The notes below the pieces were generated by a model that worked only from the letters and a program-made list of their open reading frames with translations, did no database searches and was not told the DNA's origin. Shown here piece after piece: positions 1 through 64,000 of a stretch of DNA of 64,000 nucleotides. Location: contig LM994627.1 in assembly GCA_000752675.2 (NCBI GenBank), positions 244,429 to 308,428 of the forward strand, given 5' to 3'. This DNA comes from a bacterium OL-1 (GTDB lineage Bacteria > Actinomycetota > Coriobacteriia > Coriobacteriales > Atopobiaceae). The translations under genes and the position numbers were made by a program. Every line of letters starts with the position of its first letter. Positions within the stretch are counted from its first letter, which is position 1.

Positions 1-336
1 ATTGGCTTTGTCACCGCGGACTCCGGCGACGGCTACGAGATGAAGGCCATCGCGGCCTGCGTGCTCGGCGGCATCAGCCTGGTGGGCGGCGTCGGCTCCG
101 TGATAGGTGCCGCGGTTGGCGCCGTGATCATGGCCTCGATCAGCTACCTGCTCGTCTTCATGGGCTTCTCGTCCAACTACGACAACGCCATCACCGGCAT
201 CATCCTCATCGTGATCGTCGTCGTGGACGCACTCATCCAGCACAGAAGCGTTGTCAAGAACTACCACGCGCGCCTGCTCGCCCGGGTCTCTCCTGACCAG
301 GCAGTCGCCGGCGCGACCGAGAAGGGAGTCGAGTAG
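1..336 (+). CDS. lsrC: AI-2/sugar ABC transporter permease, C-terminal part (LsrC-like)
   Basis: Partial gene: the reading frame is open from the first base, so the N-terminus lies outside the window. The 111 visible residues are the end of an RbsC/LsrC-type inner-membrane permease, with the family motif around GYEMKAIAACVLGGISLVGG followed by hydrophobic membrane segments and a short basic cytoplasmic tail. It stops 2 bp before the next permease gene, so the two are co-transcribed and probably translationally coupled. Permeases of this family pair with a second permease, an ATPase and a binding protein. The LsrB-like and LsrF-like genes downstream make the AI-2 (Lsr) subtype more likely than ribose, but the permease alone cannot decide this. 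Confidence 0.75.
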   Translation: MGFVTADSGDGYEMKAIAACVLGGISLVGGVGSVIGAAVGAVIMASISYLLVFMGFSSNYDNAITGIILIVIVVVDALIQHRSVVKNYHARLLARVSPDQAVAGATEKGVE

Positions 337-338
337 CG

Positions 339-1418
339 ATGGCGGCAAACAGCAAGACGCCCGCTGCCAGCAAGGAGGCAGCACCCAAGAAGAAGGGACT
401 GACCTTTCTCAAGAGTGGCCAGGCAAGCTGGAACCTCATGCTCGTGGCACTCTTCGTTCTCGAGTTTGTCATCTTTGGTGCGGCCAACCCCAAGTTCCTA
501 AAGCCGCAGCTGCTTCTCACCAGCATCGACGACTCCATGTCAGTCATGATTATCTCGCTCTTTGTGACCTTCGTCATGATCACCGGCGGCATCGACATCC
601 AGGTGGCATCGCTCGTCGGTCTCACGTCGATCATCATTGGCGTCACCTGGCAGGACTTTGGCTTCTCGATTCTGCAGTCGTGCCTGCTCGCCATTGTCGT
701 TGCGGCAGCCTGCGGCGCGCTCTCCGGCTTCTTCATCGCCTACTGCGGCGTCCAGGCGATGGTCGTCACCCTAGGCGGAAGCTTCCTCTACTCGGGCATC
801 GCTCTTCTCGTCTCGACGCTCTCCAGCACGGCGAGCTACCAGGGCATCGGCAACTTCCCGGACGAGTTCAAGGTCATAGGCCAGTACAAGATAGGCGGCG
901 TCATCCCGCTCCAGATCGTGATTTACATCGTCCTGCTCGTCATCGCGTTCATCCTGCTTCACAAGACCAAGTACGGCCGCAAGATCTTCCTCTGTGGTGT
1001 CAACCCCAGCGCAGCCGAGTTCTCAGGCATCAACTCCCGTCGCGTGATCATGTCGACCTACATCCTGAGCGGCATCGCCGCGGCAATCGCCGGCATCATC
1101 CTCACGTCCTACCTCGGCACGGCCAAGTCTGACCTCGGCAGCGACCTCACGATGGACATCGTCACGGCAGTCGTCCTGGGCGGCACCCTCTCCACGGGCG
1201 GCAAGGGCTCGGTCTTTGGCACGGCGCTCTCCTCGCTTGTCATCGCGCTGCTCAGGTTTGGCCTGCCCCTGTGCTTCAAGATCGGCACGCAGTACCTGGA
1301 CATCCCCGTCGGCATCCTGCTCGTGGCCATCATCGTTGGCCGCTCGGTTGCCAGCCACCAGAGCGTGGGTACGACGGTCAAGTCACTTTTCTTCAGGAAG
1401 GACGCTCAGAAGGCGTAG
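339..1418 (+). CDS. lsrD: AI-2/sugar ABC transporter permease (LsrD-like)
   Basis: A 359-residue inner-membrane permease of the RbsC/LsrD (BPD_transp_2) family. A hydrophilic, lysine-rich N-terminus of about 30 residues precedes the first membrane segment, and about eight to ten hydrophobic segments follow. The conserved loop AAEFSGINSRRV and the region VTAVVLGGTLSTGGKGS are typical of the family and probably contact the ATPase. It follows the upstream permease by 2 bp and precedes the LsrB-like gene by 69 bp. It is assigned as LsrD because it is the second permease in a cluster with LsrB-like and LsrF-like products. A ribose or other sugar permease cannot be excluded from this sequence alone. 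Confidence 0.8.
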   Translation: MAANSKTPAASKEAAPKKKGLTFLKSGQASWNLMLVALFVLEFVIFGAANPKFLKPQLLLTSIDDSMSVMIISLFVTFVMITGGIDIQVASLVGLTSIIIGVTWQDFGFSILQSCLLAIVVAAACGALSGFFIAYCGVQAMVVTLGGSFLYSGIALLVSTLSSTASYQGIGNFPDEFKVIGQYKIGGVIPLQIVIYIVLLVIAFILLHKTKYGRKIFLCGVNPSAAEFSGINSRRVIMSTYILSGIAAAIAGIILTSYLGTAKSDLGSDLTMDIVTAVVLGGTLSTGGKGSVFGTALSSLVIALLRFGLPLCFKIGTQYLDIPVGILLVAIIVGRSVASHQSVGTTVKSLFFRKDAQKA

Positions 1419-1487
1419 CGCGGCACGCACGAAGGGCGTGAAACAAGGGGGACAAAAGTCCCAAGGCATGGGAAGGTGGAGGTTAGA

Positions 1488-2636
1488 ATGTCACAGCTCT
1501 CTCGTAGGAACTTCTGCAGGCTCATGGGTGTCTCCGTGGCCACCGTCGGCCTCGGCCTCGTCGGTTGCGGCGGGTCCAGCTCGTCCGGCTCGGGCTCCTC
1601 TGACTCCTCGTCGACGGGTTCCGACTCCTCGACCAGCGGCGGCGACGTCGCCGGCAAGACCGTTGCATTCATCCCCAAGGTGACCGGCAACGCGTTCTTC
1701 GAGTCCGCCAACAACGGCGCCCAGGAGCACGCCCAGAAGTGGGGCTTCACGGTCGACTACGTTGGCGACTCCACGGCCTCCGTCTCGGCGCAGGTCTCCG
1801 TCATCAACCAGGAGGTCGCGGCTGGTGTGGACGCCCTCTGCATCTCCACGGTCGACGCTAACGGTGTCTCTGACGCCCTCAAGAAGGCTACCGACTCCGG
1901 CGTTGTGGTGTGCACGTGGGACTCCGACGCCAACCCCGAGGACCGCTGCCTCATGGTCTCCCAGGGCACGCCTGACATCCTGGGCAAGATGCTCGTCGAC
2001 ATGGGCGTCGACGGCCTCAAGCAGCGCGGCAAGGACCCGGACAACGACGCAATCACCTACTGCTGGCACTACTCGCAGGCTACCGTCACCGACCAGAACT
2101 CCTGGCACGTCGCGGCCGAGAAGTACATCTCCGAGACCTACCCGAAGTGGCAGAACGTGCACCCCGACAACTACTACTCCGAGCAGGACGCCGAGAAGGC
2201 CATCACCATCGGCGAGGCAGTTCTCGATGCCTATCCTGACATCGACCTCATCATCTGCAACGACTCCACGGCACTGCCCGGCCAGCTCCAGGCAGCCGAG
2301 AACAAGGGCTACAACGAGGACACCATCACCATCACCGGCTTCGCTTCGCCCAACTCGGTCAAGCAGTACTGCTCCAACGGCACCATCTACAACTGGGGCC
2401 TCTGGGACTGCGGCCTTCAGGGCGCCATGGGCTGCTACGCCGCCGCATACCTCGCTGCCGGCAACAAGGTCAAGGTCGGCGACAAGATCGACATCCCCGA
2501 CGTGGGCGAGTGCGAGGTTCTTTCCAACGACAGCATCGCCGAGGGTGCCACGACCAAGGACGAGAACAACGGCGTCATCCTGCTGCCCGAGCGCCTCGTC
2601 TTCACCAAGGACAACATGAACGACTACGACTTCTAA
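1488..2636 (+). CDS. lsrB: LsrB-like autoinducer-2 binding lipoprotein
   Basis: A 382-residue periplasmic-binding-protein-type lipoprotein that should capture AI-2 outside the membrane for the adjacent permeases. The start at ATG 1488 is chosen because GGAGG sits just upstream; a GTG at 1476 would lie in front of that site. The N-terminus has a twin arginine (R6-R7) and a lipobox ending at Cys27, then a Ser/Gly-rich linker. Similarity to E. coli LsrB, as I recall it, runs along the length: FIPK with Lys64, a VSAQVSVINQ segment, TWDSD with D145/D147, QGTPDILG, TDQN with D202/Q203, GLWD, and a C-terminus near NGVILLPERLVFTKDN. The site equivalent to E. coli Pro220/Ala222 reads Asn258/Ser260, so ligand fit may differ. 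A long hairpin follows the gene. Confidence 0.85.
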   Translation: MSQLSRRNFCRLMGVSVATVGLGLVGCGGSSSSGSGSSDSSSTGSDSSTSGGDVAGKTVAFIPKVTGNAFFESANNGAQEHAQKWGFTVDYVGDSTASVSAQVSVINQEVAAGVDALCISTVDANGVSDALKKATDSGVVVCTWDSDANPEDRCLMVSQGTPDILGKMLVDMGVDGLKQRGKDPDNDAITYCWHYSQATVTDQNSWHVAAEKYISETYPKWQNVHPDNYYSEQDAEKAITIGEAVLDAYPDIDLIICNDSTALPGQLQAAENKGYNEDTITITGFASPNSVKQYCSNGTIYNWGLWDCGLQGAMGCYAAAYLAAGNKVKVGDKIDIPDVGECEVLSNDSIAEGATTKDENNGVILLPERLVFTKDNMNDYDF

Positions 2637-2662
2637 GCCGATAGGGTCCTCCCTTCCCCCAA

Positions 2663-2689
2663 GGGCCGCCAACCACGTGTTGGCGGCCC
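2663..2689 (+). promoter_or_regulatory. Intercistronic stem-loop between lsrB and lsrF
   Basis: A perfect 11-bp stem (2663-2673 with 2679-2689) with a 5-nt loop lies between the binding-protein gene and lsrF. No T-tract follows, so it is not a strong intrinsic terminator. Hairpins at this position often protect a binding-protein mRNA and raise its level over downstream genes; that role is inferred here. Confidence 0.5.
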
Positions 2690-2751
2690 CGGCTTGGTGA
2701 TGGCTGGGCCTTCTCGCATATCGATTCGCTCGTCACAGATTGGAGAACTAC

Positions 2752-3633
2752 ATGGCAGAAAACGTCGACAAGGTCGAGAAGAACTTCCACCTGGACCAGC
2801 CGTTCGCCAACGACAAGGGCTTCTACCTCAAGGGTTCCAACGACCTCAGCTGGGGCATGAAGAAGCACCTCGCGAACATCTTCGACCCCAAGAGCGGCAA
2901 CACCGTCATGTTCGCCTTCGACCATGGCTACTTCATGGGGCCCGCCACCGGCCTGGAGCGTCTTGACCTGCTCCTGCCCGAGCTCGCACCCTACATGGAC
3001 TGCATGATGGGTACCCGCGGCATGATGCGCACCTGCCTGCCCCCCGAGTGCGTTGCAAACAAGGGCATCGCCCTGCGCGTCTCGGCCGGCTCCTCGATGA
3101 TCCAGGACGACCTCTCCCATGAGGTCGTGAACGTTGACATCGACGACGCCATCCGCATGAACGCCGACTGCATGGCAGTCCAGGTCTTCATCGGCGCCGA
3201 CGGCCAGCTCGAGAGCCTCGATAACGTGAACCAGGTCATCAACGCCGGCATGGCCTACGACATCCCCACCATGGGCGTTACCGCGGTGGGCAAGGACATG
3301 GAGCGCACGAGCCGCTACTTCGAGCTTGCGACCAGGATCATCGCCGAGATGGGCGTCCAGATCGTGAAGACCTACCAGTGCGACGAGTTCGAGAAGGTCG
3401 TCGCGGGCTGCCCGGTGCCCATCGTGGTCGCTGGCGGCAAGAAGCTCGCCGAGCCTGACGCGCTCGCGCTCGCCTACGACGTGATGCGCAAGGGCGCACA
3501 CGGCGTGGATATGGGCCGCAACATCTTCCAGAGCCCCCACCCCGTCGAGATGGCCAAGGCCATCCGCATGATTGTTCACGAGGGTGCCACCGACAAGGAG
3601 GCCTGGGAGTTCTACCAGGATGCCACCCACTAG
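2752..3633 (+). CDS. lsrF: LsrF-like class I aldolase/thiolase (phospho-AI-2 processing)
   Basis: A 293-residue TIM-barrel protein of the DeoC/LacD class I aldolase family, most like LsrF. LsrF transfers an acetyl group from 3-hydroxy-5-phosphonooxypentane-2,4-dione to CoA, giving DHAP and acetyl-CoA. Visible features are the N-terminal segment FDPKSGNTVMFAFDHGYFMG, the GTRGMMRT motif, Lys206 in QIVKTYQ (the Schiff-base lysine position), and the phosphate-binding ending GVDMGRNIFQS. ATG 2752 is chosen over an upstream TTG because a GGAG lies 6 bp before it. It is the last gene of the lsr-type operon and is followed by a strong hairpin. A generic fructose-bisphosphate aldolase is the alternative, but the operon context argues against it. 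Confidence 0.8.
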   Translation: MAENVDKVEKNFHLDQPFANDKGFYLKGSNDLSWGMKKHLANIFDPKSGNTVMFAFDHGYFMGPATGLERLDLLLPELAPYMDCMMGTRGMMRTCLPPECVANKGIALRVSAGSSMIQDDLSHEVVNVDIDDAIRMNADCMAVQVFIGADGQLESLDNVNQVINAGMAYDIPTMGVTAVGKDMERTSRYFELATRIIAEMGVQIVKTYQCDEFEKVVAGCPVPIVVAGGKKLAEPDALALAYDVMRKGAHGVDMGRNIFQSPHPVEMAKAIRMIVHEGATDKEAWEFYQDATH

Positions 3634-3677
3634 GTGCACTCGTACACTGGACTGCCATCCAGTCCAAATGCAAGCAG

Positions 3678-3708
3678 GGGAGGGCCACTTCGTTGGCCCT
3701 CCCTTTCT
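3678..3708 (+). terminator. Rho-independent terminator of the lsr operon
   Basis: A perfect 10-bp stem (3678-3687 with 3694-3703) with a 6-nt loop is followed by TTTCT. It sits 45 bp after the lsrF stop and before the asp23 promoter region. Confidence 0.75.
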
Positions 3709-3749
3709 GTTGTCGCGTGGTGGGGTCGCGTGCGTGCGCTGCCCTGCGC

Positions 3750-3755
3750 TATAAT
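3750..3755 (+). promoter_or_regulatory. Probable -10 box of the asp23-fakA operon
   Basis: A consensus TATAAT lies 60 bp before the asp23 start, in an otherwise GC-rich gap after the lsr terminator. No convincing -35 is visible at the expected distance. The leader after it contains a small GCCTCC/GGGGGC hairpin. Confidence 0.45.
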
Positions 3756-3815
3756 CGCTAGGACTTATGTCAGTAACAATGCCTCCGTCCTGCGGGGGCT
3801 TTGAGAGGAGACCCC

Positions 3816-4166
3816 ATGGCCGGTGTCGTTCCGGGAACGCTCAAGGTGTCTAACGACTGCATCGCAGACCTGGCTGGCTACGCCGCGCTTGAGTGCTATG
3901 GCGTCGTAGGCATGGCGGCCATCGACGAGCAGGCTGGTGTTGCGCAGCTCCTGCCAACCAACCGCCTGCGCCGCGGCATCGACGTCGACGTCACCGCAGA
4001 CGGGCACCTCTCGGTCGACCTCCACGTCATCGTCGAGCAGGGCGTCAACATGGCGTCCGTCGTGAACAACCTCACCAGCTCGGTCAAGTTCATCCTGAAG
4101 CAGATTGCCGAGCTCGATGACGTCAAGGTCACTGTCCACATCGAGGGCCTCCGCTCCAATCGCTAG
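3816..4166 (+). CDS. Asp23/Gls24 family envelope stress response protein
   Basis: A 116-residue Asp23/Gls24-family protein. The family contributes to cell envelope homeostasis in Gram-positive bacteria, and members are often encoded just before the fatty acid kinase gene, as here. Visible signatures are the N-terminal VSNDCIADLAGYAALECYGV stretch, a central acidic/hydrophobic beta region, and the C-terminal amphipathic part ending in VKVTVHIEGLRSN. ATG 3816 is preceded by GAGAGGAG at good spacing; an upstream in-frame TTG at 3801 lies in front of that site. Its stop is 33 bp before fakA. In this conserved neighbourhood rpmB often precedes asp23, but it does not here; the lsr operon takes its place. 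Confidence 0.85.
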   Translation: MAGVVPGTLKVSNDCIADLAGYAALECYGVVGMAAIDEQAGVAQLLPTNRLRRGIDVDVTADGHLSVDLHVIVEQGVNMASVVNNLTSSVKFILKQIAELDDVKVTVHIEGLRSNR

Positions 4167-4199
4167 GCCGCCGCAGAGAAAGAACAGAGGTCCAATAAG

Positions 4200-5870
4200 A
4201 TGATCGCGTCAGTCATCCGCACGTGCTTCCCCGTGGCGGCGAACGTCGTTGCCGAGCGAGCCGAGGAGATCAACAAGCTCAACGTCTTCCCCGTTCCCGA
4301 CGGCGACACCGGTACCAACATGTCGCTCACCCTTGGGACCGTCGTCAAGGAGGTGGAGGCGCTCCCGCAGGACGCCACCATCGAGGACATCGCCAAGGCG
4401 ATCACCCATGGCTCGCTCATGGGCGCACGCGGCAACTCCGGTGTCATTACCTCCCAGATTCTGCGCGGCCTCGCCGAGGGGCTCTGCGACGCCAAGGATC
4501 AGGACAACCCCACGGCCGCCGACATCGCACACGCGTTCCGCCGCTCGGTGAAGGTTGCCTTCAAGGCTGTGCGCAAGCCCGTCGAGGGAACCATCCTCAC
4601 CGTCCTGCGTGACATGTCCACCCGTGCCGACCAGCTCGAGAAGGCCCACATCACGGCCACCGAGATGCTCGACGCACTGGTCATCGAGGCCTACGAGTCC
4701 GTTGCCCGCACACCCGAGCTCCTGCCCGTCCTCAAGGAGAACGGCGTTGTCGATTCCGGTGCCTTTGGCTTTGCCACCTTCTTCGAGGCTTTCGTGAACG
4801 CGGTCGAGGGCAAGGCCGGCGAGGTCTCGGACTTCAAGACCACCGTGGACTCCGCTGATGCCAAGGCCGCCGTCTCGTCCAAGGTTGCCATCGAGCTCAA
4901 CGACGACTGGGAGGGCTCGCAGTACCGCTACTGCAACGAGTTCCTCTTCCATGCCAACGACGAGTCCTTCGACCGCGACGCCGCGCTCGCGTTTCTCGCC
5001 ACGATGGGTGATTGCGAGCTGCTCGTGGGCGAGTACCCAGACTTCAAGGTGCACGTGCACTCCAACACGCCCGACAAGGTCCTTGCCTACATGCTCAAGC
5101 GTGGCCAGATTTTCGAGGTCTTCATCCACAACATGGACCTCGAGGCCCACGAGCGCACGGCAAAAATCGCTGCCGACAAGGCAGCAGAGGAGAAGGCCCC
5201 CAAGAAGCCCCTTGGCTTTGTCGCGGTTGCCGCGGGCTCCGGCGAGGCATCGATCCTCACTTCGCTCGGCGTCGACGTGGTTGTCTCCGGCGGGCAGACC
5301 ATGAACCCCTCCACGGCAGACATCCTCGCTGCGGTCGAGAAGACCAACGCAGAGAACGTGATCGTACTTCCCGACAACGGCAACATCCGCATGGCCGCCG
5401 AGGCTGCTGCTTCCGCCTGCGAGGACGCCCACGTTGCCGTGGTTCCCACCAAGACCGTCCCGCAGGCCTTCTCGGCAATGTTCGAGGCAGACCCCGAGGG
5501 TACCCTCGAGGACAACGTCGAGGCCATGACCGATGCCGTCTCAGAGGTGCGCGGCGGCGAGGTCACGCGCGCCGTGCGCGACTCCCAGGCCGCAGACGGC
5601 TCGCCCATCCACGCCGGTGACGTTATGGGCATCGAGGATGGTGCCATTACCGTGGTGGGTTCATCGGTGAAGGACGTCACCGTTGAGCTCATCCGCCGCA
5701 TGCAGGAGGCAGAGGAGGGCGACACCCTCACCATCCTCGCCGGCAAGGATCTTGACGATGCCTCCTTCCAGGAGATCCTCGACGCCATCTCGGCAGCCGA
5801 GCCCTCGCTCGAGCTAGACTCCCACCGCGGTGAGCAGCCCCTCTATCCCATCGTCTTCTCCATCGAGTAG
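4200..5870 (+). CDS. fakA: Fatty acid kinase, DAK2 domain subunit (FakA/YloV-like)
   Basis: A 556-residue protein of the DAK2 family. FakA phosphorylates fatty acids held by FakB to give acyl phosphates for phospholipid synthesis with PlsX and PlsY. The N-terminal DhaL-like nucleotide-binding domain carries NVFPVPDGDTGTNM at about residues 28-41 and GARGNSGVI near residues 75-83. The C-terminal half has the DAK1-2/DegV-like region. The ATG at 4200 is the only good start after the in-frame asp23 stop. The fakA-recG gap is only 6 bp, so they share a transcript. plsX lies 5 kb downstream in the same block, consistent with a lipid-synthesis link. No FakB gene is seen in the window. Confidence 0.88.
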   Translation: MIASVIRTCFPVAANVVAERAEEINKLNVFPVPDGDTGTNMSLTLGTVVKEVEALPQDATIEDIAKAITHGSLMGARGNSGVITSQILRGLAEGLCDAKDQDNPTAADIAHAFRRSVKVAFKAVRKPVEGTILTVLRDMSTRADQLEKAHITATEMLDALVIEAYESVARTPELLPVLKENGVVDSGAFGFATFFEAFVNAVEGKAGEVSDFKTTVDSADAKAAVSSKVAIELNDDWEGSQYRYCNEFLFHANDESFDRDAALAFLATMGDCELLVGEYPDFKVHVHSNTPDKVLAYMLKRGQIFEVFIHNMDLEAHERTAKIAADKAAEEKAPKKPLGFVAVAAGSGEASILTSLGVDVVVSGGQTMNPSTADILAAVEKTNAENVIVLPDNGNIRMAAEAAASACEDAHVAVVPTKTVPQAFSAMFEADPEGTLEDNVEAMTDAVSEVRGGEVTRAVRDSQAADGSPIHAGDVMGIEDGAITVVGSSVKDVTVELIRRMQEAEEGDTLTILAGKDLDDASFQEILDAISAAEPSLELDSHRGEQPLYPIVFSIE

Positions 5871-5876
5871 CGTCCT

Positions 5877-8087
5877 ATGGGTGTCCCGCAGCAGGCGCCC
5901 GCGGGTACTGCCCCGAGCGTCGGGGCCGCTGCGGGACGCATCGACAGGACGCTCGCTCTCACGGACAGCGTCTCTCGTCTTCGCTACGTCTCGTCGCGAG
6001 GCGCGTCTTCCCGGCTTGACGCGCTGGAGCGCCTGGGAATTCACCGCGTACGCGACCTCTTCCTGCACATCCCGCACCGCTACGTGGACTACTCGCATGT
6101 GGTGCCCATTAGCCATGCGGACGTGGGTTCCGAGGTCACGGTGGTGGGCACCGTCGACAAGGTGGAGCTCAAGCGGCCGCGGCCTCGTCTCACGGTGGTC
6201 GAGCTCTTCGTGTTCGATCAGACCGGCGTGCTCTCGGCGAGCTTCTTCGGGCAGCCCTGGCTGGCCGAGCAGGTCAAGCGCGGCGACAAGGTGGCGCTCT
6301 CGGGCAAGGTCGAGTTTGCCTACGGCTTCAAGCGGATGCGGGCGCCCTTTCACGAGGTTCTCGATTCTGACGCCAGCGCCTCGGCCTACAGGCGTGTTCT
6401 GCCCGTGCATCCTGTGGGGGAGGGCATCACCACCTCCTGGATGCGCCGCATTGTCTCGTGCGCCCTTGCCGACGTGGGGGACGTTACGGACTGGCTGCCC
6501 GCCCCGCTTGCCGCGCGACACGGGCTCATGACGCTTGCGCGTGCCATTCGCGAGGTCCACTTCCCGCAGACCCTTGCCACCGCCGAGCAAGCTAGAAAGC
6601 GCCTCGCCTACGACGAGCTCCTCTGCCTTCAGGTGGCCCTTCTCAGCCGCCAGGCCCTTGAGCTGGGAGACGTCCGCGCCACAACGCACAAGACGTTTGG
6701 TCCCCACACAGACGCCCTTCTCGCCGCGTTGCCCTTCTCGCTCACGGACGAGCAGCGCTGCGCCGCAGACCAGATTCTTGCCGACATGGCGGCGCCCCGC
6801 ATCATGAATCGCCTGCTTCTGGGCGATGTTGGCACGGGCAAGACGGCCGTTGCCGCCGTGGCGCTCGCTGCCGTGGCAGACTCGGGAACGCAGGCCGCCG
6901 TCATGGCCCCCACCTCCGTTCTTGCGCGCCAGTATGCCGAGAAGCTCGGGCCCGTGCTCGACGCGGCGGGCATCACCTGGGCACTTGTCACGGGGGCGAC
7001 GCCCGCCGCCGAGCGCGCGGAGACGGCCAGGCACACGGCCGCAGGCGACCTCTGCGTGACCTTTGGCACCACGGCGCTCCTCTCCGATGACATCGCGTTC
7101 GCTCGTCTCACGTTTGTGGTCATTGACGAGCAGCACCGCTTTGGCGTGGACCAGCGCGCGTCGCTGCGCCGAAAGGGAGCGGGGGCGGACCTTCTCGCCA
7201 TGACGGCAACGCCCATACCGCGCACGCTTGCGCTCTCCATCTACGGCGACGTGTCGCTCTCGTGCATCCGCAGGCGCCCCAGGGCCACGGCTGGCGTCAC
7301 CACGCGCGTCATCACGCCCGAGAACCTCGACCTTGCCTACGGCTCCATCCGAAGCGCCGTGGCGGCAGGACATCAGGCATACGTGATCTGTCCCCTGGTG
7401 GACGATGCTGACACCGGAGACAGCCTGGGGACGGACCTCGACGACGTCCCAGAGTCCCAGCGCAGCCGGAGCGCCCACGTTCGCTCGGCCACTTCGACCT
7501 TGGCCGAGCTCTCGGAGCGGATCTTCCCGGACTTTTCCTGTGCGCTGCTCACCGGTCGCATGTCCGCTGCCGAGAAGGACGCGGTCATGGAGGACTTTCG
7601 TGCCGGGAAGGTGAACGTGCTTGTCTCCACCACGGTGGTCGAGGTGGGCGTCGACGTGCCCAACGCCACGGTGATGCTCGTGCATGACGCCGACCGCTTT
7701 GGCCTGGCGACCCTGCACCAGCTGCGCGGGCGTGTGGGCCGTGGCGACTGGCCGGGCGAGGTGTGGCTCTCGTGTGCGGCAAAGCAGGGCACGCCGGCGC
7801 GCAAGCGCCTCTCGGCACTGGAGCACACCGCCGATGGCTTCGAGCTGGCGCGGCTCGACCTCAAGCTGCGCCGCGAGGGCGAGGTCCTGGGGTATCGCCA
7901 ACATGGCGGCATCACGCTGCACGTGAGCGACCTTGCGGCAGACGAGGACCTTGTGGTGGCCGCGCACGAGGATGCACAGGAGATCTTTGCCAAAGACCCC
8001 TCCCTTGCCAGCCCGGGCTTTCGGCCCATGGCGCTGGAGGCCAGGGACCGCTTTGGCGCCTACTTCGAGGAGCTGGACAGGGCATGA
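5877..8087 (+). CDS. recG: ATP-dependent DNA helicase RecG
   Basis: A 736-residue superfamily 2 helicase that remodels stalled forks and branched DNA. An N-terminal OB-fold wedge domain (about residues 60-150, with LFLHIPHRYVDYS) precedes the helicase motor. Walker A GDVGTGKT is near residues 316-323, the DEQHRFG box near 416, and TATPIPRTL near 442. The C-terminal TRG-type region includes the LHQLRGRVGRGDW motif. Length is normal for the family. The last codons overlap the rsmD start as ATGA, indicating translational coupling. A short insertion-like stretch (about 7400-7500, SLGTDLDDVPESQRSRSAHV) separates helicase motifs and looks like a linker. Confidence 0.95.
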   Translation: MGVPQQAPAGTAPSVGAAAGRIDRTLALTDSVSRLRYVSSRGASSRLDALERLGIHRVRDLFLHIPHRYVDYSHVVPISHADVGSEVTVVGTVDKVELKRPRPRLTVVELFVFDQTGVLSASFFGQPWLAEQVKRGDKVALSGKVEFAYGFKRMRAPFHEVLDSDASASAYRRVLPVHPVGEGITTSWMRRIVSCALADVGDVTDWLPAPLAARHGLMTLARAIREVHFPQTLATAEQARKRLAYDELLCLQVALLSRQALELGDVRATTHKTFGPHTDALLAALPFSLTDEQRCAADQILADMAAPRIMNRLLLGDVGTGKTAVAAVALAAVADSGTQAAVMAPTSVLARQYAEKLGPVLDAAGITWALVTGATPAAERAETARHTAAGDLCVTFGTTALLSDDIAFARLTFVVIDEQHRFGVDQRASLRRKGAGADLLAMTATPIPRTLALSIYGDVSLSCIRRRPRATAGVTTRVITPENLDLAYGSIRSAVAAGHQAYVICPLVDDADTGDSLGTDLDDVPESQRSRSAHVRSATSTLAELSERIFPDFSCALLTGRMSAAEKDAVMEDFRAGKVNVLVSTTVVEVGVDVPNATVMLVHDADRFGLATLHQLRGRVGRGDWPGEVWLSCAAKQGTPARKRLSALEHTADGFELARLDLKLRREGEVLGYRQHGGITLHVSDLAADEDLVVAAHEDAQEIFAKDPSLASPGFRPMALEARDRFGAYFEELDRA

Positions 8088-8668
8088 GGGTTGTTGGCGG
8101 CAAGTGGGGCGGCGTGCCCCTGGAGTCACCGGAGGGTCGTGGCGTCACGCGTCCCACGACAGACCGCAATCGCGAGGCAATGGCGTCGATGATTCTCTCG
8201 GCGCGCGGGCTTAACCTGGGCGGCGCCTCGGTGCTCGACGCATTTGCGGGCTCCGGCGCCATGGGCATCGAGCTTCTCTCGCGCGGGGCGGACCGCTGCA
8301 CCTTCATCGACCAGGATGCGCGTGCGGCCACCCGCGTGCGCCGCAACCTTGCCAAGGTTGGCGCCGAGAAGGTGGCCTACGCCGTGCTCCGCGGCGATGC
8401 CTGCCAGCTTGCCGAGCGCGGCCGCATCGCCGGGGCGCCCTTCGACGTTGTCTTTCTCGACCCGCCCTATGCGCTCTCGGCGGACGTCGTGAGTGCTATG
8501 CTCGAACACCTTGCTGCACATGGCGCGCTGCGCCCGGGAGCGACCGTGGTCTACGAGCGCTCCGCGGAGGCGCCAGGGCTTGGCGTGCCGGGGCTCATCC
8601 CCGTGCGCACGAAGCGCTACGGCATCACCTGCGTGGACCTTCTTGAGAAAGGACAGGACGTTGACTAG
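8084..8668 (+). CDS. rsmD: 16S rRNA (guanine966-N2)-methyltransferase RsmD
   Basis: A 194-residue class I SAM-dependent methyltransferase. The N-terminal MRVVGGKWGGVPLESP matches the RsmD family start, the SAM motif VLDAFAGSGAMGIE begins near residue 49, and the catalytic DPPY motif is near residues 126-129. It methylates G966 of 16S rRNA in the assembling 30S subunit. The ATG overlaps the recG stop (ATGA). Its end overlaps the coaD start by 8 nt. rsmD-coaD adjacency is very common in Gram-positive genomes. Confidence 0.93.
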   Translation: MRVVGGKWGGVPLESPEGRGVTRPTTDRNREAMASMILSARGLNLGGASVLDAFAGSGAMGIELLSRGADRCTFIDQDARAATRVRRNLAKVGAEKVAYAVLRGDACQLAERGRIAGAPFDVVFLDPPYALSADVVSAMLEHLAAHGALRPGATVVYERSAEAPGLGVPGLIPVRTKRYGITCVDLLEKGQDVD

Positions 8669-9170
8669 CGAGCTCTGCACCCATGTGGTGGTGCCCGGTA
8701 CCTTCGACCCGGTGACCCTGGGCCACATGGACGTGATTCGCCGTGCCCGCAAGCTCTTCCCACAGGTGACGGTAGCCGTGGCGGAGTCGCGCCACAAGCG
8801 CGGCACGGGCACCGAGTTCACGCTCGAGGAGCGCGTGGACATGCTAAAGCGCGCCCTGCGCGACGAGGGCATGACCGACGGCATCGAGGTGGTGCCGTTC
8901 TGCGGCCTTCTCGTTGAGTTTTGCAAGGAGCGCGGGGCAGGCGGCGTTGTCAAGGGACTGCGCGCCACGACGGACTTCGAGTACGAGCTGCAGCAGGCCG
9001 ACCTCAACACCTACATGGCGCCCGACTTGGAGTCCATCTTCGTCATGTCGAGCCCCAAGTACGGCTACGTATCTTCCTCCATCGTGCGCGAGATTGCGGC
9101 CATGGGCGGCGACGTTGACTTCCTCGTGCCGACGTGCGTGGCCGAGCGGCTCCGTGCGCACTATGCGTGA
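8661..9170 (+). CDS. coaD: Phosphopantetheine adenylyltransferase CoaD
   Basis: A 169-residue nucleotidyltransferase that makes dephospho-CoA from 4'-phosphopantetheine and ATP. It has the family N-terminus VVPGTFDPVTLGH with the (H/T)xGH motif at residues 19-22, the central GLRATTDFEYELQ segment, and the C-terminal SSPKYGYVSSSIVREIA (ISSTxVR-type). The start is read as TTG 8661, overlapping the rsmD stop, with AAGGA upstream; the first conserved strand begins only a few codons later. CoA supply is relevant to the several carrier-protein and acyl-CoA genes in the window, though coaD itself is core. Confidence 0.93.
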   Translation: MTSELCTHVVVPGTFDPVTLGHMDVIRRARKLFPQVTVAVAESRHKRGTGTEFTLEERVDMLKRALRDEGMTDGIEVVPFCGLLVEFCKERGAGGVVKGLRATTDFEYELQQADLNTYMAPDLESIFVMSSPKYGYVSSSIVREIAAMGGDVDFLVPTCVAERLRAHYA

Positions 9171-9284
9171 GCTTTGGCTCGTTTGGGGACTTGCGTTGCT
9201 TTTCTGCTACCATCGATATGATATGCCCCTCGGGCAGCGCACGGGAACGCCCGAGCAGTGGCCCGTACTCGAAAGGAGACCTGG

Positions 9285-9782
9285 ATGCAGCCGGGTGAGG
9301 AAATAGAGAGCCTGGTCGACGAGCTCGAGCAGCTAGTGAACGAGGCGAAGTCCCCGCTCACCGGCGGCGGCCAGAAGAAGATTGTCGACGCGCAGGACGT
9401 GTACGAGATTCTCGACGAGATCCGCAGGGTCTTCCCGCAGGAGTTCCAGGACGCCCGCCGCATCCTCAAGGAGGAGCAGGAGACTCTCGACCGTGCCCAG
9501 CAGCAGGCCGATAGCATCATCGCCGACGCCCAGCAGCAGGCCATGATCCTTGCGGGAGACCAGGAAGTCGTCCGTCTCGCCCAGCAGCAGGCCGATAGCA
9601 TCAAGGACCAGGCTGCCCAGTACGAGCGCGACACCCGCTACAACGCCGAGGAGTACGCAGACACCGTGCTCGCGCACCTCGAGGAGAACCTCAAGTCGCT
9701 CACCAATTCTGTCTCCCGCGTCCGCCAGACGCTCGACGAGAACTCCGGTCCGCGCAACACCTCGAACAACGTTCCCTGGTAA
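9285..9782 (+). CDS. SepIVA/DivIVA-like coiled-coil protein
   Basis: A 165-residue, charged, largely helical protein with no membrane segment. Residues about 1-60 include a DAQDVYEILDEIRRVFPQE motif resembling the DivIVA-like N-terminal region, followed by a long coiled coil rich in Ala, Gln and Glu. The peptide AQQQADSI occurs twice, 28 residues apart (four heptads), and is coded by an exact 25-bp DNA repeat (9495-9519 and 9579-9603). It lies between coaD and a DUF177 gene. In mycobacteria the septation protein SepIVA (Rv2927c) likewise sits next to the DUF177 gene and rnc, so a role in septum or cell-envelope organisation is inferred. A strong AAAGGAG precedes ATG 9285. Confidence 0.7.
   Translation: MQPGEEIESLVDELEQLVNEAKSPLTGGGQKKIVDAQDVYEILDEIRRVFPQEFQDARRILKEEQETLDRAQQQADSIIADAQQQAMILAGDQEVVRLAQQQADSIKDQAAQYERDTRYNAEEYADTVLAHLEENLKSLTNSVSRVRQTLDENSGPRNTSNNVPW
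9495..9603 (+). repeat. 25-bp exact direct repeat inside the coiled-coil gene
   Basis: Two identical 25-bp copies (9495-9519 and 9579-9603) are offset by 84 bp, exactly 28 codons or four heptads. They are in frame with the coiled coil, so they reflect internal duplication of the heptad pattern rather than a mobile repeat. Confidence 0.85.
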
Positions 9783-9787
9783 GCGCC

Positions 9788-10405
9788 ATGCAGCCTGTGA
9801 TTCTTGCTCTTGACGCGCGCCTTGGCGAGGCAGGTGACACCCTGCCCCTTAAGGGCCACCTCGACGAGACGTCCTACACCCTTGGCGAGCGCGAGTTCTC
9901 GCTTCCCTCTGGCATCGACTACGACCTCATGCTCACCAACGCGGGCGAGGGCATCCTCGCCACAGGCATCCTCACCACACACGTGGTGGGCACCTGCGAC
10001 CGCTGCCTCAGCCCCGCGGAGTTCGACGTGAGCGGCGAGGTCGACGAGTACTACCTCTTCGAGGAGCCCGAGGACACGGGTGACGACGATGACGACGAGC
10101 TCGACTTCTCGCTCGTCTCGGCCGACAACACCATCGACCTCTCGGGCGCGCTCCTCTCGTCGCTTGTCATGGAGACGCCCTTCGTGGTGCTCTGCCGTCC
10201 GGACTGCAAGGGTCTCTGTCCCGTCTGCGGCGCCAACCTCAACGAGGAGGACTGTGGCCACGCAGCCCAGATCGAGGAGGACCGCCTGAAGGCAAGCCCG
10301 TTCGCGGTTCTCGCCTCGCTGGACCTAGACCACAAGGGGGACGAGAAGGGCGATGCGCCCGTCCCCGGCGAGCAACCCAAAAACGACAAACCGGATGCGG
10401 AGTGA
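9788..10405 (+). CDS. DUF177 (YceD) family protein
   Basis: A 205-residue DUF177/YceD protein. The family is almost always encoded just upstream of rpmF; related proteins have been linked to 23S rRNA accumulation in bacteria and plastids. Features include an N-terminal beta-rich region, CDRCLSP in the middle, an acidic stretch DDDDDELDF, and a C-terminal cysteine cluster (CRPDCKGLCPVCG) that looks zinc-binding. It starts 5 bp after the coiled-coil gene. An extended acidic/Lys/Pro C-terminal tail of about 45 residues is longer than I would expect for the family. Gene order DUF177-rpmF-plsX is the classic arrangement. Confidence 0.88.
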   Translation: MQPVILALDARLGEAGDTLPLKGHLDETSYTLGEREFSLPSGIDYDLMLTNAGEGILATGILTTHVVGTCDRCLSPAEFDVSGEVDEYYLFEEPEDTGDDDDDELDFSLVSADNTIDLSGALLSSLVMETPFVVLCRPDCKGLCPVCGANLNEEDCGHAAQIEEDRLKASPFAVLASLDLDHKGDEKGDAPVPGEQPKNDKPDAE

Positions 10406-10444
10406 AGATATTGGCGCATCTGGCGCATATGCCCAATTGCGTGG

Positions 10445-10450
10445 TATAGT
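10445..10450 (+). promoter_or_regulatory. Possible -10 box before rpmF
   Basis: A TATAGT hexamer lies 77 bp before the rpmF start, in a locally AT-richer gap after the DUF177 gene. A weak TGGCGC lies 18 bp upstream. This could be an internal promoter that adds ribosomal-protein expression; the evidence is only the -10. Confidence 0.35.
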
Positions 10451-10526
10451 CATCTACGCATGATTTTTGGTCAAGTTGCCCCGCGTCTCTACGAGGGGCG
10501 CGGTGTAAGAGCAAGAGAGGTTCAAG

Positions 10527-10706
10527 ATGGCAGTTCCTAAGCAGAAAAAGGGCCGTGGAGCCACGCACACCCGTCGTTCGGCCAACAGCAAGGTCGCCAC
10601 TCCGGCCCGTTCCGTGTGCCCGCGTTGCGGAGCCCCCAAGCTCCCGCACCACGTGTGCCCCAACTGCGGCTACTACAAGGACCGCGAGGTCGTTGTCACC
10701 GAGTAG
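10527..10706 (+). CDS. rpmF: 50S ribosomal protein L32
   Basis: A 59-residue ribosomal protein of the large subunit. The N-terminus MAVPKQKKGRGATHTRR is diagnostic, followed by two CxxC pairs (CPRCG and CPNCG) that make the zinc-binding form of L32. A GAGAGG lies upstream of the ATG. It sits between the DUF177 gene and plsX, as in most bacteria, and is followed by a hairpin with a T-run, so part of the transcripts probably end here while the rest read into plsX. Confidence 0.95.
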   Translation: MAVPKQKKGRGATHTRRSANSKVATPARSVCPRCGAPKLPHHVCPNCGYYKDREVVVTE

Positions 10707-10728
10707 CCCCATGCCTGCAACATGGCCT

Positions 10729-10766
10729 GGGAGGTCGGTCCCTTCTGGGGTCGGCCTCCTTTTTTA
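10729..10766 (+). terminator. Terminator/attenuator after rpmF
   Basis: A hairpin (GGAGG at 10730-10734 with CCTCC at 10755-10759, plus an inner CCC/GGG pairing) is followed by six T residues. It lies 40 bp before plsX and should lower, not abolish, expression of the lipid genes relative to L32. Confidence 0.65.
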
Positions 10767-10806
10767 ATCTTGCGCGCGAGCGCCTCACAGCGACCTTGGA
10801 GGATAG

Positions 10807-11796
10807 ATGACCACCATCTGCGTTGACGTCATGGGCTCCGACCGCGAGCCTCCCGTGCTGCTCGAAGGCGTTGCCAAGGCCCTCGAGCTCGACCCCGAGC
10901 TCAAGGTCCTCGTGGCGGGCGACGCCTCTGTGGTCGAGCCCTTCGCCCGCGACCACGAGCGCGCGGAGGCCCTCGTGACCACCGAGGTCATCGCCATGGA
11001 CGAGCACCCCGCCTCCGCCGTGCGCAAGAAGAAGGACGCGAGCATCGTGCGCGCCGCCTCCGCGGTGCGCGCGGGCCAGGCGGACGGCCTCTTCTCGGCC
11101 GGCTCAACCGGCGCAGTGCTCACGGCTGCGACCTTTGGCATCGGGCGCATCAAGGGCATCCGCCGTCCGGCGCTCACGCTTGCCGCCCCCGGCATCTCGG
11201 GCAAGAAGACCGTCCTTCTCGACTGTGGCGCCAACGCAGACGTCCAGCCAGACGCGATTGTGCAGTTTGCGCACATGGGGCGCGCCTACGCGCAGGTGGT
11301 CCTTGGTGTCGAGGAGCCCCGCGTGGCGCTTCTCTGCAACGGCTCGGAGGACACCAAGGGCTCCGAGCTCGCGCTGTCCTACCACAAGGCGCTGGCAGAG
11401 GGCAACTGCGGCTTTGTGGGCAACGCCGAGGGCACAGACCTTCTCGCGGGCACCTTTGACGTTATCGTGGCAGATGGCTTCACGGGCAACGTTGCCCTGA
11501 AGACCATCGAGGGCACGGCAAAGTTCATCGTGTCGCGCGTCAAGGCCGCTGCCGGCGAGTCCAAGCGTGCGGGCCTGGGTGCCCTCATGCTCAAGCCGGC
11601 GCTCAAGACCGTTGCGGGCGAGCTCTCTGGTGACGAGATGGGCGGTGCCGTCCTTCTCGGCCTGCGCGCTCCTGTGGTCAAGGGCCACGGCAGCACCAGC
11701 GCCGAGGCCGTGGCCAGCGGCACACTTGCCTGCGCCCGTGCCGCCCGCGGACAGCTCTGCGAACGTATCGCCAAGGCCTGCGAGAAGGCCGAGTAA
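10807..11796 (+). CDS. plsX: Phosphate acyltransferase PlsX
   Basis: A 329-residue acyl-ACP:phosphate acyltransferase, which makes acyl phosphate from acyl-ACP in phospholipid synthesis. The N-terminal CVDVMGSDREP, the ASAVRKKKDAS segment, GLFSAGSTGAVL, the middle LLDCGANADVQ motif and the DGFTGNVALKTIEG block all match the family. It is followed by acpP after 76 bp, in the conserved plsX-acpP-rnc order. The ATG at 10807 has GGAGG about 7 bp upstream. PlsX uses the same kind of acyl phosphate as the FakA product encoded upstream. Confidence 0.95.
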   Translation: MTTICVDVMGSDREPPVLLEGVAKALELDPELKVLVAGDASVVEPFARDHERAEALVTTEVIAMDEHPASAVRKKKDASIVRAASAVRAGQADGLFSAGSTGAVLTAATFGIGRIKGIRRPALTLAAPGISGKKTVLLDCGANADVQPDAIVQFAHMGRAYAQVVLGVEEPRVALLCNGSEDTKGSELALSYHKALAEGNCGFVGNAEGTDLLAGTFDVIVADGFTGNVALKTIEGTAKFIVSRVKAAAGESKRAGLGALMLKPALKTVAGELSGDEMGGAVLLGLRAPVVKGHGSTSAEAVASGTLACARAARGQLCERIAKACEKAE

Positions 11797-11872
11797 CGGG
11801 TACCATAAGCTCGTGTGCGCGGTGCCACGCGGCCCGCGTGAACCGGCAACGTCAATCCGCTAGGAGGAACCC

Positions 11873-12112
11873 ATGGACCATGACGCCATTCTCGAGAAGG
11901 TCATCTCGGTTGTGAACGACACCCTTGATGTCCCGGCAGACGTCGAGCTCACCGAGGAGACCGCCTTCAAGGACCTCGGTGCAGACTCCTTCGACCTGCT
12001 CGAGCTGGTCACCGCCCTCGAGGACGAGTTTGACCTCACCTTTGACGACGAGGCCCTCGAGAAGATTGCAACCGTGGGCGACGCCGTGAGCGCCATTGAG
12101 GCCGCTCAGTAA
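11873..12112 (+). CDS. acpP: Acyl carrier protein (fatty acid synthesis)
   Basis: A 79-residue acyl carrier protein. The phosphopantetheine attachment serine is Ser39 in GADSFDLLEL; the usual DSL motif reads DSF here. The rest shows the standard acidic four-helix pattern. An AGGAGG lies 7 bp before the ATG. Position between plsX and rnc marks it as the housekeeping ACP, in contrast to the two other carrier proteins encoded at 47.1 and 55.2 kb. Confidence 0.93.
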   Translation: MDHDAILEKVISVVNDTLDVPADVELTEETAFKDLGADSFDLLELVTALEDEFDLTFDDEALEKIATVGDAVSAIEAAQ

Positions 12113-12137
12113 GCTTTTGTAAGGAGAGCTCTCTCAC

Positions 12138-12893
12138 TTGAACACGCATGAAAAGGTCAGCGAGGTGGAGCGCATCTGCGGCCACCACTTCACCGACAAA
12201 AGGCTCATAACGTCCGCCATCACGCACCCCTCGGCGGTGGAGGGAAAGCCTGTCTCGGCCTCCTATGAGAGGCTTGAGTTCCTGGGTGACTCCATCCTGG
12301 GCGCCATTGTGGCCACCGAGCTCTTCGAGCGCTTCCCCGGGCTCGACGAGGGCGCGCTCACAAGGCTCAAGATCTCGCTCGTCTCGGGCGAGACGCTCTC
12401 AGAGGTGTCGGGCGACCTTGGGATAGCCCCGCTCATCGTGGTTGGCGAGTCCGAGAAGGGCACGCACGCGCGCGGCATGCACTCCGCCCTCGAGAACGTC
12501 TACGAGTCCATCGTGGGCGCCCTCTACCTCGACGCCGGCTACGAGGACACGCGCAGGTTCGTGCTCGACACGCTTTCCTCGCACTTCACGCCTGAGCTTG
12601 TCGACCGTCTCTCCGAGCGGCCGATAAACCCCAAGTCGCGCCTGCAGGAGATCACCCAGCGCGACCTGCGCCTTGCTCCCGAGTACAAGCTCGTGGGCGA
12701 GGAGGGCCCCGCGCACGACCCCACCTTCACCTCCGTTGTGCTGGTCGACGGCAAGCGCGTGGGCCGGGGTTCCGGCCCCTCCAAGAAGAGCTCCGAGAAC
12801 GCCGCCGCCGCGGACGCGCTCGAGCGCATGGGACAGGGCGGCGACAAGGGGGCAGACGCCAGCGTCGCCCCCGCTGACGCCGACGAGCACTAG
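12138..12893 (+). CDS. rnc: Ribonuclease III
   Basis: A 251-residue double-strand-specific endoribonuclease that processes rRNA and structured mRNAs. The signature YERLEFLGDSILG lies near residues 44-56 and the second catalytic region near ENVYESIVGALYLDAGY. A C-terminal double-stranded RNA binding domain (about 160-235) contains GPSKKSSENAAAADALERM. The start is TTG 12138 with AAGGAGAG upstream; a nearby ATG is out of frame. The acidic C-terminal tail of about 20 residues looks unstructured. It precedes smc by 23 bp. Confidence 0.94.
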   Translation: MNTHEKVSEVERICGHHFTDKRLITSAITHPSAVEGKPVSASYERLEFLGDSILGAIVATELFERFPGLDEGALTRLKISLVSGETLSEVSGDLGIAPLIVVGESEKGTHARGMHSALENVYESIVGALYLDAGYEDTRRFVLDTLSSHFTPELVDRLSERPINPKSRLQEITQRDLRLAPEYKLVGEEGPAHDPTFTSVVLVDGKRVGRGSGPSKKSSENAAAADALERMGQGGDKGADASVAPADADEH

Positions 12894-12916
12894 CCCGAGA
12901 AGCGAGAGGACCACCC

Positions 12917-15900
12917 TTGTATCTGAAGTCGCTCACACTCAAGGGCTTCAAGTCCTTCGCCGACAGGACATCCATGTCCTTCGACTCCGGCCTCAACGTG
13001 GTTGTGGGTCCCAACGGCTCGGGCAAGTCGAACGTCTCTGACGCCATTCTCTGGGTCCTGGGCGAGCAGAGCGCCAAGATGCTCCGTGGCCAGGCCATGG
13101 AGGACGTGATCTTCTCGGGTAGCTCCGCAAGGCCCGCCGTGGGTGTGGCAGAGGTCACGCTGGTACTCGACAACTCAGATCACACGCTGCCCATCGACTT
13201 CTCCGAGGTGGGCATCACGCGCCGGATGTATCGCTCGGGCGAGTCCGAGTACCTCATCAACGGCGCGCCCGCGCGCCTTATGGACGTGCAGGACATCCTC
13301 CACGACTCCGGCCTGGGCAAGGACACCCACTCGATCATCAGCCAAGGCAAGCTTGACTCCATCCTCCAGAGCCGCCCTGAGGAGCGCCGCGAGCTCATCG
13401 AGGAGGCGGCAGACATCTCCAAGCACCGCAGGCGCAAGGAGCGCAGCCTTCGCAAACTCTCCTCGATGGATGACAACCTTGCGCGCGCCAAGGTGGTCGA
13501 GCGTGAGATTAACCGCCAGCTCAAGCCCCTCGAGCGGCAGGTCGACAAGGCAAAGCGCGCCCACGACATCACCGAGCGCCTGACCGAGCTGCGCACGCAG
13601 CTCGCGGTTGACGACCTGCGCCGCCTGCAGGCCTCCTACGGCACGCTCTCGGCCCGCGGCCGCGAGGCCGACGCCGCCGTCGAGCTTGCCCAGTACCGCC
13701 TGGACGAGAAGTCCGCAGAGCTCGAGAAGTACCAGTCGCTCCTCGAGCAGAAGGGCCTCTTTGTGGGCGACCTCGGCGAGCAGCGTCGCCGCATGCAGGA
13801 TATCCTCGGCCGCATGGACTCGGACATGCGCCTTCTGGAGGAGAAGGGCAAGAACATGGTCTCGCGCCTCTCCGAGATGCGCATGCAGCTTTCGACCATG
13901 CGCAAGCAGCGCGCGGATGTGACCGAGGAGCACGAGCGCGTGGCCGGGGACCTCTCCGACGCCCGCGTGCGCCAGCGCGAGCTCGAGGAGGGCATGGAGG
14001 CGCTCTCGAAGGCGTCGCGGGACGCCGTGGCGCATCGGCGCGAGCTGGAGGACACCCTCAACAAGCGCCAGGCAGACGAGCGCCAGGCGCGCGCCGAGGC
14101 AGACAAGGAGACCCTCGCCTTTGCCAAGCTCGAGGACCAGATCTCGAACGCCGAGGTCGAGGACGGCATGTACAAGAGCCGCCTCGAGCAGGTAGCAGAG
14201 ACCCTCGCCACAACCGAGGAGGCGCTGGCCGAGAGGGGAGAGCGCAAGGCTCGCGTGGAGGCGCAGCTCGCCGACGCCCGTGCCAAGGCGGAGGAGCTTG
14301 TCGGCACCATTGCCGAGGCCCAGGCCGCGCTCAAGCGCGCCCGTGACGAGGAACGCTCTGCTCGCACCAAGCTCTCATCCTCCGAGGCCACCCTCTCGGC
14401 GCTGCGCTCGGTTGACGCCAACGTGGAGAAGGCAAGCCCGCTCGTGGAGGCTGTCTCCAAGGGGCAGGCTGCCAGCCTCGTCGAGTGTCGCCTAGCAGAC
14501 CTTATCGACGCCGACGAGGCAACCGAGTCGCTGGTCGAGCGCCTGCTTGGCGACGATCTTGCCGCCTTCGTCGTGGCGAGCGCCGCCGATGCCGGCACGC
14601 TCGCTGCCTCGGCGCTCTCGCAGGGGCGCGCCGAGGGCAGGGCTACCGTGGTCTTCCGCGAGGCCGCTCCCGTTGCGGTGGCGGCGGAGGGCGCTCCCGG
14701 CGAGGCGCTCATCTCGCACCTGCGCGTCTCTGACGCCGCGCGCCCGCTTCTCACGGCGCTTCTCGGCGACATCAGGCTCGTGGGCAGCGCCGAGGAGGCC
14801 ATTCGCGCGCACCAGGCCATGCCGGCGCTCACCTACGTCACGCAGGACGGCGTCACCGTCACGCCCGACGGCCGCTGCGTGGTTGGCACCGCGCCATCGA
14901 CCGAGGCGGGCGCCCTCGAGCGCAAGCGCCGCATCCGCGCCCTCGAGGAGGGCATGGGGGAGCTGCGCGCCTCGCTCGGGGCCGCGACGGAGGCCGTGAG
15001 TGCGGCAGAGGCTGCGCTTGCCGCGTCGCGCGATGGTGCCGCGGCCGCAAAGGGCGACGCCGCGCGTCTCTCGGGTGAGCTCTCCTCAGTTACGTCCGAG
15101 ATGGGCCGCCTGGACGCGCAGCGCCAGCGCGCGGCAGACGAGCAACGCCAGGTCACGCGTCAGCGCGACGCTGCGTCCGAGCGCGCGGCAGACGCCCGCT
15201 CGCATATCGAGGAGCACAAGGCAGCCGCCGCCGCAGCCCGCGCCAAGGCGGAGGAGCTTGCCGGTGGCCTGGGCGACCTGCGCACGCAGCACGACGAGGC
15301 CGTGCGCGCCCAGGGCAAGGCGTCCCACGAGCTCTCTGACGCGCGCCTCGAGCTTGCGATGGCCAAGGAGCGTGCCAAGAACCTCTCGTCCCGCGAGCGC
15401 GAGCTTGCCAACCGCAAGCACGACCTCGATGCGCGCATCGTGGCAACCGAGGAGGGCTCGCGAGCGCTCGAGGTGGTGCGCCTGCGCGTTGACCCGCTCC
15501 ACGACCGCTACGACGCCATCCGCACCCGTGCGCTCGACTGGGCCGCGCGCCTCAAGGACCGCGCCTCGCTCGCCGAGGCTGACTCCGACTCCCTTAAGCG
15601 CACCATCGGCGACGCCAAGTCTGCCGTGAATGACGCCACCGCCGAGCTCACCCGCGCCCGTGACGCCGCCTCTGCGGTCAAGGTCGACCTCGGCCGTCTG
15701 GAGGTGCAGGTCCAAAACGCCATCGAGGCCATCCAGGCCACGGGCGCCGTTCTCGACGAGGCGCTCTCGCTTCCCGCGCCGGACGACCGCGAGGCCGCCG
15801 AGCGCGAGGCGGACCAGCTCGAGGGCCAGCTCGCCTCCATCGGCCCCGTGAACGAGGTCGCGATGGACGAGTACATCCGCCTGAAGCAGCGTGCGGACTA

Positions 15901-16459
15901 CATTGGCGAGCAGGTCGCAGACCTCGAGGCCGCCCGCGTGGCGCTCAAGAAGATCAACGCTGCCATCGACCGCAAGATGCGCAACAGGTTCCTCGTGGTC
16001 TTTGACAAAGTGAACGAGAACTTCTCGGAAATCTTCTCGATGCTCTTCCCTGGCGGCCACGCCCACATCGAGATGACCGACCCGGACAACCTTTCCGAGA
16101 CGGGCATCGAGATCGTGGCGCAGCCCAGGGGCAAGCGCATCACCAAGATGTCGCTCATGTCCGGCGGCGAGAAGTCCCTCACGGCGCTTGCGCTGCTCTT
16201 TGCCGTCTACAAGACACGCACGGTGCCCTTCTATGTGTTCGACGAGGTTGAGGCCGCGCTCGACGACTCCAACCTCTCCAAGCTCCTTGACGCCATCGAG
16301 CAGCTCAAGGACACGACGCAGCTCGTCGTCATCTCGCACCAGAGAAGGACGATGGAGCAGGCCGACGTCCTCTATGGCGTCTCCATGCAGGCCGACGGCG
16401 TGAGCCACGTCGTCTCTCAGCGCCTCGACAAGGCGACTGGAAAGGTGGTCGATGCCTGA
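12917..16459 (+). CDS. smc: Chromosome partition protein SMC
   Basis: An 1180-residue SMC ATPase for chromosome condensation and segregation. Walker A GPNGSGKSNV is at residues 31-40, long coiled coils run to about residue 490 and from about 670, and a hinge lies between them. The C-terminal ABC signature LMSGGEKSLTALAL and Walker B FYVFDEVEAALDD complete the head. It begins with TTG (first residues MYLKSLTLKGFKSF), matching the family start exactly. Its TGA overlaps the ftsY ATG by one base. Genes for ScpA and ScpB are not in the window. Coding is very GC-rich, which gives long spurious open frames on the other strand. Confidence 0.96.
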   Translation: MYLKSLTLKGFKSFADRTSMSFDSGLNVVVGPNGSGKSNVSDAILWVLGEQSAKMLRGQAMEDVIFSGSSARPAVGVAEVTLVLDNSDHTLPIDFSEVGITRRMYRSGESEYLINGAPARLMDVQDILHDSGLGKDTHSIISQGKLDSILQSRPEERRELIEEAADISKHRRRKERSLRKLSSMDDNLARAKVVEREINRQLKPLERQVDKAKRAHDITERLTELRTQLAVDDLRRLQASYGTLSARGREADAAVELAQYRLDEKSAELEKYQSLLEQKGLFVGDLGEQRRRMQDILGRMDSDMRLLEEKGKNMVSRLSEMRMQLSTMRKQRADVTEEHERVAGDLSDARVRQRELEEGMEALSKASRDAVAHRRELEDTLNKRQADERQARAEADKETLAFAKLEDQISNAEVEDGMYKSRLEQVAETLATTEEALAERGERKARVEAQLADARAKAEELVGTIAEAQAALKRARDEERSARTKLSSSEATLSALRSVDANVEKASPLVEAVSKGQAASLVECRLADLIDADEATESLVERLLGDDLAAFVVASAADAGTLAASALSQGRAEGRATVVFREAAPVAVAAEGAPGEALISHLRVSDAARPLLTALLGDIRLVGSAEEAIRAHQAMPALTYVTQDGVTVTPDGRCVVGTAPSTEAGALERKRRIRALEEGMGELRASLGAATEAVSAAEAALAASRDGAAAAKGDAARLSGELSSVTSEMGRLDAQRQRAADEQRQVTRQRDAASERAADARSHIEEHKAAAAAARAKAEELAGGLGDLRTQHDEAVRAQGKASHELSDARLELAMAKERAKNLSSRERELANRKHDLDARIVATEEGSRALEVVRLRVDPLHDRYDAIRTRALDWAARLKDRASLAEADSDSLKRTIGDAKSAVNDATAELTRARDAASAVKVDLGRLEVQVQNAIEAIQATGAVLDEALSLPAPDDREAAEREADQLEGQLASIGPVNEVAMDEYIRLKQRADYIGEQVADLEAARVALKKINAAIDRKMRNRFLVVFDKVNENFSEIFSMLFPGGHAHIEMTDPDNLSETGIEIVAQPRGKRITKMSLMSGGEKSLTALALLFAVYKTRTVPFYVFDEVEAALDDSNLSKLLDAIEQLKDTTQLVVISHQRRTMEQADVLYGVSMQADGVSHVVSQRLDKATGKVVDA

Positions 16460-17361
16460 TGGGTTTCTTCGACAGGCTGAAAAGCGGCCTCTCGCGCTCG
16501 CGCGAGGCCATCAACGAGATTTTCTACATGGGCGGCGAGGTCGACGAGGACTTCTGGGAGGACCTCGAGGACACGCTTGTGATGGGCGACATGGGCGGCG
16601 AGCTTGCCATGCGCGTGACCGATGACCTGCGCGAGCAGGCCGCGCGCGAGAACCTCACCCGCGCAGACCAGCTGCGCGACGCCCTCGCCAAGCGCCTTGC
16701 CCAGGAGTTCCGCACGGCAGACCGTGATCCCTTCGAGGACGTGCCCTCGTGCGTCCTCTTTGTGGGCATCAACGGCGCCGGCAAGACCACCACGGTGGGC
16801 AAGCTTGCCGGTCGCGCCCGCGGCGAGGGCAAGAGCTGCCTTATCGGCGGTGCCGACACCTTCCGCGCCGCAGCCATCGAGCAGCTCGAGGTGTGGGGCA
16901 CGCGCGCGGGCGTTGACGTCATCACCCGCGAGCGCGGGGCGGACCCGGCGAGCGTCTGCTACGACGTGGTCGAGGAGGCCGAGAAGCGCGGCTCGCAGCT
17001 GGTGCTCATCGACACCGCAGGGCGCCTGCACACCTCGTCCGACCTCATGCGCGAGCTCGCCAAGGTGGTCAACGTCACGCGCAAGCGCTGCACCTCCATG
17101 CCGGTCACCGTCGTCCTTGTGATTGACGCCACCACCGGCCAGAACGGCCTTGCGCAGGCCAAGGAGTTCAACGACGCCCTGGACCTCGACGGGCTTATCG
17201 TCACCAAGCTTGATGGCACCGCCAAGGGCGGCATCGCGCTTGCGATCTCTGACCAGCTGGGGCTTCCCATCTACCGCATTGGCGTGGGAGAGTCCATCGA
17301 CGACCTTGAGACCTTCGACGCGCTCGACTTCTGCCGTGCGCTCGTTGGGGAAGGAAAGTAG
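16459..17361 (+). CDS. ftsY: Signal recognition particle receptor FtsY
   Basis: A 300-residue SRP receptor GTPase. It is the short form, with an NG domain and only about 20 residues before it, lacking the long acidic A domain of E. coli FtsY. P-loop GINGAGKTTTVGKLA lies near residue 102, the DTAGRLHT motif is in the middle, and TKLDGTAKGG lies near the end. It directs ribosome-SRP complexes to the membrane. The ATG shares a base with the smc stop, and ffh begins 2 bp after its end, so the receptor and particle protein are made together. Confidence 0.95.
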   Translation: MGFFDRLKSGLSRSREAINEIFYMGGEVDEDFWEDLEDTLVMGDMGGELAMRVTDDLREQAARENLTRADQLRDALAKRLAQEFRTADRDPFEDVPSCVLFVGINGAGKTTTVGKLAGRARGEGKSCLIGGADTFRAAAIEQLEVWGTRAGVDVITRERGADPASVCYDVVEEAEKRGSQLVLIDTAGRLHTSSDLMRELAKVVNVTRKRCTSMPVTVVLVIDATTGQNGLAQAKEFNDALDLDGLIVTKLDGTAKGGIALAISDQLGLPIYRIGVGESIDDLETFDALDFCRALVGEGK

Positions 17362-17363
17362 CC

Positions 17364-18761
17364 ATGTTCAACAGCCTCTCCGAACGCCTCCAGGACACCT
17401 TTGACAAGCTCCGCGGCAAGGGCAAGCTCACCGAGGCCGACATCAACGTGGCCATGCGCGAGATCCGCATGGCCCTGCTCGAGGCCGACGTCAACTTCCG
17501 CGTGGTCAAGGACTTTGTCGCCTCCTGCAAGGAGAAGTGCCTCACGGCCGAGGTCCTGGACTCGCTCACGCCCGCGCAGAACGTGGTGCGCATCGTGCTC
17601 GACCAGCTCACCGAGCTTCTCGGCACCACCGAGTCCAAGCTCGTGCTGGCGCAGAACCGCACGCCCAACGTGATCATGCTCGTGGGCCTGCAGGGCTCGG
17701 GCAAGACCACGGCCGCGGCCAAGCTCGCCTATCTCTTGAAGGGCCAGGGCCACTCTCCGCTGCTTGCCGCCTGCGACACGCACCGTCCCGCAGCTGCCGA
17801 CCAACTTGCCACCCTTGGTACCGAGATTGGCGTGCCGGTCTATCGCGGTGACGGCAAGGACGCGGTCAAGGTTGCCTCCGAGTCCATCCACGAGGCTGTC
17901 GATCACCTGAACGACATCGTGATTGTGGATACCGCTGGCCGCCTTCAGATCGACGAGGAGATGATGCAGGAGGCGGTCGCCATCAAGCAGGCCGTCAAGC
18001 CCGACCAGATCCTCATGGTGGTCGACGCCATGACCGGCCAGGACATCGTGAACGTGGTTCAAACCTTCGCCGAGCGCGTGGACTTCGATGGTGTCATCAT
18101 GTCCAAGCTCGATGGCGACGCCCGCGGTGGCGGCGCACTCTCCGTACGTGCGGTGACGGGCAAGCCCATCAAGTTTGTCTCGATGGGCGAGAAGCCCGAC
18201 TCGCTCGAGGTCTTCCACCCCGACCGCATGGCCAAGCGCATTCTGGGCATGGGCGACGTTTACGGCATCATCGAGCAGGCCCAGAAGGTGGCCGACCAGG
18301 AGCAGATTGACGCCGCCGAGCGCATGCTGCGCGAGGGCTTCACGATGGACGACCTTCTCGGCCAGATGCAGCAGATCAGGAAGATGGGAGGCCTGGCCAA
18401 GATCATCTCGGCGCTGCCCGGCGGCGAGCGTGCGATGGCGCAGCAGGGTGGTATCGACGAGAGCTCGCTCTCGCGCATCGAGGCCATGATTCGCTCCATG
18501 ACCAAGGAGGAGCGCGCGCGGCCAAAGATCATCAACGGCCAGCGCAGGAAGCGCATTGCGGCGGGCTCCGGGCGCAGCGTCCAGGAGGTCAACCAGCTCC
18601 TCAAGCAGTGGGGCGAGATGAACAAGATGATGAGCAAGATGCGCGCTGCCACCCAGGGCGGCAGCAAGAAGCAGCGCCGCCAGATGCAGTCAATGATGCG
18701 CAACATGGGCATGGGCGGTGGCATGCCCGGCGGCATGGGCGGTCGCGGCTGGGGTATGTAG
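17364..18761 (+). CDS. ffh: Signal recognition particle protein Ffh
   Basis: A 465-residue SRP54-type GTPase. The N domain is followed by the G domain with GLQGSGKTTAAAKLA, DTAGRLQ and SKLDGDARGG. A methionine-rich M domain from about residue 330 binds the SRP RNA and signal peptides. The C-terminus is a Gly/Met-rich tail (GMGGGMPGGMGGRGWGM). It ends the superoperon that starts at asp23; a hairpin follows directly and the next gene is on the other strand. I did not find the 4.5S/SRP RNA gene in the window. Confidence 0.96.
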   Translation: MFNSLSERLQDTFDKLRGKGKLTEADINVAMREIRMALLEADVNFRVVKDFVASCKEKCLTAEVLDSLTPAQNVVRIVLDQLTELLGTTESKLVLAQNRTPNVIMLVGLQGSGKTTAAAKLAYLLKGQGHSPLLAACDTHRPAAADQLATLGTEIGVPVYRGDGKDAVKVASESIHEAVDHLNDIVIVDTAGRLQIDEEMMQEAVAIKQAVKPDQILMVVDAMTGQDIVNVVQTFAERVDFDGVIMSKLDGDARGGGALSVRAVTGKPIKFVSMGEKPDSLEVFHPDRMAKRILGMGDVYGIIEQAQKVADQEQIDAAERMLREGFTMDDLLGQMQQIRKMGGLAKIISALPGGERAMAQQGGIDESSLSRIEAMIRSMTKEERARPKIINGQRRKRIAAGSGRSVQEVNQLLKQWGEMNKMMSKMRAATQGGSKKQRRQMQSMMRNMGMGGGMPGGMGGRGWGM

Positions 18762-18791
18762 CAGCGGCTTTGTACGCACTTGCTGCGGAAA

Positions 18792-18833
18792 GGGGTCTTC
18801 GGGCGTCAAAAAAGGCGCCGAAGGCCCCTTTTT
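18792..18833 (+). terminator. Terminator between convergent ffh and the L,D-transpeptidase gene
   Basis: A long hairpin (18792-18805 with 18816-18828, one G-U pair and one bulge) is followed by TTTTT. It ends ffh transcription; on the opposite strand it is followed by CCCCTTTCC, so it may also help end the converging gene. Confidence 0.75.
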
Positions 18834-18871
18834 GCAGGACTCCCGGCGCCGTTTGCTACACCAAACCCGTG

Positions 18872-20335
18872 CTACTCGTGGATGATAACCACATCGCCCA
18901 CGTTGCACAGCGAGTAGAGCTTCTCCGCGTCGTCGTAGGAGAGGTTGATGCAGCCGTGGCTGCCGTTGGTGAGGTAGATGTCACCACCAAAGGAGGAACG
19001 CCACGGTGCGTTGTGGAAGCCCATAAGGTTGCCAACGACACCCATCCAGAAGTCAACATGGCTCACCCACTGGGGATTGCCCGACTCGTCATTGGGGCCC
19101 ACGAGCGTGGAGGGGCTCTGCTTGTTCGTGATGGTCCAGGTGCCCTGCGTGGTGCTGCGGTTGAGGTTGGGCTGGCCGGTCACAACGTCGGCCTCCCAGA
19201 TGACGGAGCCGTCCGAGTCGAAGAAGATGGCGTGCTGGTCGGAAATGTTCACGTCGATGAAGCGCGTAGGCCAGTCCTGGCCGCCAGGGTTGTACGTTGC
19301 CGCCGAGGAGTAGCAGGGCAGCTCGAGCGTGGTGGGGGAGCCAGCCATGATGTCGTTGTAGATGTCCTGTGCGGCCTCGGCTCCGTTGATGGACCAGCCG
19401 TAGACGCCGCCTGCAACAACGGACTCCTGCACGCCGTCGGGACGCGTGTAGGTGCGCGCCGTGCCCACGGAGTCGGTCTTTGCGGAGAGGTCACCCTTGG
19501 CCCAGGTGGTGATGGCGTCCTGGCTGAGCGTCACCGAGAGGTCATCGCCAATGGTGATCCACTGGGAGATGAGGTCGGCGTCGACGGTTGTGACCTCGGT
19601 GCCGCCAAGCGTGAGCGTGACGGTTGCGGCGAGCATGGCGTTCGCCGTCTTGATGGCGTCGTCCACGGACTCGCCCGCCTGGAGCGACTCGTCCCCAAGC
19701 TCGATGGAGGTCGCGAGAGTCTTGGCCTGATTCGCGATGGTCTGGGTGGCAGCGTTCTGGTCGATGCGGCTTGCCTGCGCGCTGTCGGACGCAGTGTAGG
19801 CCTTCTTCTCGGAGTCGTAGGTGATGTCGGTTGTTCCGGAGCTTGCGCCCGCAGAGGATGCGGCGCTCACAGCGTTTGCAACGGCACTTGAGATGGCATC
19901 TGAGTCGAGCGAAACGTAGGCAGAGACATCGCCCGTCGAGAGGCTCTGCTGGGCGCCCTGCGCAAGCTCGATGGGCCAGGCCCAAGGGTGCTGCTGAGCA
20001 ATGGCGGCACGGGCTGCGCTCTCGCCGTCATATGCCAGCGAGATGTCTGCAGCGGCAAGCTCGAACGAGACGCCGTCGCCAGAAACGCTTGCCTTCCAGC
20101 CAGACGTCTTTGCGGCCGTGAGCGAGGTTGCGACGTCCTCTACGTTCATGAGCGAGACGTCCTGGCCGTCGACGCTGGTAGACGGCATGAAGAAGAAGTT
20201 GAAGTACGCCACGCCACCCAGGTAAATAGCAACAACAACGGCGAGCAGGACGAGAAGTGCAATGACGGGGCCGCGGTTTGTGTGCTTCTTCTTTGACGCG
20301 CTGGCGAAGTGTCCGCCCCGTGAGGATTGTTCCAT
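18872..20335 (-). CDS. L,D-transpeptidase with peptidoglycan-binding-type N-terminal region
   Basis: A 487-residue membrane-anchored cell wall enzyme. A basic cytoplasmic N-terminus is followed by one membrane segment (about residues 23-48, VIALLVLLAVVVAIYLGG), then an extracytoplasmic region with PG_binding_4-like repeats, and a C-terminal YkuD catalytic domain. The catalytic cysteine is in GSHGCINL near residue 465, with the upstream His in MGFHN. It cross-links or modifies peptidoglycan by 3-3 transfer. It is convergent to ffh and divergent from the SpoU methyltransferase. The Ala/Ser/Thr-rich middle fits a secreted spacer. Confidence 0.88.
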   Translation of the reverse strand: MEQSSRGGHFASASKKKHTNRGPVIALLVLLAVVVAIYLGGVAYFNFFFMPSTSVDGQDVSLMNVEDVATSLTAAKTSGWKASVSGDGVSFELAAADISLAYDGESAARAAIAQQHPWAWPIELAQGAQQSLSTGDVSAYVSLDSDAISSAVANAVSAASSAGASSGTTDITYDSEKKAYTASDSAQASRIDQNAATQTIANQAKTLATSIELGDESLQAGESVDDAIKTANAMLAATVTLTLGGTEVTTVDADLISQWITIGDDLSVTLSQDAITTWAKGDLSAKTDSVGTARTYTRPDGVQESVVAGGVYGWSINGAEAAQDIYNDIMAGSPTTLELPCYSSAATYNPGGQDWPTRFIDVNISDQHAIFFDSDGSVIWEADVVTGQPNLNRSTTQGTWTITNKQSPSTLVGPNDESGNPQWVSHVDFWMGVVGNLMGFHNAPWRSSFGGDIYLTNGSHGCINLSYDDAEKLYSLCNVGDVVIIHE

Positions 20336-20509
20336 GGTTATGGCTGGTCTCCCTCGGTGTAGGGTGAGTGTTCATCTCAGAGTGTTGATAAGTTTGACTA
20401 TAGTAACCCAGGGTGGTGGACGGCCGCCCACAGATTGACCTACGAGAAAAAGCTCTAAAGGCCAAGGTAGCTTGAAAGCAACGCGGGGCGTGATGGGAAG
20501 GCGAGTGGT

Positions 20510-21334
20510 GTGGGCTTGCAGACGGTACGCATAGAGAGTGCGGATGACCCGCGGCTTGACACCTACGTGCGGCTCACTGACCACCAGCTGAGAAACAAGC
20601 TCGAGCCCGAGAAGGGCGTGCTCATCGCCGAGTCCAGGCTGGTCGTGGAGGTCGCCCTGGATGCAGGCCTTGCGCCCCTCTCGTTTCTGGTCGATGACGC
20701 CAGGCTGGAGTCATGCGCCGACCTCATCGAGCGCGCCGGCTGCGTTGCCTACGTGCTGCCGCACGACCAAATGGAGCGTCTTACCGGCTTCAATGTGAAC
20801 CGGGGCCTGCTCTGCGCCATGCGCCGGCCGCGTCCGCAAGCGGTCGAGCAGGTGCTTCTCGGCGCTCGCCACGTTGCCGTTCTCGAAGACCTTGTCGACG
20901 TGACCAACGTGGGGGCGGTCTTCCGCTCGGCGGCAGCCCTGGGTGCAGATGCCGTGCTTCTCTCGCCACGCTGCGCAGACCCCTTGGGCAGGCGTGCGGT
21001 GCGCGTCTCCATGGGCACGGTCTTCCAGGTGCCATGGGCGCGCGTCGACGCCAATGCCTGGCCGGAGGGCATCGTGGCAGACCTCCGCGGCAAGGGCTTT
21101 ACGTGTCTCTCCATGGCGCTCGAGGAGGGAGCCGTGCCCATCGACGACCCGAGGCTGGCGTCTGCCGAGAAGGTCGCGCTCTTCTTTGGCTGCGAGGGCT
21201 ACGGCCTCGCGCGCGCAACGCTTGACGCCGTTGGCCGCTCCGTCATCATTCCCATGTCAAACGGGGTCGACTCCCTGAACGTTGCCGCGTCCTCCGCCGT
21301 CGCATTCTGGGAGCTCTTCGCGCGCAGGCGTTAG
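20510..21334 (+). CDS. TrmH/SpoU family RNA 2'-O-methyltransferase
   Basis: A 274-residue SPOUT-class RNA methyltransferase. An N-terminal substrate-binding region resembles the L30e-like part (NKLEPEKGVLIAESRLVVEVA). The SPOUT domain then has ILEDLVDVTNVGAVFRSAAALGADAVLLS, the GCEGYGLA motif, and the knot ending VIIPMSNGVDSLNVAASSAVAFWEL. The start is GTG 20510, with GGGAAGG upstream; other GTGs nearby are out of frame or too close to that site. The target is probably a ribose in 23S rRNA or tRNA, but it cannot be named from sequence. Confidence 0.85.
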   Translation: MGLQTVRIESADDPRLDTYVRLTDHQLRNKLEPEKGVLIAESRLVVEVALDAGLAPLSFLVDDARLESCADLIERAGCVAYVLPHDQMERLTGFNVNRGLLCAMRRPRPQAVEQVLLGARHVAVLEDLVDVTNVGAVFRSAAALGADAVLLSPRCADPLGRRAVRVSMGTVFQVPWARVDANAWPEGIVADLRGKGFTCLSMALEEGAVPIDDPRLASAEKVALFFGCEGYGLARATLDAVGRSVIIPMSNGVDSLNVAASSAVAFWELFARRR

Positions 21335-21673
21335 GTGGGGCCGTTTCTCTGGAGGTCTTCTAGAAGGCCGCCCCCCTCGGAGGCTGTCCCCCTCATAACG
21401 CCGCCTCTTCACCTGCAAATTTCGATCGGTTAGGGGCGGCTAAACGATCGGAATCTGCAGGTGAGTGGCTGCCTTGCAAATATCGATTGGTTAGGGGCGG
21501 CTAAACGATCGGAATCTGCAGGTTAATTACGACCTTGCAAATTTCGATCGGTTAGATGGGTGGTCAGCGAACCCCAAGCGGCCCAACCAAAGGCGCCTCG
21601 CCGAAATCACACCGTTGCCCTCGAAGCCCCGGTGCAGACTAAAACGATGCAACCGTCTGAGGGAGACCGCCAC
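21335..21673. other. 339-bp intergenic region before fbp holding a periodic palindrome array
   Basis: No gene is seen. The right half is occupied by the 61-bp-period palindrome array. The left part (21336-21412) is C-rich with no clear gene signal. A promoter for fbp must lie within or just after the array, but no convincing -35/-10 pair was found. Confidence 0.6.
21413..21555 (+). repeat. Array of 48-bp palindromes with an exact 61-bp period
   Basis: Two full 48-bp units (21413-21460 and 21474-21521) and a half unit (21535-21555) start exactly 61 bp apart, with unrelated 13-bp spacers. Each unit is an inverted repeat: arms of type CTGCAAATTTCGATCGGTTAG face its complement across GGGGCGG. 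That gives five related half-sites in all. It lies 119 bp before the fbp start. It may be an operator array, a structured leader or a local intergenic repeat. It is not CRISPR-like, because spacers are only 13 bp and the repeat is too long. Confidence 0.9.
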
Positions 21674-23569
21674 ATGCAGGAGAAAGACCCCAATCAGCTC
21701 AAGTACCTCGAGCTTCTCTCCGAGAAGTTCCCAACCACGCAGGCAGCGTTCACCGAGATCATCAATCTTGAGGCCATCCTCAACCTGCCCAAGGGCACCG
21801 AGCACTTTGTCTCGGACGTCCACGGCGAGTACGAGGCCTTCGAGCACATCCTCAACAACTGCTCGGGCGTCATCCGCGAGCGCGTGGAGGAGATCTTCAA
21901 CCTCGAGCTCACGGCAAGCGAGCAGGCAGACCTCTGCACGCTCGTCTACTACCCCGCCGAGAAGCTCCGTCGCCTGCGCGAGGAGGGCACGGCCACCAGC
22001 GAGTGGTACGCCATCACGCTCATGCGGCTCGTGCGTCTCGCACGGCGTCTCTCAGGCTCCTACACCCGCTCTAAGGTGCGCAAGGCCATGCCCGTAGCGT
22101 ACGCCTACATCATCGACGAGCTCCTGCATATCTCGCCCGACGAGCGGGAGGCCCGCCTTGCTTACCACCAGCGCATCATTGACACGATTATCGACACCGG
22201 CTCGGCAGACGACTTCATCTGCTCGCTTGCGGCGCTCATCAAGCGCCTGGCCGTGGACCACATGCACCTGGTGGGCGACATCTTCGACCGAGGACCGCAT
22301 GCCGACAAGATCTGCGACCGTCTCATGGGCTACCACTCCATCGACGTCGAGTGGGGCAACCACGACATCGTGTGGATGGGCGCGGCATCTGGCTCGGCGG
22401 CGTGCCTGGCGGCCGTGATTCGCAACAACATCCACTACGAGAGCCTCTCGATCCTCGAGAGCGCCTATGGTGTGAGCCTGCGCGAGCTGGCGCTCTTCTC
22501 GGAGGCAACCTACACGCAGGACGACGGCATGACGCCCATGGAGAAGGCCATCTCGGTCATTCTCTTCAAGCTCGAGGGGCAGGTCATCATGCGCCATCCC
22601 AACTGGCACATGGAGGACAGGCTGCTTCTGGAACACGTTGATCCCGCCCGGGGCGTGCTCGACCTCAACGGCACCGCATACGAGATGCGCACGCGAGACT
22701 TCCCCACGCTCGACCCGGCGCATCCCTACGAGCTCTCGGCGGACGAGAGGCGCGTCATGGACGGCCTCATGGACGCCGTGCACTCCTCGGACAAGCTGCG
22801 CGCCCACATTGGCTTTCTCTACGACCACGGCTCCGCCTACCTGGTGCGCAACGGAAACGCCATCTTCCACGCCTGCGTGCCCATGAACGAGGACGGCACC
22901 TTCTGCGCCGTGCGCCACCAGGACCAGGTCCTTGCCGGCCGCGAGTACTACGACTACGCCGATCGCCTTGCCCGCCAGGCCTGGCACGAGCATGACCAGG
23001 TCTCGCTCGACTGGATGTGGTACCTCTGGTGCGGGCGCTACTCGCCGCTTTCGGGGCGCGTGGTGAAGACGTTCGAGCGCACCTACCTCACCGACCGCTT
23101 CACCTGGCAGGAGCCGCGTGACCCCTACTTCAGGCTCACTGAGAAGCCCGAGGTGGCGCGGCGCATTCTCATGGAGTTTGGGGCAGACCCGGTGCATGGC
23201 CACATCATCAACGGCCACACTCCCGTCCACGCTGCGGACGGGGAGAGCCCCGTCAAGGCGGGCGGTCTGCTTGTGGTTATCGACGGCGGCTTCTGCCAGG
23301 CCTACCACAGGACCACCGGCATCGCGGGCTACACGCTCATCTCTGATCCCCGCGGCATGCGCATCAAGGCGCACCGGCCGTTTGGTACCATTGCCGACGT
23401 GCTCGACCTCAACGCAGACATCATGAGCGATGACGACCGCTTCGAGATTTACCCCAGCCCCAAGACGATTGGCGACACGGATACGGGCACCCAGATCCGG
23501 GGGCAGGTTGCGGACCTGAGGGCGCTTCTCGACGCATATCGCACTGGCCTTTTGCCCGAGAGGGGATAG
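21674..23569 (+). CDS. fbp: Fructose-1,6-bisphosphatase, class III
   Basis: A 632-residue class III fructose-1,6-bisphosphatase, the large metallophosphatase type of Firmicutes and some Actinobacteria. It gives gluconeogenic fructose 6-phosphate. The N-terminal ILNLPKGTEHFVSDVHGEYEAF, the metal-binding HLVGDIFDRGPHADKI and WGNHDIVWMGAASGS blocks, and NGHTPVH near the end are all present. ATG 21674 is chosen because of GAGGGAG upstream and the match to the family N-terminus; in-frame ATG 21647 is possible and an earlier start would run into the repeat array. It stands alone as a single gene. Confidence 0.9.
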   Translation: MQEKDPNQLKYLELLSEKFPTTQAAFTEIINLEAILNLPKGTEHFVSDVHGEYEAFEHILNNCSGVIRERVEEIFNLELTASEQADLCTLVYYPAEKLRRLREEGTATSEWYAITLMRLVRLARRLSGSYTRSKVRKAMPVAYAYIIDELLHISPDEREARLAYHQRIIDTIIDTGSADDFICSLAALIKRLAVDHMHLVGDIFDRGPHADKICDRLMGYHSIDVEWGNHDIVWMGAASGSAACLAAVIRNNIHYESLSILESAYGVSLRELALFSEATYTQDDGMTPMEKAISVILFKLEGQVIMRHPNWHMEDRLLLEHVDPARGVLDLNGTAYEMRTRDFPTLDPAHPYELSADERRVMDGLMDAVHSSDKLRAHIGFLYDHGSAYLVRNGNAIFHACVPMNEDGTFCAVRHQDQVLAGREYYDYADRLARQAWHEHDQVSLDWMWYLWCGRYSPLSGRVVKTFERTYLTDRFTWQEPRDPYFRLTEKPEVARRILMEFGADPVHGHIINGHTPVHAADGESPVKAGGLLVVIDGGFCQAYHRTTGIAGYTLISDPRGMRIKAHRPFGTIADVLDLNADIMSDDDRFEIYPSPKTIGDTDTGTQIRGQVADLRALLDAYRTGLLPERG

Positions 23570-23706
23570 ACCGTCCCGTAACGCCGGCGGCCGTCCCGGC
23601 AACGTGCGGCATGCATGAATGGTTGCTGCGAGTTAATAATGGAGACCCGGCAAATGGGTACGCTAGAGCCAGGTTCATGCACGGCACCGGACGAAAGGGT
23701 CCACAA

Positions 23707-25611
<1,905 letters not shown>

Positions 25612-25639
25612 GCTCTCGCGACCGTACGTCGGTAAGCAA

Positions 25640-25677
25640 CCCGGCCCCAGCGACCTTCCGCTGGGGCCGGGTTTTTT
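25640..25677 (+). terminator. Rho-independent terminator of ftsH
   Basis: A perfect 13-bp GC-rich stem (25640-25652 with 25659-25671) with a 6-nt loop is followed by six T residues. Confidence 0.9.
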
Positions 25678-25742
25678 ATACGAGCTGCGCTTGCTGGCAG
25701 AACGCCCGTGTGTTTGGGCCGTGACGCTTGGCGGAGCGGCCT

Positions 25743-25771
25743 TTGGCCGGGACCTTAAGTTCGTCTATAGT
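25743..25771 (+). promoter_or_regulatory. Probable sigma70-type promoter of the DUF4012 gene
   Basis: TTGGCC at 25743-25748 and TATAGT at 25766-25771 are 17 bp apart, 38 bp before the TTG start and downstream of the ftsH terminator. Confidence 0.55.
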
Positions 25772-25809
25772 GTCTGTGCCTATATGCCAGACATGAATAG
25801 AGGTTTTCC

Positions 25810-27696
25810 TTGGCTTCCCATTTCGCTGCCCACGATAGCCAGTACGAGCGGCTCTCGCGTAGCAACTACAAGCCCCAGACCGCACATCGAGGCCACCGCG
25901 GGAACAACAACGGGCGTCGTCATCACTCGCACGTGGGTCTCGTCATTGGCCTTGTCATCGTGGCCATCGTCGCGGTGTGCGGCGCCTGCGCCTTCCAGCT
26001 CTACCGCTCGGCCATGACGGCCAAGGGGCACGCGGAGGACATGGTCACCGAGCTCTCGACCCTTAAGGAAGCCGTCAAGAGCGGTGACACGGAAGCCCTC
26101 AACAACTCGGTGAACACCATCGTCGAGGACAGCGACGCCCTGAACGTCGAGGTGACCTCGCCGCTCTGGAAGCTCGCCGCGAACCTTCCCGTGGTGGGGG
26201 AGGACGTGCGCTCGGTCCAGACGCTGGGTGCGGCCTCGTCTGCCCTCGTGAACGACGCCCTCGTGCCCATAGCGCAGAGCGTCTCGGGCAAGAAGCTCTC
26301 GGACATCATGCACGACGGCTCGTTTGACGTGGAGACCATCTCTTCCGTTGTTGCCGCCGTTGACCAGGCAACGCCCACCATCGAGGGGACGCTCGACACC
26401 ATCGACTCGCTGCCCGAGGCGCACATCCCGCAGCTCGCCTCTGCCATCGAGAAGGTCAAGACGCAGACCACCCAGGTACGAGACGCGCTTGCTAAGGCCA
26501 AGCCTATTCTCGACGTGCTCCCGCAGATGCTTGGCGCAAATGGCCAGACGCGTACCTACCTCGTGATTGCCCAGAACAACTCCGAGCTGCGCTCCACGGG
26601 AGGCCTTCCCGGCTCCTGGGGTACCGTTACGATCAACAACGGCACCCTTACCATGGGTGACTTCACTACGATCCTCCACGAGTCGGGCCTCAAGGTGGAC
26701 ATCACCGACGAGGAGCGCAACGCCATGGCAACCAATATGGACACCGACCCTGCCCAGGTGAACTGCGACCCCGACTTTGTCCGCGTGGGCGAGCTTGCCC
26801 GTGACTACTGGGCCCAGACGGGTGGTGGCAACGTTGACGGTGTCATTGTCATCGACCCGGTCTTCCTGCAGCGCCTTGTTGCCCTTACGGGCTCCATCAC
26901 CGCTCCGGACGGTGCGACCCTCGACGGCACCAACACGGCGCAGGCGCTCCTGAGCGATGTCTACTGGAAGTACGGAGATGACGGGGATGCGCAGGACGCC
27001 TACTTTGCGAGCGTCGCCGAGCTCGCGTTCAAGTCGGTCCTGAGCAACCTTGGCAGCGCCAGCATCAAGGACCTCAAGGACGTCTACAAGAAGTCTGCCG
27101 CAGATGGCCGCCTCCTTGTGTGGATGAACGACCAGGGCGAGGAGCAGGTCATGCAGGAGCTCGGTGTTGCCGGCGGCCTCTCGACCGACCCCGCCACTCC
27201 TGTCTTGGGCGTCTACCTGAACGACGACTCCTATAGCAAGCTCAGCTGGTACACGCAGGCGGGGACCACCATCGACGGCGGCACCAAGAACGCCGACGGC
27301 ACAACCACCTACAACGTCACCACCACGCTCACCAACACCATCACGCCGGAGGAGGCAGCAAGCGCCCCCATCTACATCTACGGTGGCAATGCCGACAAGC
27401 GCAACAACTCCGACATGCTGCACTTTGTGTATTTCATTGCGCCAGCGGGTGGGACGATCACGAACTTCTCCGCAAGCGACGGGCTCATCTTTACCGACTA
27501 CGGCGTCAACGAGGCCGCACTGAGCGGCCTGCAGTTCATCCGCGTGCGCACGCACCTGCGCTCCGGCGAGTCGGGGACGTTCACCTACCAGGTCACGGTT
27601 CCCGCTGAGGCAACGCAGCCCCTGGCACTTCGCACCACGCCGCTTGCGCAGGAGAGCCTCATGAGCAATTCTGCGCCCGCGACCGCCACGGAATAG
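25810..27696 (+). CDS. DUF4012 domain membrane-anchored protein
   Basis: A 628-residue protein of the DUF4012 family. A hydrophilic His/Arg-rich N-terminus of about 38 residues is followed by one membrane segment (VGLVIGLVIVAIVAVCGACAF), then a helical region (residues about 60-220), and the conserved DUF4012 core starting at YLVIAQNNSELRSTGGLPGSWG. The remainder is a large extracytoplasmic domain rich in Thr and Asp. Members are linked by context to surface polysaccharide or envelope functions in Gram-positives, but the activity is unknown. The start is TTG 25810 behind AGAGG. It has its own promoter and is followed by a hairpin. Confidence 0.8.
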   Translation: MASHFAAHDSQYERLSRSNYKPQTAHRGHRGNNNGRRHHSHVGLVIGLVIVAIVAVCGACAFQLYRSAMTAKGHAEDMVTELSTLKEAVKSGDTEALNNSVNTIVEDSDALNVEVTSPLWKLAANLPVVGEDVRSVQTLGAASSALVNDALVPIAQSVSGKKLSDIMHDGSFDVETISSVVAAVDQATPTIEGTLDTIDSLPEAHIPQLASAIEKVKTQTTQVRDALAKAKPILDVLPQMLGANGQTRTYLVIAQNNSELRSTGGLPGSWGTVTINNGTLTMGDFTTILHESGLKVDITDEERNAMATNMDTDPAQVNCDPDFVRVGELARDYWAQTGGGNVDGVIVIDPVFLQRLVALTGSITAPDGATLDGTNTAQALLSDVYWKYGDDGDAQDAYFASVAELAFKSVLSNLGSASIKDLKDVYKKSAADGRLLVWMNDQGEEQVMQELGVAGGLSTDPATPVLGVYLNDDSYSKLSWYTQAGTTIDGGTKNADGTTTYNVTTTLTNTITPEEAASAPIYIYGGNADKRNNSDMLHFVYFIAPAGGTITNFSASDGLIFTDYGVNEAALSGLQFIRVRTHLRSGESGTFTYQVTVPAEATQPLALRTTPLAQESLMSNSAPATATE

Positions 27697-27728
27697 TTCA
27701 GCCGCTGGACGAGCAGTGCTTAGCCCTT

Positions 27729-27762
27729 CGACGCCGTACGGTATCCGTGCCGTACGGCGTCG
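27729..27762 (+). terminator. Hairpin terminator after the DUF4012 gene
   Basis: A perfect 13-bp stem (27729-27741 with 27750-27762) with an 8-nt loop. Only TGCTCTTCT follows, so the T-tail is poor, but position and stability fit a terminator. Confidence 0.6.
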
Positions 27763-27814
27763 TGCTCTTCTGGCGGGAAATCCGCCAGCGCTCGTACGAG
27801 CACGGCGAACGTGC

Positions 27815-27820
27815 TATCAT
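27815..27820 (+). promoter_or_regulatory. Probable -10 box of the ileS T-box leader
   Basis: TATCAT lies about 20 bp upstream of the T-box stem I. The -35 is not clear. Confidence 0.4.
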
Positions 27821-27837
27821 GCAGCCCCGAAGGCTGT

Positions 27838-28092
27838 GAAGGGGACAGGTAGCCTCGGACAGCGCCATGGGAAGCGAGCGGGGATGGTGGGAGCCCGCCT
27901 TGGCGTCCGTTGCAAGATCACCCCGGAGCTGCGGCCCCAAAGCAAGGTGCTTCTCGCCCTTGCAAGTAGGCGCCGACGGAGTGGCCGCCGATACAGGCCA
28001 GCCGAGTTAGGCGGAAGATTCGCTCGCTGGGTGGTCACAAGCGAAGTGTGAAACGAGCGCTTCGTCCCAGCAGGAGGGACGGGCGCTCTTTT
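27838..28092 (+). ncRNA. T-box riboswitch (isoleucine) of ileS
   Basis: A tRNA-sensing leader. Stem I is closed by GGGG at 27841-27844 and CCCC at 27921-27924. The 5' side has ACAGGTAG (AGUA-type) and the distal part has AGCGAGCGGGGATGGTGGGA, typical of T-box stem I. The 3' side reads GCAAGATCA, placing an AUC (Ile) specifier at 27917-27919. The T-box core GGGTGGTCAC lies near 28029-28038. It ends in a terminator stem (GAGCGC 28055-28060 and CGTCCC 28063-28068 with GGGACG 28076-28081 and GCGCTC 28083-28088) plus TTTT. Uncharged tRNA-Ile should favour the antiterminator and allow ileS transcription. Confidence 0.85.
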
Positions 28093-28118
28093 GTGCCCGC
28101 GAGATGGAGGGTGTCCAG

Positions 28119-30932
28119 GTGGCAAACGAGTACAAGAAGACGATGAACCTCCCCAAGACGGGGTTCCCCATGAGGGCGTCGCTGGCCCAGAACGAGCCCA
28201 AGCGCCTTGCACAGTGGGATGAGGACAAGCTCTACGAGCAGCTCCTCAAGAAGAACGAGGGCCACGAGAAGTTCGTCCTGCACGACGGCCCGCCGTACGC
28301 CAACGGCCCCATCCACCTGGGCCATGCGCAGAACAAGATCAGCAAGGACATCGTCAACCGCTACTGGGCTATGCGCGGCTACCAGACGCCGTACGTCCCG
28401 GGCTGGGACTGCCACGGCCAGCCCATTGAGCACAAGGTCGAGGAGACGCTGGGCACCGAGAAGTTCAACCAGCTCCCCACGGTCAAGATTCGCGAGCTCT
28501 GCCGCAAGATGGCCGTCGAGCAGGTGGACACCCAGCGCCAGGGCTTCAAGCGCCTGGGCGTGCTGGGCGAGTGGGACAACCCCTACCTCACCTACGTCCA
28601 CGACTACGACGCCACCGACGTTGAGATCTTCAAGGCCATCTTCGACAAGGGAGCCATCTACCGCGGCCGCAAGCCCGTGCACTGGTGCACCCACTGCCAC
28701 ACGGCCCTCGCCGAGGCCGAGATCGAGTACGGCGACGAGGTCTCGCCGGCCATCTTCGTGCGCTTTGAGATGACCACCGTCCCCGCCGGCCTCGAGGCCT
28801 ACAAGGGCAACCTCTGGGTTGACATCTGGACCACGACCCCCTGGACCCTTCCTGCCGACGACGCCGTGATCCTGCACCCCGAGGCAGACTACGTGGCCGT
28901 TGTTGTCGATGGCCGCGCCGAGCTCATGGCCGAGGCACTTGTCGAGAAGGACTGCGCCAAGTTTGGCTACGAGTCCTACGAGCTTGCTCGCCGCGCCGAC
29001 GGCGAGGTCTGGCGCATGACGGGCGAGGAGCTCTGCCACAACAAGTACAAGCAGCCCATCTTTGGCGACCAGGGCGTCGAGGGCGAGTTCATCTACGCCG
29101 ACTACGTTACCCTCGATGACGGCACCGGTATCGTCCACACGGCCCCCGGCCACGGCGTCGACGACTACAACGCGGGCATGCGTTTTGGCATCCCCGTGGT
29201 CATGCCCGTTGACGACGACGGCAACTTCTACAAGGGTGACGGCATGGGAACCGGCGGCCCGTGGTCCGGCATGAACGTGAACGATGCCAACCCCAAGATC
29301 ATCGAGTGGCTCGAGGAGCGCGGCACGCTCATCCTGCACGAGGACATCACCCACAGCTACCCGCACTGCTGGCGCTGCAAGCAGCCCGTCATCTTCCGCG
29401 CCACGAGCCAGTGGTTTGTCTCGATGGACAAGACCGGCCTGCGCAAGGACGCCCTGCGCGAGCTCGAGAAGGTCAAGTTCTACCCCGCACACTCGCGCAA
29501 CCGCATCACGTCGATGGTCGAGGGCAGGCCGGATTGGTGCATCTCCCGCCAGCGCAACTGGGGCGTACCCATTCCTGCCTACACCTGTCAGGACTGCGGC
29601 GAGACGGTCATGAACGACGCCACGCTCGACAAGGTCATCGAGCTCTTCCGCGAGAAGGGCTCCGACGCCTGGTTCACCGAGGACCCCGCGAGCTACCTGG
29701 GTGACGCCTGCGTGTGCCCCAAGTGCGGCAGCCACAATCTCAAGGCAAACACCGACATCCTCGACGTGTGGTGGGACTCCGGTGTCTCGCACACCGCCGT
29801 GTGCAAGCACCGCGGCTACCTCAAGTTCCCCGCCGACATGTACCTCGAGGGCTCCGACCAGCACCGCGGCTGGTTCATGAGCTCGCTCATGACCTCGGTT
29901 GGCGCGTACGACGTGGCACCGTACAAGTCGATCGTCTCCCAGGGCTTCACGCTTGACGGCCAGGGCCGCAAGATGTCCAAGTCTCTCGGCAACGTGATTG
30001 ACCCCAACAAGGAGTGCGATACCCGCGGTGCCGACGTGCTGCGCCTGTGGGTCGCCTCGGTCGACACCTCGACCGACGTCCCCTGCGACGACACGATCCT
30101 CGACCACGTGGGCGACGCCTACCGCAAGATCCGCAACACCTTCCGCTTCTTGCTCGGCGAGATCGAGAACCAGTTTGACCCCGCCACCCAGGGCGTCCCC
30201 GTGTCCGAGCTCACTGCCTACGACCGCATAACGCTCGCGCACATGTGCGAGGTCCACGACACCGTTGCGCGCGCGTACGAGGGCTACCGCTTCAACGTGG
30301 TCTTCCGCACACTCTACGACTACGTGACCGAGCTCTCCAACGGCTTTCTCAACGCGACAAAGGACCGCGTCTACTGCGGTGCCACCAACTCGCCCGAGCG
30401 CCGCTCCGCGCAGACCACCTGGGCCTACATCCTGTCGATGCTCATCCACGACTTCCAGCCCATCTTGGTCTACACCACCGACGAGGTCATGCCGCACCTG
30501 CCCGCCTCCATGCGAGACAACCAGGAGCACGCTGCACTTCTCGACTGGTACCAGGCGCCCATGGCTGCCGATGAGTACGAGCCCCTGCTCAAGGCCCACA
30601 AGGCCCTCGCCGAGGCGAGGGGCGCCTTCACGAAGGCCTACGAGGAGGCTGCGTCTGAGGGGGCCATTCCCGAGAAGACCTCGCAGGCCGCTCGCGCCGC
30701 TCTCACAATGCCGGTCGATGCCCTCGAGGAGCTCGAGCGCACGGGCATCGACCTCGCCGAGCCGCTTGTGTGCTCCGCGGTCACCGTTGCCGCAGGGGAC
30801 GAGTTCTCTGCTGCCGTCACCCACGCCGAGGGCGAGCGTTGCCCCAGGTGCTGGAACTGGCGTGAGCTTGGCGATGACGGCCTGTGCTGCCGCTGCCACG
30901 ACGCGGTTGAGGGCGCGTCTGAGCAGGGCTAG
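28119..30932 (+). CDS. ileS: Isoleucyl-tRNA synthetase
   Basis: A 937-residue class I aminoacyl-tRNA synthetase. The HIGH-type motif is PIHLGHA, the KMSKS motif is KMSKSLGN, and the editing (CP1) domain lies between them. The C-terminal zinc finger is CPRCW...CCRCH. The N-terminus MANEYKKTMNLPKTGFPMRA fits the family. Start GTG 28119 is chosen because GGAGGGTG lies 6-7 bp upstream; in-frame ATG 28104 overlaps that site. It follows the T-box leader, so expression responds to uncharged tRNA-Ile, and it is followed by lspA after 45 bp. Confidence 0.95.
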   Translation: MANEYKKTMNLPKTGFPMRASLAQNEPKRLAQWDEDKLYEQLLKKNEGHEKFVLHDGPPYANGPIHLGHAQNKISKDIVNRYWAMRGYQTPYVPGWDCHGQPIEHKVEETLGTEKFNQLPTVKIRELCRKMAVEQVDTQRQGFKRLGVLGEWDNPYLTYVHDYDATDVEIFKAIFDKGAIYRGRKPVHWCTHCHTALAEAEIEYGDEVSPAIFVRFEMTTVPAGLEAYKGNLWVDIWTTTPWTLPADDAVILHPEADYVAVVVDGRAELMAEALVEKDCAKFGYESYELARRADGEVWRMTGEELCHNKYKQPIFGDQGVEGEFIYADYVTLDDGTGIVHTAPGHGVDDYNAGMRFGIPVVMPVDDDGNFYKGDGMGTGGPWSGMNVNDANPKIIEWLEERGTLILHEDITHSYPHCWRCKQPVIFRATSQWFVSMDKTGLRKDALRELEKVKFYPAHSRNRITSMVEGRPDWCISRQRNWGVPIPAYTCQDCGETVMNDATLDKVIELFREKGSDAWFTEDPASYLGDACVCPKCGSHNLKANTDILDVWWDSGVSHTAVCKHRGYLKFPADMYLEGSDQHRGWFMSSLMTSVGAYDVAPYKSIVSQGFTLDGQGRKMSKSLGNVIDPNKECDTRGADVLRLWVASVDTSTDVPCDDTILDHVGDAYRKIRNTFRFLLGEIENQFDPATQGVPVSELTAYDRITLAHMCEVHDTVARAYEGYRFNVVFRTLYDYVTELSNGFLNATKDRVYCGATNSPERRSAQTTWAYILSMLIHDFQPILVYTTDEVMPHLPASMRDNQEHAALLDWYQAPMAADEYEPLLKAHKALAEARGAFTKAYEEAASEGAIPEKTSQAARAALTMPVDALEELERTGIDLAEPLVCSAVTVAAGDEFSAAVTHAEGERCPRCWNWRELGDDGLCCRCHDAVEGASEQG

Positions 30933-30977
30933 CTTTTTTGAGGGAAGTTTGTTGGGAGACGTACGTAGGGGGCCTTT

Positions 30978-31547
30978 GTGACAGTTGACGCAATGCATAC
31001 GGCTCGGTCATGGCGGGGCGCGAGGCTCGTCGTGTTCTGGGTTATCTGCGTGCTTGCTGTTCTCGTCGACCAGGTCACGAAGGCCGCTGTCCGCGCGTCT
31101 CTTGTCCCGGGGCAGCCCCAGGAGTTCATTCCGGGTGTCCTAGACCTCTCGTTCGTGAAGAACACGGGTGCGGCGTTCTCCATTGGGGAGGGCGCCGGCC
31201 CCGTGTTCATCGTCTTTGCGGCCGCCGTGCTTGCCTTTGGCATCTGGCTTGTGTGGTCGCATGACTCACTGCCCATGCCGCTTGTGGTGTCCGTCGCCTG
31301 CGTGTGCGGCGGGGGCGTTGGCAACATGATCGACCGCATGATCTTTGGTTACGTCACGGACTTCTTTGCCACCACGTTCATGGACTTCCCTGTGTTCAAC
31401 GTGGCGGACATCTTTGTCACCGTGGGCATTGTGGTCTCGGTGATTCTCTACCTCGTGATGGTTGACGCACCCGCAAGCGCCGCGGAGGCTTCCGCGCGCA
31501 CCAGCGGGGCCGCCTCGTCCAGCGTTGGAGACCGCCAGGATGCCTGA
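30978..31547 (+). CDS. lspA: Lipoprotein signal peptidase
   Basis: A 189-residue integral membrane aspartyl protease that cleaves prolipoprotein signal peptides. It has four membrane segments and the family blocks DQVTKAAVR, VKNTGAAFSI, GGGVGNMIDRM and VFNVADIFVTVG, which carry the two catalytic aspartates. A non-conserved Ala/Ser-rich tail of about 25 residues follows. The start is GTG 30978; a later ATG at codon 6 is also possible. Its stop overlaps the RluD-type gene by 8 nt, the usual lspA-rluD pair. The LsrB-like lipoprotein is one likely client. Confidence 0.92.
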   Translation: MTVDAMHTARSWRGARLVVFWVICVLAVLVDQVTKAAVRASLVPGQPQEFIPGVLDLSFVKNTGAAFSIGEGAGPVFIVFAAAVLAFGIWLVWSHDSLPMPLVVSVACVCGGGVGNMIDRMIFGYVTDFFATTFMDFPVFNVADIFVTVGIVVSVILYLVMVDAPASAAEASARTSGAASSSVGDRQDA

Positions 31548-32556
31548 TCGTCTCGTTGGCCTGCTCGTGGGGCCCGAGGGGGACGGCGTGCGCATCGATG
31601 CGTTCCTCTCGGCACAAGATGGCATGCCGTCGAGGAGCGCGTGTGCGCGTCTCGTCGAGGAGGGGCGCGTGACGCTTAACGCCACGCCCGTCTCGTCCAA
31701 GAGCGAGCGTCTCTGCCTGGGAGATCGCCTCCAGGTGACGCTCCCCGAGGAGGAACCTGCCACGGGCGTCCTTGCGCCCAACCCATACATCCCGCTGGAT
31801 ATCCGCTTTGAGGACCAGTACCTCATGGTCCTTTCTAAGCAGGCGGGCCTTGTGTGCCATCCCAGCCCCGGCCATGTGGATGACACGCTGGCCAATGCCC
31901 TTGTCGCACATTGCGGCTACTCACGCCTGGGACGCCTTCAGGGAGACGACCGGCCGGGCATCGTGCACCGCCTTGACATGGACACCTCTGGCCTCATGGT
32001 TGCCGCCAAGGACGACGAGACCCAGAAGGCGTTGCAGGACCTTATTCGCCTGCGTGTGCTCGACCGTCGCTACGTGACCCTGGTGCAGGGATATGTGGCC
32101 CCCGATAAGGGCACCATCGAGAGCGGCATCGCTCGTTCCACGCGGGACCGCCTGCGCATGATGGTGACCGATGACCCCGGCGCCCGCGAGGCTATCACCA
32201 CCTTCACCACGCTCGAGCGCTTCGAGGCGGGCCGCCGCGATGAAGGCTACACGCTACTCGAGTGCCATCTCTATACTGGCCGCACGCACCAGATTCGCGT
32301 TCACATGCGCCACATTGGCCACTGTGTGGTGGGCGACCCCCTCTACGGGCGTGGCGACCTGCGTCAGAACCTGGGTCTTTCCAGGCAGTTCCTTCACTCT
32401 TGGCACATTTGCTTCGACCATCCCGTGACCGGAGAGACCATCGAGCTTGCCGACGAGCTGCCGGAGGACCTGCGCACTGTACTAGAATCGCTGAAGGATA
32501 CCTCAATGGGACGAACGGCGGCGGGCGAGCGCATCTGCCCGCAGCTTGGTGTGTAA
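31540..32556 (+). CDS. RluD-type RNA pseudouridine synthase
   Basis: A 338-residue RluA/RluD-family pseudouridine synthase. An S4 domain lies at about residues 15-70 (RIDAFLSAQDGMPSRSACARLVEEG). The catalytic domain contains the signature HRLDMDTSGLMVAAK with the catalytic aspartate, and YTGRTHQIRVH. The ATG 31540 overlaps the lspA end. The family modifies 23S rRNA uridines (RluD: 1911, 1915, 1917); the exact target is not fixed by sequence. The last 20 residues are non-conserved. Confidence 0.9.
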   Translation: MPDRLVGLLVGPEGDGVRIDAFLSAQDGMPSRSACARLVEEGRVTLNATPVSSKSERLCLGDRLQVTLPEEEPATGVLAPNPYIPLDIRFEDQYLMVLSKQAGLVCHPSPGHVDDTLANALVAHCGYSRLGRLQGDDRPGIVHRLDMDTSGLMVAAKDDETQKALQDLIRLRVLDRRYVTLVQGYVAPDKGTIESGIARSTRDRLRMMVTDDPGAREAITTFTTLERFEAGRRDEGYTLLECHLYTGRTHQIRVHMRHIGHCVVGDPLYGRGDLRQNLGLSRQFLHSWHICFDHPVTGETIELADELPEDLRTVLESLKDTSMGRTAAGERICPQLGV

Positions 32557-32615
32557 CGAAGTCGCTCCGCGCATGTTGCTCTTGGCGTGCGCGGCAACGT
32601 GAGAGAGAGCTTGCT

Positions 32616-33920
32616 ATGGAGTTCAACAGGATCGGACTCACACCAATCGTGATCTTCAACATGATTGTGTGGCTCTTCTTCACGCTGGCGTACTTCTACC
32701 AGTTTGTCTACCTCATTCGCGTTGCCGCTCGCGGCATGGTCAAGCTGCCGCCGGCAAAGAAGCTGCACCGCTATGCCTTCTTCATCTCGGCGCACAACGA
32801 GGAGCCGGTCATCGGCAACCTTGTTCGGTCCATTCTTGCCCAGGACTATCCGCGCGAGCTCATGGACGTCTTCGTGGTTTGCGACGCCTGCACCGACAAC
32901 ACGCACGAGGAGGCCGAGCGCGCCGGCGCCATTGTCTGGGACAGAAACGACCTTGCGCGCCGTGGCAAGAGCTGGGCAATGGACTACGGCTTTGATCGCA
33001 TCCTCAACGAGTATGGCGACAAGTACGAGGGCTTCTTCGTCTTCGACGCGGACAACCTCGTCTCGCCCAACTACACGCGCATCATGAACGACGCGTTCGA
33101 TGCCGGCTACCTGGTGTGCACGAGCTACCGTAACTCCAAGAACTTCGACTCCAGTTGGATTTCTGCTGCAAACGCGCTCTGGTTCATGCGCGAGGCAAAG
33201 TTCCTGAATAACGCGCGCATGATGGTTGGCACGAGCTGCGCTATCTCAGGCTCGGGCTGGCTCGTCTCGGGCAAGATCATCAAGGGCATGCACGGGTGGG
33301 ACTTCCACACGCTTACGGAGGACATCCAGTTCTCCACATTCTGCTGCGCGAACAACATCCAGATTGGCTATGCGCCTGCCGAGTTCTTCGACGAGCAGCC
33401 CGTTACCTTCAAAGCCAGCTGGGTGCAGCGCCTGCGTTGGACCAAGGGCTTCTACCAGGTGTTCTTCTCGTACTGCAGGGACCTCTTCCATGGAATCCGC
33501 CATGGGCGCTTTGCCTCGTACGACATGCTCATGACCATCGCGCCGGGTATGATCCTCACGCTCCTCTCGGCCTTTGTGAACGCGACCTACCTCATCGTGG
33601 GTAGCCTGAGCCATGGCTTCATTGCCACGCAGGCCGAGCTCTCCATGTGCGTGGGATCTCTGATCATGACATTCTTCTCGATGTACTTCGTGTTTTTCCT
33701 GCTCGCCATCATCACGACCATCTCCGAGCGCAAGCACATCCACTGCCACAAGAGCAGGCGCTGGATCATCTTCACCAACCTGTTCACGTTCCCGCTGTTC
33801 ATGATGACCTACATCCCCATGACCGCGGTGGCCCTCTTCAAGAAGGTCGAGTGGATTCCCACCAAGCACGACATTGCCGTGAACGTCGAGGACGTCCTTG
33901 CGGAGGACGCCAGCAAGTAG
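32616..33920 (+). CDS. Membrane family 2 glycosyltransferase
   Basis: A 434-residue processive-type GT2 enzyme. An N-terminal membrane segment (residues about 10-35) precedes the catalytic domain, which has SAHNEEPVIGNL, the DAD-type motif VFDADNLVSP, TEDIQ as the general-base region and QRLRW as the (Q/R)xxRW motif. Three or more membrane segments follow, from about residue 305. This layout is shared with chitin/poly-GlcNAc/cellulose-type synthases, so it probably extends an extracellular polysaccharide or glycolipid from a nucleotide sugar at the membrane. No other polysaccharide genes are adjacent, so the product is unknown. Confidence 0.82.
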   Translation: MEFNRIGLTPIVIFNMIVWLFFTLAYFYQFVYLIRVAARGMVKLPPAKKLHRYAFFISAHNEEPVIGNLVRSILAQDYPRELMDVFVVCDACTDNTHEEAERAGAIVWDRNDLARRGKSWAMDYGFDRILNEYGDKYEGFFVFDADNLVSPNYTRIMNDAFDAGYLVCTSYRNSKNFDSSWISAANALWFMREAKFLNNARMMVGTSCAISGSGWLVSGKIIKGMHGWDFHTLTEDIQFSTFCCANNIQIGYAPAEFFDEQPVTFKASWVQRLRWTKGFYQVFFSYCRDLFHGIRHGRFASYDMLMTIAPGMILTLLSAFVNATYLIVGSLSHGFIATQAELSMCVGSLIMTFFSMYFVFFLLAIITTISERKHIHCHKSRRWIIFTNLFTFPLFMMTYIPMTAVALFKKVEWIPTKHDIAVNVEDVLAEDASK

Positions 33921-34048
33921 GGCGCACGGCGACCGGCGGTGGAGCGGCCGGGGGCTGGCATCTCCTCGCTGCGTCCGCCTTGCGGCTTCCTCCTGTGGTG
34001 CGTTCTCGCAGCTCGGCGGGCGGTGACAAAGAGTCGGCCGTCGGATGC

Positions 34049-34054
34049 TACAAT
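34049..34054 (+). promoter_or_regulatory. Possible -10 box before guaB
   Basis: TACAAT lies 56 bp before the guaB ATG in a GC-rich gap of 189 bp that holds no gene. No good -35 at standard spacing is visible. Confidence 0.35.
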
Positions 34055-34109
34055 GGCCCGCAATAGTGGCTACCAGTACCGCATTCGCGGAGAGTAGGAG
34101 CGCACGCGC

Positions 34110-35627
34110 ATGGCAACGTTCTTCGAAGGGGAATCGCACACCTTCTCTGAGTACCTGCTTGTTCCTGGCTATTCCTCGGCGGAGAACATCCCCGCGAACG
34201 TCTCGCTTCGCACGCCCCTCGTACGCTTCAAGCGTGGCGAGGAGCCTGCCCTGAGCCTAAACATCCCCATGGTCTCGGCCATCATGCAGGCAGTCTCTGG
34301 CCCCAAGCTTGCCGTTGCGCTTGCCCAGGAGGGTGGTCTCTCCTTTATCTATGGCTCGCAGAGTGCCGATGACGAGGCGGCCATGGTGCGAGAGGTGAAG
34401 TCCTACAAGGCTGGCTTTGTTGTCTCTGACTCAACGCTCACGCCCGACATGACGCTCGGCCAGGTCATGGAGATGAAGGAGCGCACCGGCCACTCCACCA
34501 TGCCCGTCACCGATGACGGCACCTCCCACGGTCACCTCGTGGGCATTGTGACCTCGCGTGACTATCGTCCCTCCCGCGACGACCGCGCCAAGCTCGTCTC
34601 GGAGTTCATGACCCCGCGCGAGAAGATGATCGTTGCCGAGGACGGCACCTCGCTCAAGACCGCCAACGACATCATCTGGGACAACAAGCTCAACCAGCTG
34701 CCCATCGTCGATGCAGACAACCGCCTGGTTGCGCTTGTCTTCCGCAAGGACTACGACTCCCACAAGTCCCGTCCGGATGAGCTTCTCGACCAGCACAAGC
34801 GCTACCTCGTGGGTGCCGGCATCAACACGCGCGACTACGCCGAGCGCGTCCCCAAGCTGGTGGACGCCGGCGCCGACGTGCTGTGCATCGACTCCTCCGA
34901 GGGCTTCTCGGAGTGGCAGAAGCGCACCCTTGCGTGGATTCGCGAGAGCTACGGCGACTCCGTGCGCGTGGGTGCGGGCAATGTTGTCGACGCCGAGGGC
35001 TTCCGCTTCCTGGCAGACTGCGGCGCTGACTTCGTGAAGGTAGGCATTGGCGGCGGCTCCATCTGCATCACCCGCGAGCAGAAGGGCATCGGCCGCGGTC
35101 AGGCCTCCGCGCTCATCGACGTGTGCCGCGCGCGTGACGAGTACTACGAGGAGACCGGCGTCTACGTGCCCGTGTGCTCCGACGGTGGCATCGTCTACGA
35201 CTACCACATGACGCTCGCGCTGGCCATGGGCGCAGACTTCCTCATGCTTGGCCGCTACTTTGCCCGCTTTGACGAGAGCCCCACGCGTCGCGTCAACGTG
35301 AACGGCTCCTACATGAAGGAGTACTGGGGCGAGGGCTCCGCGCGTGCCCGCAACTGGCAGCGCTACGACCTGGGCGGCAGCAAGAAGGGCCTCTCGTTTG
35401 TCGAGGGCGTCGACTCCTACGTGCCGTACGCCGGACCGCTCAAGGAGAATGTCGACAACTCGCTGCTCAAGGTCCGCTCCACGATGTGCAACTGCGGCGC
35501 GCTTGACCTTGCCGAGTTCCGCGAGAAGGCCAAGCTCACGCTTGTCTCGGCCACGTCGCTCGTCGAGGGCGGCGCGCACGACGTGCTGCTCAAGGACTCC
35601 AGCCAGCAGGTGAACTTCCGCTCGTAG
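34110..35627 (+). CDS. guaB: Inosine-5'-monophosphate dehydrogenase
   Basis: A 505-residue IMP dehydrogenase, which makes XMP in guanine nucleotide synthesis with NAD. The (beta/alpha)8 barrel carries a CBS pair at about residues 105-230. The catalytic loop is [20 protein letters not shown] with the active-site Cys, and a CSDGGI block binds the phosphate. The C-terminal flap contains [13 protein letters not shown]. The N-terminus starts with a family-like YLLVPGYSS segment. It is a single gene followed by a palindrome. Length is slightly above the common 485-490 residues. Confidence 0.93.
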
Positions 35628-35629
35628 AG

Positions 35630-35658
35630 TGAGACAAAGGGACAGTCCCCTTGTCTCA
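35630..35658. repeat. 29-bp palindrome (TGAGACAA/GGGAC type) after guaB
   Basis: An interrupted palindrome: TGAGACAA, A, GGGAC, A, GTCCC, C, TTGTCTCA. A related GGGGCTGTCCCC lies just after it (about 35666-35678). Elements of this GGGACAGTCCC/TTGTCTCA type recur in many genomes as intergenic REP-like repeats. It may also end guaB transcription, although no T-run follows. Confidence 0.7.
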
Positions 35659-35710
35659 TCGCAGAGGGGCTGTCCCCTGCCTTGTCTTGTCTAGCAATGG
35701 GAGGCCAGGG

Positions 35711-36802
35711 ATGGACGAGAAGGACTTCGACAACATGCGGCGCGCTGGCACCGATGCCGCGCGACAGGTGGGCGAGGCCTTCTCGCAGCTTGACCTCTCC
35801 GGCGTCTCGAAGTCGATCGAAAAGGCGGTTCGCGACGTGGGGCGCCAGCTCAGCGCCTTCGGGCGAGACGAGCGCTCGCCCTACGTCATCAGCGATCCAC
35901 AAGACGCTAGCCGCGCGCGGTGGCGCATGTGGGCGGGCCTTGCAATCCTCTTCTTCGTGACAATTCCACTGGTTGTCGTAGGGCTTGCACTTCTCATCTT
36001 TAGCCCTTTCTCCGGCATTGTGACGCTGGCGCTCGGTGTCGCAGCGGTCGTAGCGGGCTCGCGGCTTGTGGGCAACGGGGCGCACGAGAAGACCTTCGCG
36101 CAGATGCTGCACCGCGTTGACAAAGCTCTGGGGGATAGGAAGAGCGTCTCCGTGGCCGAGCTTGCTGGCGAGGCTGGCGTCCCCGTTCCGCAGCTTGTCT
36201 CGGTGCTTGATGAGGCGATCTCTCGAGGGCTCATTCCCGAGGGGCGCCTGGACGAGGATGGCGGCAAGAGGGTGCTCTACCTCACCGAGGAGGTGTGGAG
36301 CGCGGCGCAGGTGAGAAGGCCGGTTGCGCAGGCGGCTAGTACCACAGTCGCGGCTTCCTCCGGTGAAGAGTCGTCCTCCCTGCCCGAGGAGGCGCGTGAG
36401 GTTCTCGTTGCCGCTACGAAGAGCGTCGAGGGAATTCGGGAAGGGGCCGAGAAGGTTCGCGAGGGCGAGGTTCGCGCAATGCTCGAGCGGATAGCATCCA
36501 GGACCGAGGACATCTGCGCATACGTCATGCACCATCCGGAGGTCGCGTCGCAGTTCAGGAAAGCGGCGACGTACTACCTGCCCACGACTGCCAAGCTTGC
36601 AGGGTCTTATGTGGAGTTCGAGGGTCATGCAACTGGCCCCGAGGTCGTGAAGACGCTTACGGAGATGCGCTCGTCCTTCGGGCAGATGGACGAGGCACTG
36701 TCGAAGCTCTCCGACGAGCTGGTGCTCGACCAGTCCATCGACGTCCACAGCGACATCGAGGTCCTGCGCACCATGCTCGAGCAGGACGGCCTCTCGGAGT
36801 AG
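35711..36802 (+). CDS. XpaC-like (5-bromo-4-chloroindolyl phosphate hydrolysis) family protein
   Basis: A 363-residue protein of the XpaC family, whose members are usually found next to TelA-type genes. A hydrophilic N-terminal part (residues 1-70) is followed by two closely spaced membrane segments (about 76-122). A winged-helix-like region (VSVAELAGEAGVPVPQLVSVLDEA) and a long helical C-terminus with the conserved YYLPTTAKLAGSYVE motif complete it. ATG 35711 follows GGGAGG; an earlier in-frame start would lie inside the REP-like element. TelA is encoded convergently 0.9 kb away. The biochemical role is unknown; a stress or toxic-compound role is inferred from TelA. Confidence 0.78.
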   Translation: MDEKDFDNMRRAGTDAARQVGEAFSQLDLSGVSKSIEKAVRDVGRQLSAFGRDERSPYVISDPQDASRARWRMWAGLAILFFVTIPLVVVGLALLIFSPFSGIVTLALGVAAVVAGSRLVGNGAHEKTFAQMLHRVDKALGDRKSVSVAELAGEAGVPVPQLVSVLDEAISRGLIPEGRLDEDGGKRVLYLTEEVWSAAQVRRPVAQAASTTVAASSGEESSSLPEEAREVLVAATKSVEGIREGAEKVREGEVRAMLERIASRTEDICAYVMHHPEVASQFRKAATYYLPTTAKLAGSYVEFEGHATGPEVVKTLTEMRSSFGQMDEALSKLSDELVLDQSIDVHSDIEVLRTMLEQDGLSE

Positions 36803-36805
36803 CGA

Positions 36806-36857
36806 CGGGATTAAACTCCCCGGCAATGGAATCCCGTTGCCGGGGAGTTGAATCCCG
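36806..36857. repeat. REP palindrome, left of the RAYT gene
   Basis: A 52-bp palindrome opening and closing with CGGGATT/AATCCCG. Its arms carry AACTCCCCGGCAA and TTGCCGGGGAGTT, and the loop is TGGAATCCCG. It is the same family as the element to the right of the transposase, so it is probably the substrate of that transposase. Confidence 0.9.
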
Positions 36858-36908
36858 CTGCGAGTTTTGGGGTACAGATAACCACCACTCGACGGGGAGG
36901 GGGTCTGC

Positions 36909-37667
36909 ATGCCCAGGCGCAGCTTGAGCGAGTCTGGTTACTATCACGTTGTCGTGCGGAGCGCGGGAAAGGTGGCGCTCTTTGAGGACGATGCTGATCG
37001 TAGGTGCTACCTCAGGCTGCTCAAAGAGGCGCGCGAGAAGACCGGTGCGCGCATCATCGCGTGGGTTCTCATGACCAACCACGTGCACCTTGTTGTTGAC
37101 TTCGGCGAGTCCTCGTCTGCAATTAGCGCCTTCATGTCCAAGGTTAACTGGTCCTACAGCAAATACTTCAATGCTCGAACTGGTCGCGAAGGCACCCTCT
37201 TCCAGGGAGGCTTCTGGAGCAAGCCCATTGCCGATGACGCACAGCTGATTGCCACGGTTTACTACGTGCACATGAATCCCGAAACCGCTGGTATAGCGCC
37301 CATGCGCGAGTATCACTGGAGCAGCTACCAGGAGTACGCGGGCACCCATTGGGTGGTGGACACGAGCGTACTCCTTGGCTACTTCGGAAGCTTCGAGGCA
37401 TTCGATGCCTACGAGGGTTCGCCGCGAGATGTTGTCTGGGATGCGACGCGGTTGGACAACGATACTCGGCTTCAGGACGAGGATGCCCTTGCATTGGCGA
37501 TGAGGCTAGCAGGCGTGAAAACCTCCAGCGAGCTTCGAGGAATCCACCGTCCCAAGCGAGATGAGATTATCCATCTCATGAGCAACCACGGAGTGAGTGG
37601 CAAGACAATTGCCAGGACCTGGGGGCTCGGCACCTCAACGGTCTCGCGCATCCTGCGACGGGATTGA
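36909..37667 (+). CDS. REP-associated tyrosine transposase (RAYT)
   Basis: A 252-residue Y1/HUH transposase of the RAYT group. The HUH motif appears as TNHVHLVV near residues 57-64. The catalytic tyrosine is probably in the FMSKVNWSYSKYFN segment or in TVYYVHMNPE; I cannot fix which. A C-terminal helix-turn-helix-like tail (VSGKTIARTWGLGTSTVSRILRR) may read the palindromes. The gene is flanked by matching REP elements, and its stop codon lies inside the right-hand one. The product cuts or moves REP single strands in known relatives. It sits between convergent XpaC and TelA genes. Confidence 0.88.
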   Translation: MPRRSLSESGYYHVVVRSAGKVALFEDDADRRCYLRLLKEAREKTGARIIAWVLMTNHVHLVVDFGESSSAISAFMSKVNWSYSKYFNARTGREGTLFQGGFWSKPIADDAQLIATVYYVHMNPETAGIAPMREYHWSSYQEYAGTHWVVDTSVLLGYFGSFEAFDAYEGSPRDVVWDATRLDNDTRLQDEDALALAMRLAGVKTSSELRGIHRPKRDEIIHLMSNHGVSGKTIARTWGLGTSTVSRILRRD

Positions 37668-37731
37668 GTTCCCCGGCAATGGAATCCCGTTCCCCGGCAA
37701 TGGAATCCCATTGCCGGGGAGTTTAATCCCG
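37659..37731. repeat. REP palindrome with an internal tandem copy, right of the RAYT gene
   Basis: A 73-bp element opening with CGGGATTGAGTT and closing with AATCCCG. The unit CCCCGGCAATGGAATCCC is present twice in tandem before the closing arm. It contains the RAYT stop (37665-37667) and, on the other strand, the telA stop and last codons (37723-37731). Confidence 0.9.
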
Positions 37732-38883
37732 CGAGGCGTCGAGGAGCTTGGCCTTGAGCTCGTCCTCGATTTGAGCGAGCTCACCCTCGGCCTGGCGGCG
37801 CTTCTCTCGGCCCTCCGCCTGCACGCGCTTGACCTCGTCAAGCGTCGAGATGAGCTGCTCGTTCGTGTGCTTCAAGGTCTCGATGTCCACCACGCCGCGC
37901 TCTGCCTCGCGGGCGGCGTCGACCGTGGCCACCTTGAGCTTGTCGGCATTCTTCTTGAGAAGCTCGTTGGTCATGTCGGAAACCTCGCGCTGGGCGCGCG
38001 CGGCCTGCGTGGCGTGCTCGATTCCAAGGGCGATGACCATCTGGTTCTTCCAGAGGGGGATGGTGTTGACCACCGTCGACTGGATTTTCTCGGCCATCAC
38101 GGCGTCCGACGCCTGGACCATGCGAATCTGCGGCGCCGTCTGGAGGGCCACCTGACGGGTGAGCTCGAGGTCGTAGATGCGCTTCTCGAAGCGGTCGCAC
38201 TTCTGCGCCAGGTCGCGTGCTGCCTGCGCGTCCTCGGCAAGGCCGGTCTCGGCCGCCTTGGCCTGGAGCCGCGCTAGCTCGTCTGTGCGTACCTGCTCGA
38301 GCTTCTCCTTGCCGGCGACCACGTACATCGTGAGCTCCTTGAAGTACGCCTCGTTGAGCGCGTAGAGCTGGTCGAGCGTCGCGATGTCCTTGAGCAGCGT
38401 GCGCTGGTGACCCTCGAGGGTGGCCGAGATCTCGCGGACGTTCTTCTCGACTGCGGTATAGCGCGTGCGCAGCGCCTCGAGGTTGTTCTTCGCCTTGTGG
38501 AAGATGGCGAGAGGGCCGGACTTCTCCTGCTTGTCGGGGTCGAAGTCCTTAAGCGTCACGATGAGGGAGCTGATGTCGTTGCCGATCTCGCCGAGGTCGT
38601 TGTTGCGCACGCCGTCAAGCGCTCGCTCGGAGAAGTCCGAGATCTTCTTCTGTGCGCCGACGCCGAAGGAGAGGACGCCCGCCGCGTTCGTGAGGTCGAT
38701 CTTCTCGACGAAGGCCTCGACCTTCTCGCGCTCGGCGGGGGAGAGGGCTTGGGCCGGGTCGCTTGAGGGTGCCGGCGCCGGCGTTGCGGCGGGGACGGGA
38801 TCTGACGCGGTCGGCGTGGGGTCGCCAAACTCCAGCTCCGGCTCGGGGATGTCCATGTCGAAGTCCTGCGTGCTGTCAGCCAT
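37723..38883 (-). CDS. telA: TelA family toxic anion resistance protein
   Basis: A 386-residue TelA-family protein. An acidic, Pro/Ala-rich N-terminus of about 60 residues is followed by a long helical domain with the family blocks FGVGAQKKISDFSER, TLKDFDPD, ARLQAKAAETG and NTIPLWKNQMVIALG. Family members were found through tellurite resistance and often occur with XpaC-like proteins; the molecular role is unclear. The start is taken at 38883 because a GGAGG-type site lies just upstream and the 72 residues before it look non-coding. The last codons and stop fall within the REP element, which suggests the C-terminus was reshaped by its insertion. Confidence 0.85.
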   Translation of the reverse strand: MADSTQDFDMDIPEPELEFGDPTPTASDPVPAATPAPAPSSDPAQALSPAEREKVEAFVEKIDLTNAAGVLSFGVGAQKKISDFSERALDGVRNNDLGEIGNDISSLIVTLKDFDPDKQEKSGPLAIFHKAKNNLEALRTRYTAVEKNVREISATLEGHQRTLLKDIATLDQLYALNEAYFKELTMYVVAGKEKLEQVRTDELARLQAKAAETGLAEDAQAARDLAQKCDRFEKRIYDLELTRQVALQTAPQIRMVQASDAVMAEKIQSTVVNTIPLWKNQMVIALGIEHATQAARAQREVSDMTNELLKKNADKLKVATVDAAREAERGVVDIETLKHTNEQLISTLDEVKRVQAEGREKRRQAEGELAQIEDELKAKLLDASRD

Positions 38884-39202
38884 AATTCCTCCAGGGTCGC
38901 TGAGCGGAGCTTGCGCGTTTCGCTGGGGCAATTCTACCCCATGGGATGCTGCGGCGGGCGAGCGAGGCGGAGCGGTCCCGCGTGCGGTGTGTGCTTCCGG
39001 TCGCGTTCCCGGTTCCCGCTCGACCGGCGTCGGACATGTGCGAGAGATTCGAAGAGCCCTCGACCGAGAATTACGCACGGCTGAAGATCCGGGCGACAAA
39101 AGCCCAGGTGGTGTTTCTCGCGAACTCAGCCGTGCGTAATTCGGGGCACCGGCAGCTGGGATTCGGGGGCGTCGGCAGCGCGAACTGCGCGGCCCACTCG
39201 CG
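38884..39202. other. 319-bp intergenic region between telA and the DUF4230 gene
   Basis: Contains a long inverted repeat (39068-39142) but no gene or recognisable RNA. The telA promoter should lie in 38884-39060; no clear boxes were identified on the minus strand. Confidence 0.5.
39068..39142. repeat. 17-bp perfect inverted repeat with 41-nt loop
   Basis: GAATTACGCACGGCTGA (39068-39084) is matched exactly by its complement at 39126-39142. The loop holds a small GGGC/GCCC hairpin. No T-run follows on either strand. It lies downstream of the DUF4230 gene and upstream of telA. Confidence 0.85.
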
Positions 39203-39880
39203 CTACTCGTCCCCCGCGTCTTGATACGTGAAGTCCAGCGTGTAGGTGTCCTTCTCGAAGGCCGCGTTGAAGATCTGGGTTAGCTGGCTCTCGGCGTTCG
39301 TCCTTGCCTCGTCGAGAAGGCCGCCGCCAATGGCCTCCTCCTCGCTTCTCTCGACGCACTGCCTACGGAAGGCGTCGGAGTCCTCCACGCTGATGGGGTT
39401 GAAGATGTTGTTGTTCTCCTCGAGGACGCCGCTCTTGTCCATGTCTGGGGTGTTCGAGATGATGTGCGGTTGGTCGAGCGTCACGTGCAGCAGCGAGGGG
39501 TCGCTTTCGTCCTGCTCGAGTTCTGCTGTCGAGAGGTCGACGCCCGCCTTTATAGTGCCGTTGTAGCGGTACCAGAAGCTCTTCTCGGTGAACGGGACGT
39601 CAAAGAGGTCGAGAAAGTCGCGGTTGGAATTGGTCACCTTGTCGACGATCGAGTAGTCCTGAGAGGCGCTCACCAGCTCGCCCTCCTCACGAACGCGCGT
39701 GAAGACCACGCTGGGGGAGAGGGTCTGGACAGTGGGCTGGGCCAGCTCGGACTGCGGCGCGACCATGGGGTAGATGCGCGCGTAGAGGAATGCCCCCAGT
39801 GCTGCCCCCACAGCGAGAACTGCAAGCCACACCTTCCACTCGTGAAGGATGGCCCTTGCGCGCTTTGCCGTTTTCTCCAT
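39203..39880 (-). CDS. DUF4230 domain protein
   Basis: A 225-residue protein with one N-terminal membrane segment (about residues 13-35, WLAVLAVGAALGAFLYARIYP) and an extracytoplasmic domain of the DUF4230 family. The family block FTRVREEGELVSASQDYSIVDKV is clear, followed by YNGTIKAGVDLS and TLDQPHIISN. The start is set at 39880, behind GGAGGCACAG on the minus strand. It begins 20 bp after the MerR-type gene ends, so they form an operon. Function of the family is unknown. Confidence 0.78.
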   Translation of the reverse strand: MEKTAKRARAILHEWKVWLAVLAVGAALGAFLYARIYPMVAPQSELAQPTVQTLSPSVVFTRVREEGELVSASQDYSIVDKVTNSNRDFLDLFDVPFTEKSFWYRYNGTIKAGVDLSTAELEQDESDPSLLHVTLDQPHIISNTPDMDKSGVLEENNNIFNPISVEDSDAFRRQCVERSEEEAIGGGLLDEARTNAESQLTQIFNAAFEKDTYTLDFTYQDAGDE

Positions 39881-39900
39881 CTGTGCCTCCTTGGTTGCTG

Positions 39901-40431
39901 TTACTCGGGTTCCTCGATTCCTTGGCTTTTCATTAGTTTTTGAAGCAATTCCTCGCCGGGCGAGTCGTCTGTCGGCGGGGGCGGGCATTCAAGGCCACTC
40001 GATGCGCGGCCCAGCTCTTGCGCGCAGTCGCCAATGTGCGAGAGGAGCTTCGACCGCTGCGGTTCGTCCTCGAGCGCCGCGTTGAGTGCCTCGGCGCGGA
40101 CGAGCTGGTCCGCGACGTCCGCGAGCCTGTCAGAGAGCTTCTCGGCCTCAAGGGCAAGGAGCTCCTGCTGGCTGTGGTCACGCAACCTTTCACGTAGGTC
40201 ATCCGCGGCCTGCGAGAGCGTGAGGCTTTCTCGGCGTCTTTGGGCGAGAAGGAAGAGCGTCGCAAGGTCCCGCTCGTCGTAGGTGCGGCGGCCCCAGCTG
40301 CCGTCGCTTGGCGTGAGGACCCCGGCGCCACCGCGGCCCTGGTAACAGGCGCGCTGGATGTCGCGGCGAGAAAGACTCACCAGACGCTCTACCTCGGCGA
40401 TCCTCCAGCCATGTTGTTCGGCGGTCCCCAT
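39901..40431 (-). CDS. MerR-family transcriptional regulator
   Basis: A 176-residue regulator. The N-terminal winged helix (residues about 8-75) has WRIAEVERLVSLSRRDIQRACYQ and GRRTYDERDLATLFLLAQRRRESLTLSQAADDL, followed by a coiled-coil dimerisation helix and an acidic C-terminal tail with no obvious effector-binding cysteines. A strong AGGAGGAGG precedes the start. A 19-bp palindrome lies 28 bp upstream, in the position expected for a MerR operator, so autoregulation of the MerR-DUF4230 operon is likely. The effector is unknown. Confidence 0.82.
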   Translation of the reverse strand: MGTAEQHGWRIAEVERLVSLSRRDIQRACYQGRGGAGVLTPSDGSWGRRTYDERDLATLFLLAQRRRESLTLSQAADDLRERLRDHSQQELLALEAEKLSDRLADVADQLVRAEALNAALEDEPQRSKLLSHIGDCAQELGRASSGLECPPPPTDDSPGEELLQKLMKSQGIEEPE

Positions 40432-40459
40432 GCGCTCACCTCCTCCTGATTAACCAAAC

Positions 40460-40478
40460 CTGTTCAACGGTTGAACAG
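40460..40478 (-). promoter_or_regulatory. Palindromic operator of the MerR gene
   Basis: CTGTTCAAC-G-GTTGAACAG, a perfect 9-1-9 palindrome 28 bp upstream of the MerR start. On the minus strand it follows TTGCTG and precedes TTTGGTTAAT, so it falls in the spacer of a possible promoter, as MerR sites do. Confidence 0.65.
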
Positions 40479-40577
40479 CAATCGAGACCTGTCAGTAAGC
40501 CGCCTACGGGTGCTGCTTCTTCGTAAAGAGGGGTGAAACAATTGCGAATGGGGGTGCTGTCAGTGCGTTCTCTAACA

Positions 40578-40659
40578 CCTTCTTTATCGGTATCTGTGAA
40601 TCGTCGTGACGTTTTCGCAGGTGGTTTTCTGCACGATTCACAGATACCGATAAAGAAGG
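40578..40659. repeat. 27-bp perfect inverted repeat with 28-nt loop
   Basis: The arms at 40578-40604 and 40633-40659 are exact complements over 27 bp. Local base composition is AT-richer than the surroundings. No T-run or gene is associated. Confidence 0.9.
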
Positions 40660-40740
40660 AGTGGGGGGTGGGGTGGTGACAGCGACGGGGCGGCTGTTGG
40701 GGCGCAGCATCGTAGGAGGGGCGGAGAAAAACGCAGCTTC

Positions 40741-40880
40741 GGCGAGAAAATGGCGCCGGAGGGCGCGTCCCGTACGGAATCACGTACGAGAACCTCGCTC
40801 CGGAGAAATTCTGACGCCGGAGGGCGCGTCTCGTACGGAATTCCGTCGGAAGCCCTGGTTCCGGCGCCAGTTTCTCGCCG
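40741..40880. repeat. Tandem 61-bp intergenic repeat
   Basis: A 27-bp block beginning CGCCGGAGGGCGCGTC occurs at 40754-40780 and 40815-40841 with one mismatch, exactly 61 bp apart. GAGAAA also recurs just before each copy, and a decayed third portion (CTCGCCGGAAG) follows near 40874. A related sequence lies at 63195-63221. Confidence 0.75.
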
Positions 40881-41003
40881 GAAGTGCGTTTTTCTCCGTA
40901 GCGCCCCCCTCGCGCCCCCCCTCGTGCCCGCCCGCACTCGCGCCGCAGTCGGCGTAGTGTGTCGAGCAGGTTCCGCATCGCCGCCGCTCCGGGGGATACC
41001 TGC

Positions 41004-41009
41004 TAGAAT
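41004..41009 (+). promoter_or_regulatory. Probable -10 box of leuS
   Basis: TAGAAT lies 37 bp before the chosen leuS ATG. An upstream in-frame ATG at 41019 would then be almost at the transcription start, which supports ATG 41046. Confidence 0.45.
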
Positions 41010-41045
41010 CGACAGGCTATGCAAAGGAGCGAGAAGGGGCTTCAC

Positions 41046-43610
41046 ATGTGCGACAGCACTCAGCAGAATGACTTCGAGGTGCCTGCCTACGACGCGCAGG
41101 CCATAGAGACCAAGTGGCAGAAGACCTGGGAGGACGAGGAGCTCTACAAGACCGACGAGGACCCCTCCAAGCCCAAGAAGTACGTCCTCGAGATGTTCCC
41201 GTATCCCTCGGGCGACCTCCACATGGGCCACGCCCGCAACTACACCATCGGCGACGCCATGGCCCGCCAGGCCCGTATGCGCGGCTATGACGTGCTGCAC
41301 CCCATGGGCTTCGACGCCTTTGGCCTCCCTGCCGAGAACGCGGCCATCAAGCACCACACGCAGGCTGCCAAGTGGACCTACCAGAACATCGCACAGGCCG
41401 TCAAGACCATGAAGCGCATGGGCTTCTCGTATGACTACGACCGTATGTTCAACACCTGTGACCCCGAGTACTACAAGTGGGGCCAGTGGATGTTCATCGA
41501 GATGTGGAAGCGCGGCCTGGCGTATCGCGCTACCAGCCCCGTGAACTGGTGCCCCACCTGCAAGACGGTCCTCGCCAACGAGCAGGTCGTCGAGGGCCGC
41601 TGCTGGCGCTGCGGCTCCATCCCCGAGAAGCGCGAGCTCTCCCAGTGGTACCTCAAGATCACCGACTACGCCCAGGAGCTCCTCGATGACCTCGACAAGC
41701 TCACCGGCTGGCCGGAGAACGTCAAGGCCCAGCAGCGCAACTGGATTGGTCGCTCCGAGGGCGCCGAGATCGACTTCAAGCTGGCCGCCGAGGACGGCGT
41801 GACGCCCACCGACCGCACGATCTCCGTCTTTACCACGCGCGCCGACACCATCTTTGGCGTCTCGTTCATGGTGCTTCCGCCCGAGAGCGACCTTGCCGCC
41901 GAGCTTGTCAAGGGCACCCAGTACGAGGCCGACTACCTGCGCCTCAAGGAGGCAACCGAGAAGGTCTCCTCAGTCGACCGCCAGGGTTCCGCGCGCGAGA
42001 AGCACGGTGTCTTCACCGGTCGCTATGTTATCAACCCCGTGACCGGCAAGCCCGCCCCGCTGTGGGTGGCCGACTACGTCCTTCTCGACTACGGCACCGG
42101 CGCCGTCATGGGCGTCCCCTGCGGCGACCAGCGCGACTTCGACTTCGCGCGCAAGTACGGCCTGCCCATCCCGCCCATCATCTGCCAGAAGGAAGACCCC
42201 CTCTACGACAAGCTCAAGGACGAGCGCGAGCTGCGCGTGACCAACGTCGACTGGGACCAGGCCATGGCGGCCGAGGGCTACCTCGTCCAGTCCGGCCAGT
42301 TCACGGGCATGAAGGGCGGCAAGCACTCCGAGGCCGTCGACGCCATCGTCGCCTGGCTCGAGGAGCACGGTTGCGGCCGCACCAAGGTCCAGTTCCGCCT
42401 GCGCGACTGGCTCATCAGCCGCCAGCGCTACTGGGGCAACCCCATCCCCATGGTTCACTGCGACTGCTGCGGCGACGTGCCCGTGCCCGAGGATCAGCTC
42501 CCGGTGCGCCTGCCTGACAACCTCGACCTCGGCGCCGGCGAGACGCTCGCCGAGTGCCCCGAGTTCTACGAGACCACCTGCCCCAAGTGCGGCAAGCCGG
42601 CCAAGCGCATCACCGACACCATGGACACCTTCACGTGCTCCAGCTGGTACTACCTGCGCTACATCGACCCCCACAACGACAAGGCCCCCTTCTCCAAGGA
42701 GGCGGTGGACCGCTGGATGCCCGTCGACAACTACATCGGCGGCATCGAGCACGCAATTCTCCACCTGCTCTACTCTCGCTTCTGGACCAAGGTCCTGCGC
42801 GACATGGGCATGATCGACGAGGACGAGCCCTTCACCAACCTGCTCTGCCAGGGCATGGTCAAGGACGAGCATGGCGACACCATGTCCAAGTCTAAGGGCA
42901 ACGTCGTTCCGCCCTCCAGTGTGATCGACCCCTACGGTGCGGACACCATGCGTCTGGCCATTCTCTTCGTGGCTCCGCCCGAGAAGGACTTCGACTGGGA
43001 CCCCGAGGCCGTCGCGGGCGCCAACCGCTTCATCAAGCGCGCCTGGCGTGTGGTGTGGCTGCTCTCGCACGGCGCCAAGAGGGGAGAGGTCGATCCCGCA
43101 AAACTCTCCGGTGCAGACGCAGAGCTCAACCGCGCCCTCCACGAGCTGGGCATCAAGTGCACGAACGACTTTGACCGCGGCCAGTTCAACACGGCAATCT
43201 CCGCGTCGATGGAGCTCGTGAACGCGGCGTCCAAGTATGTGAACGACGTCCCCGAGGACAAGCGCGACTCCGCCTTGGCCTGGCGCGTTGCCCACGACAT
43301 CGTGACCATGCTGGCCCCCATCTGCCCGCACTGGGCCGAGGAACTCTTCCACGAGGCGCTGGGCCTTTCCGGCTCCGTCTACAACGAGCCCTGGCCAGAG
43401 TTTGACGCCGAGCAGGCCAAGAGCGACCTGGTCGAGATCGCGGTGCAGGTCAAGGGCAAGGTTCGCGCCCGCATCCATGTCGCTGCGGACGCCTCCAAGG
43501 AGGAGCTGGAGGCCGCTGCCCGCGAGGCGGTGGCCGAGCAGATTGCCGGCAAGACGGTCAAGAAGGTCGTCGTGGTGCCCGGGCGCCTGGTGAACATCGT
43601 CGCCATCTAG
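41046..43610 (+). CDS. leuS: Leucyl-tRNA synthetase
   Basis: An 854-residue class I synthetase. FPYPSGDLHMGHARNY holds the HIGH motif, the CP1 editing domain lies at about residues 220-420, and TMSKSKGNV is the KMSKS motif. The C-terminal anticodon-binding and tail domains end in VKKVVVVPGRLVNIVAI. ATG 41046 is chosen over ATG 41019 because AAGGGG lies 7 bp before it and the promoter is too close to the first. The last 62 bp of the gene (43549-43610) are repeated exactly at 46156-46217, so the gene's 3' end is the edge of an inserted island; the product itself looks complete. Confidence 0.95.
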   Translation: MCDSTQQNDFEVPAYDAQAIETKWQKTWEDEELYKTDEDPSKPKKYVLEMFPYPSGDLHMGHARNYTIGDAMARQARMRGYDVLHPMGFDAFGLPAENAAIKHHTQAAKWTYQNIAQAVKTMKRMGFSYDYDRMFNTCDPEYYKWGQWMFIEMWKRGLAYRATSPVNWCPTCKTVLANEQVVEGRCWRCGSIPEKRELSQWYLKITDYAQELLDDLDKLTGWPENVKAQQRNWIGRSEGAEIDFKLAAEDGVTPTDRTISVFTTRADTIFGVSFMVLPPESDLAAELVKGTQYEADYLRLKEATEKVSSVDRQGSAREKHGVFTGRYVINPVTGKPAPLWVADYVLLDYGTGAVMGVPCGDQRDFDFARKYGLPIPPIICQKEDPLYDKLKDERELRVTNVDWDQAMAAEGYLVQSGQFTGMKGGKHSEAVDAIVAWLEEHGCGRTKVQFRLRDWLISRQRYWGNPIPMVHCDCCGDVPVPEDQLPVRLPDNLDLGAGETLAECPEFYETTCPKCGKPAKRITDTMDTFTCSSWYYLRYIDPHNDKAPFSKEAVDRWMPVDNYIGGIEHAILHLLYSRFWTKVLRDMGMIDEDEPFTNLLCQGMVKDEHGDTMSKSKGNVVPPSSVIDPYGADTMRLAILFVAPPEKDFDWDPEAVAGANRFIKRAWRVVWLLSHGAKRGEVDPAKLSGADAELNRALHELGIKCTNDFDRGQFNTAISASMELVNAASKYVNDVPEDKRDSALAWRVAHDIVTMLAPICPHWAEELFHEALGLSGSVYNEPWPEFDAEQAKSDLVEIAVQVKGKVRARIHVAADASKEELEAAAREAVAEQIAGKTVKKVVVVPGRLVNIVAI
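43549..43610 (+). repeat. Left copy of the 62-bp direct repeat (leuS 3' end)
   Basis: The final 62 bp of leuS, including its TAG. It is identical to 46156-46217. It probably marks the left junction (attL-like) of the 2.5-kb island. Confidence 0.9.
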
Positions 43611-43627
43611 CATCTTTTTTGCCTTGT

Positions 43628-43712
43628 CTCCCTTTTTCTGTCCCGGTTCGCCACACATTCGGCAACGATTGTGTGGCGACCTGCGCGGATCACACATTCG
43701 GCAACGATTGTG
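43628..43712 (+). repeat. Double-palindrome repeat, copy 1
   Basis: About 85 bp starting CTCCCTTTTTCTGTCCCGG and containing two identical 24-bp palindromes (CACACATTCG-GCAA-CGATTGTGTG, at 43652-43675 and 43691-43714), 39 bp apart. It is about 90% identical by eye to copy 2 at 45586-45670. The region 43611-43892 has no gene. Confidence 0.85.
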
Positions 43713-43800
43713 TGACGAATTGGTTGCCGCAGGACCGCAGTCGCCACCCGGCAGCCCGAAATGCTAACGCAGGTGGCTGTTTGGCAACAGTAGAGAGAGG

Positions 43801-43849
43801 TGAACGGAAGTTCAAGGATCAATCCAAGAAGCGCGTTTAACATATGTTC
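43801..43849 (+). promoter_or_regulatory. GTTCA/TGAAC half-sites upstream of the LuxR-PASTA gene
   Basis: TGAAC-GGAA-GTTCA is a perfect inverted repeat at 43801-43814, and TTAACATATGTTCA, with the same half-site, lies about 35 bp further on. Both are within 95 bp of the start. Possible operator; binding is not shown. Confidence 0.35.
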
Positions 43850-43892
43850 ATAGTAGTGCTCGTCAGATACACCAAAGAGGCTGGAGCAATCT

Positions 43893-44651
43893 ATGCCTGG
43901 TCATAGCTCTATACCCCATGGTCCTTTGTCGTTTGAAAACTTGCTCCAGAGCGTGGGACTCTCCGAGCGTGAGGCAGATGCTGTTCGAACAATCGTCATA
44001 GGTCTCACTGCAGCTGATGCTGCTCCTCTTATGGGTGTTGGGGCATCAACCGTTGGCAGCTACCGTCAGAGGGCCTTCCAGAAACTTGGCGTCACCACAA
44101 GGGCCGATTTTCTTAGAATTCCTGAGTGCGCACTTTGGCAAGAGGCACTTTGTCAAGACGCCGCAGCCGATGATGAACCCCTTGGTAGAGCGCTTGAGCC
44201 TCAGTTTCACAATGATGCGCAGCGGAATACAGAGGGTGACGATTCCCCAGTTTCAATCAGGTCCTACCCGCTGCTATTCCTGAAGTGTCTTGTCATCAGC
44301 CTTGTCGTTGTCTCTTCCATCGCGCTGCTTTCAATCTTTCTCAGGCCCAAGCCTGCTTATCTTGACTCTCCAAATGGCTTTATCTCTTCAGATTACGGTG
44401 ATATTCCAGATGTGACGGGGATGCGTGCAGATGCAGCTGCCTTCGCTTTGGCATCCGCAGGCTATTATCCAGAGTTTGTGCCCCGCTCATCTTTAGACAC
44501 TCCCGGTACGACTCTTTGCGTGAGTGAGATAGGGGATATGAAAGATGCAACTCCGGATCGGTCCGCCATAGCGTGGGAGGGTGGTAGCGTCTCTGGTTAC
44601 AACCTGTCGGGTGATTGGAAAGCTTATGTCTTGATTGACGTTGCCGTCTGA
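43893..44651 (+). CDS. Membrane regulator with LuxR-type HTH and PASTA-like domain
   Basis: A 252-residue protein with an unusual layout. Residues about 23-70 form a LuxR-type DNA-binding domain (LSEREADAVRTIVIGL...GVGASTVGSYRQRAFQKLGV). A hydrophilic linker follows, then one membrane segment (about 126-150, PLLFLKCLVISLVVVSSIAL). An extracytoplasmic part begins IPDVTGMRADAAAFALASAG at residue 171 and resembles a single PASTA unit. This suggests a one-component sensor that reads a wall or extracellular signal and binds DNA from the membrane. AAAGAGG and GGAG lie upstream of the ATG. Codon use is AT-richer than leuS. Inverted half-sites TGAAC/GTTCA upstream may be its operator. Confidence 0.75.
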   Translation: MPGHSSIPHGPLSFENLLQSVGLSEREADAVRTIVIGLTAADAAPLMGVGASTVGSYRQRAFQKLGVTTRADFLRIPECALWQEALCQDAAADDEPLGRALEPQFHNDAQRNTEGDDSPVSIRSYPLLFLKCLVISLVVVSSIALLSIFLRPKPAYLDSPNGFISSDYGDIPDVTGMRADAAAFALASAGYYPEFVPRSSLDTPGTTLCVSEIGDMKDATPDRSAIAWEGGSVSGYNLSGDWKAYVLIDVAV

Positions 44652-44810
44652 GTCTACGCTTGCGGGTCTATTCACGCCATTGGCAAGTAGCAAATGTAGC
44701 AAATCATTTTGACTACAGACATCTTCTCTCCGCCTCATTACCTTTTCAGCAAATCGGATATACACGGCGATTTAGATATGTACAGTTTTTGGCATCACGG
44801 AGGAGGAGCG

Positions 44811-45368
44811 ATGAAGATGAACGGCATTCTCACGAGGCGAGACTTTCTGGGAGCTTCAGTCCTTGCATTTCAAGGGGTGCTGTTGATGCCCGACGCTGCT
44901 CATGCTGATCAGGCGAATGCTAGTGTACTAGAGCTTGACGGAAGCATTGAAGCAAGGGAAATGTGGGCAGAGGCCGTTAAAAGGGCCGACCAAGAGAACT
45001 CGCCCATCATATCGTCTGAAGATGACCTCTGCAGTATCCAAGTAGACCCATTGAATGGTGTTTACTCGAACGCAAGAACCGTATCCGTGTCAAAACGTAG
45101 TCAAATAGGTCTTATAAATGATGTGATTATCATATCTGCTGATTATGGGGTAACAAGTACCAATAGAATCTCCCCATTCAATTGGGCAAGATTATATTGT
45201 TCAGCTTCGAGTGTGAAGCACTCAAACTACCATAGAACAGTTCTCGATGGTGGTCGTACCAACGCAATTTGCTTCCATGCAGAGATTGCTGCAGCCGGTG
45301 GATGGCCTACGTATGTCGGGGACTTCTATGCTGAGTTTTATTATACGTTCACTGGTAGTTTCATGTAG
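44811..45368 (+). CDS. Tat-exported protein of unknown function
   Basis: A 185-residue protein I do not recognise. The N-terminus has a twin-arginine signal (ILTRRDFLGAS, residues 6-16) and a probable cleavage site after AHA near residue 32, so it is exported folded. The mature part of about 153 residues has three cysteines (in DLCSIQ, LYCSAS, AICFHA), many Ser, Asn and Tyr, and a C-terminus rich in aromatics (YVGDFYAEFYYTFTGSFM), suggesting a beta-rich fold. A strong GGAGGAGG precedes ATG 44811. Codons such as AGA, ATA and TTA are frequent, unlike the host genes. It follows the membrane regulator and may be its target. Confidence 0.7.
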   Translation: MKMNGILTRRDFLGASVLAFQGVLLMPDAAHADQANASVLELDGSIEAREMWAEAVKRADQENSPIISSEDDLCSIQVDPLNGVYSNARTVSVSKRSQIGLINDVIIISADYGVTSTNRISPFNWARLYCSASSVKHSNYHRTVLDGGRTNAICFHAEIAAAGGWPTYVGDFYAEFYYTFTGSFM

Positions 45369-45386
45369 AGCTTGGGGGTGCCTTCG

Positions 45387-45509
45387 ATGGTTCAGGGGCT
45401 AGGCGCTTGGGAGATAGTTGGCATTTTCCTTGCAATGGTTCTTGTGGTTGCACTGATCATCTTCGGAATTGTGCTTCTCGTCAGAAAGGCATCTGGTAAG
45501 CATAGCTAA
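45387..45509 (+). CDS. Small single-span membrane protein (40 residues)
   Basis: A 40-residue open frame starting at ATG 45387 behind GGGGGTG. It encodes a short polar N-terminus (MVQGLGAWE), one hydrophobic helix (IVGIFLAMVLVVALIIFGIVLLV) and a basic tail (RKASGKHS), an N-out/C-in type small membrane protein. It begins 19 bp after the Tat-exported protein and is followed by a terminator, so it closes the island operon. GTG 45378 is an alternative in-frame start. Function is unknown. Confidence 0.6.
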   Translation: MVQGLGAWEIVGIFLAMVLVVALIIFGIVLLVRKASGKHS

Positions 45510-45557
45510 ACGCCGGGGCATTCTAATACTTCTATGTCAGAGAACCCAGCGGGATAC

Positions 45558-45595
45558 AAAGGAGGCAGGGGTAGTTTCCTTTTGCCTCCCTTTTT
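45558..45595 (+). terminator. Terminator of the island operon
   Basis: GGAGGCA (45561-45567) pairs with TGCCTCC (45583-45589) and is followed by CTTTTT. It merges directly into copy 2 of the double-palindrome repeat. Confidence 0.65.
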
Positions 45596-45670
45596 CTGTC
45601 CCGGTTCGTCACGCATTCGGCAGCAATTGTGTGATGACCTGCGCGGACCACACATTCGGCAACGATTGTT
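45586..45670 (+). repeat. Double-palindrome repeat, copy 2
   Basis: Second copy of the 85-bp element at 43628-43712, same orientation, about eight mismatches. The first of its two palindromes is decayed (CACGCATTCGGCAGCAATTGTGTG). The gap 45510-45875 has no gene beyond this repeat and the terminator. Confidence 0.85.
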
Positions 45671-45875
45671 CGACCGCCGAGAGCCTAGCGGGACCTCTCT
45701 TGCACCCACTGTCTCCCACTTGTGTAGATGTTGATGACGCAACAGCTTGGCGTCTTCGAAACGGTTTTGAATCGTAAGATGTTGACAGAGCAACAAACTG
45801 ACGGACTTGGGCCGCTATCTCGGCTCTCCAACTACTCAAGCGGAGCAACGGACCTTTGCGAGTGGTAGGAGAGGC

Positions 45876-46217
45876 ATGAACAACCGTTTTGAGAGCTTTG
45901 TTGATGTGGTCTACGCTCTCAACAAGGAAATACAGCGCATAAAGTCTGAGAAGATGGGCTCTCTTGGGCTGCGGGGGATTGACACCATGGTGCTGTATTA
46001 CCTCTTCAAGCATGCCATCGACCTCTCGGAGGCAGACCTCGCCCGTCTCGTGCGCCAGGATTGAGCCGCTGTTACATACACCGTGGCAAAGCTGGAGCGC
46101 TCTGGTCTTGTGGAGCGCCCTTCCGGAGATAGTCACAGCGCCCGCTATCGCGCGCGCAAGACGGTCAAGAAGGTCGTCGTGGTGCCCGGGCGCCTGGTGA
46201 ACATCGTCGCCATCTAG
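45876..46217 (+). pseudogene. Broken MarR-family regulator fused to the leuS tail repeat
   Basis: ATG 45876, behind AGGAGAGG, starts a MarR-like N-terminus (NNRFESFVDVVYALNKEIQRIKSEKMG...DLSEADLARLVRQD). A TGA at 46062-46064 stops it after 62 residues. The same frame continues with AAVTYTVAKLERSGLVERP and a wing ending SARYRA, so the TGA probably replaced CGA in the recognition helix. After the wing the frame runs straight into the 62-bp leuS repeat and ends at its TAG. The normal C-terminal dimerisation helices are gone. It therefore carries both a nonsense mutation and a truncation, and is probably inactive. Confidence 0.8.
46156..46217 (+). repeat. Right copy of the 62-bp direct repeat (leuS 3' end)
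   Basis: Identical to the last 62 bp of leuS, including the TAG. It marks the right junction (attR-like) of the island. No integrase gene is present between the copies. Confidence 0.9.
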
Positions 46218-46313
46218 ACGAGAAGCGCTGTGCTGGCGTAGGCTGACACGTGTCACGGCGGGTCCGGCGCCAGACGTCGGGCCCGCCTTTCTCGTACGTC
46301 AGACCATCGGAGC

Positions 46314-46961
46314 ATGCGCATGCGCGTTGACCTGCACATCATGCCGCTTGTGGGGGCTCCCGCAGACTGGGCCTCTCACCTGGGCCTCGTTTGCCCGCGC
46401 TACCAGGAGAAGGCGTCGACGAAGGCGTCCGAGGCAACGCGGCTGGGGGAGTTTGCGGCGGGGCTTCTTTTGGCAAGCGTGCTCGGCGTGCGCCGAGACG
46501 AGCAGCTCGCCATTGGCCCCGAGGGCAAGCCGGAGCTGGCAGTCGGTCCCTCCCGCATTGGGCTTTCGCACGACGACGGCATGGCGGTGCTTGCCGTCGC
46601 CCCCGGGGCCATTGGCGTAGACGTGGAGGAGATGCCCGCCCAGTACGGCAGGCTCGAGCGAGACGCCCTCAGGGGGGTGCTCTCGGATAAGCAGGTCTGT
46701 CGCGTGGAGGCGTCGCCGGACGTCCCGCTCGCCTTCGCCCTTGCGTGGACGCGCGTCGAGGCAACGCTCAAGGCAGACGGTCGCGGCTTTGCCTTCGACG
46801 TGCGCGGAGGCAGGCTCCCCGAGGGCTGGGAGACGGCTCACGTCCTGGTAGACGGCCACGTGGTCACCTGCGCCGCGCGAGAGGAGCCCGCCATCTGCGT
46901 CCAGCGCCTCGGCATGCGCGAGGCCATGGCCCTTCTCGGCGCCGAGAAGGACGAGCGATAG
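46314..46961 (+). CDS. Sfp-type 4'-phosphopantetheinyl transferase
   Basis: A 215-residue enzyme that transfers phosphopantetheine from CoA to carrier proteins. The two family motifs are visible: IGVDVEEM near residues 99-106 and WTRVEATLKADGRG near 144-157. The N-terminal GPEGKPEL and IGLSHDDGM segments match the substrate-loading region. It lies 158 bp upstream of a carrier protein gene, and another carrier protein is encoded at 55.2 kb, so these are the likely substrates rather than the housekeeping AcpP. It sits directly right of the leuS-tail island. Confidence 0.85.
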   Translation: MRMRVDLHIMPLVGAPADWASHLGLVCPRYQEKASTKASEATRLGEFAAGLLLASVLGVRRDEQLAIGPEGKPELAVGPSRIGLSHDDGMAVLAVAPGAIGVDVEEMPAQYGRLERDALRGVLSDKQVCRVEASPDVPLAFALAWTRVEATLKADGRGFAFDVRGGRLPEGWETAHVLVDGHVVTCAAREEPAICVQRLGMREAMALLGAEKDER

Positions 46962-47119
46962 CGGCAGGCCCAGCACCTCTCAGCGTTCCTTTGCACTCCT
47001 GCACAATGCGGCCCTGAAGCCATGCCCCCAATTTGAATCCCCTTACATTGTCCCTGAGTCCGCGCGATCGCAAACTGGACCGTGTCAGAAGTAGTTCTAT
47101 CGCCGCGAAAGGGGCAGAC

Positions 47120-47368
47120 ATGGACCAGGATCGTCAGGAAGTTTGGGACGCGCTCACCACCCGTGCAAGCCAGCTCTTTGGGAAGGACCCCTCTGAGTTC
47201 ACGGAGGATACCAAGTTCGCCGAGCTCGGGATCAAGTCCGTGCAGGTCTCTCAGATCACGACCTACCTCGAGGACGAGCTGGACATCGAGGTCCCGTACA
47301 TGAAGTTCCGCCGCTGCGAGACCTTTGGCGAGGCCACGGACTTTGTCTGCGACCTTCTCGACCAGTAG
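47120..47368 (+). CDS. Dedicated acyl carrier protein
   Basis: An 82-residue carrier protein. The phosphopantetheine serine lies in FAELGIKSVQVSQI (about residue 40). It differs strongly from AcpP at 11.9 kb and has a basic patch (KFRRCETF) in helix III, which suggests a different partner enzyme. GAAAGGGG precedes ATG 47120. The CocE-type hydrolase starts 10 bp after its end, so they are co-translated. Such stand-alone carrier proteins normally serve a special acyl or aminoacyl pathway rather than fatty acid synthesis. Confidence 0.85.
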   Translation: MDQDRQEVWDALTTRASQLFGKDPSEFTEDTKFAELGIKSVQVSQITTYLEDELDIEVPYMKFRRCETFGEATDFVCDLLDQ

Positions 47369-47378
47369 GGGGCGTGCG

Positions 47379-49298
47379 ATGTTTCTAGAGCCTAGGATTC
47401 CCGAGGACTGGGTTCCCGTCACCGACAAGAAGCTGCACGACCTCATCAAGATGACGGGCGAGTGCGCAAGCTTCAACGAGGACGAGTGCCCCATCTACTG
47501 GGACCCCGACACCGAGGGCTACATCTTTCTGCACCGCGAGGCCTTTGGCGAGGACGAGGTCATGGCGGCCTACCGCGTGGCGCGTCAGCCCAACGACAAC
47601 CAGGCAGAGGTCGACCTCTCCGCGAGCGACGACCCCATGGCCCGCATGGGCCAGGGCTTCTGCCCGCCGTTCAACCCACACACCTACCAGGCGGCTGACG
47701 GCGTGGTGTGCATGCAGGACCAGGAAGTGGTCATGCGAGACGGCACCAAGATTTACTGCGACATCTACAAGCCCGAGGCCGAGGGCCGCTATCCCACGAT
47801 CGTCTCGTGGTCATGGTTTGGCAAGCGCCCGGGCGACGGCATGAGCGAGTGGCAGATCATGGGCGTGCCCCCCGCGACGGTCTCCAAGTGCGCCAAGTTC
47901 GAGTCGCCCGATCCGCTCTTCTGGTGCTACAAGGGCTACGTCGTGGCCAACGTGGACGTGCGTGGCGCGGGCCACTCCGAGGGCTCGGTTCACATGTTCA
48001 CGCACCAGGATCGCGAGGACGGCTACGACTTCGTGGAGTGGGTCGCGGCCCAGCCCTGGTCCAACGGCCGAGTGGGCATGTCGGGCAACTCCGGCGTGGC
48101 CATGCACCAGTGGGGCATCGCTTCTACCTGCCCTCCCCACTTGGCCTGCATTGCGCCCTGGGAGTGCACGACCGACCTCTACCGCGAGAGCTTCTTCGAG
48201 GGTGGCGTTCCGGCCCTCTCGTTCAACAAGTTCATCGCAGCGCAGGTGACGGGCCCCAACGGCGTTGACGACCAGGTCGCCATGGCCAAGATGTACCCTG
48301 ACATGAACGCCTACTGGAACGACAAGCGCGCGGACGTGCGCAAGGTCAAGATTCCCGTCTACCAGACTGCCGGCTGGTCGCACTTCCACCTGCCGGGCTC
48401 GTTCAACGCCTGGAGGCGCTGCCGCAGCCACCTCAAGTGGATGCGTGCGCACAGGGACTTCGAGTGGCCTGACACCTACAACCCCGAGAACCTCGAGGAC
48501 CTGCTGCGCTACTACGACCGCTACCTCAAGGGCATCCACAACGGCTGGGAGATGACGCCGCGCGTCCGCCTGGACATCATGGACGGCTACGACGTGGACT
48601 ACCAGGAGCAGCGCCCCGAGAAGGCCTGGCCTATCAAGCGCACCCAGTACAAGAAGCTCTACCTCGACGCGTCCGCGCCCAAGGACTGCGCGCCGCTCGA
48701 CCACAAGTCCGCGTGCTTCTCGCTCTCGATTGAGCCGGTGTCCACGCAGGCAAAGGCCAGCTACAACCCGGCGGACGAAGAGGTCGACTTTGACCTCACG
48801 CTTCCCGAGGACGTCGAGATCACGGGCTACATGAACCTGCATCTCTTTGTCTCCTGCGACGGCTTCGATGACATGGACCTCTTCGTGAACATCCAGAAGG
48901 CCGACGCCGAGGGCAACTGGGTGCCCTGGCTCACGCTCGACGAGCCGCACCCGGGTGCGTGGGGCAAGTGTCGCGTGTCTCGCGCGACGGTTGACGCCGC
49001 CCTCACCAAGGCGCACACCCCGGTCTACACGATGACCGACACCAACAAGCTCGCGGAGGGCGATGTCCGCGCCGTCGACATCGCAATCGTGCCCACCGCC
49101 CGCGTCTACCACAAGGGCGAGCGCTTCCGCGTGCAGATCTCGGGCCGCTACATCCGCGACGGGTGGTTTGAGCCGCTCTCGTGGGACACCGACAACCACG
49201 GCACCCACAACATCCACACCGGTGGCGAGTGGGAGTCCTGGATCGAGGTGCCCGTGGTGCCGCCGAGGTACCAGGCGGGCGAGTACGTGCACCGCTAG
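47379..49298 (+). CDS. CocE/NonD family hydrolase
   Basis: A 639-residue alpha/beta hydrolase of the CocE/X-Pro dipeptidyl-peptidase (S15) family, which hydrolyses esters or peptides. An N-terminal region of about 120 residues, rich in acidic residues, precedes the catalytic core. The nucleophile is Ser238 in GMSGNSGVAM, in place of the common GxSYxG. A helical cap region follows (AAQVTGPNGVDDQVAMAKM), and a C-terminal jelly-roll domain from about residue 410 contains the LFVSCDGFDDMDLFVNIQK block. It forms an operon with the carrier protein. The N-terminal extension and the carrier partner suggest it may act on a carrier-bound or aromatic ester. A strong terminator follows. Confidence 0.82.
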   Translation: MFLEPRIPEDWVPVTDKKLHDLIKMTGECASFNEDECPIYWDPDTEGYIFLHREAFGEDEVMAAYRVARQPNDNQAEVDLSASDDPMARMGQGFCPPFNPHTYQAADGVVCMQDQEVVMRDGTKIYCDIYKPEAEGRYPTIVSWSWFGKRPGDGMSEWQIMGVPPATVSKCAKFESPDPLFWCYKGYVVANVDVRGAGHSEGSVHMFTHQDREDGYDFVEWVAAQPWSNGRVGMSGNSGVAMHQWGIASTCPPHLACIAPWECTTDLYRESFFEGGVPALSFNKFIAAQVTGPNGVDDQVAMAKMYPDMNAYWNDKRADVRKVKIPVYQTAGWSHFHLPGSFNAWRRCRSHLKWMRAHRDFEWPDTYNPENLEDLLRYYDRYLKGIHNGWEMTPRVRLDIMDGYDVDYQEQRPEKAWPIKRTQYKKLYLDASAPKDCAPLDHKSACFSLSIEPVSTQAKASYNPADEEVDFDLTLPEDVEITGYMNLHLFVSCDGFDDMDLFVNIQKADAEGNWVPWLTLDEPHPGAWGKCRVSRATVDAALTKAHTPVYTMTDTNKLAEGDVRAVDIAIVPTARVYHKGERFRVQISGRYIRDGWFEPLSWDTDNHGTHNIHTGGEWESWIEVPVVPPRYQAGEYVHR

Positions 49299-49329
49299 GC
49301 AGGCAGCCCGCTAAGACGGCATTGCCGTA

Positions 49330-49364
49330 GGGCCCTCTGGCACAAGGCCAGAGGGCCCTTCTCT
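49330..49364 (+). terminator. Terminator of the PPTase-ACP-hydrolase block
   Basis: A perfect 12-bp stem (49330-49341 with 49347-49358) with a 5-nt loop is followed by TTCTCT. The remaining gap to 49563 holds no gene. Confidence 0.85.
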
Positions 49365-49563
49365 GTTACGGTGCGGCAGCAGCGGGTGCGCGCCGCACGC
49401 CACCGTGCGTTTGCACAACCCTCATCCAAACCCCGGATGCAGTTTCGTCTCGACAGACGAATACCGCGAGAACTCCGCCGCCTACCATCAGGGAGGCATG
49501 CGCGAGACCGGCTAGGCCGGTGCCACGCGCCAAGCATCCCACATCCCAGGAGAGGGGTTCTTC

Positions 49564-50541
49564 ATGGCAAAGTTCAAGGTTATGGCCGTTTGCGCAGGTA
49601 GAAAGGGCGGCAACGGCGAGGCTCTCGCCAAGGAGGCGCTGTGCGCCGTCGAGGAGGCGGGTGGCGAGGTCGAGCTGCTCAACCTCTTCGACTACAACAT
49701 CCTGCCGTGCACCGGCTGCGAGGGCTGCACCATGCAGATGGGCAAGATGGCCGCCGGTCTTCAGGATGAGTACCACGGCTGCGTCCTCAAGGACAAGGAC
49801 GATACTGACGCGATCATCACCGAGATGCACACGTGCCAGGGCATCATCTTCGTGGTCCCCACCTACGACCTCACGCCAAGCTCGCTCTACACCCGCCTGG
49901 CCCAGCGCTTCCTTGCCTACGAGCTCTCGTTCCTGCTCGCCATCGGTGCCGTCAAGGAGAACCCGCACACTGTGGCGGGGCTCATCTCGGTGGGCGGCTC
50001 CATGCACGACTGGCAGTCGCTGGCGCTCGAGAGCCTGCAGGCGACCATGTTCACCCAGTCGCTCCAGGTGGTTGACCGCTACATGGCCACACGCGACGGC
50101 CGCCCCGGCAACACCTTCGTCTACGCTGACCAGCTGCCCCGCGCTCGCAAGATGGGCGAGAACATCGTGAAGGCCATCAACACCCCCGTCGAGGAGCGCG
50201 GCTGGCTCGGCGACCCCAACGATGGCGTGTGCCCCAACTGCCACTCCAGCCTCGTCTATCCTGGCGACAAGCACTGGGACGGCATCGAGTTCCCTTGGGA
50301 GTGCGCCGTGTGCGGTGCCGGTGGAACGCTGGGCACCAACCCCGAGACCGGTCGTCCCATGCTCGTGATCGATTCCGAGAACGGCCTCATCCGCGACCGC
50401 AACAACGACAAGGCCCGCGCCGAGCACCTGAACGAGATCAACAAGACCCGCGATCAGTTCTTTGCTCAGCAGGACCAGATCAAGGACCAGATGAAGAAGT
50501 ACCGTGACATGAAGTTCCCGACCCTGGAGATCAAGAGGTAG
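49564..50541 (+). CDS. Iron-sulfur-flavoprotein-like reductase with C-terminal zinc ribbon
   Basis: A 325-residue flavodoxin-fold protein. The N-terminal half is NADPH-dependent FMN reductase-like, and Cys49, Cys52 and Cys55 (LPCTGCEGC) match the compact cluster motif of iron-sulfur flavoproteins. A second part from about residue 218 has two Cys pairs, 223/226 (CPNC) and 247/250 (CAVC), which look like a zinc ribbon or rubredoxin-type site. The last 60 residues are helical and charged. It would move electrons for a reductive step. It is monocistronic, between two terminators, and just upstream of the PucR gene. Confidence 0.75.
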   Translation: MAKFKVMAVCAGRKGGNGEALAKEALCAVEEAGGEVELLNLFDYNILPCTGCEGCTMQMGKMAAGLQDEYHGCVLKDKDDTDAIITEMHTCQGIIFVVPTYDLTPSSLYTRLAQRFLAYELSFLLAIGAVKENPHTVAGLISVGGSMHDWQSLALESLQATMFTQSLQVVDRYMATRDGRPGNTFVYADQLPRARKMGENIVKAINTPVEERGWLGDPNDGVCPNCHSSLVYPGDKHWDGIEFPWECAVCGAGGTLGTNPETGRPMLVIDSENGLIRDRNNDKARAEHLNEINKTRDQFFAQQDQIKDQMKKYRDMKFPTLEIKR

Positions 50542-50565
50542 CCCCTCCATCAGCGTTCAGCCATT

Positions 50566-50612
50566 CCGCCCGACCGCGAGTAATTCCCACGGTCGGGCGG
50601 TATTGTTTTTTT
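50566..50612 (+). terminator. Terminator after the flavoprotein gene
   Basis: A perfect 11-bp stem (50566-50576 with 50590-50600) is followed by TATTG and seven T residues. It also lies at the end of the convergent PucR gene. Confidence 0.85.
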
Positions 50613-50665
50613 GCCCGCAAGACGGACGACCTGGATGTGGGCGCTCTGCCGAGCGGCCACGCTCC

Positions 50666-52279
50666 CTAGTCCTCCTCGGCCCTGAAGTCCTTCCTCGAGA
50701 TGTTCAGACGAGACTTGAAGAGGTCGAGGTAGAACAGGACGCGGTACGAGAGCTGCAGCATGAACTGGTCCTCGCCGGACGAGAGGTCGCATCCCAGGAT
50801 CTCGCGGATGCGACCCAGCCGGTAGAGCAGCGTGTTCTTGTGCAGGCTCAGCATCCTTGCCGAGCGCTGGGTGTTGCAGGCGTTCTGCAGGTAGATGAAG
50901 AGGGTGTCCATGAGCTCGGTGCCGTGCTCGCGGTCGTAGCGGGCCAGGCGCATGAGCGAGGGGTGCACAAAGTTCAGCAGGTTGTACTGCTTGTTGGTGA
51001 GGTCGAGCATCTGGACGTAGGCATAGTCGCAGTAGTGGTAGACCTGCCCGTCCTCGAGGAAGACCGAGACGAGGCGCCCGGCCGAGATGGCGGCGCGAGC
51101 CTGCTCGTAGTGGCTCTGGATGTGCGTGAGGTCCTCGAAGGCGTTGCTCACGCCCACCGAGAGGTCGTTCACGTCGGCGACCTTGCGGAGGAGCTCCTCG
51201 GTGTAGTCCCCGAGGCCGGTGCCCTTCTCGCGGGAGAAGAGCACCACGAGGGCCCGCTCGTACGTGGCGTAGATGCTGTTCGTGAGGCAGCCCGTGAGCT
51301 GCATGGCAATGGAGTCCAGGTCGTGCGGGGCGACGTCTGCGTGGTTGGGGTCGAAGACCGCCAGGTAGAGCTCGGGCAGGGGCCTGAAGTCGAGCACGCT
51401 CAAGCGACGCGCGGTCACGGCGTGGCTGGGCTGCTCGTCGTTGAGGAGGCTCGTCAGGAAGTAGGAGTCCATCTGCCCGCGGCTTGCTACGTAGAGGTTG
51501 GTCTTTTGCATCTCCTGGGCAACGAAGCGCCCCAGGCGTGCCATGCACTCCACGTCCACCTCGCCGAAGGGATGGTCGCGCTCGATCATCATGGTGTGCG
51601 CGATGGTCACCCCGTGCACCACCGAGGGCGTGACCATGGTGTTTGCCCCGAGGACCTCGTTGTACACCACGATGGGGGTCGAGGACTGGGCGCATCGCTC
51701 GCTGATTCGCTCGTGCTCGATGAAGGCGACGCCGTCCTCGAGGATCGACTCGTAGTGAAACTCCTGATCAAGCACCCTGTCAATGGGGTTTTGTGGGTTG
51801 AGCCTGCCCTCCACGTGGCGGGCTACGTAGTGGTAGGCGCTGTCCACGACTACGATGGGGTTGCCCAGCGCGCGCGACGCCTCCTCGATGAGGTACTGGA
51901 GGCCGTTGTTGGTAAAGTGAGCGGTGAGCATTCGGCGAACGATGTCCGTCACCTGGATGTCCTCGAGAAGGAACCCCTGGAGGTCGTTGTAGCAGGAGAA
52001 GGGGTTGAACTCCAGGCGAAGGAGGATCACGTTGCACGAGGCGCTCTCGAGGAGGCCCTTGGGAACCTCCTGGCACCCAAAGAGGACAAGGTTGAAGATC
52101 TCCTCGACCGGCGCCTCGGGGAGGTGGACGTCATCCGAGAAGTAGAGGACGTTCGAGTGTATGCACCTCGTCGTGGCCGTGAGGAAGCAGATGTTGTCGA
52201 TGTTGACCTCTGGGTCGCGGAGCTTCCTCAGGGCAACGGACCCTTCGGGCAGGCGCTTGAGCAGCTCTTTGAGTTCCAT
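50666..52279 (-). CDS. PucR/CdaR-type transcriptional regulator
   Basis: A 537-residue regulator. The N-terminal half is a PucR-like sensing region; a GAF/GGDEF-like middle follows (RLSVLDFRPLPELYLAVFD), and a C-terminal PucR HTH (LYLQNACNTQRSARMLSLHKNTLLYRLGRI) lies near residue 460. The start is set at 52279, behind AGAGGGACC on the minus strand; the longer frame upstream overlaps the divergent TetR gene and is not conserved in style. Family members control catabolic operons in response to small molecules. It is divergent from the TetR gene and convergent with the flavoprotein gene, so it probably controls neighbours on either side. Confidence 0.82.
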   Translation of the reverse strand: MELKELLKRLPEGSVALRKLRDPEVNIDNICFLTATTRCIHSNVLYFSDDVHLPEAPVEEIFNLVLFGCQEVPKGLLESASCNVILLRLEFNPFSCYNDLQGFLLEDIQVTDIVRRMLTAHFTNNGLQYLIEEASRALGNPIVVVDSAYHYVARHVEGRLNPQNPIDRVLDQEFHYESILEDGVAFIEHERISERCAQSSTPIVVYNEVLGANTMVTPSVVHGVTIAHTMMIERDHPFGEVDVECMARLGRFVAQEMQKTNLYVASRGQMDSYFLTSLLNDEQPSHAVTARRLSVLDFRPLPELYLAVFDPNHADVAPHDLDSIAMQLTGCLTNSIYATYERALVVLFSREKGTGLGDYTEELLRKVADVNDLSVGVSNAFEDLTHIQSHYEQARAAISAGRLVSVFLEDGQVYHYCDYAYVQMLDLTNKQYNLLNFVHPSLMRLARYDREHGTELMDTLFIYLQNACNTQRSARMLSLHKNTLLYRLGRIREILGCDLSSGEDQFMLQLSYRVLFYLDLFKSRLNISRKDFRAEED

Positions 52280-52429
52280 GGGTTGGTCCCTCTCGTCGTA
52301 TGTGCAAACACACAAAATAATACGTGAATGTCGCACCGGCCGTTGGTCTCGCGCGCACGGGCTGCGTGTGCCCCATGGGCTATAGTTCAGCGTGTTGTCA
52401 CTGGAGGCGGACGTGCGGGAGGTGCTCGC

Positions 52430-53050
52430 ATGAAGCGGGGCCCTGGAAGCGCGGCAAAGCGAGGCGTCGAGGAGAGGGTCGAGGAGGCGGTCTTCGGCCT
52501 CATGGAGACGACCGACATCCCTGACATCAAGGTGAGCGACGTCGTCTGCTTCGCTGGCGTGTCCCGCTCGACCTTCTACCGGCACTACGACAGCGTCGAG
52601 GACGTGGTGAAGCAGTTCGAGGCGGGGCTTCTCGACACCATGCGGACGATCAACAACACCGCGCTGGGCGTGCGGTTCGACAAGGCAGAGCTCAGACCCA
52701 CGCATTCGATGGTCGCTCGCATGGAGGTGCTCCGCAAGAACCGCGACAAGATCGTGGCCCTCAACAGCGACCACGGCGACCCCGTCTTCCAGCACCGTGC
52801 GACCATGCTCATGCACGAGTACTTTCGCATCCGCCTGCAGGGCGTGGGCGGCTCGGAGCTCCATCGCGACCTGTACCTCTCGTTCGTGATCGCCGGCCAC
52901 AACAACCTCATCCAGTACTGGCTCGAGAAGCGCCCGGAGATTCCGCCCACCGAGGTCGCCGCCATACTCAACCGCATGTACTACTCGCCGCTGTTCATAG
53001 ACGAGAAGACCGCGCTCGAGCTTCCCGAAGACCCGTTCGCCCGCCTGTAG
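52430..53050 (+). CDS. TetR-family transcriptional regulator
   Basis: A 206-residue TetR-type repressor. The N-terminal HTH (about residues 18-62) contains IKVSDVVCFAGVSRSTFYRHYDSVEDVV. The rest is a helical ligand-binding domain of low conservation (LYLSFVIAGHNNLIQYWLEK). GGGAGGTG precedes ATG 52430; earlier in-frame codons are GC-rich leader. It is divergent from the PucR gene and lies 294 bp before the thiolase operon. The TGTCCC/GGGACA repeats in that gap are a candidate operator. The ligand could be an acyl-CoA or aromatic substrate. Confidence 0.82.
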   Translation: MKRGPGSAAKRGVEERVEEAVFGLMETTDIPDIKVSDVVCFAGVSRSTFYRHYDSVEDVVKQFEAGLLDTMRTINNTALGVRFDKAELRPTHSMVARMEVLRKNRDKIVALNSDHGDPVFQHRATMLMHEYFRIRLQGVGGSELHRDLYLSFVIAGHNNLIQYWLEKRPEIPPTEVAAILNRMYYSPLFIDEKTALELPEDPFARL

Positions 53051-53226
53051 GGACCACTTGCCGGGGCCCGGTCGCGCCAGGGCGCCAGCTTTCGCTTGCG
53101 GGATAGACACCCTGGTCTACCAGCGGATTCATGCGCGCGCCCAAAGACCCTCCCCGTGGCGTCGCGTTCTTTGGACGTCACAAACAACCGGCGTCTACCT
53201 GCGAGAAGAAACACATGCCCATTGAG

Positions 53227-53264
53227 TGTCCCATATTGCGGGACACATTGTGTATATATGTCCC
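53227..53264 (+). promoter_or_regulatory. Candidate operator of the thiolase operon
   Basis: TGTCCC at 53227, its complement GGGACA at 53240-53245 and TGTCCC at 53259-53264 surround a TGTGTATATATG promoter-like stretch, about 80 bp before the thiolase start. The alternating half-sites suggest binding by a dimer, perhaps the TetR encoded next door. The rest of 53051-53344 holds no gene. Confidence 0.5.
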
Positions 53265-53344
53265 GCTCTGCACGTGAGGCACCCCATATCCTGTGCTCGT
53301 ACGCAGCGAGAGTTCTGCAGCACACGAGCAAAGGAGTGATTGTC

Positions 53345-54631
53345 TTGGTCAAGCTTGGCAAGCAGGCACGCAGCGTGTCCATCGTGGGTGTTGGCTGCAC
53401 TCCCTTCAAGAACTTCGAGGACCATCCCCAGACCAAGGGCATGAGCGAGGGCGACGCCTTTGGCTACGCCGCGCTTGAGGCCATCCAGGACGCGGGCCTC
53501 GAGCCGCGCGACATCCAGTACTTCTACCACGGTGCCGCGAACCCCTTCATGATTGGCGACTCCCTCACGCCCAACATGCAGGTGGCGGACTGGTTCGGCG
53601 TGCGCGGCATTGGCTCGGTGCACCACTCCGAGGCCTGCTGCACCGGTTACGTTGCCCTGCAGGAGGCAGTGCAGGCGGTTGCCTCCGGCACCTATGACGT
53701 TGTGCTTTCTGGTGCCGTGGACCTGGCGGCGTCGCTTCCCGTGGTAGACGCCCCCGGCTGCTTCCGCCGCGACTTCCCGCTCTCCGAGATGCTGCCCTCC
53801 ATCCCCAAGGTCTACGACCGCGCCTATGGCCGCCCGTTTGACTCTGCGTTTGGCATCTCGTTCGACAACTGGATCAACAAGTACCGCTGGGAGTACGACC
53901 TCACGGCAGAGCAGATCGACGATGCCCTGAACGGCGTCTCCAAGTCCCTGAGGCGCGACGCCGTTCTCAACCCCCTGGCCTTCTCGACGAAGACCTTCGA
54001 GGAGCTTGCCAAGGAGAACGACCTTCCGGATGCCGATACGTACCTCAAGGGCTTTGGCAACCCCAAGGTTACGCAGTACCTGCGCGTGACCGGCTTCGAG
54101 ATTAAGTGCGACGGCGCCGCCGCCCTGGTGGTCATGCCCACCGAGATGGCCGTCGCCCGCGGCCTCGACCACAAGGTGATTGACGTCCTGGGCACGGGTG
54201 CTGCCGCCTTCGAGGGCGCGACCCCGGACAACGAGTACAACGGCACCAAGGTTGGCACCCAGCAGGTCTACGAGCTCACCGGCGTGAGCCCCGACGAGCT
54301 TGACCTGCTCTTCGTGAATGACTTCTTCCTGGCAGGAGACATTGTGGCCGCCGAGGAGGTTGGCTACATCCCGCGCGGCGAGGCCTGGCAGTACGCCATC
54401 GACGGCCGCATGGGCTTTGACGGTGACAGGCCCATCAACACGCACGGCGGCCGCTGCAACTTTGGTCATGCGCACGGAGCCTCGGGCGTGGCGGACGTGG
54501 TCGAGGCCGTCAAGCAGATGCGCGGCGAGGCCGGTGCCACGCAGATGCCCAAGGCTCCACAGACCACGTTCCTGCGCGGCTTTGGTGGCGGCCAGAACAT
54601 CCGCTGCCAGATCCTGCGCACCCACGACTAG
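53345..54631 (+). CDS. Thiolase-superfamily acyltransferase (PhlC-like)
   Basis: A 428-residue protein of the SCP-x/PhlC branch of the thiolase superfamily. The N-terminal VSIVGVGCTPF matches the family. Cys98 in HHSEACCTGYVAL is the expected nucleophile, and His375 in NFGHAHGASGVAD the expected base. The typical CxG second cysteine near the end is missing (RGFGGGQNIRCQIL), as in acyltransferase-type members. Start TTG 53345 has AAGGAG 8 bp upstream. It is followed by its DUF35 partner and a carrier protein. Known pairs of this type form or break carbon-carbon bonds next to a ketone, e.g. in acetylphloroglucinol synthesis; here the direction and substrate are unknown. Confidence 0.82.
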   Translation: MVKLGKQARSVSIVGVGCTPFKNFEDHPQTKGMSEGDAFGYAALEAIQDAGLEPRDIQYFYHGAANPFMIGDSLTPNMQVADWFGVRGIGSVHHSEACCTGYVALQEAVQAVASGTYDVVLSGAVDLAASLPVVDAPGCFRRDFPLSEMLPSIPKVYDRAYGRPFDSAFGISFDNWINKYRWEYDLTAEQIDDALNGVSKSLRRDAVLNPLAFSTKTFEELAKENDLPDADTYLKGFGNPKVTQYLRVTGFEIKCDGAAALVVMPTEMAVARGLDHKVIDVLGTGAAAFEGATPDNEYNGTKVGTQQVYELTGVSPDELDLLFVNDFFLAGDIVAAEEVGYIPRGEAWQYAIDGRMGFDGDRPINTHGGRCNFGHAHGASGVADVVEAVKQMRGEAGATQMPKAPQTTFLRGFGGGQNIRCQILRTHD

Positions 54632-54670
54632 CGCCCGGCGCGCATCCAAGCAACCAAGAGGAGGTACACG

Positions 54671-55138
54671 ATGCTTCTTGAAGACATGGAGCCAATCGTT
54701 AAGAAGTTCTACGACGGCGTTGCCGAGGGCAAGCTCCTTGGCCGCAAGTGCACGGAGTGCGGTGCCATCGAGTTTCCGCCGCACCTGGGCTGCAACGCCT
54801 GCGGCTACCACCAGACCGAGTGGGTGGAGCTCTCTGGCCATGGCACGCTCGAGTCCTTTGTGGTGCCCGGCATCCAGAACGACAAACCCTACCTCAAGGA
54901 GGTCGCGCCCTACGGCTACGGCAAGGTGCGTCTCGACGAGGGCACGGAGTACTCGTTCGTGATCTTCTGCGGCAAGAAGAAGGTCGTGAAGGGCCTGCAG
55001 GAGCGCCTCTACAAGAACCACGAGACCATTGGCGTCCACTTCAAGCCCATCAAGCGCGTGGTGCCCGAGAAGGAGGGCTCTGACGTGATGGTCGAGTGGT
55101 GGGAGCCCTGCTTTGAGCTCGACGAGGTCGCGGAGTAG
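54671..55138 (+). CDS. DUF35 OB-fold/zinc-ribbon partner protein
   Basis: A 155-residue DUF35 protein. The N-terminal helix leads into a rubredoxin-like zinc ribbon with two Cys pairs (CTECG and CNACG, about residues 27-45), followed by an OB-fold with GTLESFVVPG and VIFCGKKKVV. DUF35 proteins form tight complexes with thiolase-type enzymes and channel the acyl group. It starts 39 bp after the thiolase, behind GAGGAGG, as expected for such a complex. The first 20 residues (LEDMEPIVKKFYDGVAEGKL) fit the family. Confidence 0.88.
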   Translation: MLLEDMEPIVKKFYDGVAEGKLLGRKCTECGAIEFPPHLGCNACGYHQTEWVELSGHGTLESFVVPGIQNDKPYLKEVAPYGYGKVRLDEGTEYSFVIFCGKKKVVKGLQERLYKNHETIGVHFKPIKRVVPEKEGSDVMVEWWEPCFELDEVAE

Positions 55139-55196
55139 CGTTGCGGCCGTGGACTGTTGAACATCAAACATTGAATCAAGACGGAAGGAACCAACC

Positions 55197-55436
55197 ATGG
55201 ACAAGAACGAGCTCTTCTCGACCCTCGCAGGCCTTGCCAAGGAGGCCTACAAGACCGACGTCGACATTACCCCCGATACCACCTTCGACGAGCTGGGCAA
55301 GGGTTCCATGAAGATGATCGCCCTCACCTCGATGATCGAGAACGAGCTTGACGCCGAGGTCACCGTCACCGAGATCATGAACATGAAGACCTTCGGCGAG
55401 CTCGTTGACCGCGTTGCCGAGGAGGTCGAGGAGTAG
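55197..55436 (+). CDS. Acyl carrier protein of the thiolase operon
   Basis: A 79-residue carrier protein. The attachment serine is in FDELGKGSMKMIALTSMI (about residue 38), where the usual DSL is replaced by GSM. The remainder has the acidic helical pattern of carrier proteins (ELDAEVTVTEIMNMKTFGELVDRVAEEVEE). GGAAGGAACC precedes the ATG. It lies 58 bp after the DUF35 gene and 89 bp before the phosphotransacylase gene, with a hairpin between. Its closest likeness in the window is the carrier protein at 47.1 kb rather than AcpP. Confidence 0.85.
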   Translation: MDKNELFSTLAGLAKEAYKTDVDITPDTTFDELGKGSMKMIALTSMIENELDAEVTVTEIMNMKTFGELVDRVAEEVEE

Positions 55437-55475
55437 GCCTTCTCGCCTACTCGCGTGTACGGCCAAGCAAACCCC

Positions 55476-55510
55476 GGGGCGGCTCCTTCTGGGGCCGCCC
55501 CCTTCTTTTA
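55476..55510 (+). terminator. Terminator/attenuator between the carrier protein and phosphotransacylase genes
   Basis: An 11-bp stem (55476-55486 with 55491-55501, one G-T pair) with loop TTCT is followed by CCTTCTTTTA. It could lower expression of the downstream two genes or separate two transcripts. Confidence 0.65.
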
Positions 55511-55525
55511 CCTTTGGAGAGATAC

Positions 55526-56533
55526 ATGAACCTTATGGATGACATGCGCAAACGCGCCAAGGCAAACGTCCAGCGCGTCGCCTTCTTCGAGGGCGAGAAC
55601 CCTACCATGATCAAGGCCGTGGCCGAGCTTACCGACCAAGGCCTGGCCTCGTGCGTGGTTGTCGGCAATGTTGAGGCGATCGAGAAGAACGCCGCCGAGC
55701 AGGGCGTGAGCCTTGACGGCGTGGAGCTTGTGGACCTTGCCGACGAGGAGGCAAATGAGGTCCTGGCCCAGCGCTTTGAGGTCCTTCCCAGCTGTCGCTG
55801 GAAGGCCAAGGGCGTGCGCCGCCGCGTGGCGCGCCCCATGGAGCGCGCCCTCATGATGCAGGCGCTCGGCGACGTGGATATCACCTTTGGCGGCATCGAC
55901 TGCCCCACGGGCGACGTCATCCTGGGCGGTCAGGAGATCATCGGCCTGGCAGACGGCATCGACACCATCTCGTCCATGGGCATCTTCGACATCCCCGGCT
56001 ACGAGGGCTCCGCGGGGCAGCTCCTGGGCTTTGGCGACTCCGCTGTCTGCCAGAACCCAACGCCCGAGCAGGAGGCTTCCATCGCCATCTCCGCCTGCGA
56101 CACGTGGAGCGCTCTTACCGGCAGCGAGGCACGCTGCGCGCTGCTCTCGTTCTCGACTGACGGCTCCGGCGCGGGCGAGATGGTCCAGAAGGTGCGCGAC
56201 GCGCGCGACATTGCCAACGAGCGTCGCCCGGACCTCAAGATCGACGGCGAGTTCCAGCTTGACGCCGCGCTGCGCCCGGAGGTGGCGGCTCACAAGGTGC
56301 ACCGCGAGAGCGCCGTTGCCGGCAAGGCCAACGTCATCATCTGGCCCGACCTCAACGTGGGCAACGTGGGTGTGAAGCTCGTGCAGATGTTTGGCCACGC
56401 CAACGCGTACGGTCCCATGCTCCAGGGCTTCAAGAAGATCGTCTGCGACTGCTCGAGAAGCGCCCCCGTGTCCGAGATCGTGGGCAACGTCGTGATGTCC
56501 TGCGTGCGCGCGCAGTGCCTCAAGGGGGAGTAG
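55526..56533 (+). CDS. Phosphate acyltransferase (Pta/Ptb family)
   Basis: A 335-residue enzyme of the PTA/PTB family, which converts acyl-CoA and phosphate to acyl phosphate and CoA. The blocks FFEGENPTMIKAV, FGGIDCPTGDVILGGQ, ALLSFSTDGSGAGEMVQ, DLKIDGEFQLDAAL and SRSAPVSEIVGN match the family. Length fits both Pta and Ptb. The butyrate kinase gene next to it favours a short- or branched-chain acyl substrate. The family is structurally related to PlsX, which uses acyl-ACP, so acyl-ACP use is possible here. ATG 55526 follows GGAGAG; ATG 55535 is an alternative. Confidence 0.85.
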   Translation: MNLMDDMRKRAKANVQRVAFFEGENPTMIKAVAELTDQGLASCVVVGNVEAIEKNAAEQGVSLDGVELVDLADEEANEVLAQRFEVLPSCRWKAKGVRRRVARPMERALMMQALGDVDITFGGIDCPTGDVILGGQEIIGLADGIDTISSMGIFDIPGYEGSAGQLLGFGDSAVCQNPTPEQEASIAISACDTWSALTGSEARCALLSFSTDGSGAGEMVQKVRDARDIANERRPDLKIDGEFQLDAALRPEVAAHKVHRESAVAGKANVIIWPDLNVGNVGVKLVQMFGHANAYGPMLQGFKKIVCDCSRSAPVSEIVGNVVMSCVRAQCLKGE

Positions 56534-56535
56534 CC

Positions 56536-57648
56536 ATGACCGAGAAGAACTACCGCATCCTGGTCATCAACCCCGGCTCCACCTCCACCAAGGTGGGTCT
56601 CTTCGAGGGCGAGACATGCGTCTTCTCGAAGAACGTCTCCCATGACGCCCAGCGCCTGGCCCAGATTGGCGATGTCTCCTCCCAGCTGCCCTACCGCCGC
56701 GACATGATCATGGGGATCTTGGACGAGAACGGCGTTGACCTCTCGACCATCGACGCCTTTGTGGGCCGCGGAGGCGGGCTCCTCTCGCTGGAAGGCGGCG
56801 TGTACTCGGTGGACGAGACGCTGCTCAACGACGCCCGCCGCGGGGCAAACGGCGTGCAGCACCCGGCACAGCTGGGAAGCCAGCTTGCCCACGAGCTTGC
56901 GGCCAGCTGCGGTAAGCCCGCCTTTGTGGTGAACCCGCCGGACACCGACGAGCTTTGCGACGACGCGCGCATGACGGGCATCCGGGGCGTCTACCGCAAC
57001 GTCCACCTGCATGCGCTCAACCTCAAGGAGACTGCCATCCGCCACGCCAAGACGATGGGGCGCCGCTATGAGGACTGCGACTTCATCGTGTGCCACATCG
57101 GCGGGGGGATCTCCATCTCGGCACACCAGCACGGCCGCATGATCGACGGCTACGACATCGTGGGCGGCGAGGGCCCCATGACCCCCACGCGCGCAGGTGC
57201 GGTACCCGTGGTTGCGGTGCTCGACTACCTCAAGAATCACGACTCGGCCGAGACGCGCAGACTCTGCCAGCGCAGCGGTGGCTTTGCGGACCTTCTCGGC
57301 ACGTCTGACGCGCTTGAGGTGTGCCGCCGCGCCGAGGAGGGAGACGAGGCGGCGTCGCGTGCTTGGAGTGCCATGGAGTACCAGCTCGTGAAGTACATCG
57401 GATCCATGGCCACGGTGCTTCACGGCAACGTGGACGGCATTCTCCTTGGCGGCGGCATGGTGCACAACCAGGGCCTCGTTGCCTACATCCGCGACGCCTG
57501 CGGCTGGATTGCCCCCGTCACGGCATACCCCGGCGAGTTCGAGTTGGAGGCCATGGCAGCGGGTGCGATACGTGCGCTCTCCGGCGAGGAGGAGGTCAAG
57601 CGCTACTCGGGCAAGCCCGTCTTTACCGGCTTTGCCTGCTTTGAGTAG
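56536..57648 (+). CDS. buk: Butyrate kinase
   Basis: A 370-residue acetate/butyrate kinase-family enzyme that makes ATP and a short-chain acid from an acyl phosphate. The N-terminal INPGSTSTKVGLFEGE, the middle CHIGGGISISAHQHGRMID and DIVGGEGPMTPTRAGAVP, and GILLGGGMVHNQ near the end are butyrate-kinase type. It starts 2 bp after the phosphotransacylase stop, so the two work in series: acyl-CoA (or acyl-ACP) to acyl phosphate to acid plus ATP. Butyrate is not certain; branched acids are accepted by many members. Confidence 0.92.
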   Translation: MTEKNYRILVINPGSTSTKVGLFEGETCVFSKNVSHDAQRLAQIGDVSSQLPYRRDMIMGILDENGVDLSTIDAFVGRGGGLLSLEGGVYSVDETLLNDARRGANGVQHPAQLGSQLAHELAASCGKPAFVVNPPDTDELCDDARMTGIRGVYRNVHLHALNLKETAIRHAKTMGRRYEDCDFIVCHIGGGISISAHQHGRMIDGYDIVGGEGPMTPTRAGAVPVVAVLDYLKNHDSAETRRLCQRSGGFADLLGTSDALEVCRRAEEGDEAASRAWSAMEYQLVKYIGSMATVLHGNVDGILLGGGMVHNQGLVAYIRDACGWIAPVTAYPGEFELEAMAAGAIRALSGEEEVKRYSGKPVFTGFACFE

Positions 57649-57662
57649 GGGACGGGAGTGCG

Positions 57663-57690
57663 GGTCCCGCGCGTCACCTGGCGCGGGACC
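57663..57690. terminator. Hairpin between convergent buk and LysR genes
   Basis: A perfect 10-bp stem (57663-57672 with 57681-57690) with an 8-nt loop, and no T-run. Its position between two converging stops suggests a bidirectional terminator. Confidence 0.55.
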
Positions 57691-58584
57691 TCACCCCACC
57701 TGCAGGTACTTGTCGAGAAAAACATCAAGTGCGTCGTTTCTGCGAGACGGAAGCCATGCCGCGGCGGTGCACATTTCCTGCTCACGGCCTTCGATTGGGA
57801 TAGCGTTCACCTTGCCGTTTGCGTTGATGAACGACGTGAAGTAGCCGGGAAGGAGGGCATATCCCATCCCCGAAGCTACGGCCAGTACCGTTGTCGCGAT
57901 GTCCTGGGAGACGTAGGCGATCTTGGGGGCAAGGCCCACGCCCTCGAGCGTGCTGCTAATCCTGGAGTTTTCGCCGTACTTCTCGCTGCCCCGGTCGATG
58001 TCTACGAGCTCATAGCCCTTGAGCTCGGAGAACCCGATTGTTTGCCTTCCGGAGAGCGGATGTCCTGCCGGCACTACGGCAAGGAGCGGCCAGTGCCTTA
58101 GGACCTGGTACTCGATGCCCTCCATCTGGGACGGGTCATAGAGAAGGTTAAAGGCGACGTCGATTGTCTCGGCCTTGAGGGCATCGTAGAGCTCGGAAAC
58201 ATTCTCGCGCATGAACGAGACCGTCACGTACGGGTTGTCCGTGAGAAAGGAGAGGACCATATCCGAAAGATTCGTGTGCTCATAGCCTTTTATGTAGCCG
58301 ATGGCAAGCGTGCCATCTATGCCCTTGCTTCTCCGCCTAGCACGGATGAGCGACTCCTGCTCGTAGCGCAGGATGGTCTTGGCATCGCCTAGCAGTGACC
58401 TTCCGGCCGGTGTGAGCTCAACGTGGTGGCTGTCCCGCTCGAATAGACGGGTGCCCGCCTCCTTCTCTAGGAGCTTGATTTGCTGGCTAAGCGCAGCCTG
58501 CGAGACAAAGAAGCGCTTGGCTGCACGCGTAAATGAAAGATCCTCTGCAACGGCTACAAAGTACTCAAGCTGCCTTGTCTGCAT
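57691..58584 (-). CDS. LysR-family transcriptional regulator
   Basis: A 297-residue LysR-type regulator. The N-terminal winged helix is clear (LEYFVAVAEDLSFTRAAKRFFVSQAALSQQIKLLEKEAG), and the effector-binding region has two Rossmann-like lobes (LAIGYIKGYEHT..., VSQDIATTVLAVASGMGYALLPGYF). It is divergent from the DUF1097-like/flavin reductase genes, with a 124-bp gap carrying a palindromic site. LysR-reductase pairs of this kind are frequent in gut Coriobacteriia, where they respond to the reductase substrate; here the effector is unknown. Confidence 0.9.
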   Translation of the reverse strand: MQTRQLEYFVAVAEDLSFTRAAKRFFVSQAALSQQIKLLEKEAGTRLFERDSHHVELTPAGRSLLGDAKTILRYEQESLIRARRRSKGIDGTLAIGYIKGYEHTNLSDMVLSFLTDNPYVTVSFMRENVSELYDALKAETIDVAFNLLYDPSQMEGIEYQVLRHWPLLAVVPAGHPLSGRQTIGFSELKGYELVDIDRGSEKYGENSRISSTLEGVGLAPKIAYVSQDIATTVLAVASGMGYALLPGYFTSFINANGKVNAIPIEGREQEMCTAAAWLPSRRNDALDVFLDKYLQVG

Positions 58585-58603
58585 GAGCGTATGCTCCTCT
58601 TTG

Positions 58604-58622
58604 CAATAAGAATTACTTATTG
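58604..58622. promoter_or_regulatory. Palindromic LysR-type site in the divergent promoter region
   Basis: CAATAAG-AATTA-CTTATTG is a perfect 7-5-7 palindrome 20 bp upstream of the LysR start. It fits the dyad a LysR protein uses for autoregulation and for control of the divergent operon. The gap is distinctly AT-rich compared with the genes. Confidence 0.6.
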
Positions 58623-58708
58623 AACGTCAATATCTACGATACATCAACCCAGATGATTGCTGCTTACGATAAGAAACGTAGGCATAACTGACGTATTAGG
58701 GAGCTGCG

Positions 58709-59284
58709 ATGTCTGACAGAAGAAAAATCAAGCTTGTCCAGTCGCTCACGGGTGCCATCGTGCTGACCCTGCTTATGCAGGTCATGCCTGTCCTTGGGTA
58801 CGGCAACTACGTTTGGATGCTCTTCCTGCCGCTTCTCCTGTTCTTCGCCCTTGGCGCAGACTTCAAGAAGATTCCAGCAATGATTATTGGCTATGGCTGC
58901 GGCTGCCTGTGGTCAATCGTAAACGCCCTGGTCATGCAGCTCTTCGCTGGGTTTGGGGACAACGCGTTCCTCTCGAACATCCTGCCCACAATCATCGTGA
59001 TCTTCCTCATTCTGACGACCCACGAGAACCTGCTCGAGGGAACCATCTTTGGCAACATCCCCAGCATCTTTCTGGGCCTTTCCACGTCGTTCTTTGTCTT
59101 CATGCTCAATGTGCCACTGACGACGCTGCACCTCATTGGCTTCTATTGCTACGGGCTCGTGCTGGCGGCCGCCCTGGTTCTCTCTGGTATGGCGGTGTGC
59201 AGCGCAATCTTTGGCAAGGAACGCACGATGGCAGCGCTCATGCCACTTCCGCAGGATGACAAGAAGGATAAGAAGAACAGCTAA
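58709..59284 (+). CDS. DUF1097-like membrane protein
   Basis: A 191-residue integral membrane protein with about five hydrophobic segments and a basic C-terminal tail (DDKKDKKNS). The layout and motifs such as LTGAIVLTLLMQV, FALGADFKKIPAMIIGYGCGCLW and IPSIFLGLSTSFF resemble DUF1097 (YcdZ-like) proteins, but the assignment is by eye. It begins the operon divergent from LysR and is followed 49 bp later by the flavin reductase, so it may move the substrate or product of that enzyme. Confidence 0.6.
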   Translation: MSDRRKIKLVQSLTGAIVLTLLMQVMPVLGYGNYVWMLFLPLLLFFALGADFKKIPAMIIGYGCGCLWSIVNALVMQLFAGFGDNAFLSNILPTIIVIFLILTTHENLLEGTIFGNIPSIFLGLSTSFFVFMLNVPLTTLHLIGFYCYGLVLAAALVLSGMAVCSAIFGKERTMAALMPLPQDDKKDKKNS

Positions 59285-59333
59285 CTCCACCGCAGCTTCA
59301 TTCCCAGCTAAGGAAAGGAATAGGTGAGAAACC

Positions 59334-61466
59334 ATGCCAGAGAGAGGTAAGCAGGGGCAGGTGGCACCCCAGAGCAAGGTCGTCAGGAGCCTTGATGAGG
59401 CACAGGCAATCTATGAGGGACGGCCAGGTGCTTCGAGGTACCCTCACGTCTTTGACCCCATCGAGATTCGCGGCAACGTCTACAAGAACAGGCTCATCGC
59501 TGCTCCTACGATGTTCTTCCACGCGGTCTATTTCATCCCGCAGATAACAGAGAACATCTACCGCATGGTGGGGGTTCGCGCGGAGGGCGGCTTTGGTTGC
59601 GTTTCCACCGGCGAGATTCCGGCGAACTTCGAGGAGAGCCGCGGTGCCTTCATGGATCGTGCCATCGACATTCACCACTACTACGGAAGCGACTTCGACA
59701 AGGCCAAGGAGTATGCAGATCGCATCCATGCGGGGGGCGCCCTTGCCTACTTCGAGTTCTCCCATGAGGGCCTTGAGGCTGACGATGCCGATCAGCCATG
59801 GGGGCCGGAAGACATGGTGCGCGAGGACGGCAGGCACGTCTTTGGCATGGATCGCCAGATGATGGAGAAGGTCTGTCGCGACTTCTTCGACCTCGGACGC
59901 TTTGCGGTTGCTGCAGGCTTTGACGGGGTCCTGCTCCATGGTGGACACGGCTTTTTGATTCAGCAGTTCGTCTCACCGGCAACCAACCACCGGACCGATG
60001 AGTTTGGGGGCTCCATCGAGAACCGCTCGCGTTTCCCGAAGATGCTTCTCCAGGCGCTGAGGGCCGGCGTGGGTGAGGACAAGGTTATCGAGCTTCGCAT
60101 GAGCGCCGAGGACGGCGAGCCAGGTGGAATGACGCTTGAGGATACCTGCAGATTTGCTGAGCAGATTGATGGCCTGGTAGATATCTTCCACGTGTCAAAT
60201 GGCATCAAGAAGCTGGGCAACGGTAGCGACACGTTCAGTGACATCTTCGATGTCCACGGCGTGAACCTCGAGCGCGCGGCAGCCATCAAGAGGCACCTGC
60301 ACAAGAGCCTCGTCTCGGTTGTTGGCGGCTTCAACAGTGTAGCGCAGGCAGAGGACGCCATCGCCTCTGGCAAGGTCGACTTCGTCGAGTACGCCCGCCA
60401 GTGCTTCGCCGACCCCATGTTCATCGAGAAGACCCTCGACGGTCGTGAGGATATGGTGCACCGTTGCGTGCGCTGCTTCCACTGCTATCCCGGCTTCTGC
60501 GAGCACAAGACCGATATCCCTCTCTGGTACCAGCTCCCTCCCGAGGAGTTCATGAAAATCTACAGCCCAGCCGTTATGGGAGACTGCTCCATCAATCCCG
60601 AGTCTGGCCTTGGCTTCTATCCCGACCAGCTGCCCAAGCCCGAGGCCAAGCGTCGCGTGCTTGTCGTAGGCGGCGGTGTTGGCGGGATGCAGGCGGCAAT
60701 CACTGCAGCACGTCGCGGTCACGATGTGGTGCTTGCTGAGAAGTCCGACCGCCTCGGCGGTGTGCTGCTCTTCTCGGAGCACGACCATGACAAGCGTGAG
60801 TGGTACGACTTCATCGAGGTCCTTCGACGCGAGCTTAGCGAGAGCGGCGCCAAGGTGCGGCTGAATACCACGGTAGATGCGGAGTACATTAGGAGGACGG
60901 CCCCTGACGCCGTGATCATTGCCGTCGGCGCACATAACCGTGGCTGCAGGCTGCCTGGGTCCGAGCGGGCAATGGATGCAGCAGACAGCTACTACCACTT
61001 GAGTGAGCTGGGGCACTCCATCGTGATTGCCGGTGGTGGACTCACCGCTTGCGAGACCGCCCTTAACCTGGCGAGCCTTGGCCATGAGGTTACGATGGTC
61101 GTGCGCAAGGCTCGCATCACGCCGAGCACGTTTGGCTACTATCGCAATGCGCTTCTCGACGAGATGGACAAGCGGGGTATCAAGCAGATGCTCTCCACGG
61201 TGCCCATCGAGTTTACCGCCGATGGGCTTGTCTGCGAGAAGGCCACGGACGACAAGGGCACGCCTGGCGGTGAGCGCCTGGTGGTGCGGGCGGATACGTA
61301 CATGTACTCGTTTGGCATGGAGCCCAATTCCGAGCTTGCCGGTGCCCTCGCCGCAGCCGCCGAAGAGGTGGGAGCCAAGGTCTTTAACATTGGCAATTCC
61401 AATAGGGCGACGATTGTACGTGATGCCGTTCACGATGGATATAAGGCAGCGATGGCCGTTATCTAA
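59334..61466 (+). CDS. Old yellow enzyme/BaiCD-type NADH:flavin oxidoreductase
   Basis: A 710-residue reductase of the 2,4-dienoyl-CoA reductase/enoate reductase/BaiCD type. Residues about 40-370 form an FMN-binding TIM barrel with HGGHGFLIQQFVSPATNHRTDEFGGSIENRSRF. A [4Fe-4S] motif follows near residue 378 (CVRCFHCYPGFC and GDCSINP). The C-terminal FAD/NAD part begins VLVVGGGVGGMQAAITAARRG. Such enzymes reduce a carbon-carbon double bond next to a carbonyl, for example in bile acids, dienoyl-CoA or plant phenylpropenoids. ATG 59334 has AGGTGAG upstream. The substrate cannot be read from sequence. Confidence 0.88.
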   Translation: MPERGKQGQVAPQSKVVRSLDEAQAIYEGRPGASRYPHVFDPIEIRGNVYKNRLIAAPTMFFHAVYFIPQITENIYRMVGVRAEGGFGCVSTGEIPANFEESRGAFMDRAIDIHHYYGSDFDKAKEYADRIHAGGALAYFEFSHEGLEADDADQPWGPEDMVREDGRHVFGMDRQMMEKVCRDFFDLGRFAVAAGFDGVLLHGGHGFLIQQFVSPATNHRTDEFGGSIENRSRFPKMLLQALRAGVGEDKVIELRMSAEDGEPGGMTLEDTCRFAEQIDGLVDIFHVSNGIKKLGNGSDTFSDIFDVHGVNLERAAAIKRHLHKSLVSVVGGFNSVAQAEDAIASGKVDFVEYARQCFADPMFIEKTLDGREDMVHRCVRCFHCYPGFCEHKTDIPLWYQLPPEEFMKIYSPAVMGDCSINPESGLGFYPDQLPKPEAKRRVLVVGGGVGGMQAAITAARRGHDVVLAEKSDRLGGVLLFSEHDHDKREWYDFIEVLRRELSESGAKVRLNTTVDAEYIRRTAPDAVIIAVGAHNRGCRLPGSERAMDAADSYYHLSELGHSIVIAGGGLTACETALNLASLGHEVTMVVRKARITPSTFGYYRNALLDEMDKRGIKQMLSTVPIEFTADGLVCEKATDDKGTPGGERLVVRADTYMYSFGMEPNSELAGALAAAAEEVGAKVFNIGNSNRATIVRDAVHDGYKAAMAVI

Positions 61467-61575
61467 TGCGTATCCATGTTCGTGCGATAGCACATAAAGC
61501 CGACACATATTGGCAAAACCTTGTGCTATGGGCCATAGGATGGTCGAAGGTCTGCGCCTAGCATGAAGTCATCGG

Positions 61576-61609
61576 GCGGCGTGCGGGATTGCTCCGTACG
61601 CCGCATTTT
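61576..61609 (+). terminator. Terminator after the flavin reductase gene
   Basis: An 11-bp stem (61576-61586 with 61594-61604, one G-U pair) is followed by ATTTTGT. A shorter ATAGCACA/TGTGCTAT inverted repeat (61487-61494 with 61522-61529) lies before it; its role is unknown. Confidence 0.7.
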
Positions 61610-61652
61610 GTACCTTTGGGCACACGCCCAGCGTCTAGGGAAGGAATCACTC

Positions 61653-62171
61653 ATGCCGATGAAGACTTCTACGAGGTTCGTGAAGGCAGCAATTCTGGAT
61701 GTTTGCACAGCGCTCGTTCTCTGCACGCTGTGCGAGTGGCTTGCTCTTTACGTGTTCCATACCGCCACCCCGGCGCCGGGCGAGGGCTGGATTTGGCCTA
61801 TGTTCTGGATCAACTTCGTGTTTGCGTGGTGCGTCGCCACCATCATCGGCATGATTCCTGGGGTTGTCGACATGGGCTTCAATTGGGCCATGAAGCGCTC
61901 CAACCCCTCCGAGGGAGCCAAGTTCGGTGCGCTTGTGAACGTCCCCATCAACACCGTCTACTCTGTCATTCTCTGCTACCTGGTGGGCACGCTTGACGCC
62001 TGCGTCCTGGGCGGCGCGCCGTTCGTTGCCTCGTTCTTTGGCTTCCTCCAGAACATCATCCCGGTGTGGATTGCCTGCTACGTGGTGACCTTCCTTCTGC
62101 AGGGTCCCATCGAGAACTTTGCGCGCAAGGTGTGCAACGACCCTGCTCCGGCAATGCCGCAGATGCACTAG
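61653..62171 (+). CDS. Four-span membrane protein of unknown function
   Basis: A 172-residue membrane protein with about four hydrophobic segments (near residues 10-32, 45-68, 90-112 and 128-150). The repeated outline (segment, short polar loop with Asn and Pro, segment) and N-terminal TSTRFVKAAILDVCTALVLC recall DUF2798-like proteins, but I do not recognise it firmly. AAGGA lies upstream of ATG 61653. It sits between two terminators, so it is a single gene. Confidence 0.55.
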   Translation: MPMKTSTRFVKAAILDVCTALVLCTLCEWLALYVFHTATPAPGEGWIWPMFWINFVFAWCVATIIGMIPGVVDMGFNWAMKRSNPSEGAKFGALVNVPINTVYSVILCYLVGTLDACVLGGAPFVASFFGFLQNIIPVWIACYVVTFLLQGPIENFARKVCNDPAPAMPQMH

Positions 62172-62209
62172 GGTATAGCAGCCTGCTTTGGGCATGCACA
62201 TAGACTGAT

Positions 62210-62242
62210 GGCGCCCGGGCCGAGAGGCTCGGGCGCCACTTT
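62210..62242 (+). terminator. Terminator before the MBL-fold gene
   Basis: A 12-bp stem (62210-62221 with 62226-62237, one G-U pair) with loop GAGA is followed by ACTTT. It lies 39 bp after the membrane protein stop. Confidence 0.75.
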
Positions 62243-62267
62243 GGGCATTTTGGGAGGTACGTCTCGC

Positions 62268-63134
62268 ATGGACAAGATCTTCACGGTGACAGACCTGGGC
62301 GAGGGCCTGTGGGAGATAGCGGACTGCGTTGGCTGCCGCTGCTACCTGGTAAAGGGGCGCGATCGCGTGGCGCTTGTCGACTCGTGCGTGGGCGTGGGCG
62401 ACCTGCGTCCCGTGGTGCGCGAGCTTAGCCGCGGCCTTCCTGTGACCGTGCTTCTCACGCATCGCCACCATGACCACATTGCGGGTTCGTACCTCTTCGA
62501 CGACGTGCGCATTCCCCGCGAGGAGGACGTGGACATTGCCCTGGGCGAGGAGCAGAACGAGCATGCCGTGCGCATCTACGTGGAGCAGGGGCGCGCGCCC
62601 GAGGGGGCCTTCTCGGCCATGCGCGATGGAACGCGGCCAAGCTTTACGTACTTCGAGGAAGGCGACGTGCTTGATTTGGGCGGCGTCACCATCGAGGGCG
62701 TCTTTCTCCCCGGACATACCGACCACTCGATGGGTTACCTCGTGCGCGAGCGGCGGCTGCTGCTCTCCGGGGATGCCGTGACGCCCTGCATGTGCCTCTT
62801 CTTTCCCGAGAGCCTGCCTATTGCCACCTGGCGCCAGACGCTCGAGAAGATGCAAGGACTGCCCTTCGACACGTTCCGGATTGGCCACTACTCGCACGAG
62901 TTCCGCAAGAGCGACCTCGACGGCTTTCTCGCCGCGGCGGACTACGCGCTGAGCGGTGCGCGCGGGCTCTCGTGGATGTACACCTACATCGAGGGACTTA
63001 AGGGGTCGCTGTATATCTCGCCTGACACGCCGACGGATGACGCCGATTCCCCGGATTTCCGTGCCGTTATTGGGCCGTACGTGCCGCGCGAACACAAACG
63101 CCGCCGGCGCCACGGTGCAGACGGGGCGGCCTGA
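62268..63134 (+). CDS. Metallo-beta-lactamase-fold hydrolase
   Basis: A 288-residue MBL-fold protein. The metal motif is THRHHDHIAG (HxHxDH) near residues 63-72, the second His is in PGHTDHSMG, the bridging Asp in LLLSGDAV, and the last His in RIGHYSHEF. The family includes glyoxalase II-like thioesterases, lactonases and ribonucleases, so the substrate is open. GGGAGGTAC precedes ATG 62268. The C-terminal 30 residues are acidic, then strongly basic (HKRRRRHGADG). It is convergent with the MFS gene. Confidence 0.82.
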   Translation: MDKIFTVTDLGEGLWEIADCVGCRCYLVKGRDRVALVDSCVGVGDLRPVVRELSRGLPVTVLLTHRHHDHIAGSYLFDDVRIPREEDVDIALGEEQNEHAVRIYVEQGRAPEGAFSAMRDGTRPSFTYFEEGDVLDLGGVTIEGVFLPGHTDHSMGYLVRERRLLLSGDAVTPCMCLFFPESLPIATWRQTLEKMQGLPFDTFRIGHYSHEFRKSDLDGFLAAADYALSGARGLSWMYTYIEGLKGSLYISPDTPTDDADSPDFRAVIGPYVPREHKRRRRHGADGAA

Positions 63135-63175
63135 CGCCCGAGGGCACGTTGTCGCAGCTATCACGTATCAAAGCG

Positions 63176-63206
63176 GCCCTCCGGCGCCGATGTAGCGCCG
63201 GAGGGC
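63176..63206. terminator. Bidirectional hairpin between the MBL and MFS genes
   Basis: A perfect 12-bp stem (63176-63187 with 63195-63206) with a 7-nt loop. The right arm and following bases (CGCCGGAGGGC...TCTCGTAC) resemble the tandem repeat at 40754 and 40815, so this is both a terminator and a member of an intergenic repeat family. A TCGGGCG/CGCCCGA hairpin follows at about 63241-63263. Confidence 0.65.
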
Positions 63207-63303
63207 TTATCTCGTACAGGATTGTGTCAATAGCCGCTGCTCGGGCGTCATTATCTCGCCCGAAGGTGCATTTCTGCAGCAGCAGCGCAGGAACTTGAAG
63301 CAC

Positions 63304-64000
63304 CTACTCGGCCCGGGGCACATGCGCAAGCGCGAAGAGCGCCAGCGCCAGGCACGCCGCCATGCACACCAGCGACAGGGCGAACATGAGGCCATACCCG
63401 CCTGCGGAATCGATTACCAGGCTCCAGAACACCGCGGCCACGGCGCTCATGAGCGAGCCCACCATGGAGACGCGCGAGTAGATGTTGGCGTAGTCGGCGG
63501 AGCCAAAGACGCTTCTCACCAGGAGCGGTGTCTCGACCGTGGTCATGGCGTAGACAACACCAAAGCAGAACGCGCCCACAAGCAGCAGCGCAAGCACCGA
63601 GGGCATGCCCCACATGAGAAGGACGCCCACCACGCCACCCGCAATGCCACAGACGGCACCAAGACGCACGGAGTGGTCGCTCACGGAGCCGAGAAACACT
63701 TTGCCAATGGCCTGCCCGCCCATGGCCGCAGAGGCAACTACGCCAGACGCCGCTGCAATCTGCGGCAGTGAATTGGAGAACGACAGAGCGTAGCTCGAGA
63801 GGAACTGGTAGACGGTCTGGTTGAGCGTGATCAGCCCGCAGAAGGCAACAATCGCCCAGAACGCTGGCGTGCGCATGGCGTCTGCCGCCGAGACGCCCTG
63901 GGTGCCCACGGTTGCGGCGCCGTCTGTGTCAGCTGCATCCTTCTCGCCCGCGCCATAGGGGAGAAGGCCCTTGTCGGCTGGCTTGCCCCGCACCACGAAT
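63304..64000 (-). CDS. MFS transporter, C-terminal part
   Basis: Partial gene: the frame stays open to the window's right edge, so the N-terminal half is missing. The visible 232 residues start with a hydrophilic linker (the central loop, with GAGEKDAADTDGAA), followed by six membrane segments, the C-terminal half of a major facilitator. Motifs such as QAIGKVFLGSVSDHSVR (the loop between segments 8 and 9) and the ending of the last helix fit OxlT/NarK-like members. The substrate is unknown. Confidence 0.8.
   Translation of the reverse strand, partial: FVVRGKPADKGLLPYGAGEKDAADTDGAATVGTQGVSAADAMRTPAFWAIVAFCGLITLNQTVYQFLSSYALSFSNSLPQIAAASGVVASAAMGGQAIGKVFLGSVSDHSVRLGAVCGIAGGVVGVLLMWGMPSVLALLLVGAFCFGVVYAMTTVETPLLVRSVFGSADYANIYSRVSMVGSLMSAVAAVFWSLVIDSAGGYGLMFALSLVCMAACLALALFALAHVPRAE

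Follow-up and report, generated by a model that had tools for sequence, protein, structure and literature searches.

A carrier protein-linked thiolase-DUF35 and phosphotransacylase-butyrate kinase gene cluster, co-inherited with flavone reductase in Atopobiaceae, as a candidate module for ATP-yielding acyl cleavage

We analyzed a stretch of 64,000 nucleotides from the Atopobiaceae bacterium OL-1 (contig LM994627.1; the window), a member of the Tractidigestivibacter/Olsenella group, and found a conserved cluster in which a thiolase-DUF35 pair, a dedicated carrier protein, a divergent phosphotransacylase (Pta), and a butyrate kinase (Buk) are encoded side by side and are co-inherited with flavone reductase (FLR). 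It is probable that such clusters conserve energy by carrier-dependent Pta/Buk chemistry in general. The complete flavonoid-specific reading, a catabolic, energy-conserving acyl-cleavage module joined to a flavonoid pathway, appears to us evenly balanced. Genes, gene order, conservation, co-inheritance with FLR, and active-site residues were read from sequence comparisons. The eleven genes listed by a first-pass annotation of this DNA are all open reading frames in the place and order it had given, with the flavoprotein, PucR, and TetR genes lying between the CocE and thiolase genes. These genes and an additional downstream reductase gene are as follows.

46314..46961, + strand: Sfp-type 4'-phosphopantetheinyl transferase (PPTase; PF01648, 28.5 bits, cut-off 25)
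47120..47368, + strand: carrier protein 1, CocE partner (PF00550, 34.5 bits)
47379..49298, + strand: CocE/NonD family serine alpha/beta-hydrolase (TIGR00976, 223.5 bits, cut-off 66.3)
49564..50541, + strand: FLR-related flavin reductase, a distant flavone reductase paralogue (PF03358, 45.2 bits)
50666..52279, - strand: divergent PucR-family regulator, in a position that recurs across loci (HTH_30, 68 bits)
52430..53050, + strand: TetR-family regulator (TetR_C_8, 37.1 bits)
53348..54631, + strand: thiolase-fold acyltransferase, proposed to cleave C-C bonds, with Cys97, His61, and His374 (Thiolase_C_1, 91.9 bits)
54671..55138, + strand: DUF35 partner (zinc ribbon PF12172, 30.2 bits; OB fold PF01796, 30.0 bits)
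55197..55436, + strand: carrier protein 2, with the serine in an LGKxSMK motif (PF00550, 43.1 bits)
55526..56533, + strand: Pta-type phosphotransacylase without Arg28, Arg87, and Arg133 in M. thermophila numbering (PF01515, PTA_PTB, 268.2 bits)
56536..57648, + strand: butyrate kinase family kinase (TIGR02707, 366.8 bits, cut-off 289.1)
59334..61466, + strand: OYE-type flavin/FeS reductase (Oxidored_FMN and Pyr_redox_2 matches)

In relatives, the thiolase, DUF35, carrier, and Pta/Buk genes are strongly and widely linked, a point that the annotation had proposed as a check. The DUF35 gene is found within 400 bases of the thiolase gene in 78 of 80 named loci, and a carrier gene within 1.5 kb in 62. 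Among the 41 close loci this carrier is present in 36, and four of the five misses are contig ends; 13 of the 39 more distant loci contain thiolase-DUF35 without a carrier, and seven of these 13 have sugar-like surroundings. The thiolase-DUF35-carrier block, often with Pta and Buk, extends to Erysipelotrichaceae, Clostridium, Lachnospiraceae, and one Anaerolineales genome. The Sfp-type PPTase, which likely activates both carriers, adjoins the cluster in loci of the same genus (L054-L057) and in L067. Other PPTases do so in L112, L113, L166, and L167, and an AcpS-type gene follows Buk in L138 (Pfam); L131 and L144 contain members of its family. The cluster is surrounded by reductases and transporters, and its variable neighbors include OYE, LysR, and DUF1097 genes. 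The OYE-type reductase is possibly a non-conserved member of the pathway. Its gene is present in L054 and L063 and absent from L055-L057 of the same genus; a role as an essential step is doubtful because three of four same-genus loci with full flanks lack it.

With a threshold of E <= 0.001, FLR (7d38; E 1.5e-15, 27% identity) is the sole PDB match of the flavin reductase encoded within the cluster. Of the 18 FLR residues that PMC7862272 names as contacts of FMN and apigenin, this reductase keeps 7 (Val144, Gly146, Ser147, Trp149, His271, Ile275, and Thr305); Gly106 and Glu91 are among the 11 not kept. A closer FLR is encoded 14 kb from the thiolase in the same genome (L031). It matches 7d38 over its full length (E 4.3e-108, 55% identity) and keeps 13 of the 18 residues, including Gly106, Trp149, His271, and Ile275. 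Across 140 genomes of the family, 39 have both FLR and thiolase, 6 have FLR alone, 6 have thiolase alone, and 89 have neither (Fisher 6.6e-22, ancestry ignored). Both are found in the same 15 of 35 genera, and the co-variation holds inside most genera, as in genus g34 (31 genomes: both 8, FLR only 2, thiolase only 1, neither 20; p 4.7e-5), with g32 as an exception. Twenty-five of the 39 pairs are located on one contig, 4-46 kb apart. Two genomes scored as having FLR without thiolase (G129 and G124) may represent assembly gaps; the G129 contig starts with a thiolase-type Buk. Low-identity FLR matches in Olsenella MAGs have already been published (text portions of PMC8398226), and the presence of FLR in the Tractidigestivibacter/Olsenella group is thus no new observation.

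The annotation had termed the thiolase PhlC-like, which holds at the level of the fold and for two aligned residues, although the nearest relative with a solved structure is a protein other than PhlC. The PhlC nucleophile Cys88 and His56, which binds a phloroglucinol hydroxyl, align with Cys97 and His61, and both are invariant in the 32 thiolases compared; two archaeal thiolases have no His at the latter position. Electron density in PhlC is compatible with Cys88 carrying an acetyl group next to phloroglucinol that has been released, as described in part of PMC6392133. The position of PhlC Tyr298 is apparently taken by Asn324, as judged from the offset of the aligned range. The HDCF His and the acid/base Cys of SCP2/archaeal-type CoA thiolases are not kept, and Asn324-Asp325-Phe326 is invariant in all 32 proteins. 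The window thiolase contains no Cys at either position known for CoA thiolases, including that of the C-terminal motif. Structure comparison gave nearly equal fold scores for the multi-component acyltransferases PhlACB and MucABC. With its best rows at Z 42.0-43.7, the comparison does not discriminate, and we dropped it as an argument for a PhlC function. Scanning of the window proteins near the cluster revealed no ketosynthase III/HMG-CoA synthase-like gene for a PhlA partner.

The transacylase, annotated as Pta/Ptb, is a PTA_PTB family member of the Pta type rather than Ptb. NCBIfam models for Pta score 230 to 248 bits versus 63 to 72 bits for Ptb, with neither cut-off reached; a Ptb identity was rejected at 62.9 bits for TIGR02706 against a cut-off of 410.5. 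A PlsX-like enzyme was likewise ruled out by the PTA_PTB assignment, plsX being a separate gene (10807-11796). It lies beside the third of three PF00550 carriers in this genome, the other two belonging to the cluster. The catalytic Ser309 and Arg310 are kept in all 74 distinct Ptas from the loci retrieved for thiolase, CocE, and FLR, and the CoA-site pair Arg87 and Arg133 in none. All four residues are kept in 30 of 30 housekeeping Pta controls, which are the best-scoring matches and hence were picked for likeness to Pta. A CoA-site role of these arginines is described in passages of PMC6461089, and sections of PMC7902834 report an arginine contacting the CoA 3'-phosphate in a Pta domain, presumably the Arg87 equivalent. 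The loss of Arg87 and Arg133 supports use of a carrier by Pta without proving it. Four of four Ptb-like proteins also lack both residues, and the loss is therefore no proof of CoA independence.

A second module, parallel to the first, is made up of CocE, a carrier, Pta, and Buk, and each of the two Pta-Buk pairs has its own carrier. CocE matches PDB entry 3ib3 (E 5.5e-83) with its putative nucleophile Ser aligned, and may catalyze ester or C-C cleavage. It occurs together with FLR in 43 of the 140 genomes. Carrier 1 precedes CocE in the compared loci that hold both, including L160 and L162, and follows it, before Pta2/Buk, in L174-L179. In two of the six FLR-only genomes (G090 and G104), carrier 1 and CocE are followed by a PF18089 hydrolase of the phloretin-hydrolase (Phy) family, which shares one locus with FLR in G104. 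The Pta-Buk2 pair is also present in the FLR loci of both genomes, where there is no thiolase to feed it. The OL-1 genome, which is 99% complete, has neither a PF18089 match nor a BKACE of the phloroglucinol pathway already described. Among FLR genomes, PF18089 is found in two of six without and two of 39 with thiolase, and 41 of 45 FLR-bearing family genomes have no match over the cut-off. No anti-correlation of PF18089 and thiolase exists over the 140 genomes (p 0.72), which rules out a simple family-wide swap of Phy for thiolase; the replacement proposed below therefore rests on the FLR-bearing genomes and their small numbers. The FLR kinship of the flavoprotein, this second module, and the Pta type of the transacylase go beyond the first-pass annotation.

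In the pathway that we propose, FLR would convert a flavone to a flavanone, and opening and reduction of the latter would give a dihydrochalcone; phloretin is one example of such an aryl ketone. Cys97 of the thiolase-DUF35 complex would attack this ketone, freeing phloroglucinol and retaining the arylpropionyl group in thioester linkage to the enzyme, a PhlC-type C-acylation run backwards. The phosphopantetheine arm of the second carrier would then receive the acyl group. From there the divergent Pta would transfer it to inorganic phosphate, giving an acyl phosphate that the butyrate kinase would convert to free acid and ATP. The cluster would replace phloretin hydrolase, which yields the same products via water and no ATP. 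The annotation had guessed an aryl ketone or acylphloroglucinol donor. This guess gains independent support because the cluster contains an FLR-related reductase and is co-inherited with a closer FLR, because a phloretin-hydrolase-family gene occurs in two thiolase-less FLR genomes, and because PhlC His56 aligns with the invariant His61. Of its interpretation as a whole, the gene linkage stands and the donor is supported; carrier acylation and carrier use by Pta, along with substrate, direction, and ATP yield, are what we infer. If the proposal is correct, gut bacteria would gain ATP from dietary flavonoids, the 41 FLR-bearing genomes without a PF18089 match would have a cleavage step, and acyl carriers would be able to replace CoA in energy metabolism.

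The same carrier-Pta-Buk machinery could instead act on another donor, a 1,3-diketone or beta-ketoacyl compound other than a dihydrochalcone (for example, a ring- or sugar-derived diketone), with FLR merely a frequent neighbor. Six of eight thiolase-bearing genomes from other families of the order have no true FLR, which is found only in G289 and G345 (71-72%); G162, G168, and the Collinsella massiliensis and L138 genomes have no FLR at E <= 1e-10. Lachnospiraceae loci with an FGGY kinase, a class II aldolase, dehydrogenases, and OYE beside carrier, thiolase, DUF35, and Pta, as well as carrier-less thiolase loci with sugar-type genes, also fit such a donor. Against it speak the strong co-variation of FLR and thiolase in the family of OL-1 and most of its genera, their physical linkage, and FLR-related genes near the thiolase in 3 of 39 distant loci (Lachnospiraceae L134 and L147, Anaerolineales L118), and we regard it as rather unlikely. 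In L147, two FLR-related genes and a C-glycosidase beta subunit gene accompany Pta, Buk, carrier, thiolase, and DUF35. A chance neighborhood of unrelated genes would account only for the variable neighbors and is refuted by a gene order kept over genera and phyla; its probability is negligible, and the recurring order and adjacency indicate that the cluster is more than chance.

Two further readings concern the chemistry, and both appear improbable. Buk and Pta could activate an exogenous acid to an acyl phosphate and then an acyl-carrier, with thiolase-DUF35 acylating a phenol or extending the acyl group; precedents are PhlACB and the priming of fatty acids by Buk/Ptb that is found in other bacteria. 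The nearly equal fold scores of PhlACB and MucABC are in line with this biosynthetic direction, against which speak the reductases and transporters around the cluster, the degrading hydrolase family in the two thiolase-less FLR genomes, and the scan of the cluster proteins, which turned up nothing chain-extending or PhlA/PhlD-like. Alternatively, thiolase, Pta, and Buk could form a CoA-dependent path, the carriers serving something else in the same operon. Ptb-like enzymes without Arg87 and Arg133 are taken as CoA users, and butyrate kinases normally act downstream of CoA-dependent steps; however, a carrier gene closely accompanies the thiolase in nearly all close loci, each Pta-Buk pair has its own carrier, PPTases are encoded nearby in several lineages, and the thiolase lacks both Cys residues of CoA thiolases.

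We compared the proposed cleavage pathway to known systems. The described gut flavonoid route of Flavonifractor, Eubacterium ramulus, and Clostridium butyricum (FLR, Fcr, and Phy, the proposed genes being consecutive in C. butyricum according to passages of PMC11868195) closes with a hydrolytic phloretin hydrolase step that makes no ATP. FLR and a proposed dihydrochalcone cleavage are common to both, whereas the OL-1 genome lacks the Phy family and has thiolase-DUF35-carrier-Pta-Buk in its place, which would save energy. The Friedel-Crafts acylase PhlACB/PpATase shares the DUF35-partnered thiolase fold, the catalytic Cys, and the His56 equivalent, but our cluster differs in having no PhlA found, an apparent Asn at Tyr298, a dedicated carrier with Pta/Buk, and the proposed direction of cleavage. 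The benzoylsuccinyl-CoA thiolase BbsAB and archaeal DUF35 thiolase complexes have a similar fold (Z about 43) and act on CoA thioesters, whereas the cluster includes a carrier and its thiolase has other residues in place of the His and Cys of HDCF. Pta-AckA and Ptb-Buk likewise pair a phosphotransacylase with a kinase (ours scoring over its family cut-off), but two CoA-site arginines are missing from our Pta, which is linked with a carrier protein. No comparable system is described in the titles and abstract openings found by topic in the open-licence PMC literature. It is quite possible, if slightly on the doubtful side, that we are looking at an undescribed device, in which a dedicated carrier with its own Pta/Buk makes ATP from bond breakage beside a carbonyl, with interchangeable Cys thiolase-DUF35 or Ser CocE front ends, in Actinomycetota, Bacillota, and Chloroflexota, and which would provide gut bacteria with ATP from flavonoid cleavage. 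Glycine reductase, citrate lyase, and malonate decarboxylase make catabolic use of a protein-bound thioester, and glycine reductase frees acetyl phosphate from it; these have other folds and substrates, and we know of none that combines thiolase-DUF35 with Pta and butyrate kinase. PlsX converts acyl-ACP to acyl phosphate, the same type of reaction as the one proposed here for a PTA_PTB enzyme encoded apart from plsX.

Translation and profile scans found in place all genes that the first-pass annotation had named in the cluster, whose transacylase is Pta-type by profile scans. The closest named genomes are Tractidigestivibacter and Olsenella (thiolase identity 98-99%).

Features in and beside the window (C10:244429-308428 of the 2.46-Mb own genome)
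44001-46000: lowest-G+C 2-kb block of the window (0.50; other blocks 0.56-0.72), flanked by a LuxR-type gene and the PPTase
46314-57648: cluster of PPTase, carrier 1, CocE, flavoprotein, PucR (minus strand), TetR, thiolase, DUF35, carrier 2, Pta and butyrate kinase (Buk)
57691-61466: LysR, DUF1097 and an OYE that is BaiCD-like (score under the cut-off), separating Buk from the conserved genes that follow; in L054, absent from L055-L057, all same genus
L031:3732-17866 (G000:C10, immediately after the window): a second locus, encoding Buk2, Pta2, PucR2, a true orthologue of flavone reductase (FLR), a FAD enzyme resembling vinyl phenol reductase, electron-transfer proteins of the NADH/FeS type, and a transporter

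The own genome encodes three PF00550 carriers, two of them within the cluster. Because the third, at about 11.9 kb, adjoins plsX and an rnc-smc pair, the fatty-acid carrier is probably neither of the two in the cluster.

We compared the thiolase block with loci from relatives. A thiolase match (E<=1e-3) occurs in 51 of 140 family genomes, at 71-100% identity in 45 of the 51 by our reading of the listing. The usual core order in the fetched loci is flavoprotein, PucR (divergent), TetR and thiolase-DUF35-carrier 2-Pta-Buk; TetR, Pta or Buk is absent or relocated in some, and carrier 1-CocE is close to the core in a subset. The named loci compared are the best 80 of 219 qualifying stretches, 41 of them close (L076-L116, thiolase identity 72-99%) and 39 more distant (L117-L155, 51-57%), the latter mostly from Lachnospiraceae, with further sources in Erysipelotrichaceae (Dielma), Clostridium caldaquaticum, Collinsella massiliensis and an Anaerolineales genome. 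Among these best 80, DUF35 is no more than 400 bases from the thiolase in 39/41 close and 39/39 distant loci; a carrier is found within 1.5 kb in 36/41 and 26/39, Pta within 2.5 kb in 24/41 and 14/39, and Buk within 9 kb in 27/41 and 7/39, several of the misses being short contigs. The five close loci without a nearby carrier are four contig ends and L100, where the thiolase is split. The first-pass annotation had made its reading depend on conserved gene linkage in relatives, and the block is indeed kept together in close and distant loci.

Seven of the 13 carrier-less distant loci (L120, L121, L125, L126, L127, L136 and L141), Catenibacillus scindens and Faecalicatena orotica included, share a TIM-barrel gene family. 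The thiolase-DUF35 neighbours in L121 (4137-13370) are TIM barrels, glyoxalase-type, aldo/keto reductase and GFO/IDH genes, and the last three types recur in several of the seven. Lachnospiraceae loci L130, L137, L140 and L145-L155 hold carrier, thiolase and DUF35 together, often with Pta; many have a large OYE reductase, and several an FGGY kinase, class II aldolase or dehydrogenases. The PPTase type beside the module differs by lineage: an AcpS-type enzyme follows Buk at L138:13083-13451, with family members in L131 and L144, and another PPTase precedes TetR in Collinsella-type loci (L112, L113, L166, L167).

The sole PDB match of the flavoprotein (49564-50541) at E<=0.001 is FLR (7d38, E 1.5e-15, 27% identity). 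It keeps 7 of 18 residues named for FLR, including Trp149, His271 and Ile275 but not Gly106. These four were found important in FLR by PMC7862272, whose abstract places FLR and its homologues in a previously unidentified ene-reductase class. FLR shares 55% identity with a second own-genome protein, encoded in L031 at a distance of about 14 kb from the thiolase, in which 13 of the 18 residues are conserved, all four included. The closest NCBIfam model of the neighbouring FAD reductase is vinyl phenol reductase, at 313 bits under a cut-off of 600. Low-identity FLR hits in Olsenella MAGs have already been reported (PMC8398226).

FLR of the L031 type is present in 45 of the 140 family genomes and is associated with the thiolase: 39 genomes have both, 6 FLR only, 6 thiolase only and 89 neither (Fisher p 6.6e-22, a statistic that ignores ancestry).

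FLR and thiolase within genera of the family set (both/FLR only/thiolase only/neither)
g34: 8/2/1/20, p 4.7e-5
g1: 5/0/0/3
g18: 2/0/0/3
g21: 1/0/0/4
g24: 1/0/0/2
g26: 1/0/0/2
g35: 10/2/2/4
g31: 3/0/2/11
g32: 0/2/1/2

Twenty-five of the 39 pairs share a contig at a spacing of 4-46 kb, one pair is separated by about 555 kb, and in 13 the two genes lie on separate contigs. CocE tracks FLR equally closely (43 both, 2 FLR only, 5 CocE only, 90 neither, in the 140 genomes). Carrier 1-CocE is followed by a PF18089 hydrolase, of the phloretin-hydrolase family (254-255 bits), in two of the six FLR-only genomes, G090 and G104, and in G104 this set shares a locus with FLR; the remaining four are 68, 68, 87 and 90% complete, and a contig of FLR-only G129 opens with a thiolase-type Buk. 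The thiolase-carrier-Pta-Buk route may replace phloretin hydrolase. Counting against such a replacement, 2 of the 39 genomes with both FLR and thiolase have PF18089 as well, and thiolase and PF18089 are independent over all 140 genomes (p 0.72). The FLR link itself is opposed by the finding of a true FLR in just 2 of 8 thiolase-bearing genomes from other families of the order. The same search, covering 19 genomes in all, gave some FLR match at E<=1e-10 in 10, the top one outside the order being 53% in the L147 genome. In G120, of the same genus and without thiolase, a cyclase-family-like frame named by eye (L158:2676) follows a PF18089-family gene and could be part of phloroglucinol breakdown.

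The order CocE-carrier-Pta2-Buk is found in 6 of 20 fetched loci (L174-L178 and L179), and the genome of L179 (8918-11848) lies outside the FLR and thiolase sets. In the own genome these parts are split, with carrier 1-CocE at 47120-49298 and Buk2-Pta2 about 7 kb past Buk, just outside the window end. CocE aligns with the putative serine nucleophile of 3ib3. Two unrelated acyl-cleaving enzymes are therefore each accompanied by a carrier, Pta and Buk, and this sharing of partners is the strongest hint that carrier, Pta and Buk form a device in themselves. The CocE-carrier-Pta-Buk operon occurs stand-alone or FLR-linked, with a serine hydrolase in place of the thiolase-DUF35 pair.

We compared Pta residues using M. 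thermophila Pta as reference, for which PMC6461089 assigns Ser309/Arg310 to the probable active site (site 1) and Arg87/Arg133 to a second CoA site whose mutation chiefly alters Km. The housekeeping set, chosen for likeness to Pta, comprises 30 distinct sequences from own-genome L032 and the best-scoring 30 family matches (L194-L223); Arg28, Arg87, Arg133, Arg287, Ser309, Arg310 and Asp316 are kept in 30/30. Among 74 distinct Ptas from the thiolase, CocE and FLR loci that were fetched, Ser309 and Arg310 are kept in 74/74 and Glu occupies 316 in 72/74; Arg87 and Arg133 are found in 0/74, Arg28 in 1/74 and Arg287 in 6/74. Ptb-like control proteins likewise lack Arg87/Arg133 (4/4), which guards against over-reading the arginine loss.

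The first-pass annotation had the thiolase-DUF35 pair load an acyl group onto a carrier, from which transacylase and kinase yield ATP. This interpretation is partly supported. Gene presence, order, conservation, co-inheritance and residues are shown. We propose that a flavonoid-derived aryl ketone undergoes thiolysis onto carrier 2 and that Pta and Buk then make ATP, in place of phloretin hydrolase; the substrate, the direction of the reaction, loading of the carrier, a preference for the carrier and the gain of ATP are inferred. Topic searches of open-licence PMC papers listed none whose title or abstract opening describes such a system.

The predicted thiolase structure (pLDDT 79.6, pTM 0.86) matches DUF35-partnered thiolases, including PhlC, at Z 42.0-43.7, a fold match that leaves function undecided. 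Cys97 aligns with PhlC Cys88, and His61 with PhlC His56. PpATase crystals soaked with monoacetylphloroglucinol gave density compatible with an acetyl group bound to Cys88, and phloroglucinol forms a hydrogen bond with His56 (PMC6392133). Both His61 and Cys97 are invariant in 32/32 thiolase sequences, at identities down to 50%; by alignment, position 61 is Ile in the archaeal thiolase 6esq and Val or Asn in the Pyrococcus thiolase 7yvy. Where these CoA thiolases have HDCF, 32/32 of the sequences have NDF, and the position of the C-terminal motif of CoA thiolases holds no Cys either. The cluster thiolase therefore has neither known acid/base Cys of the CoA thiolases.
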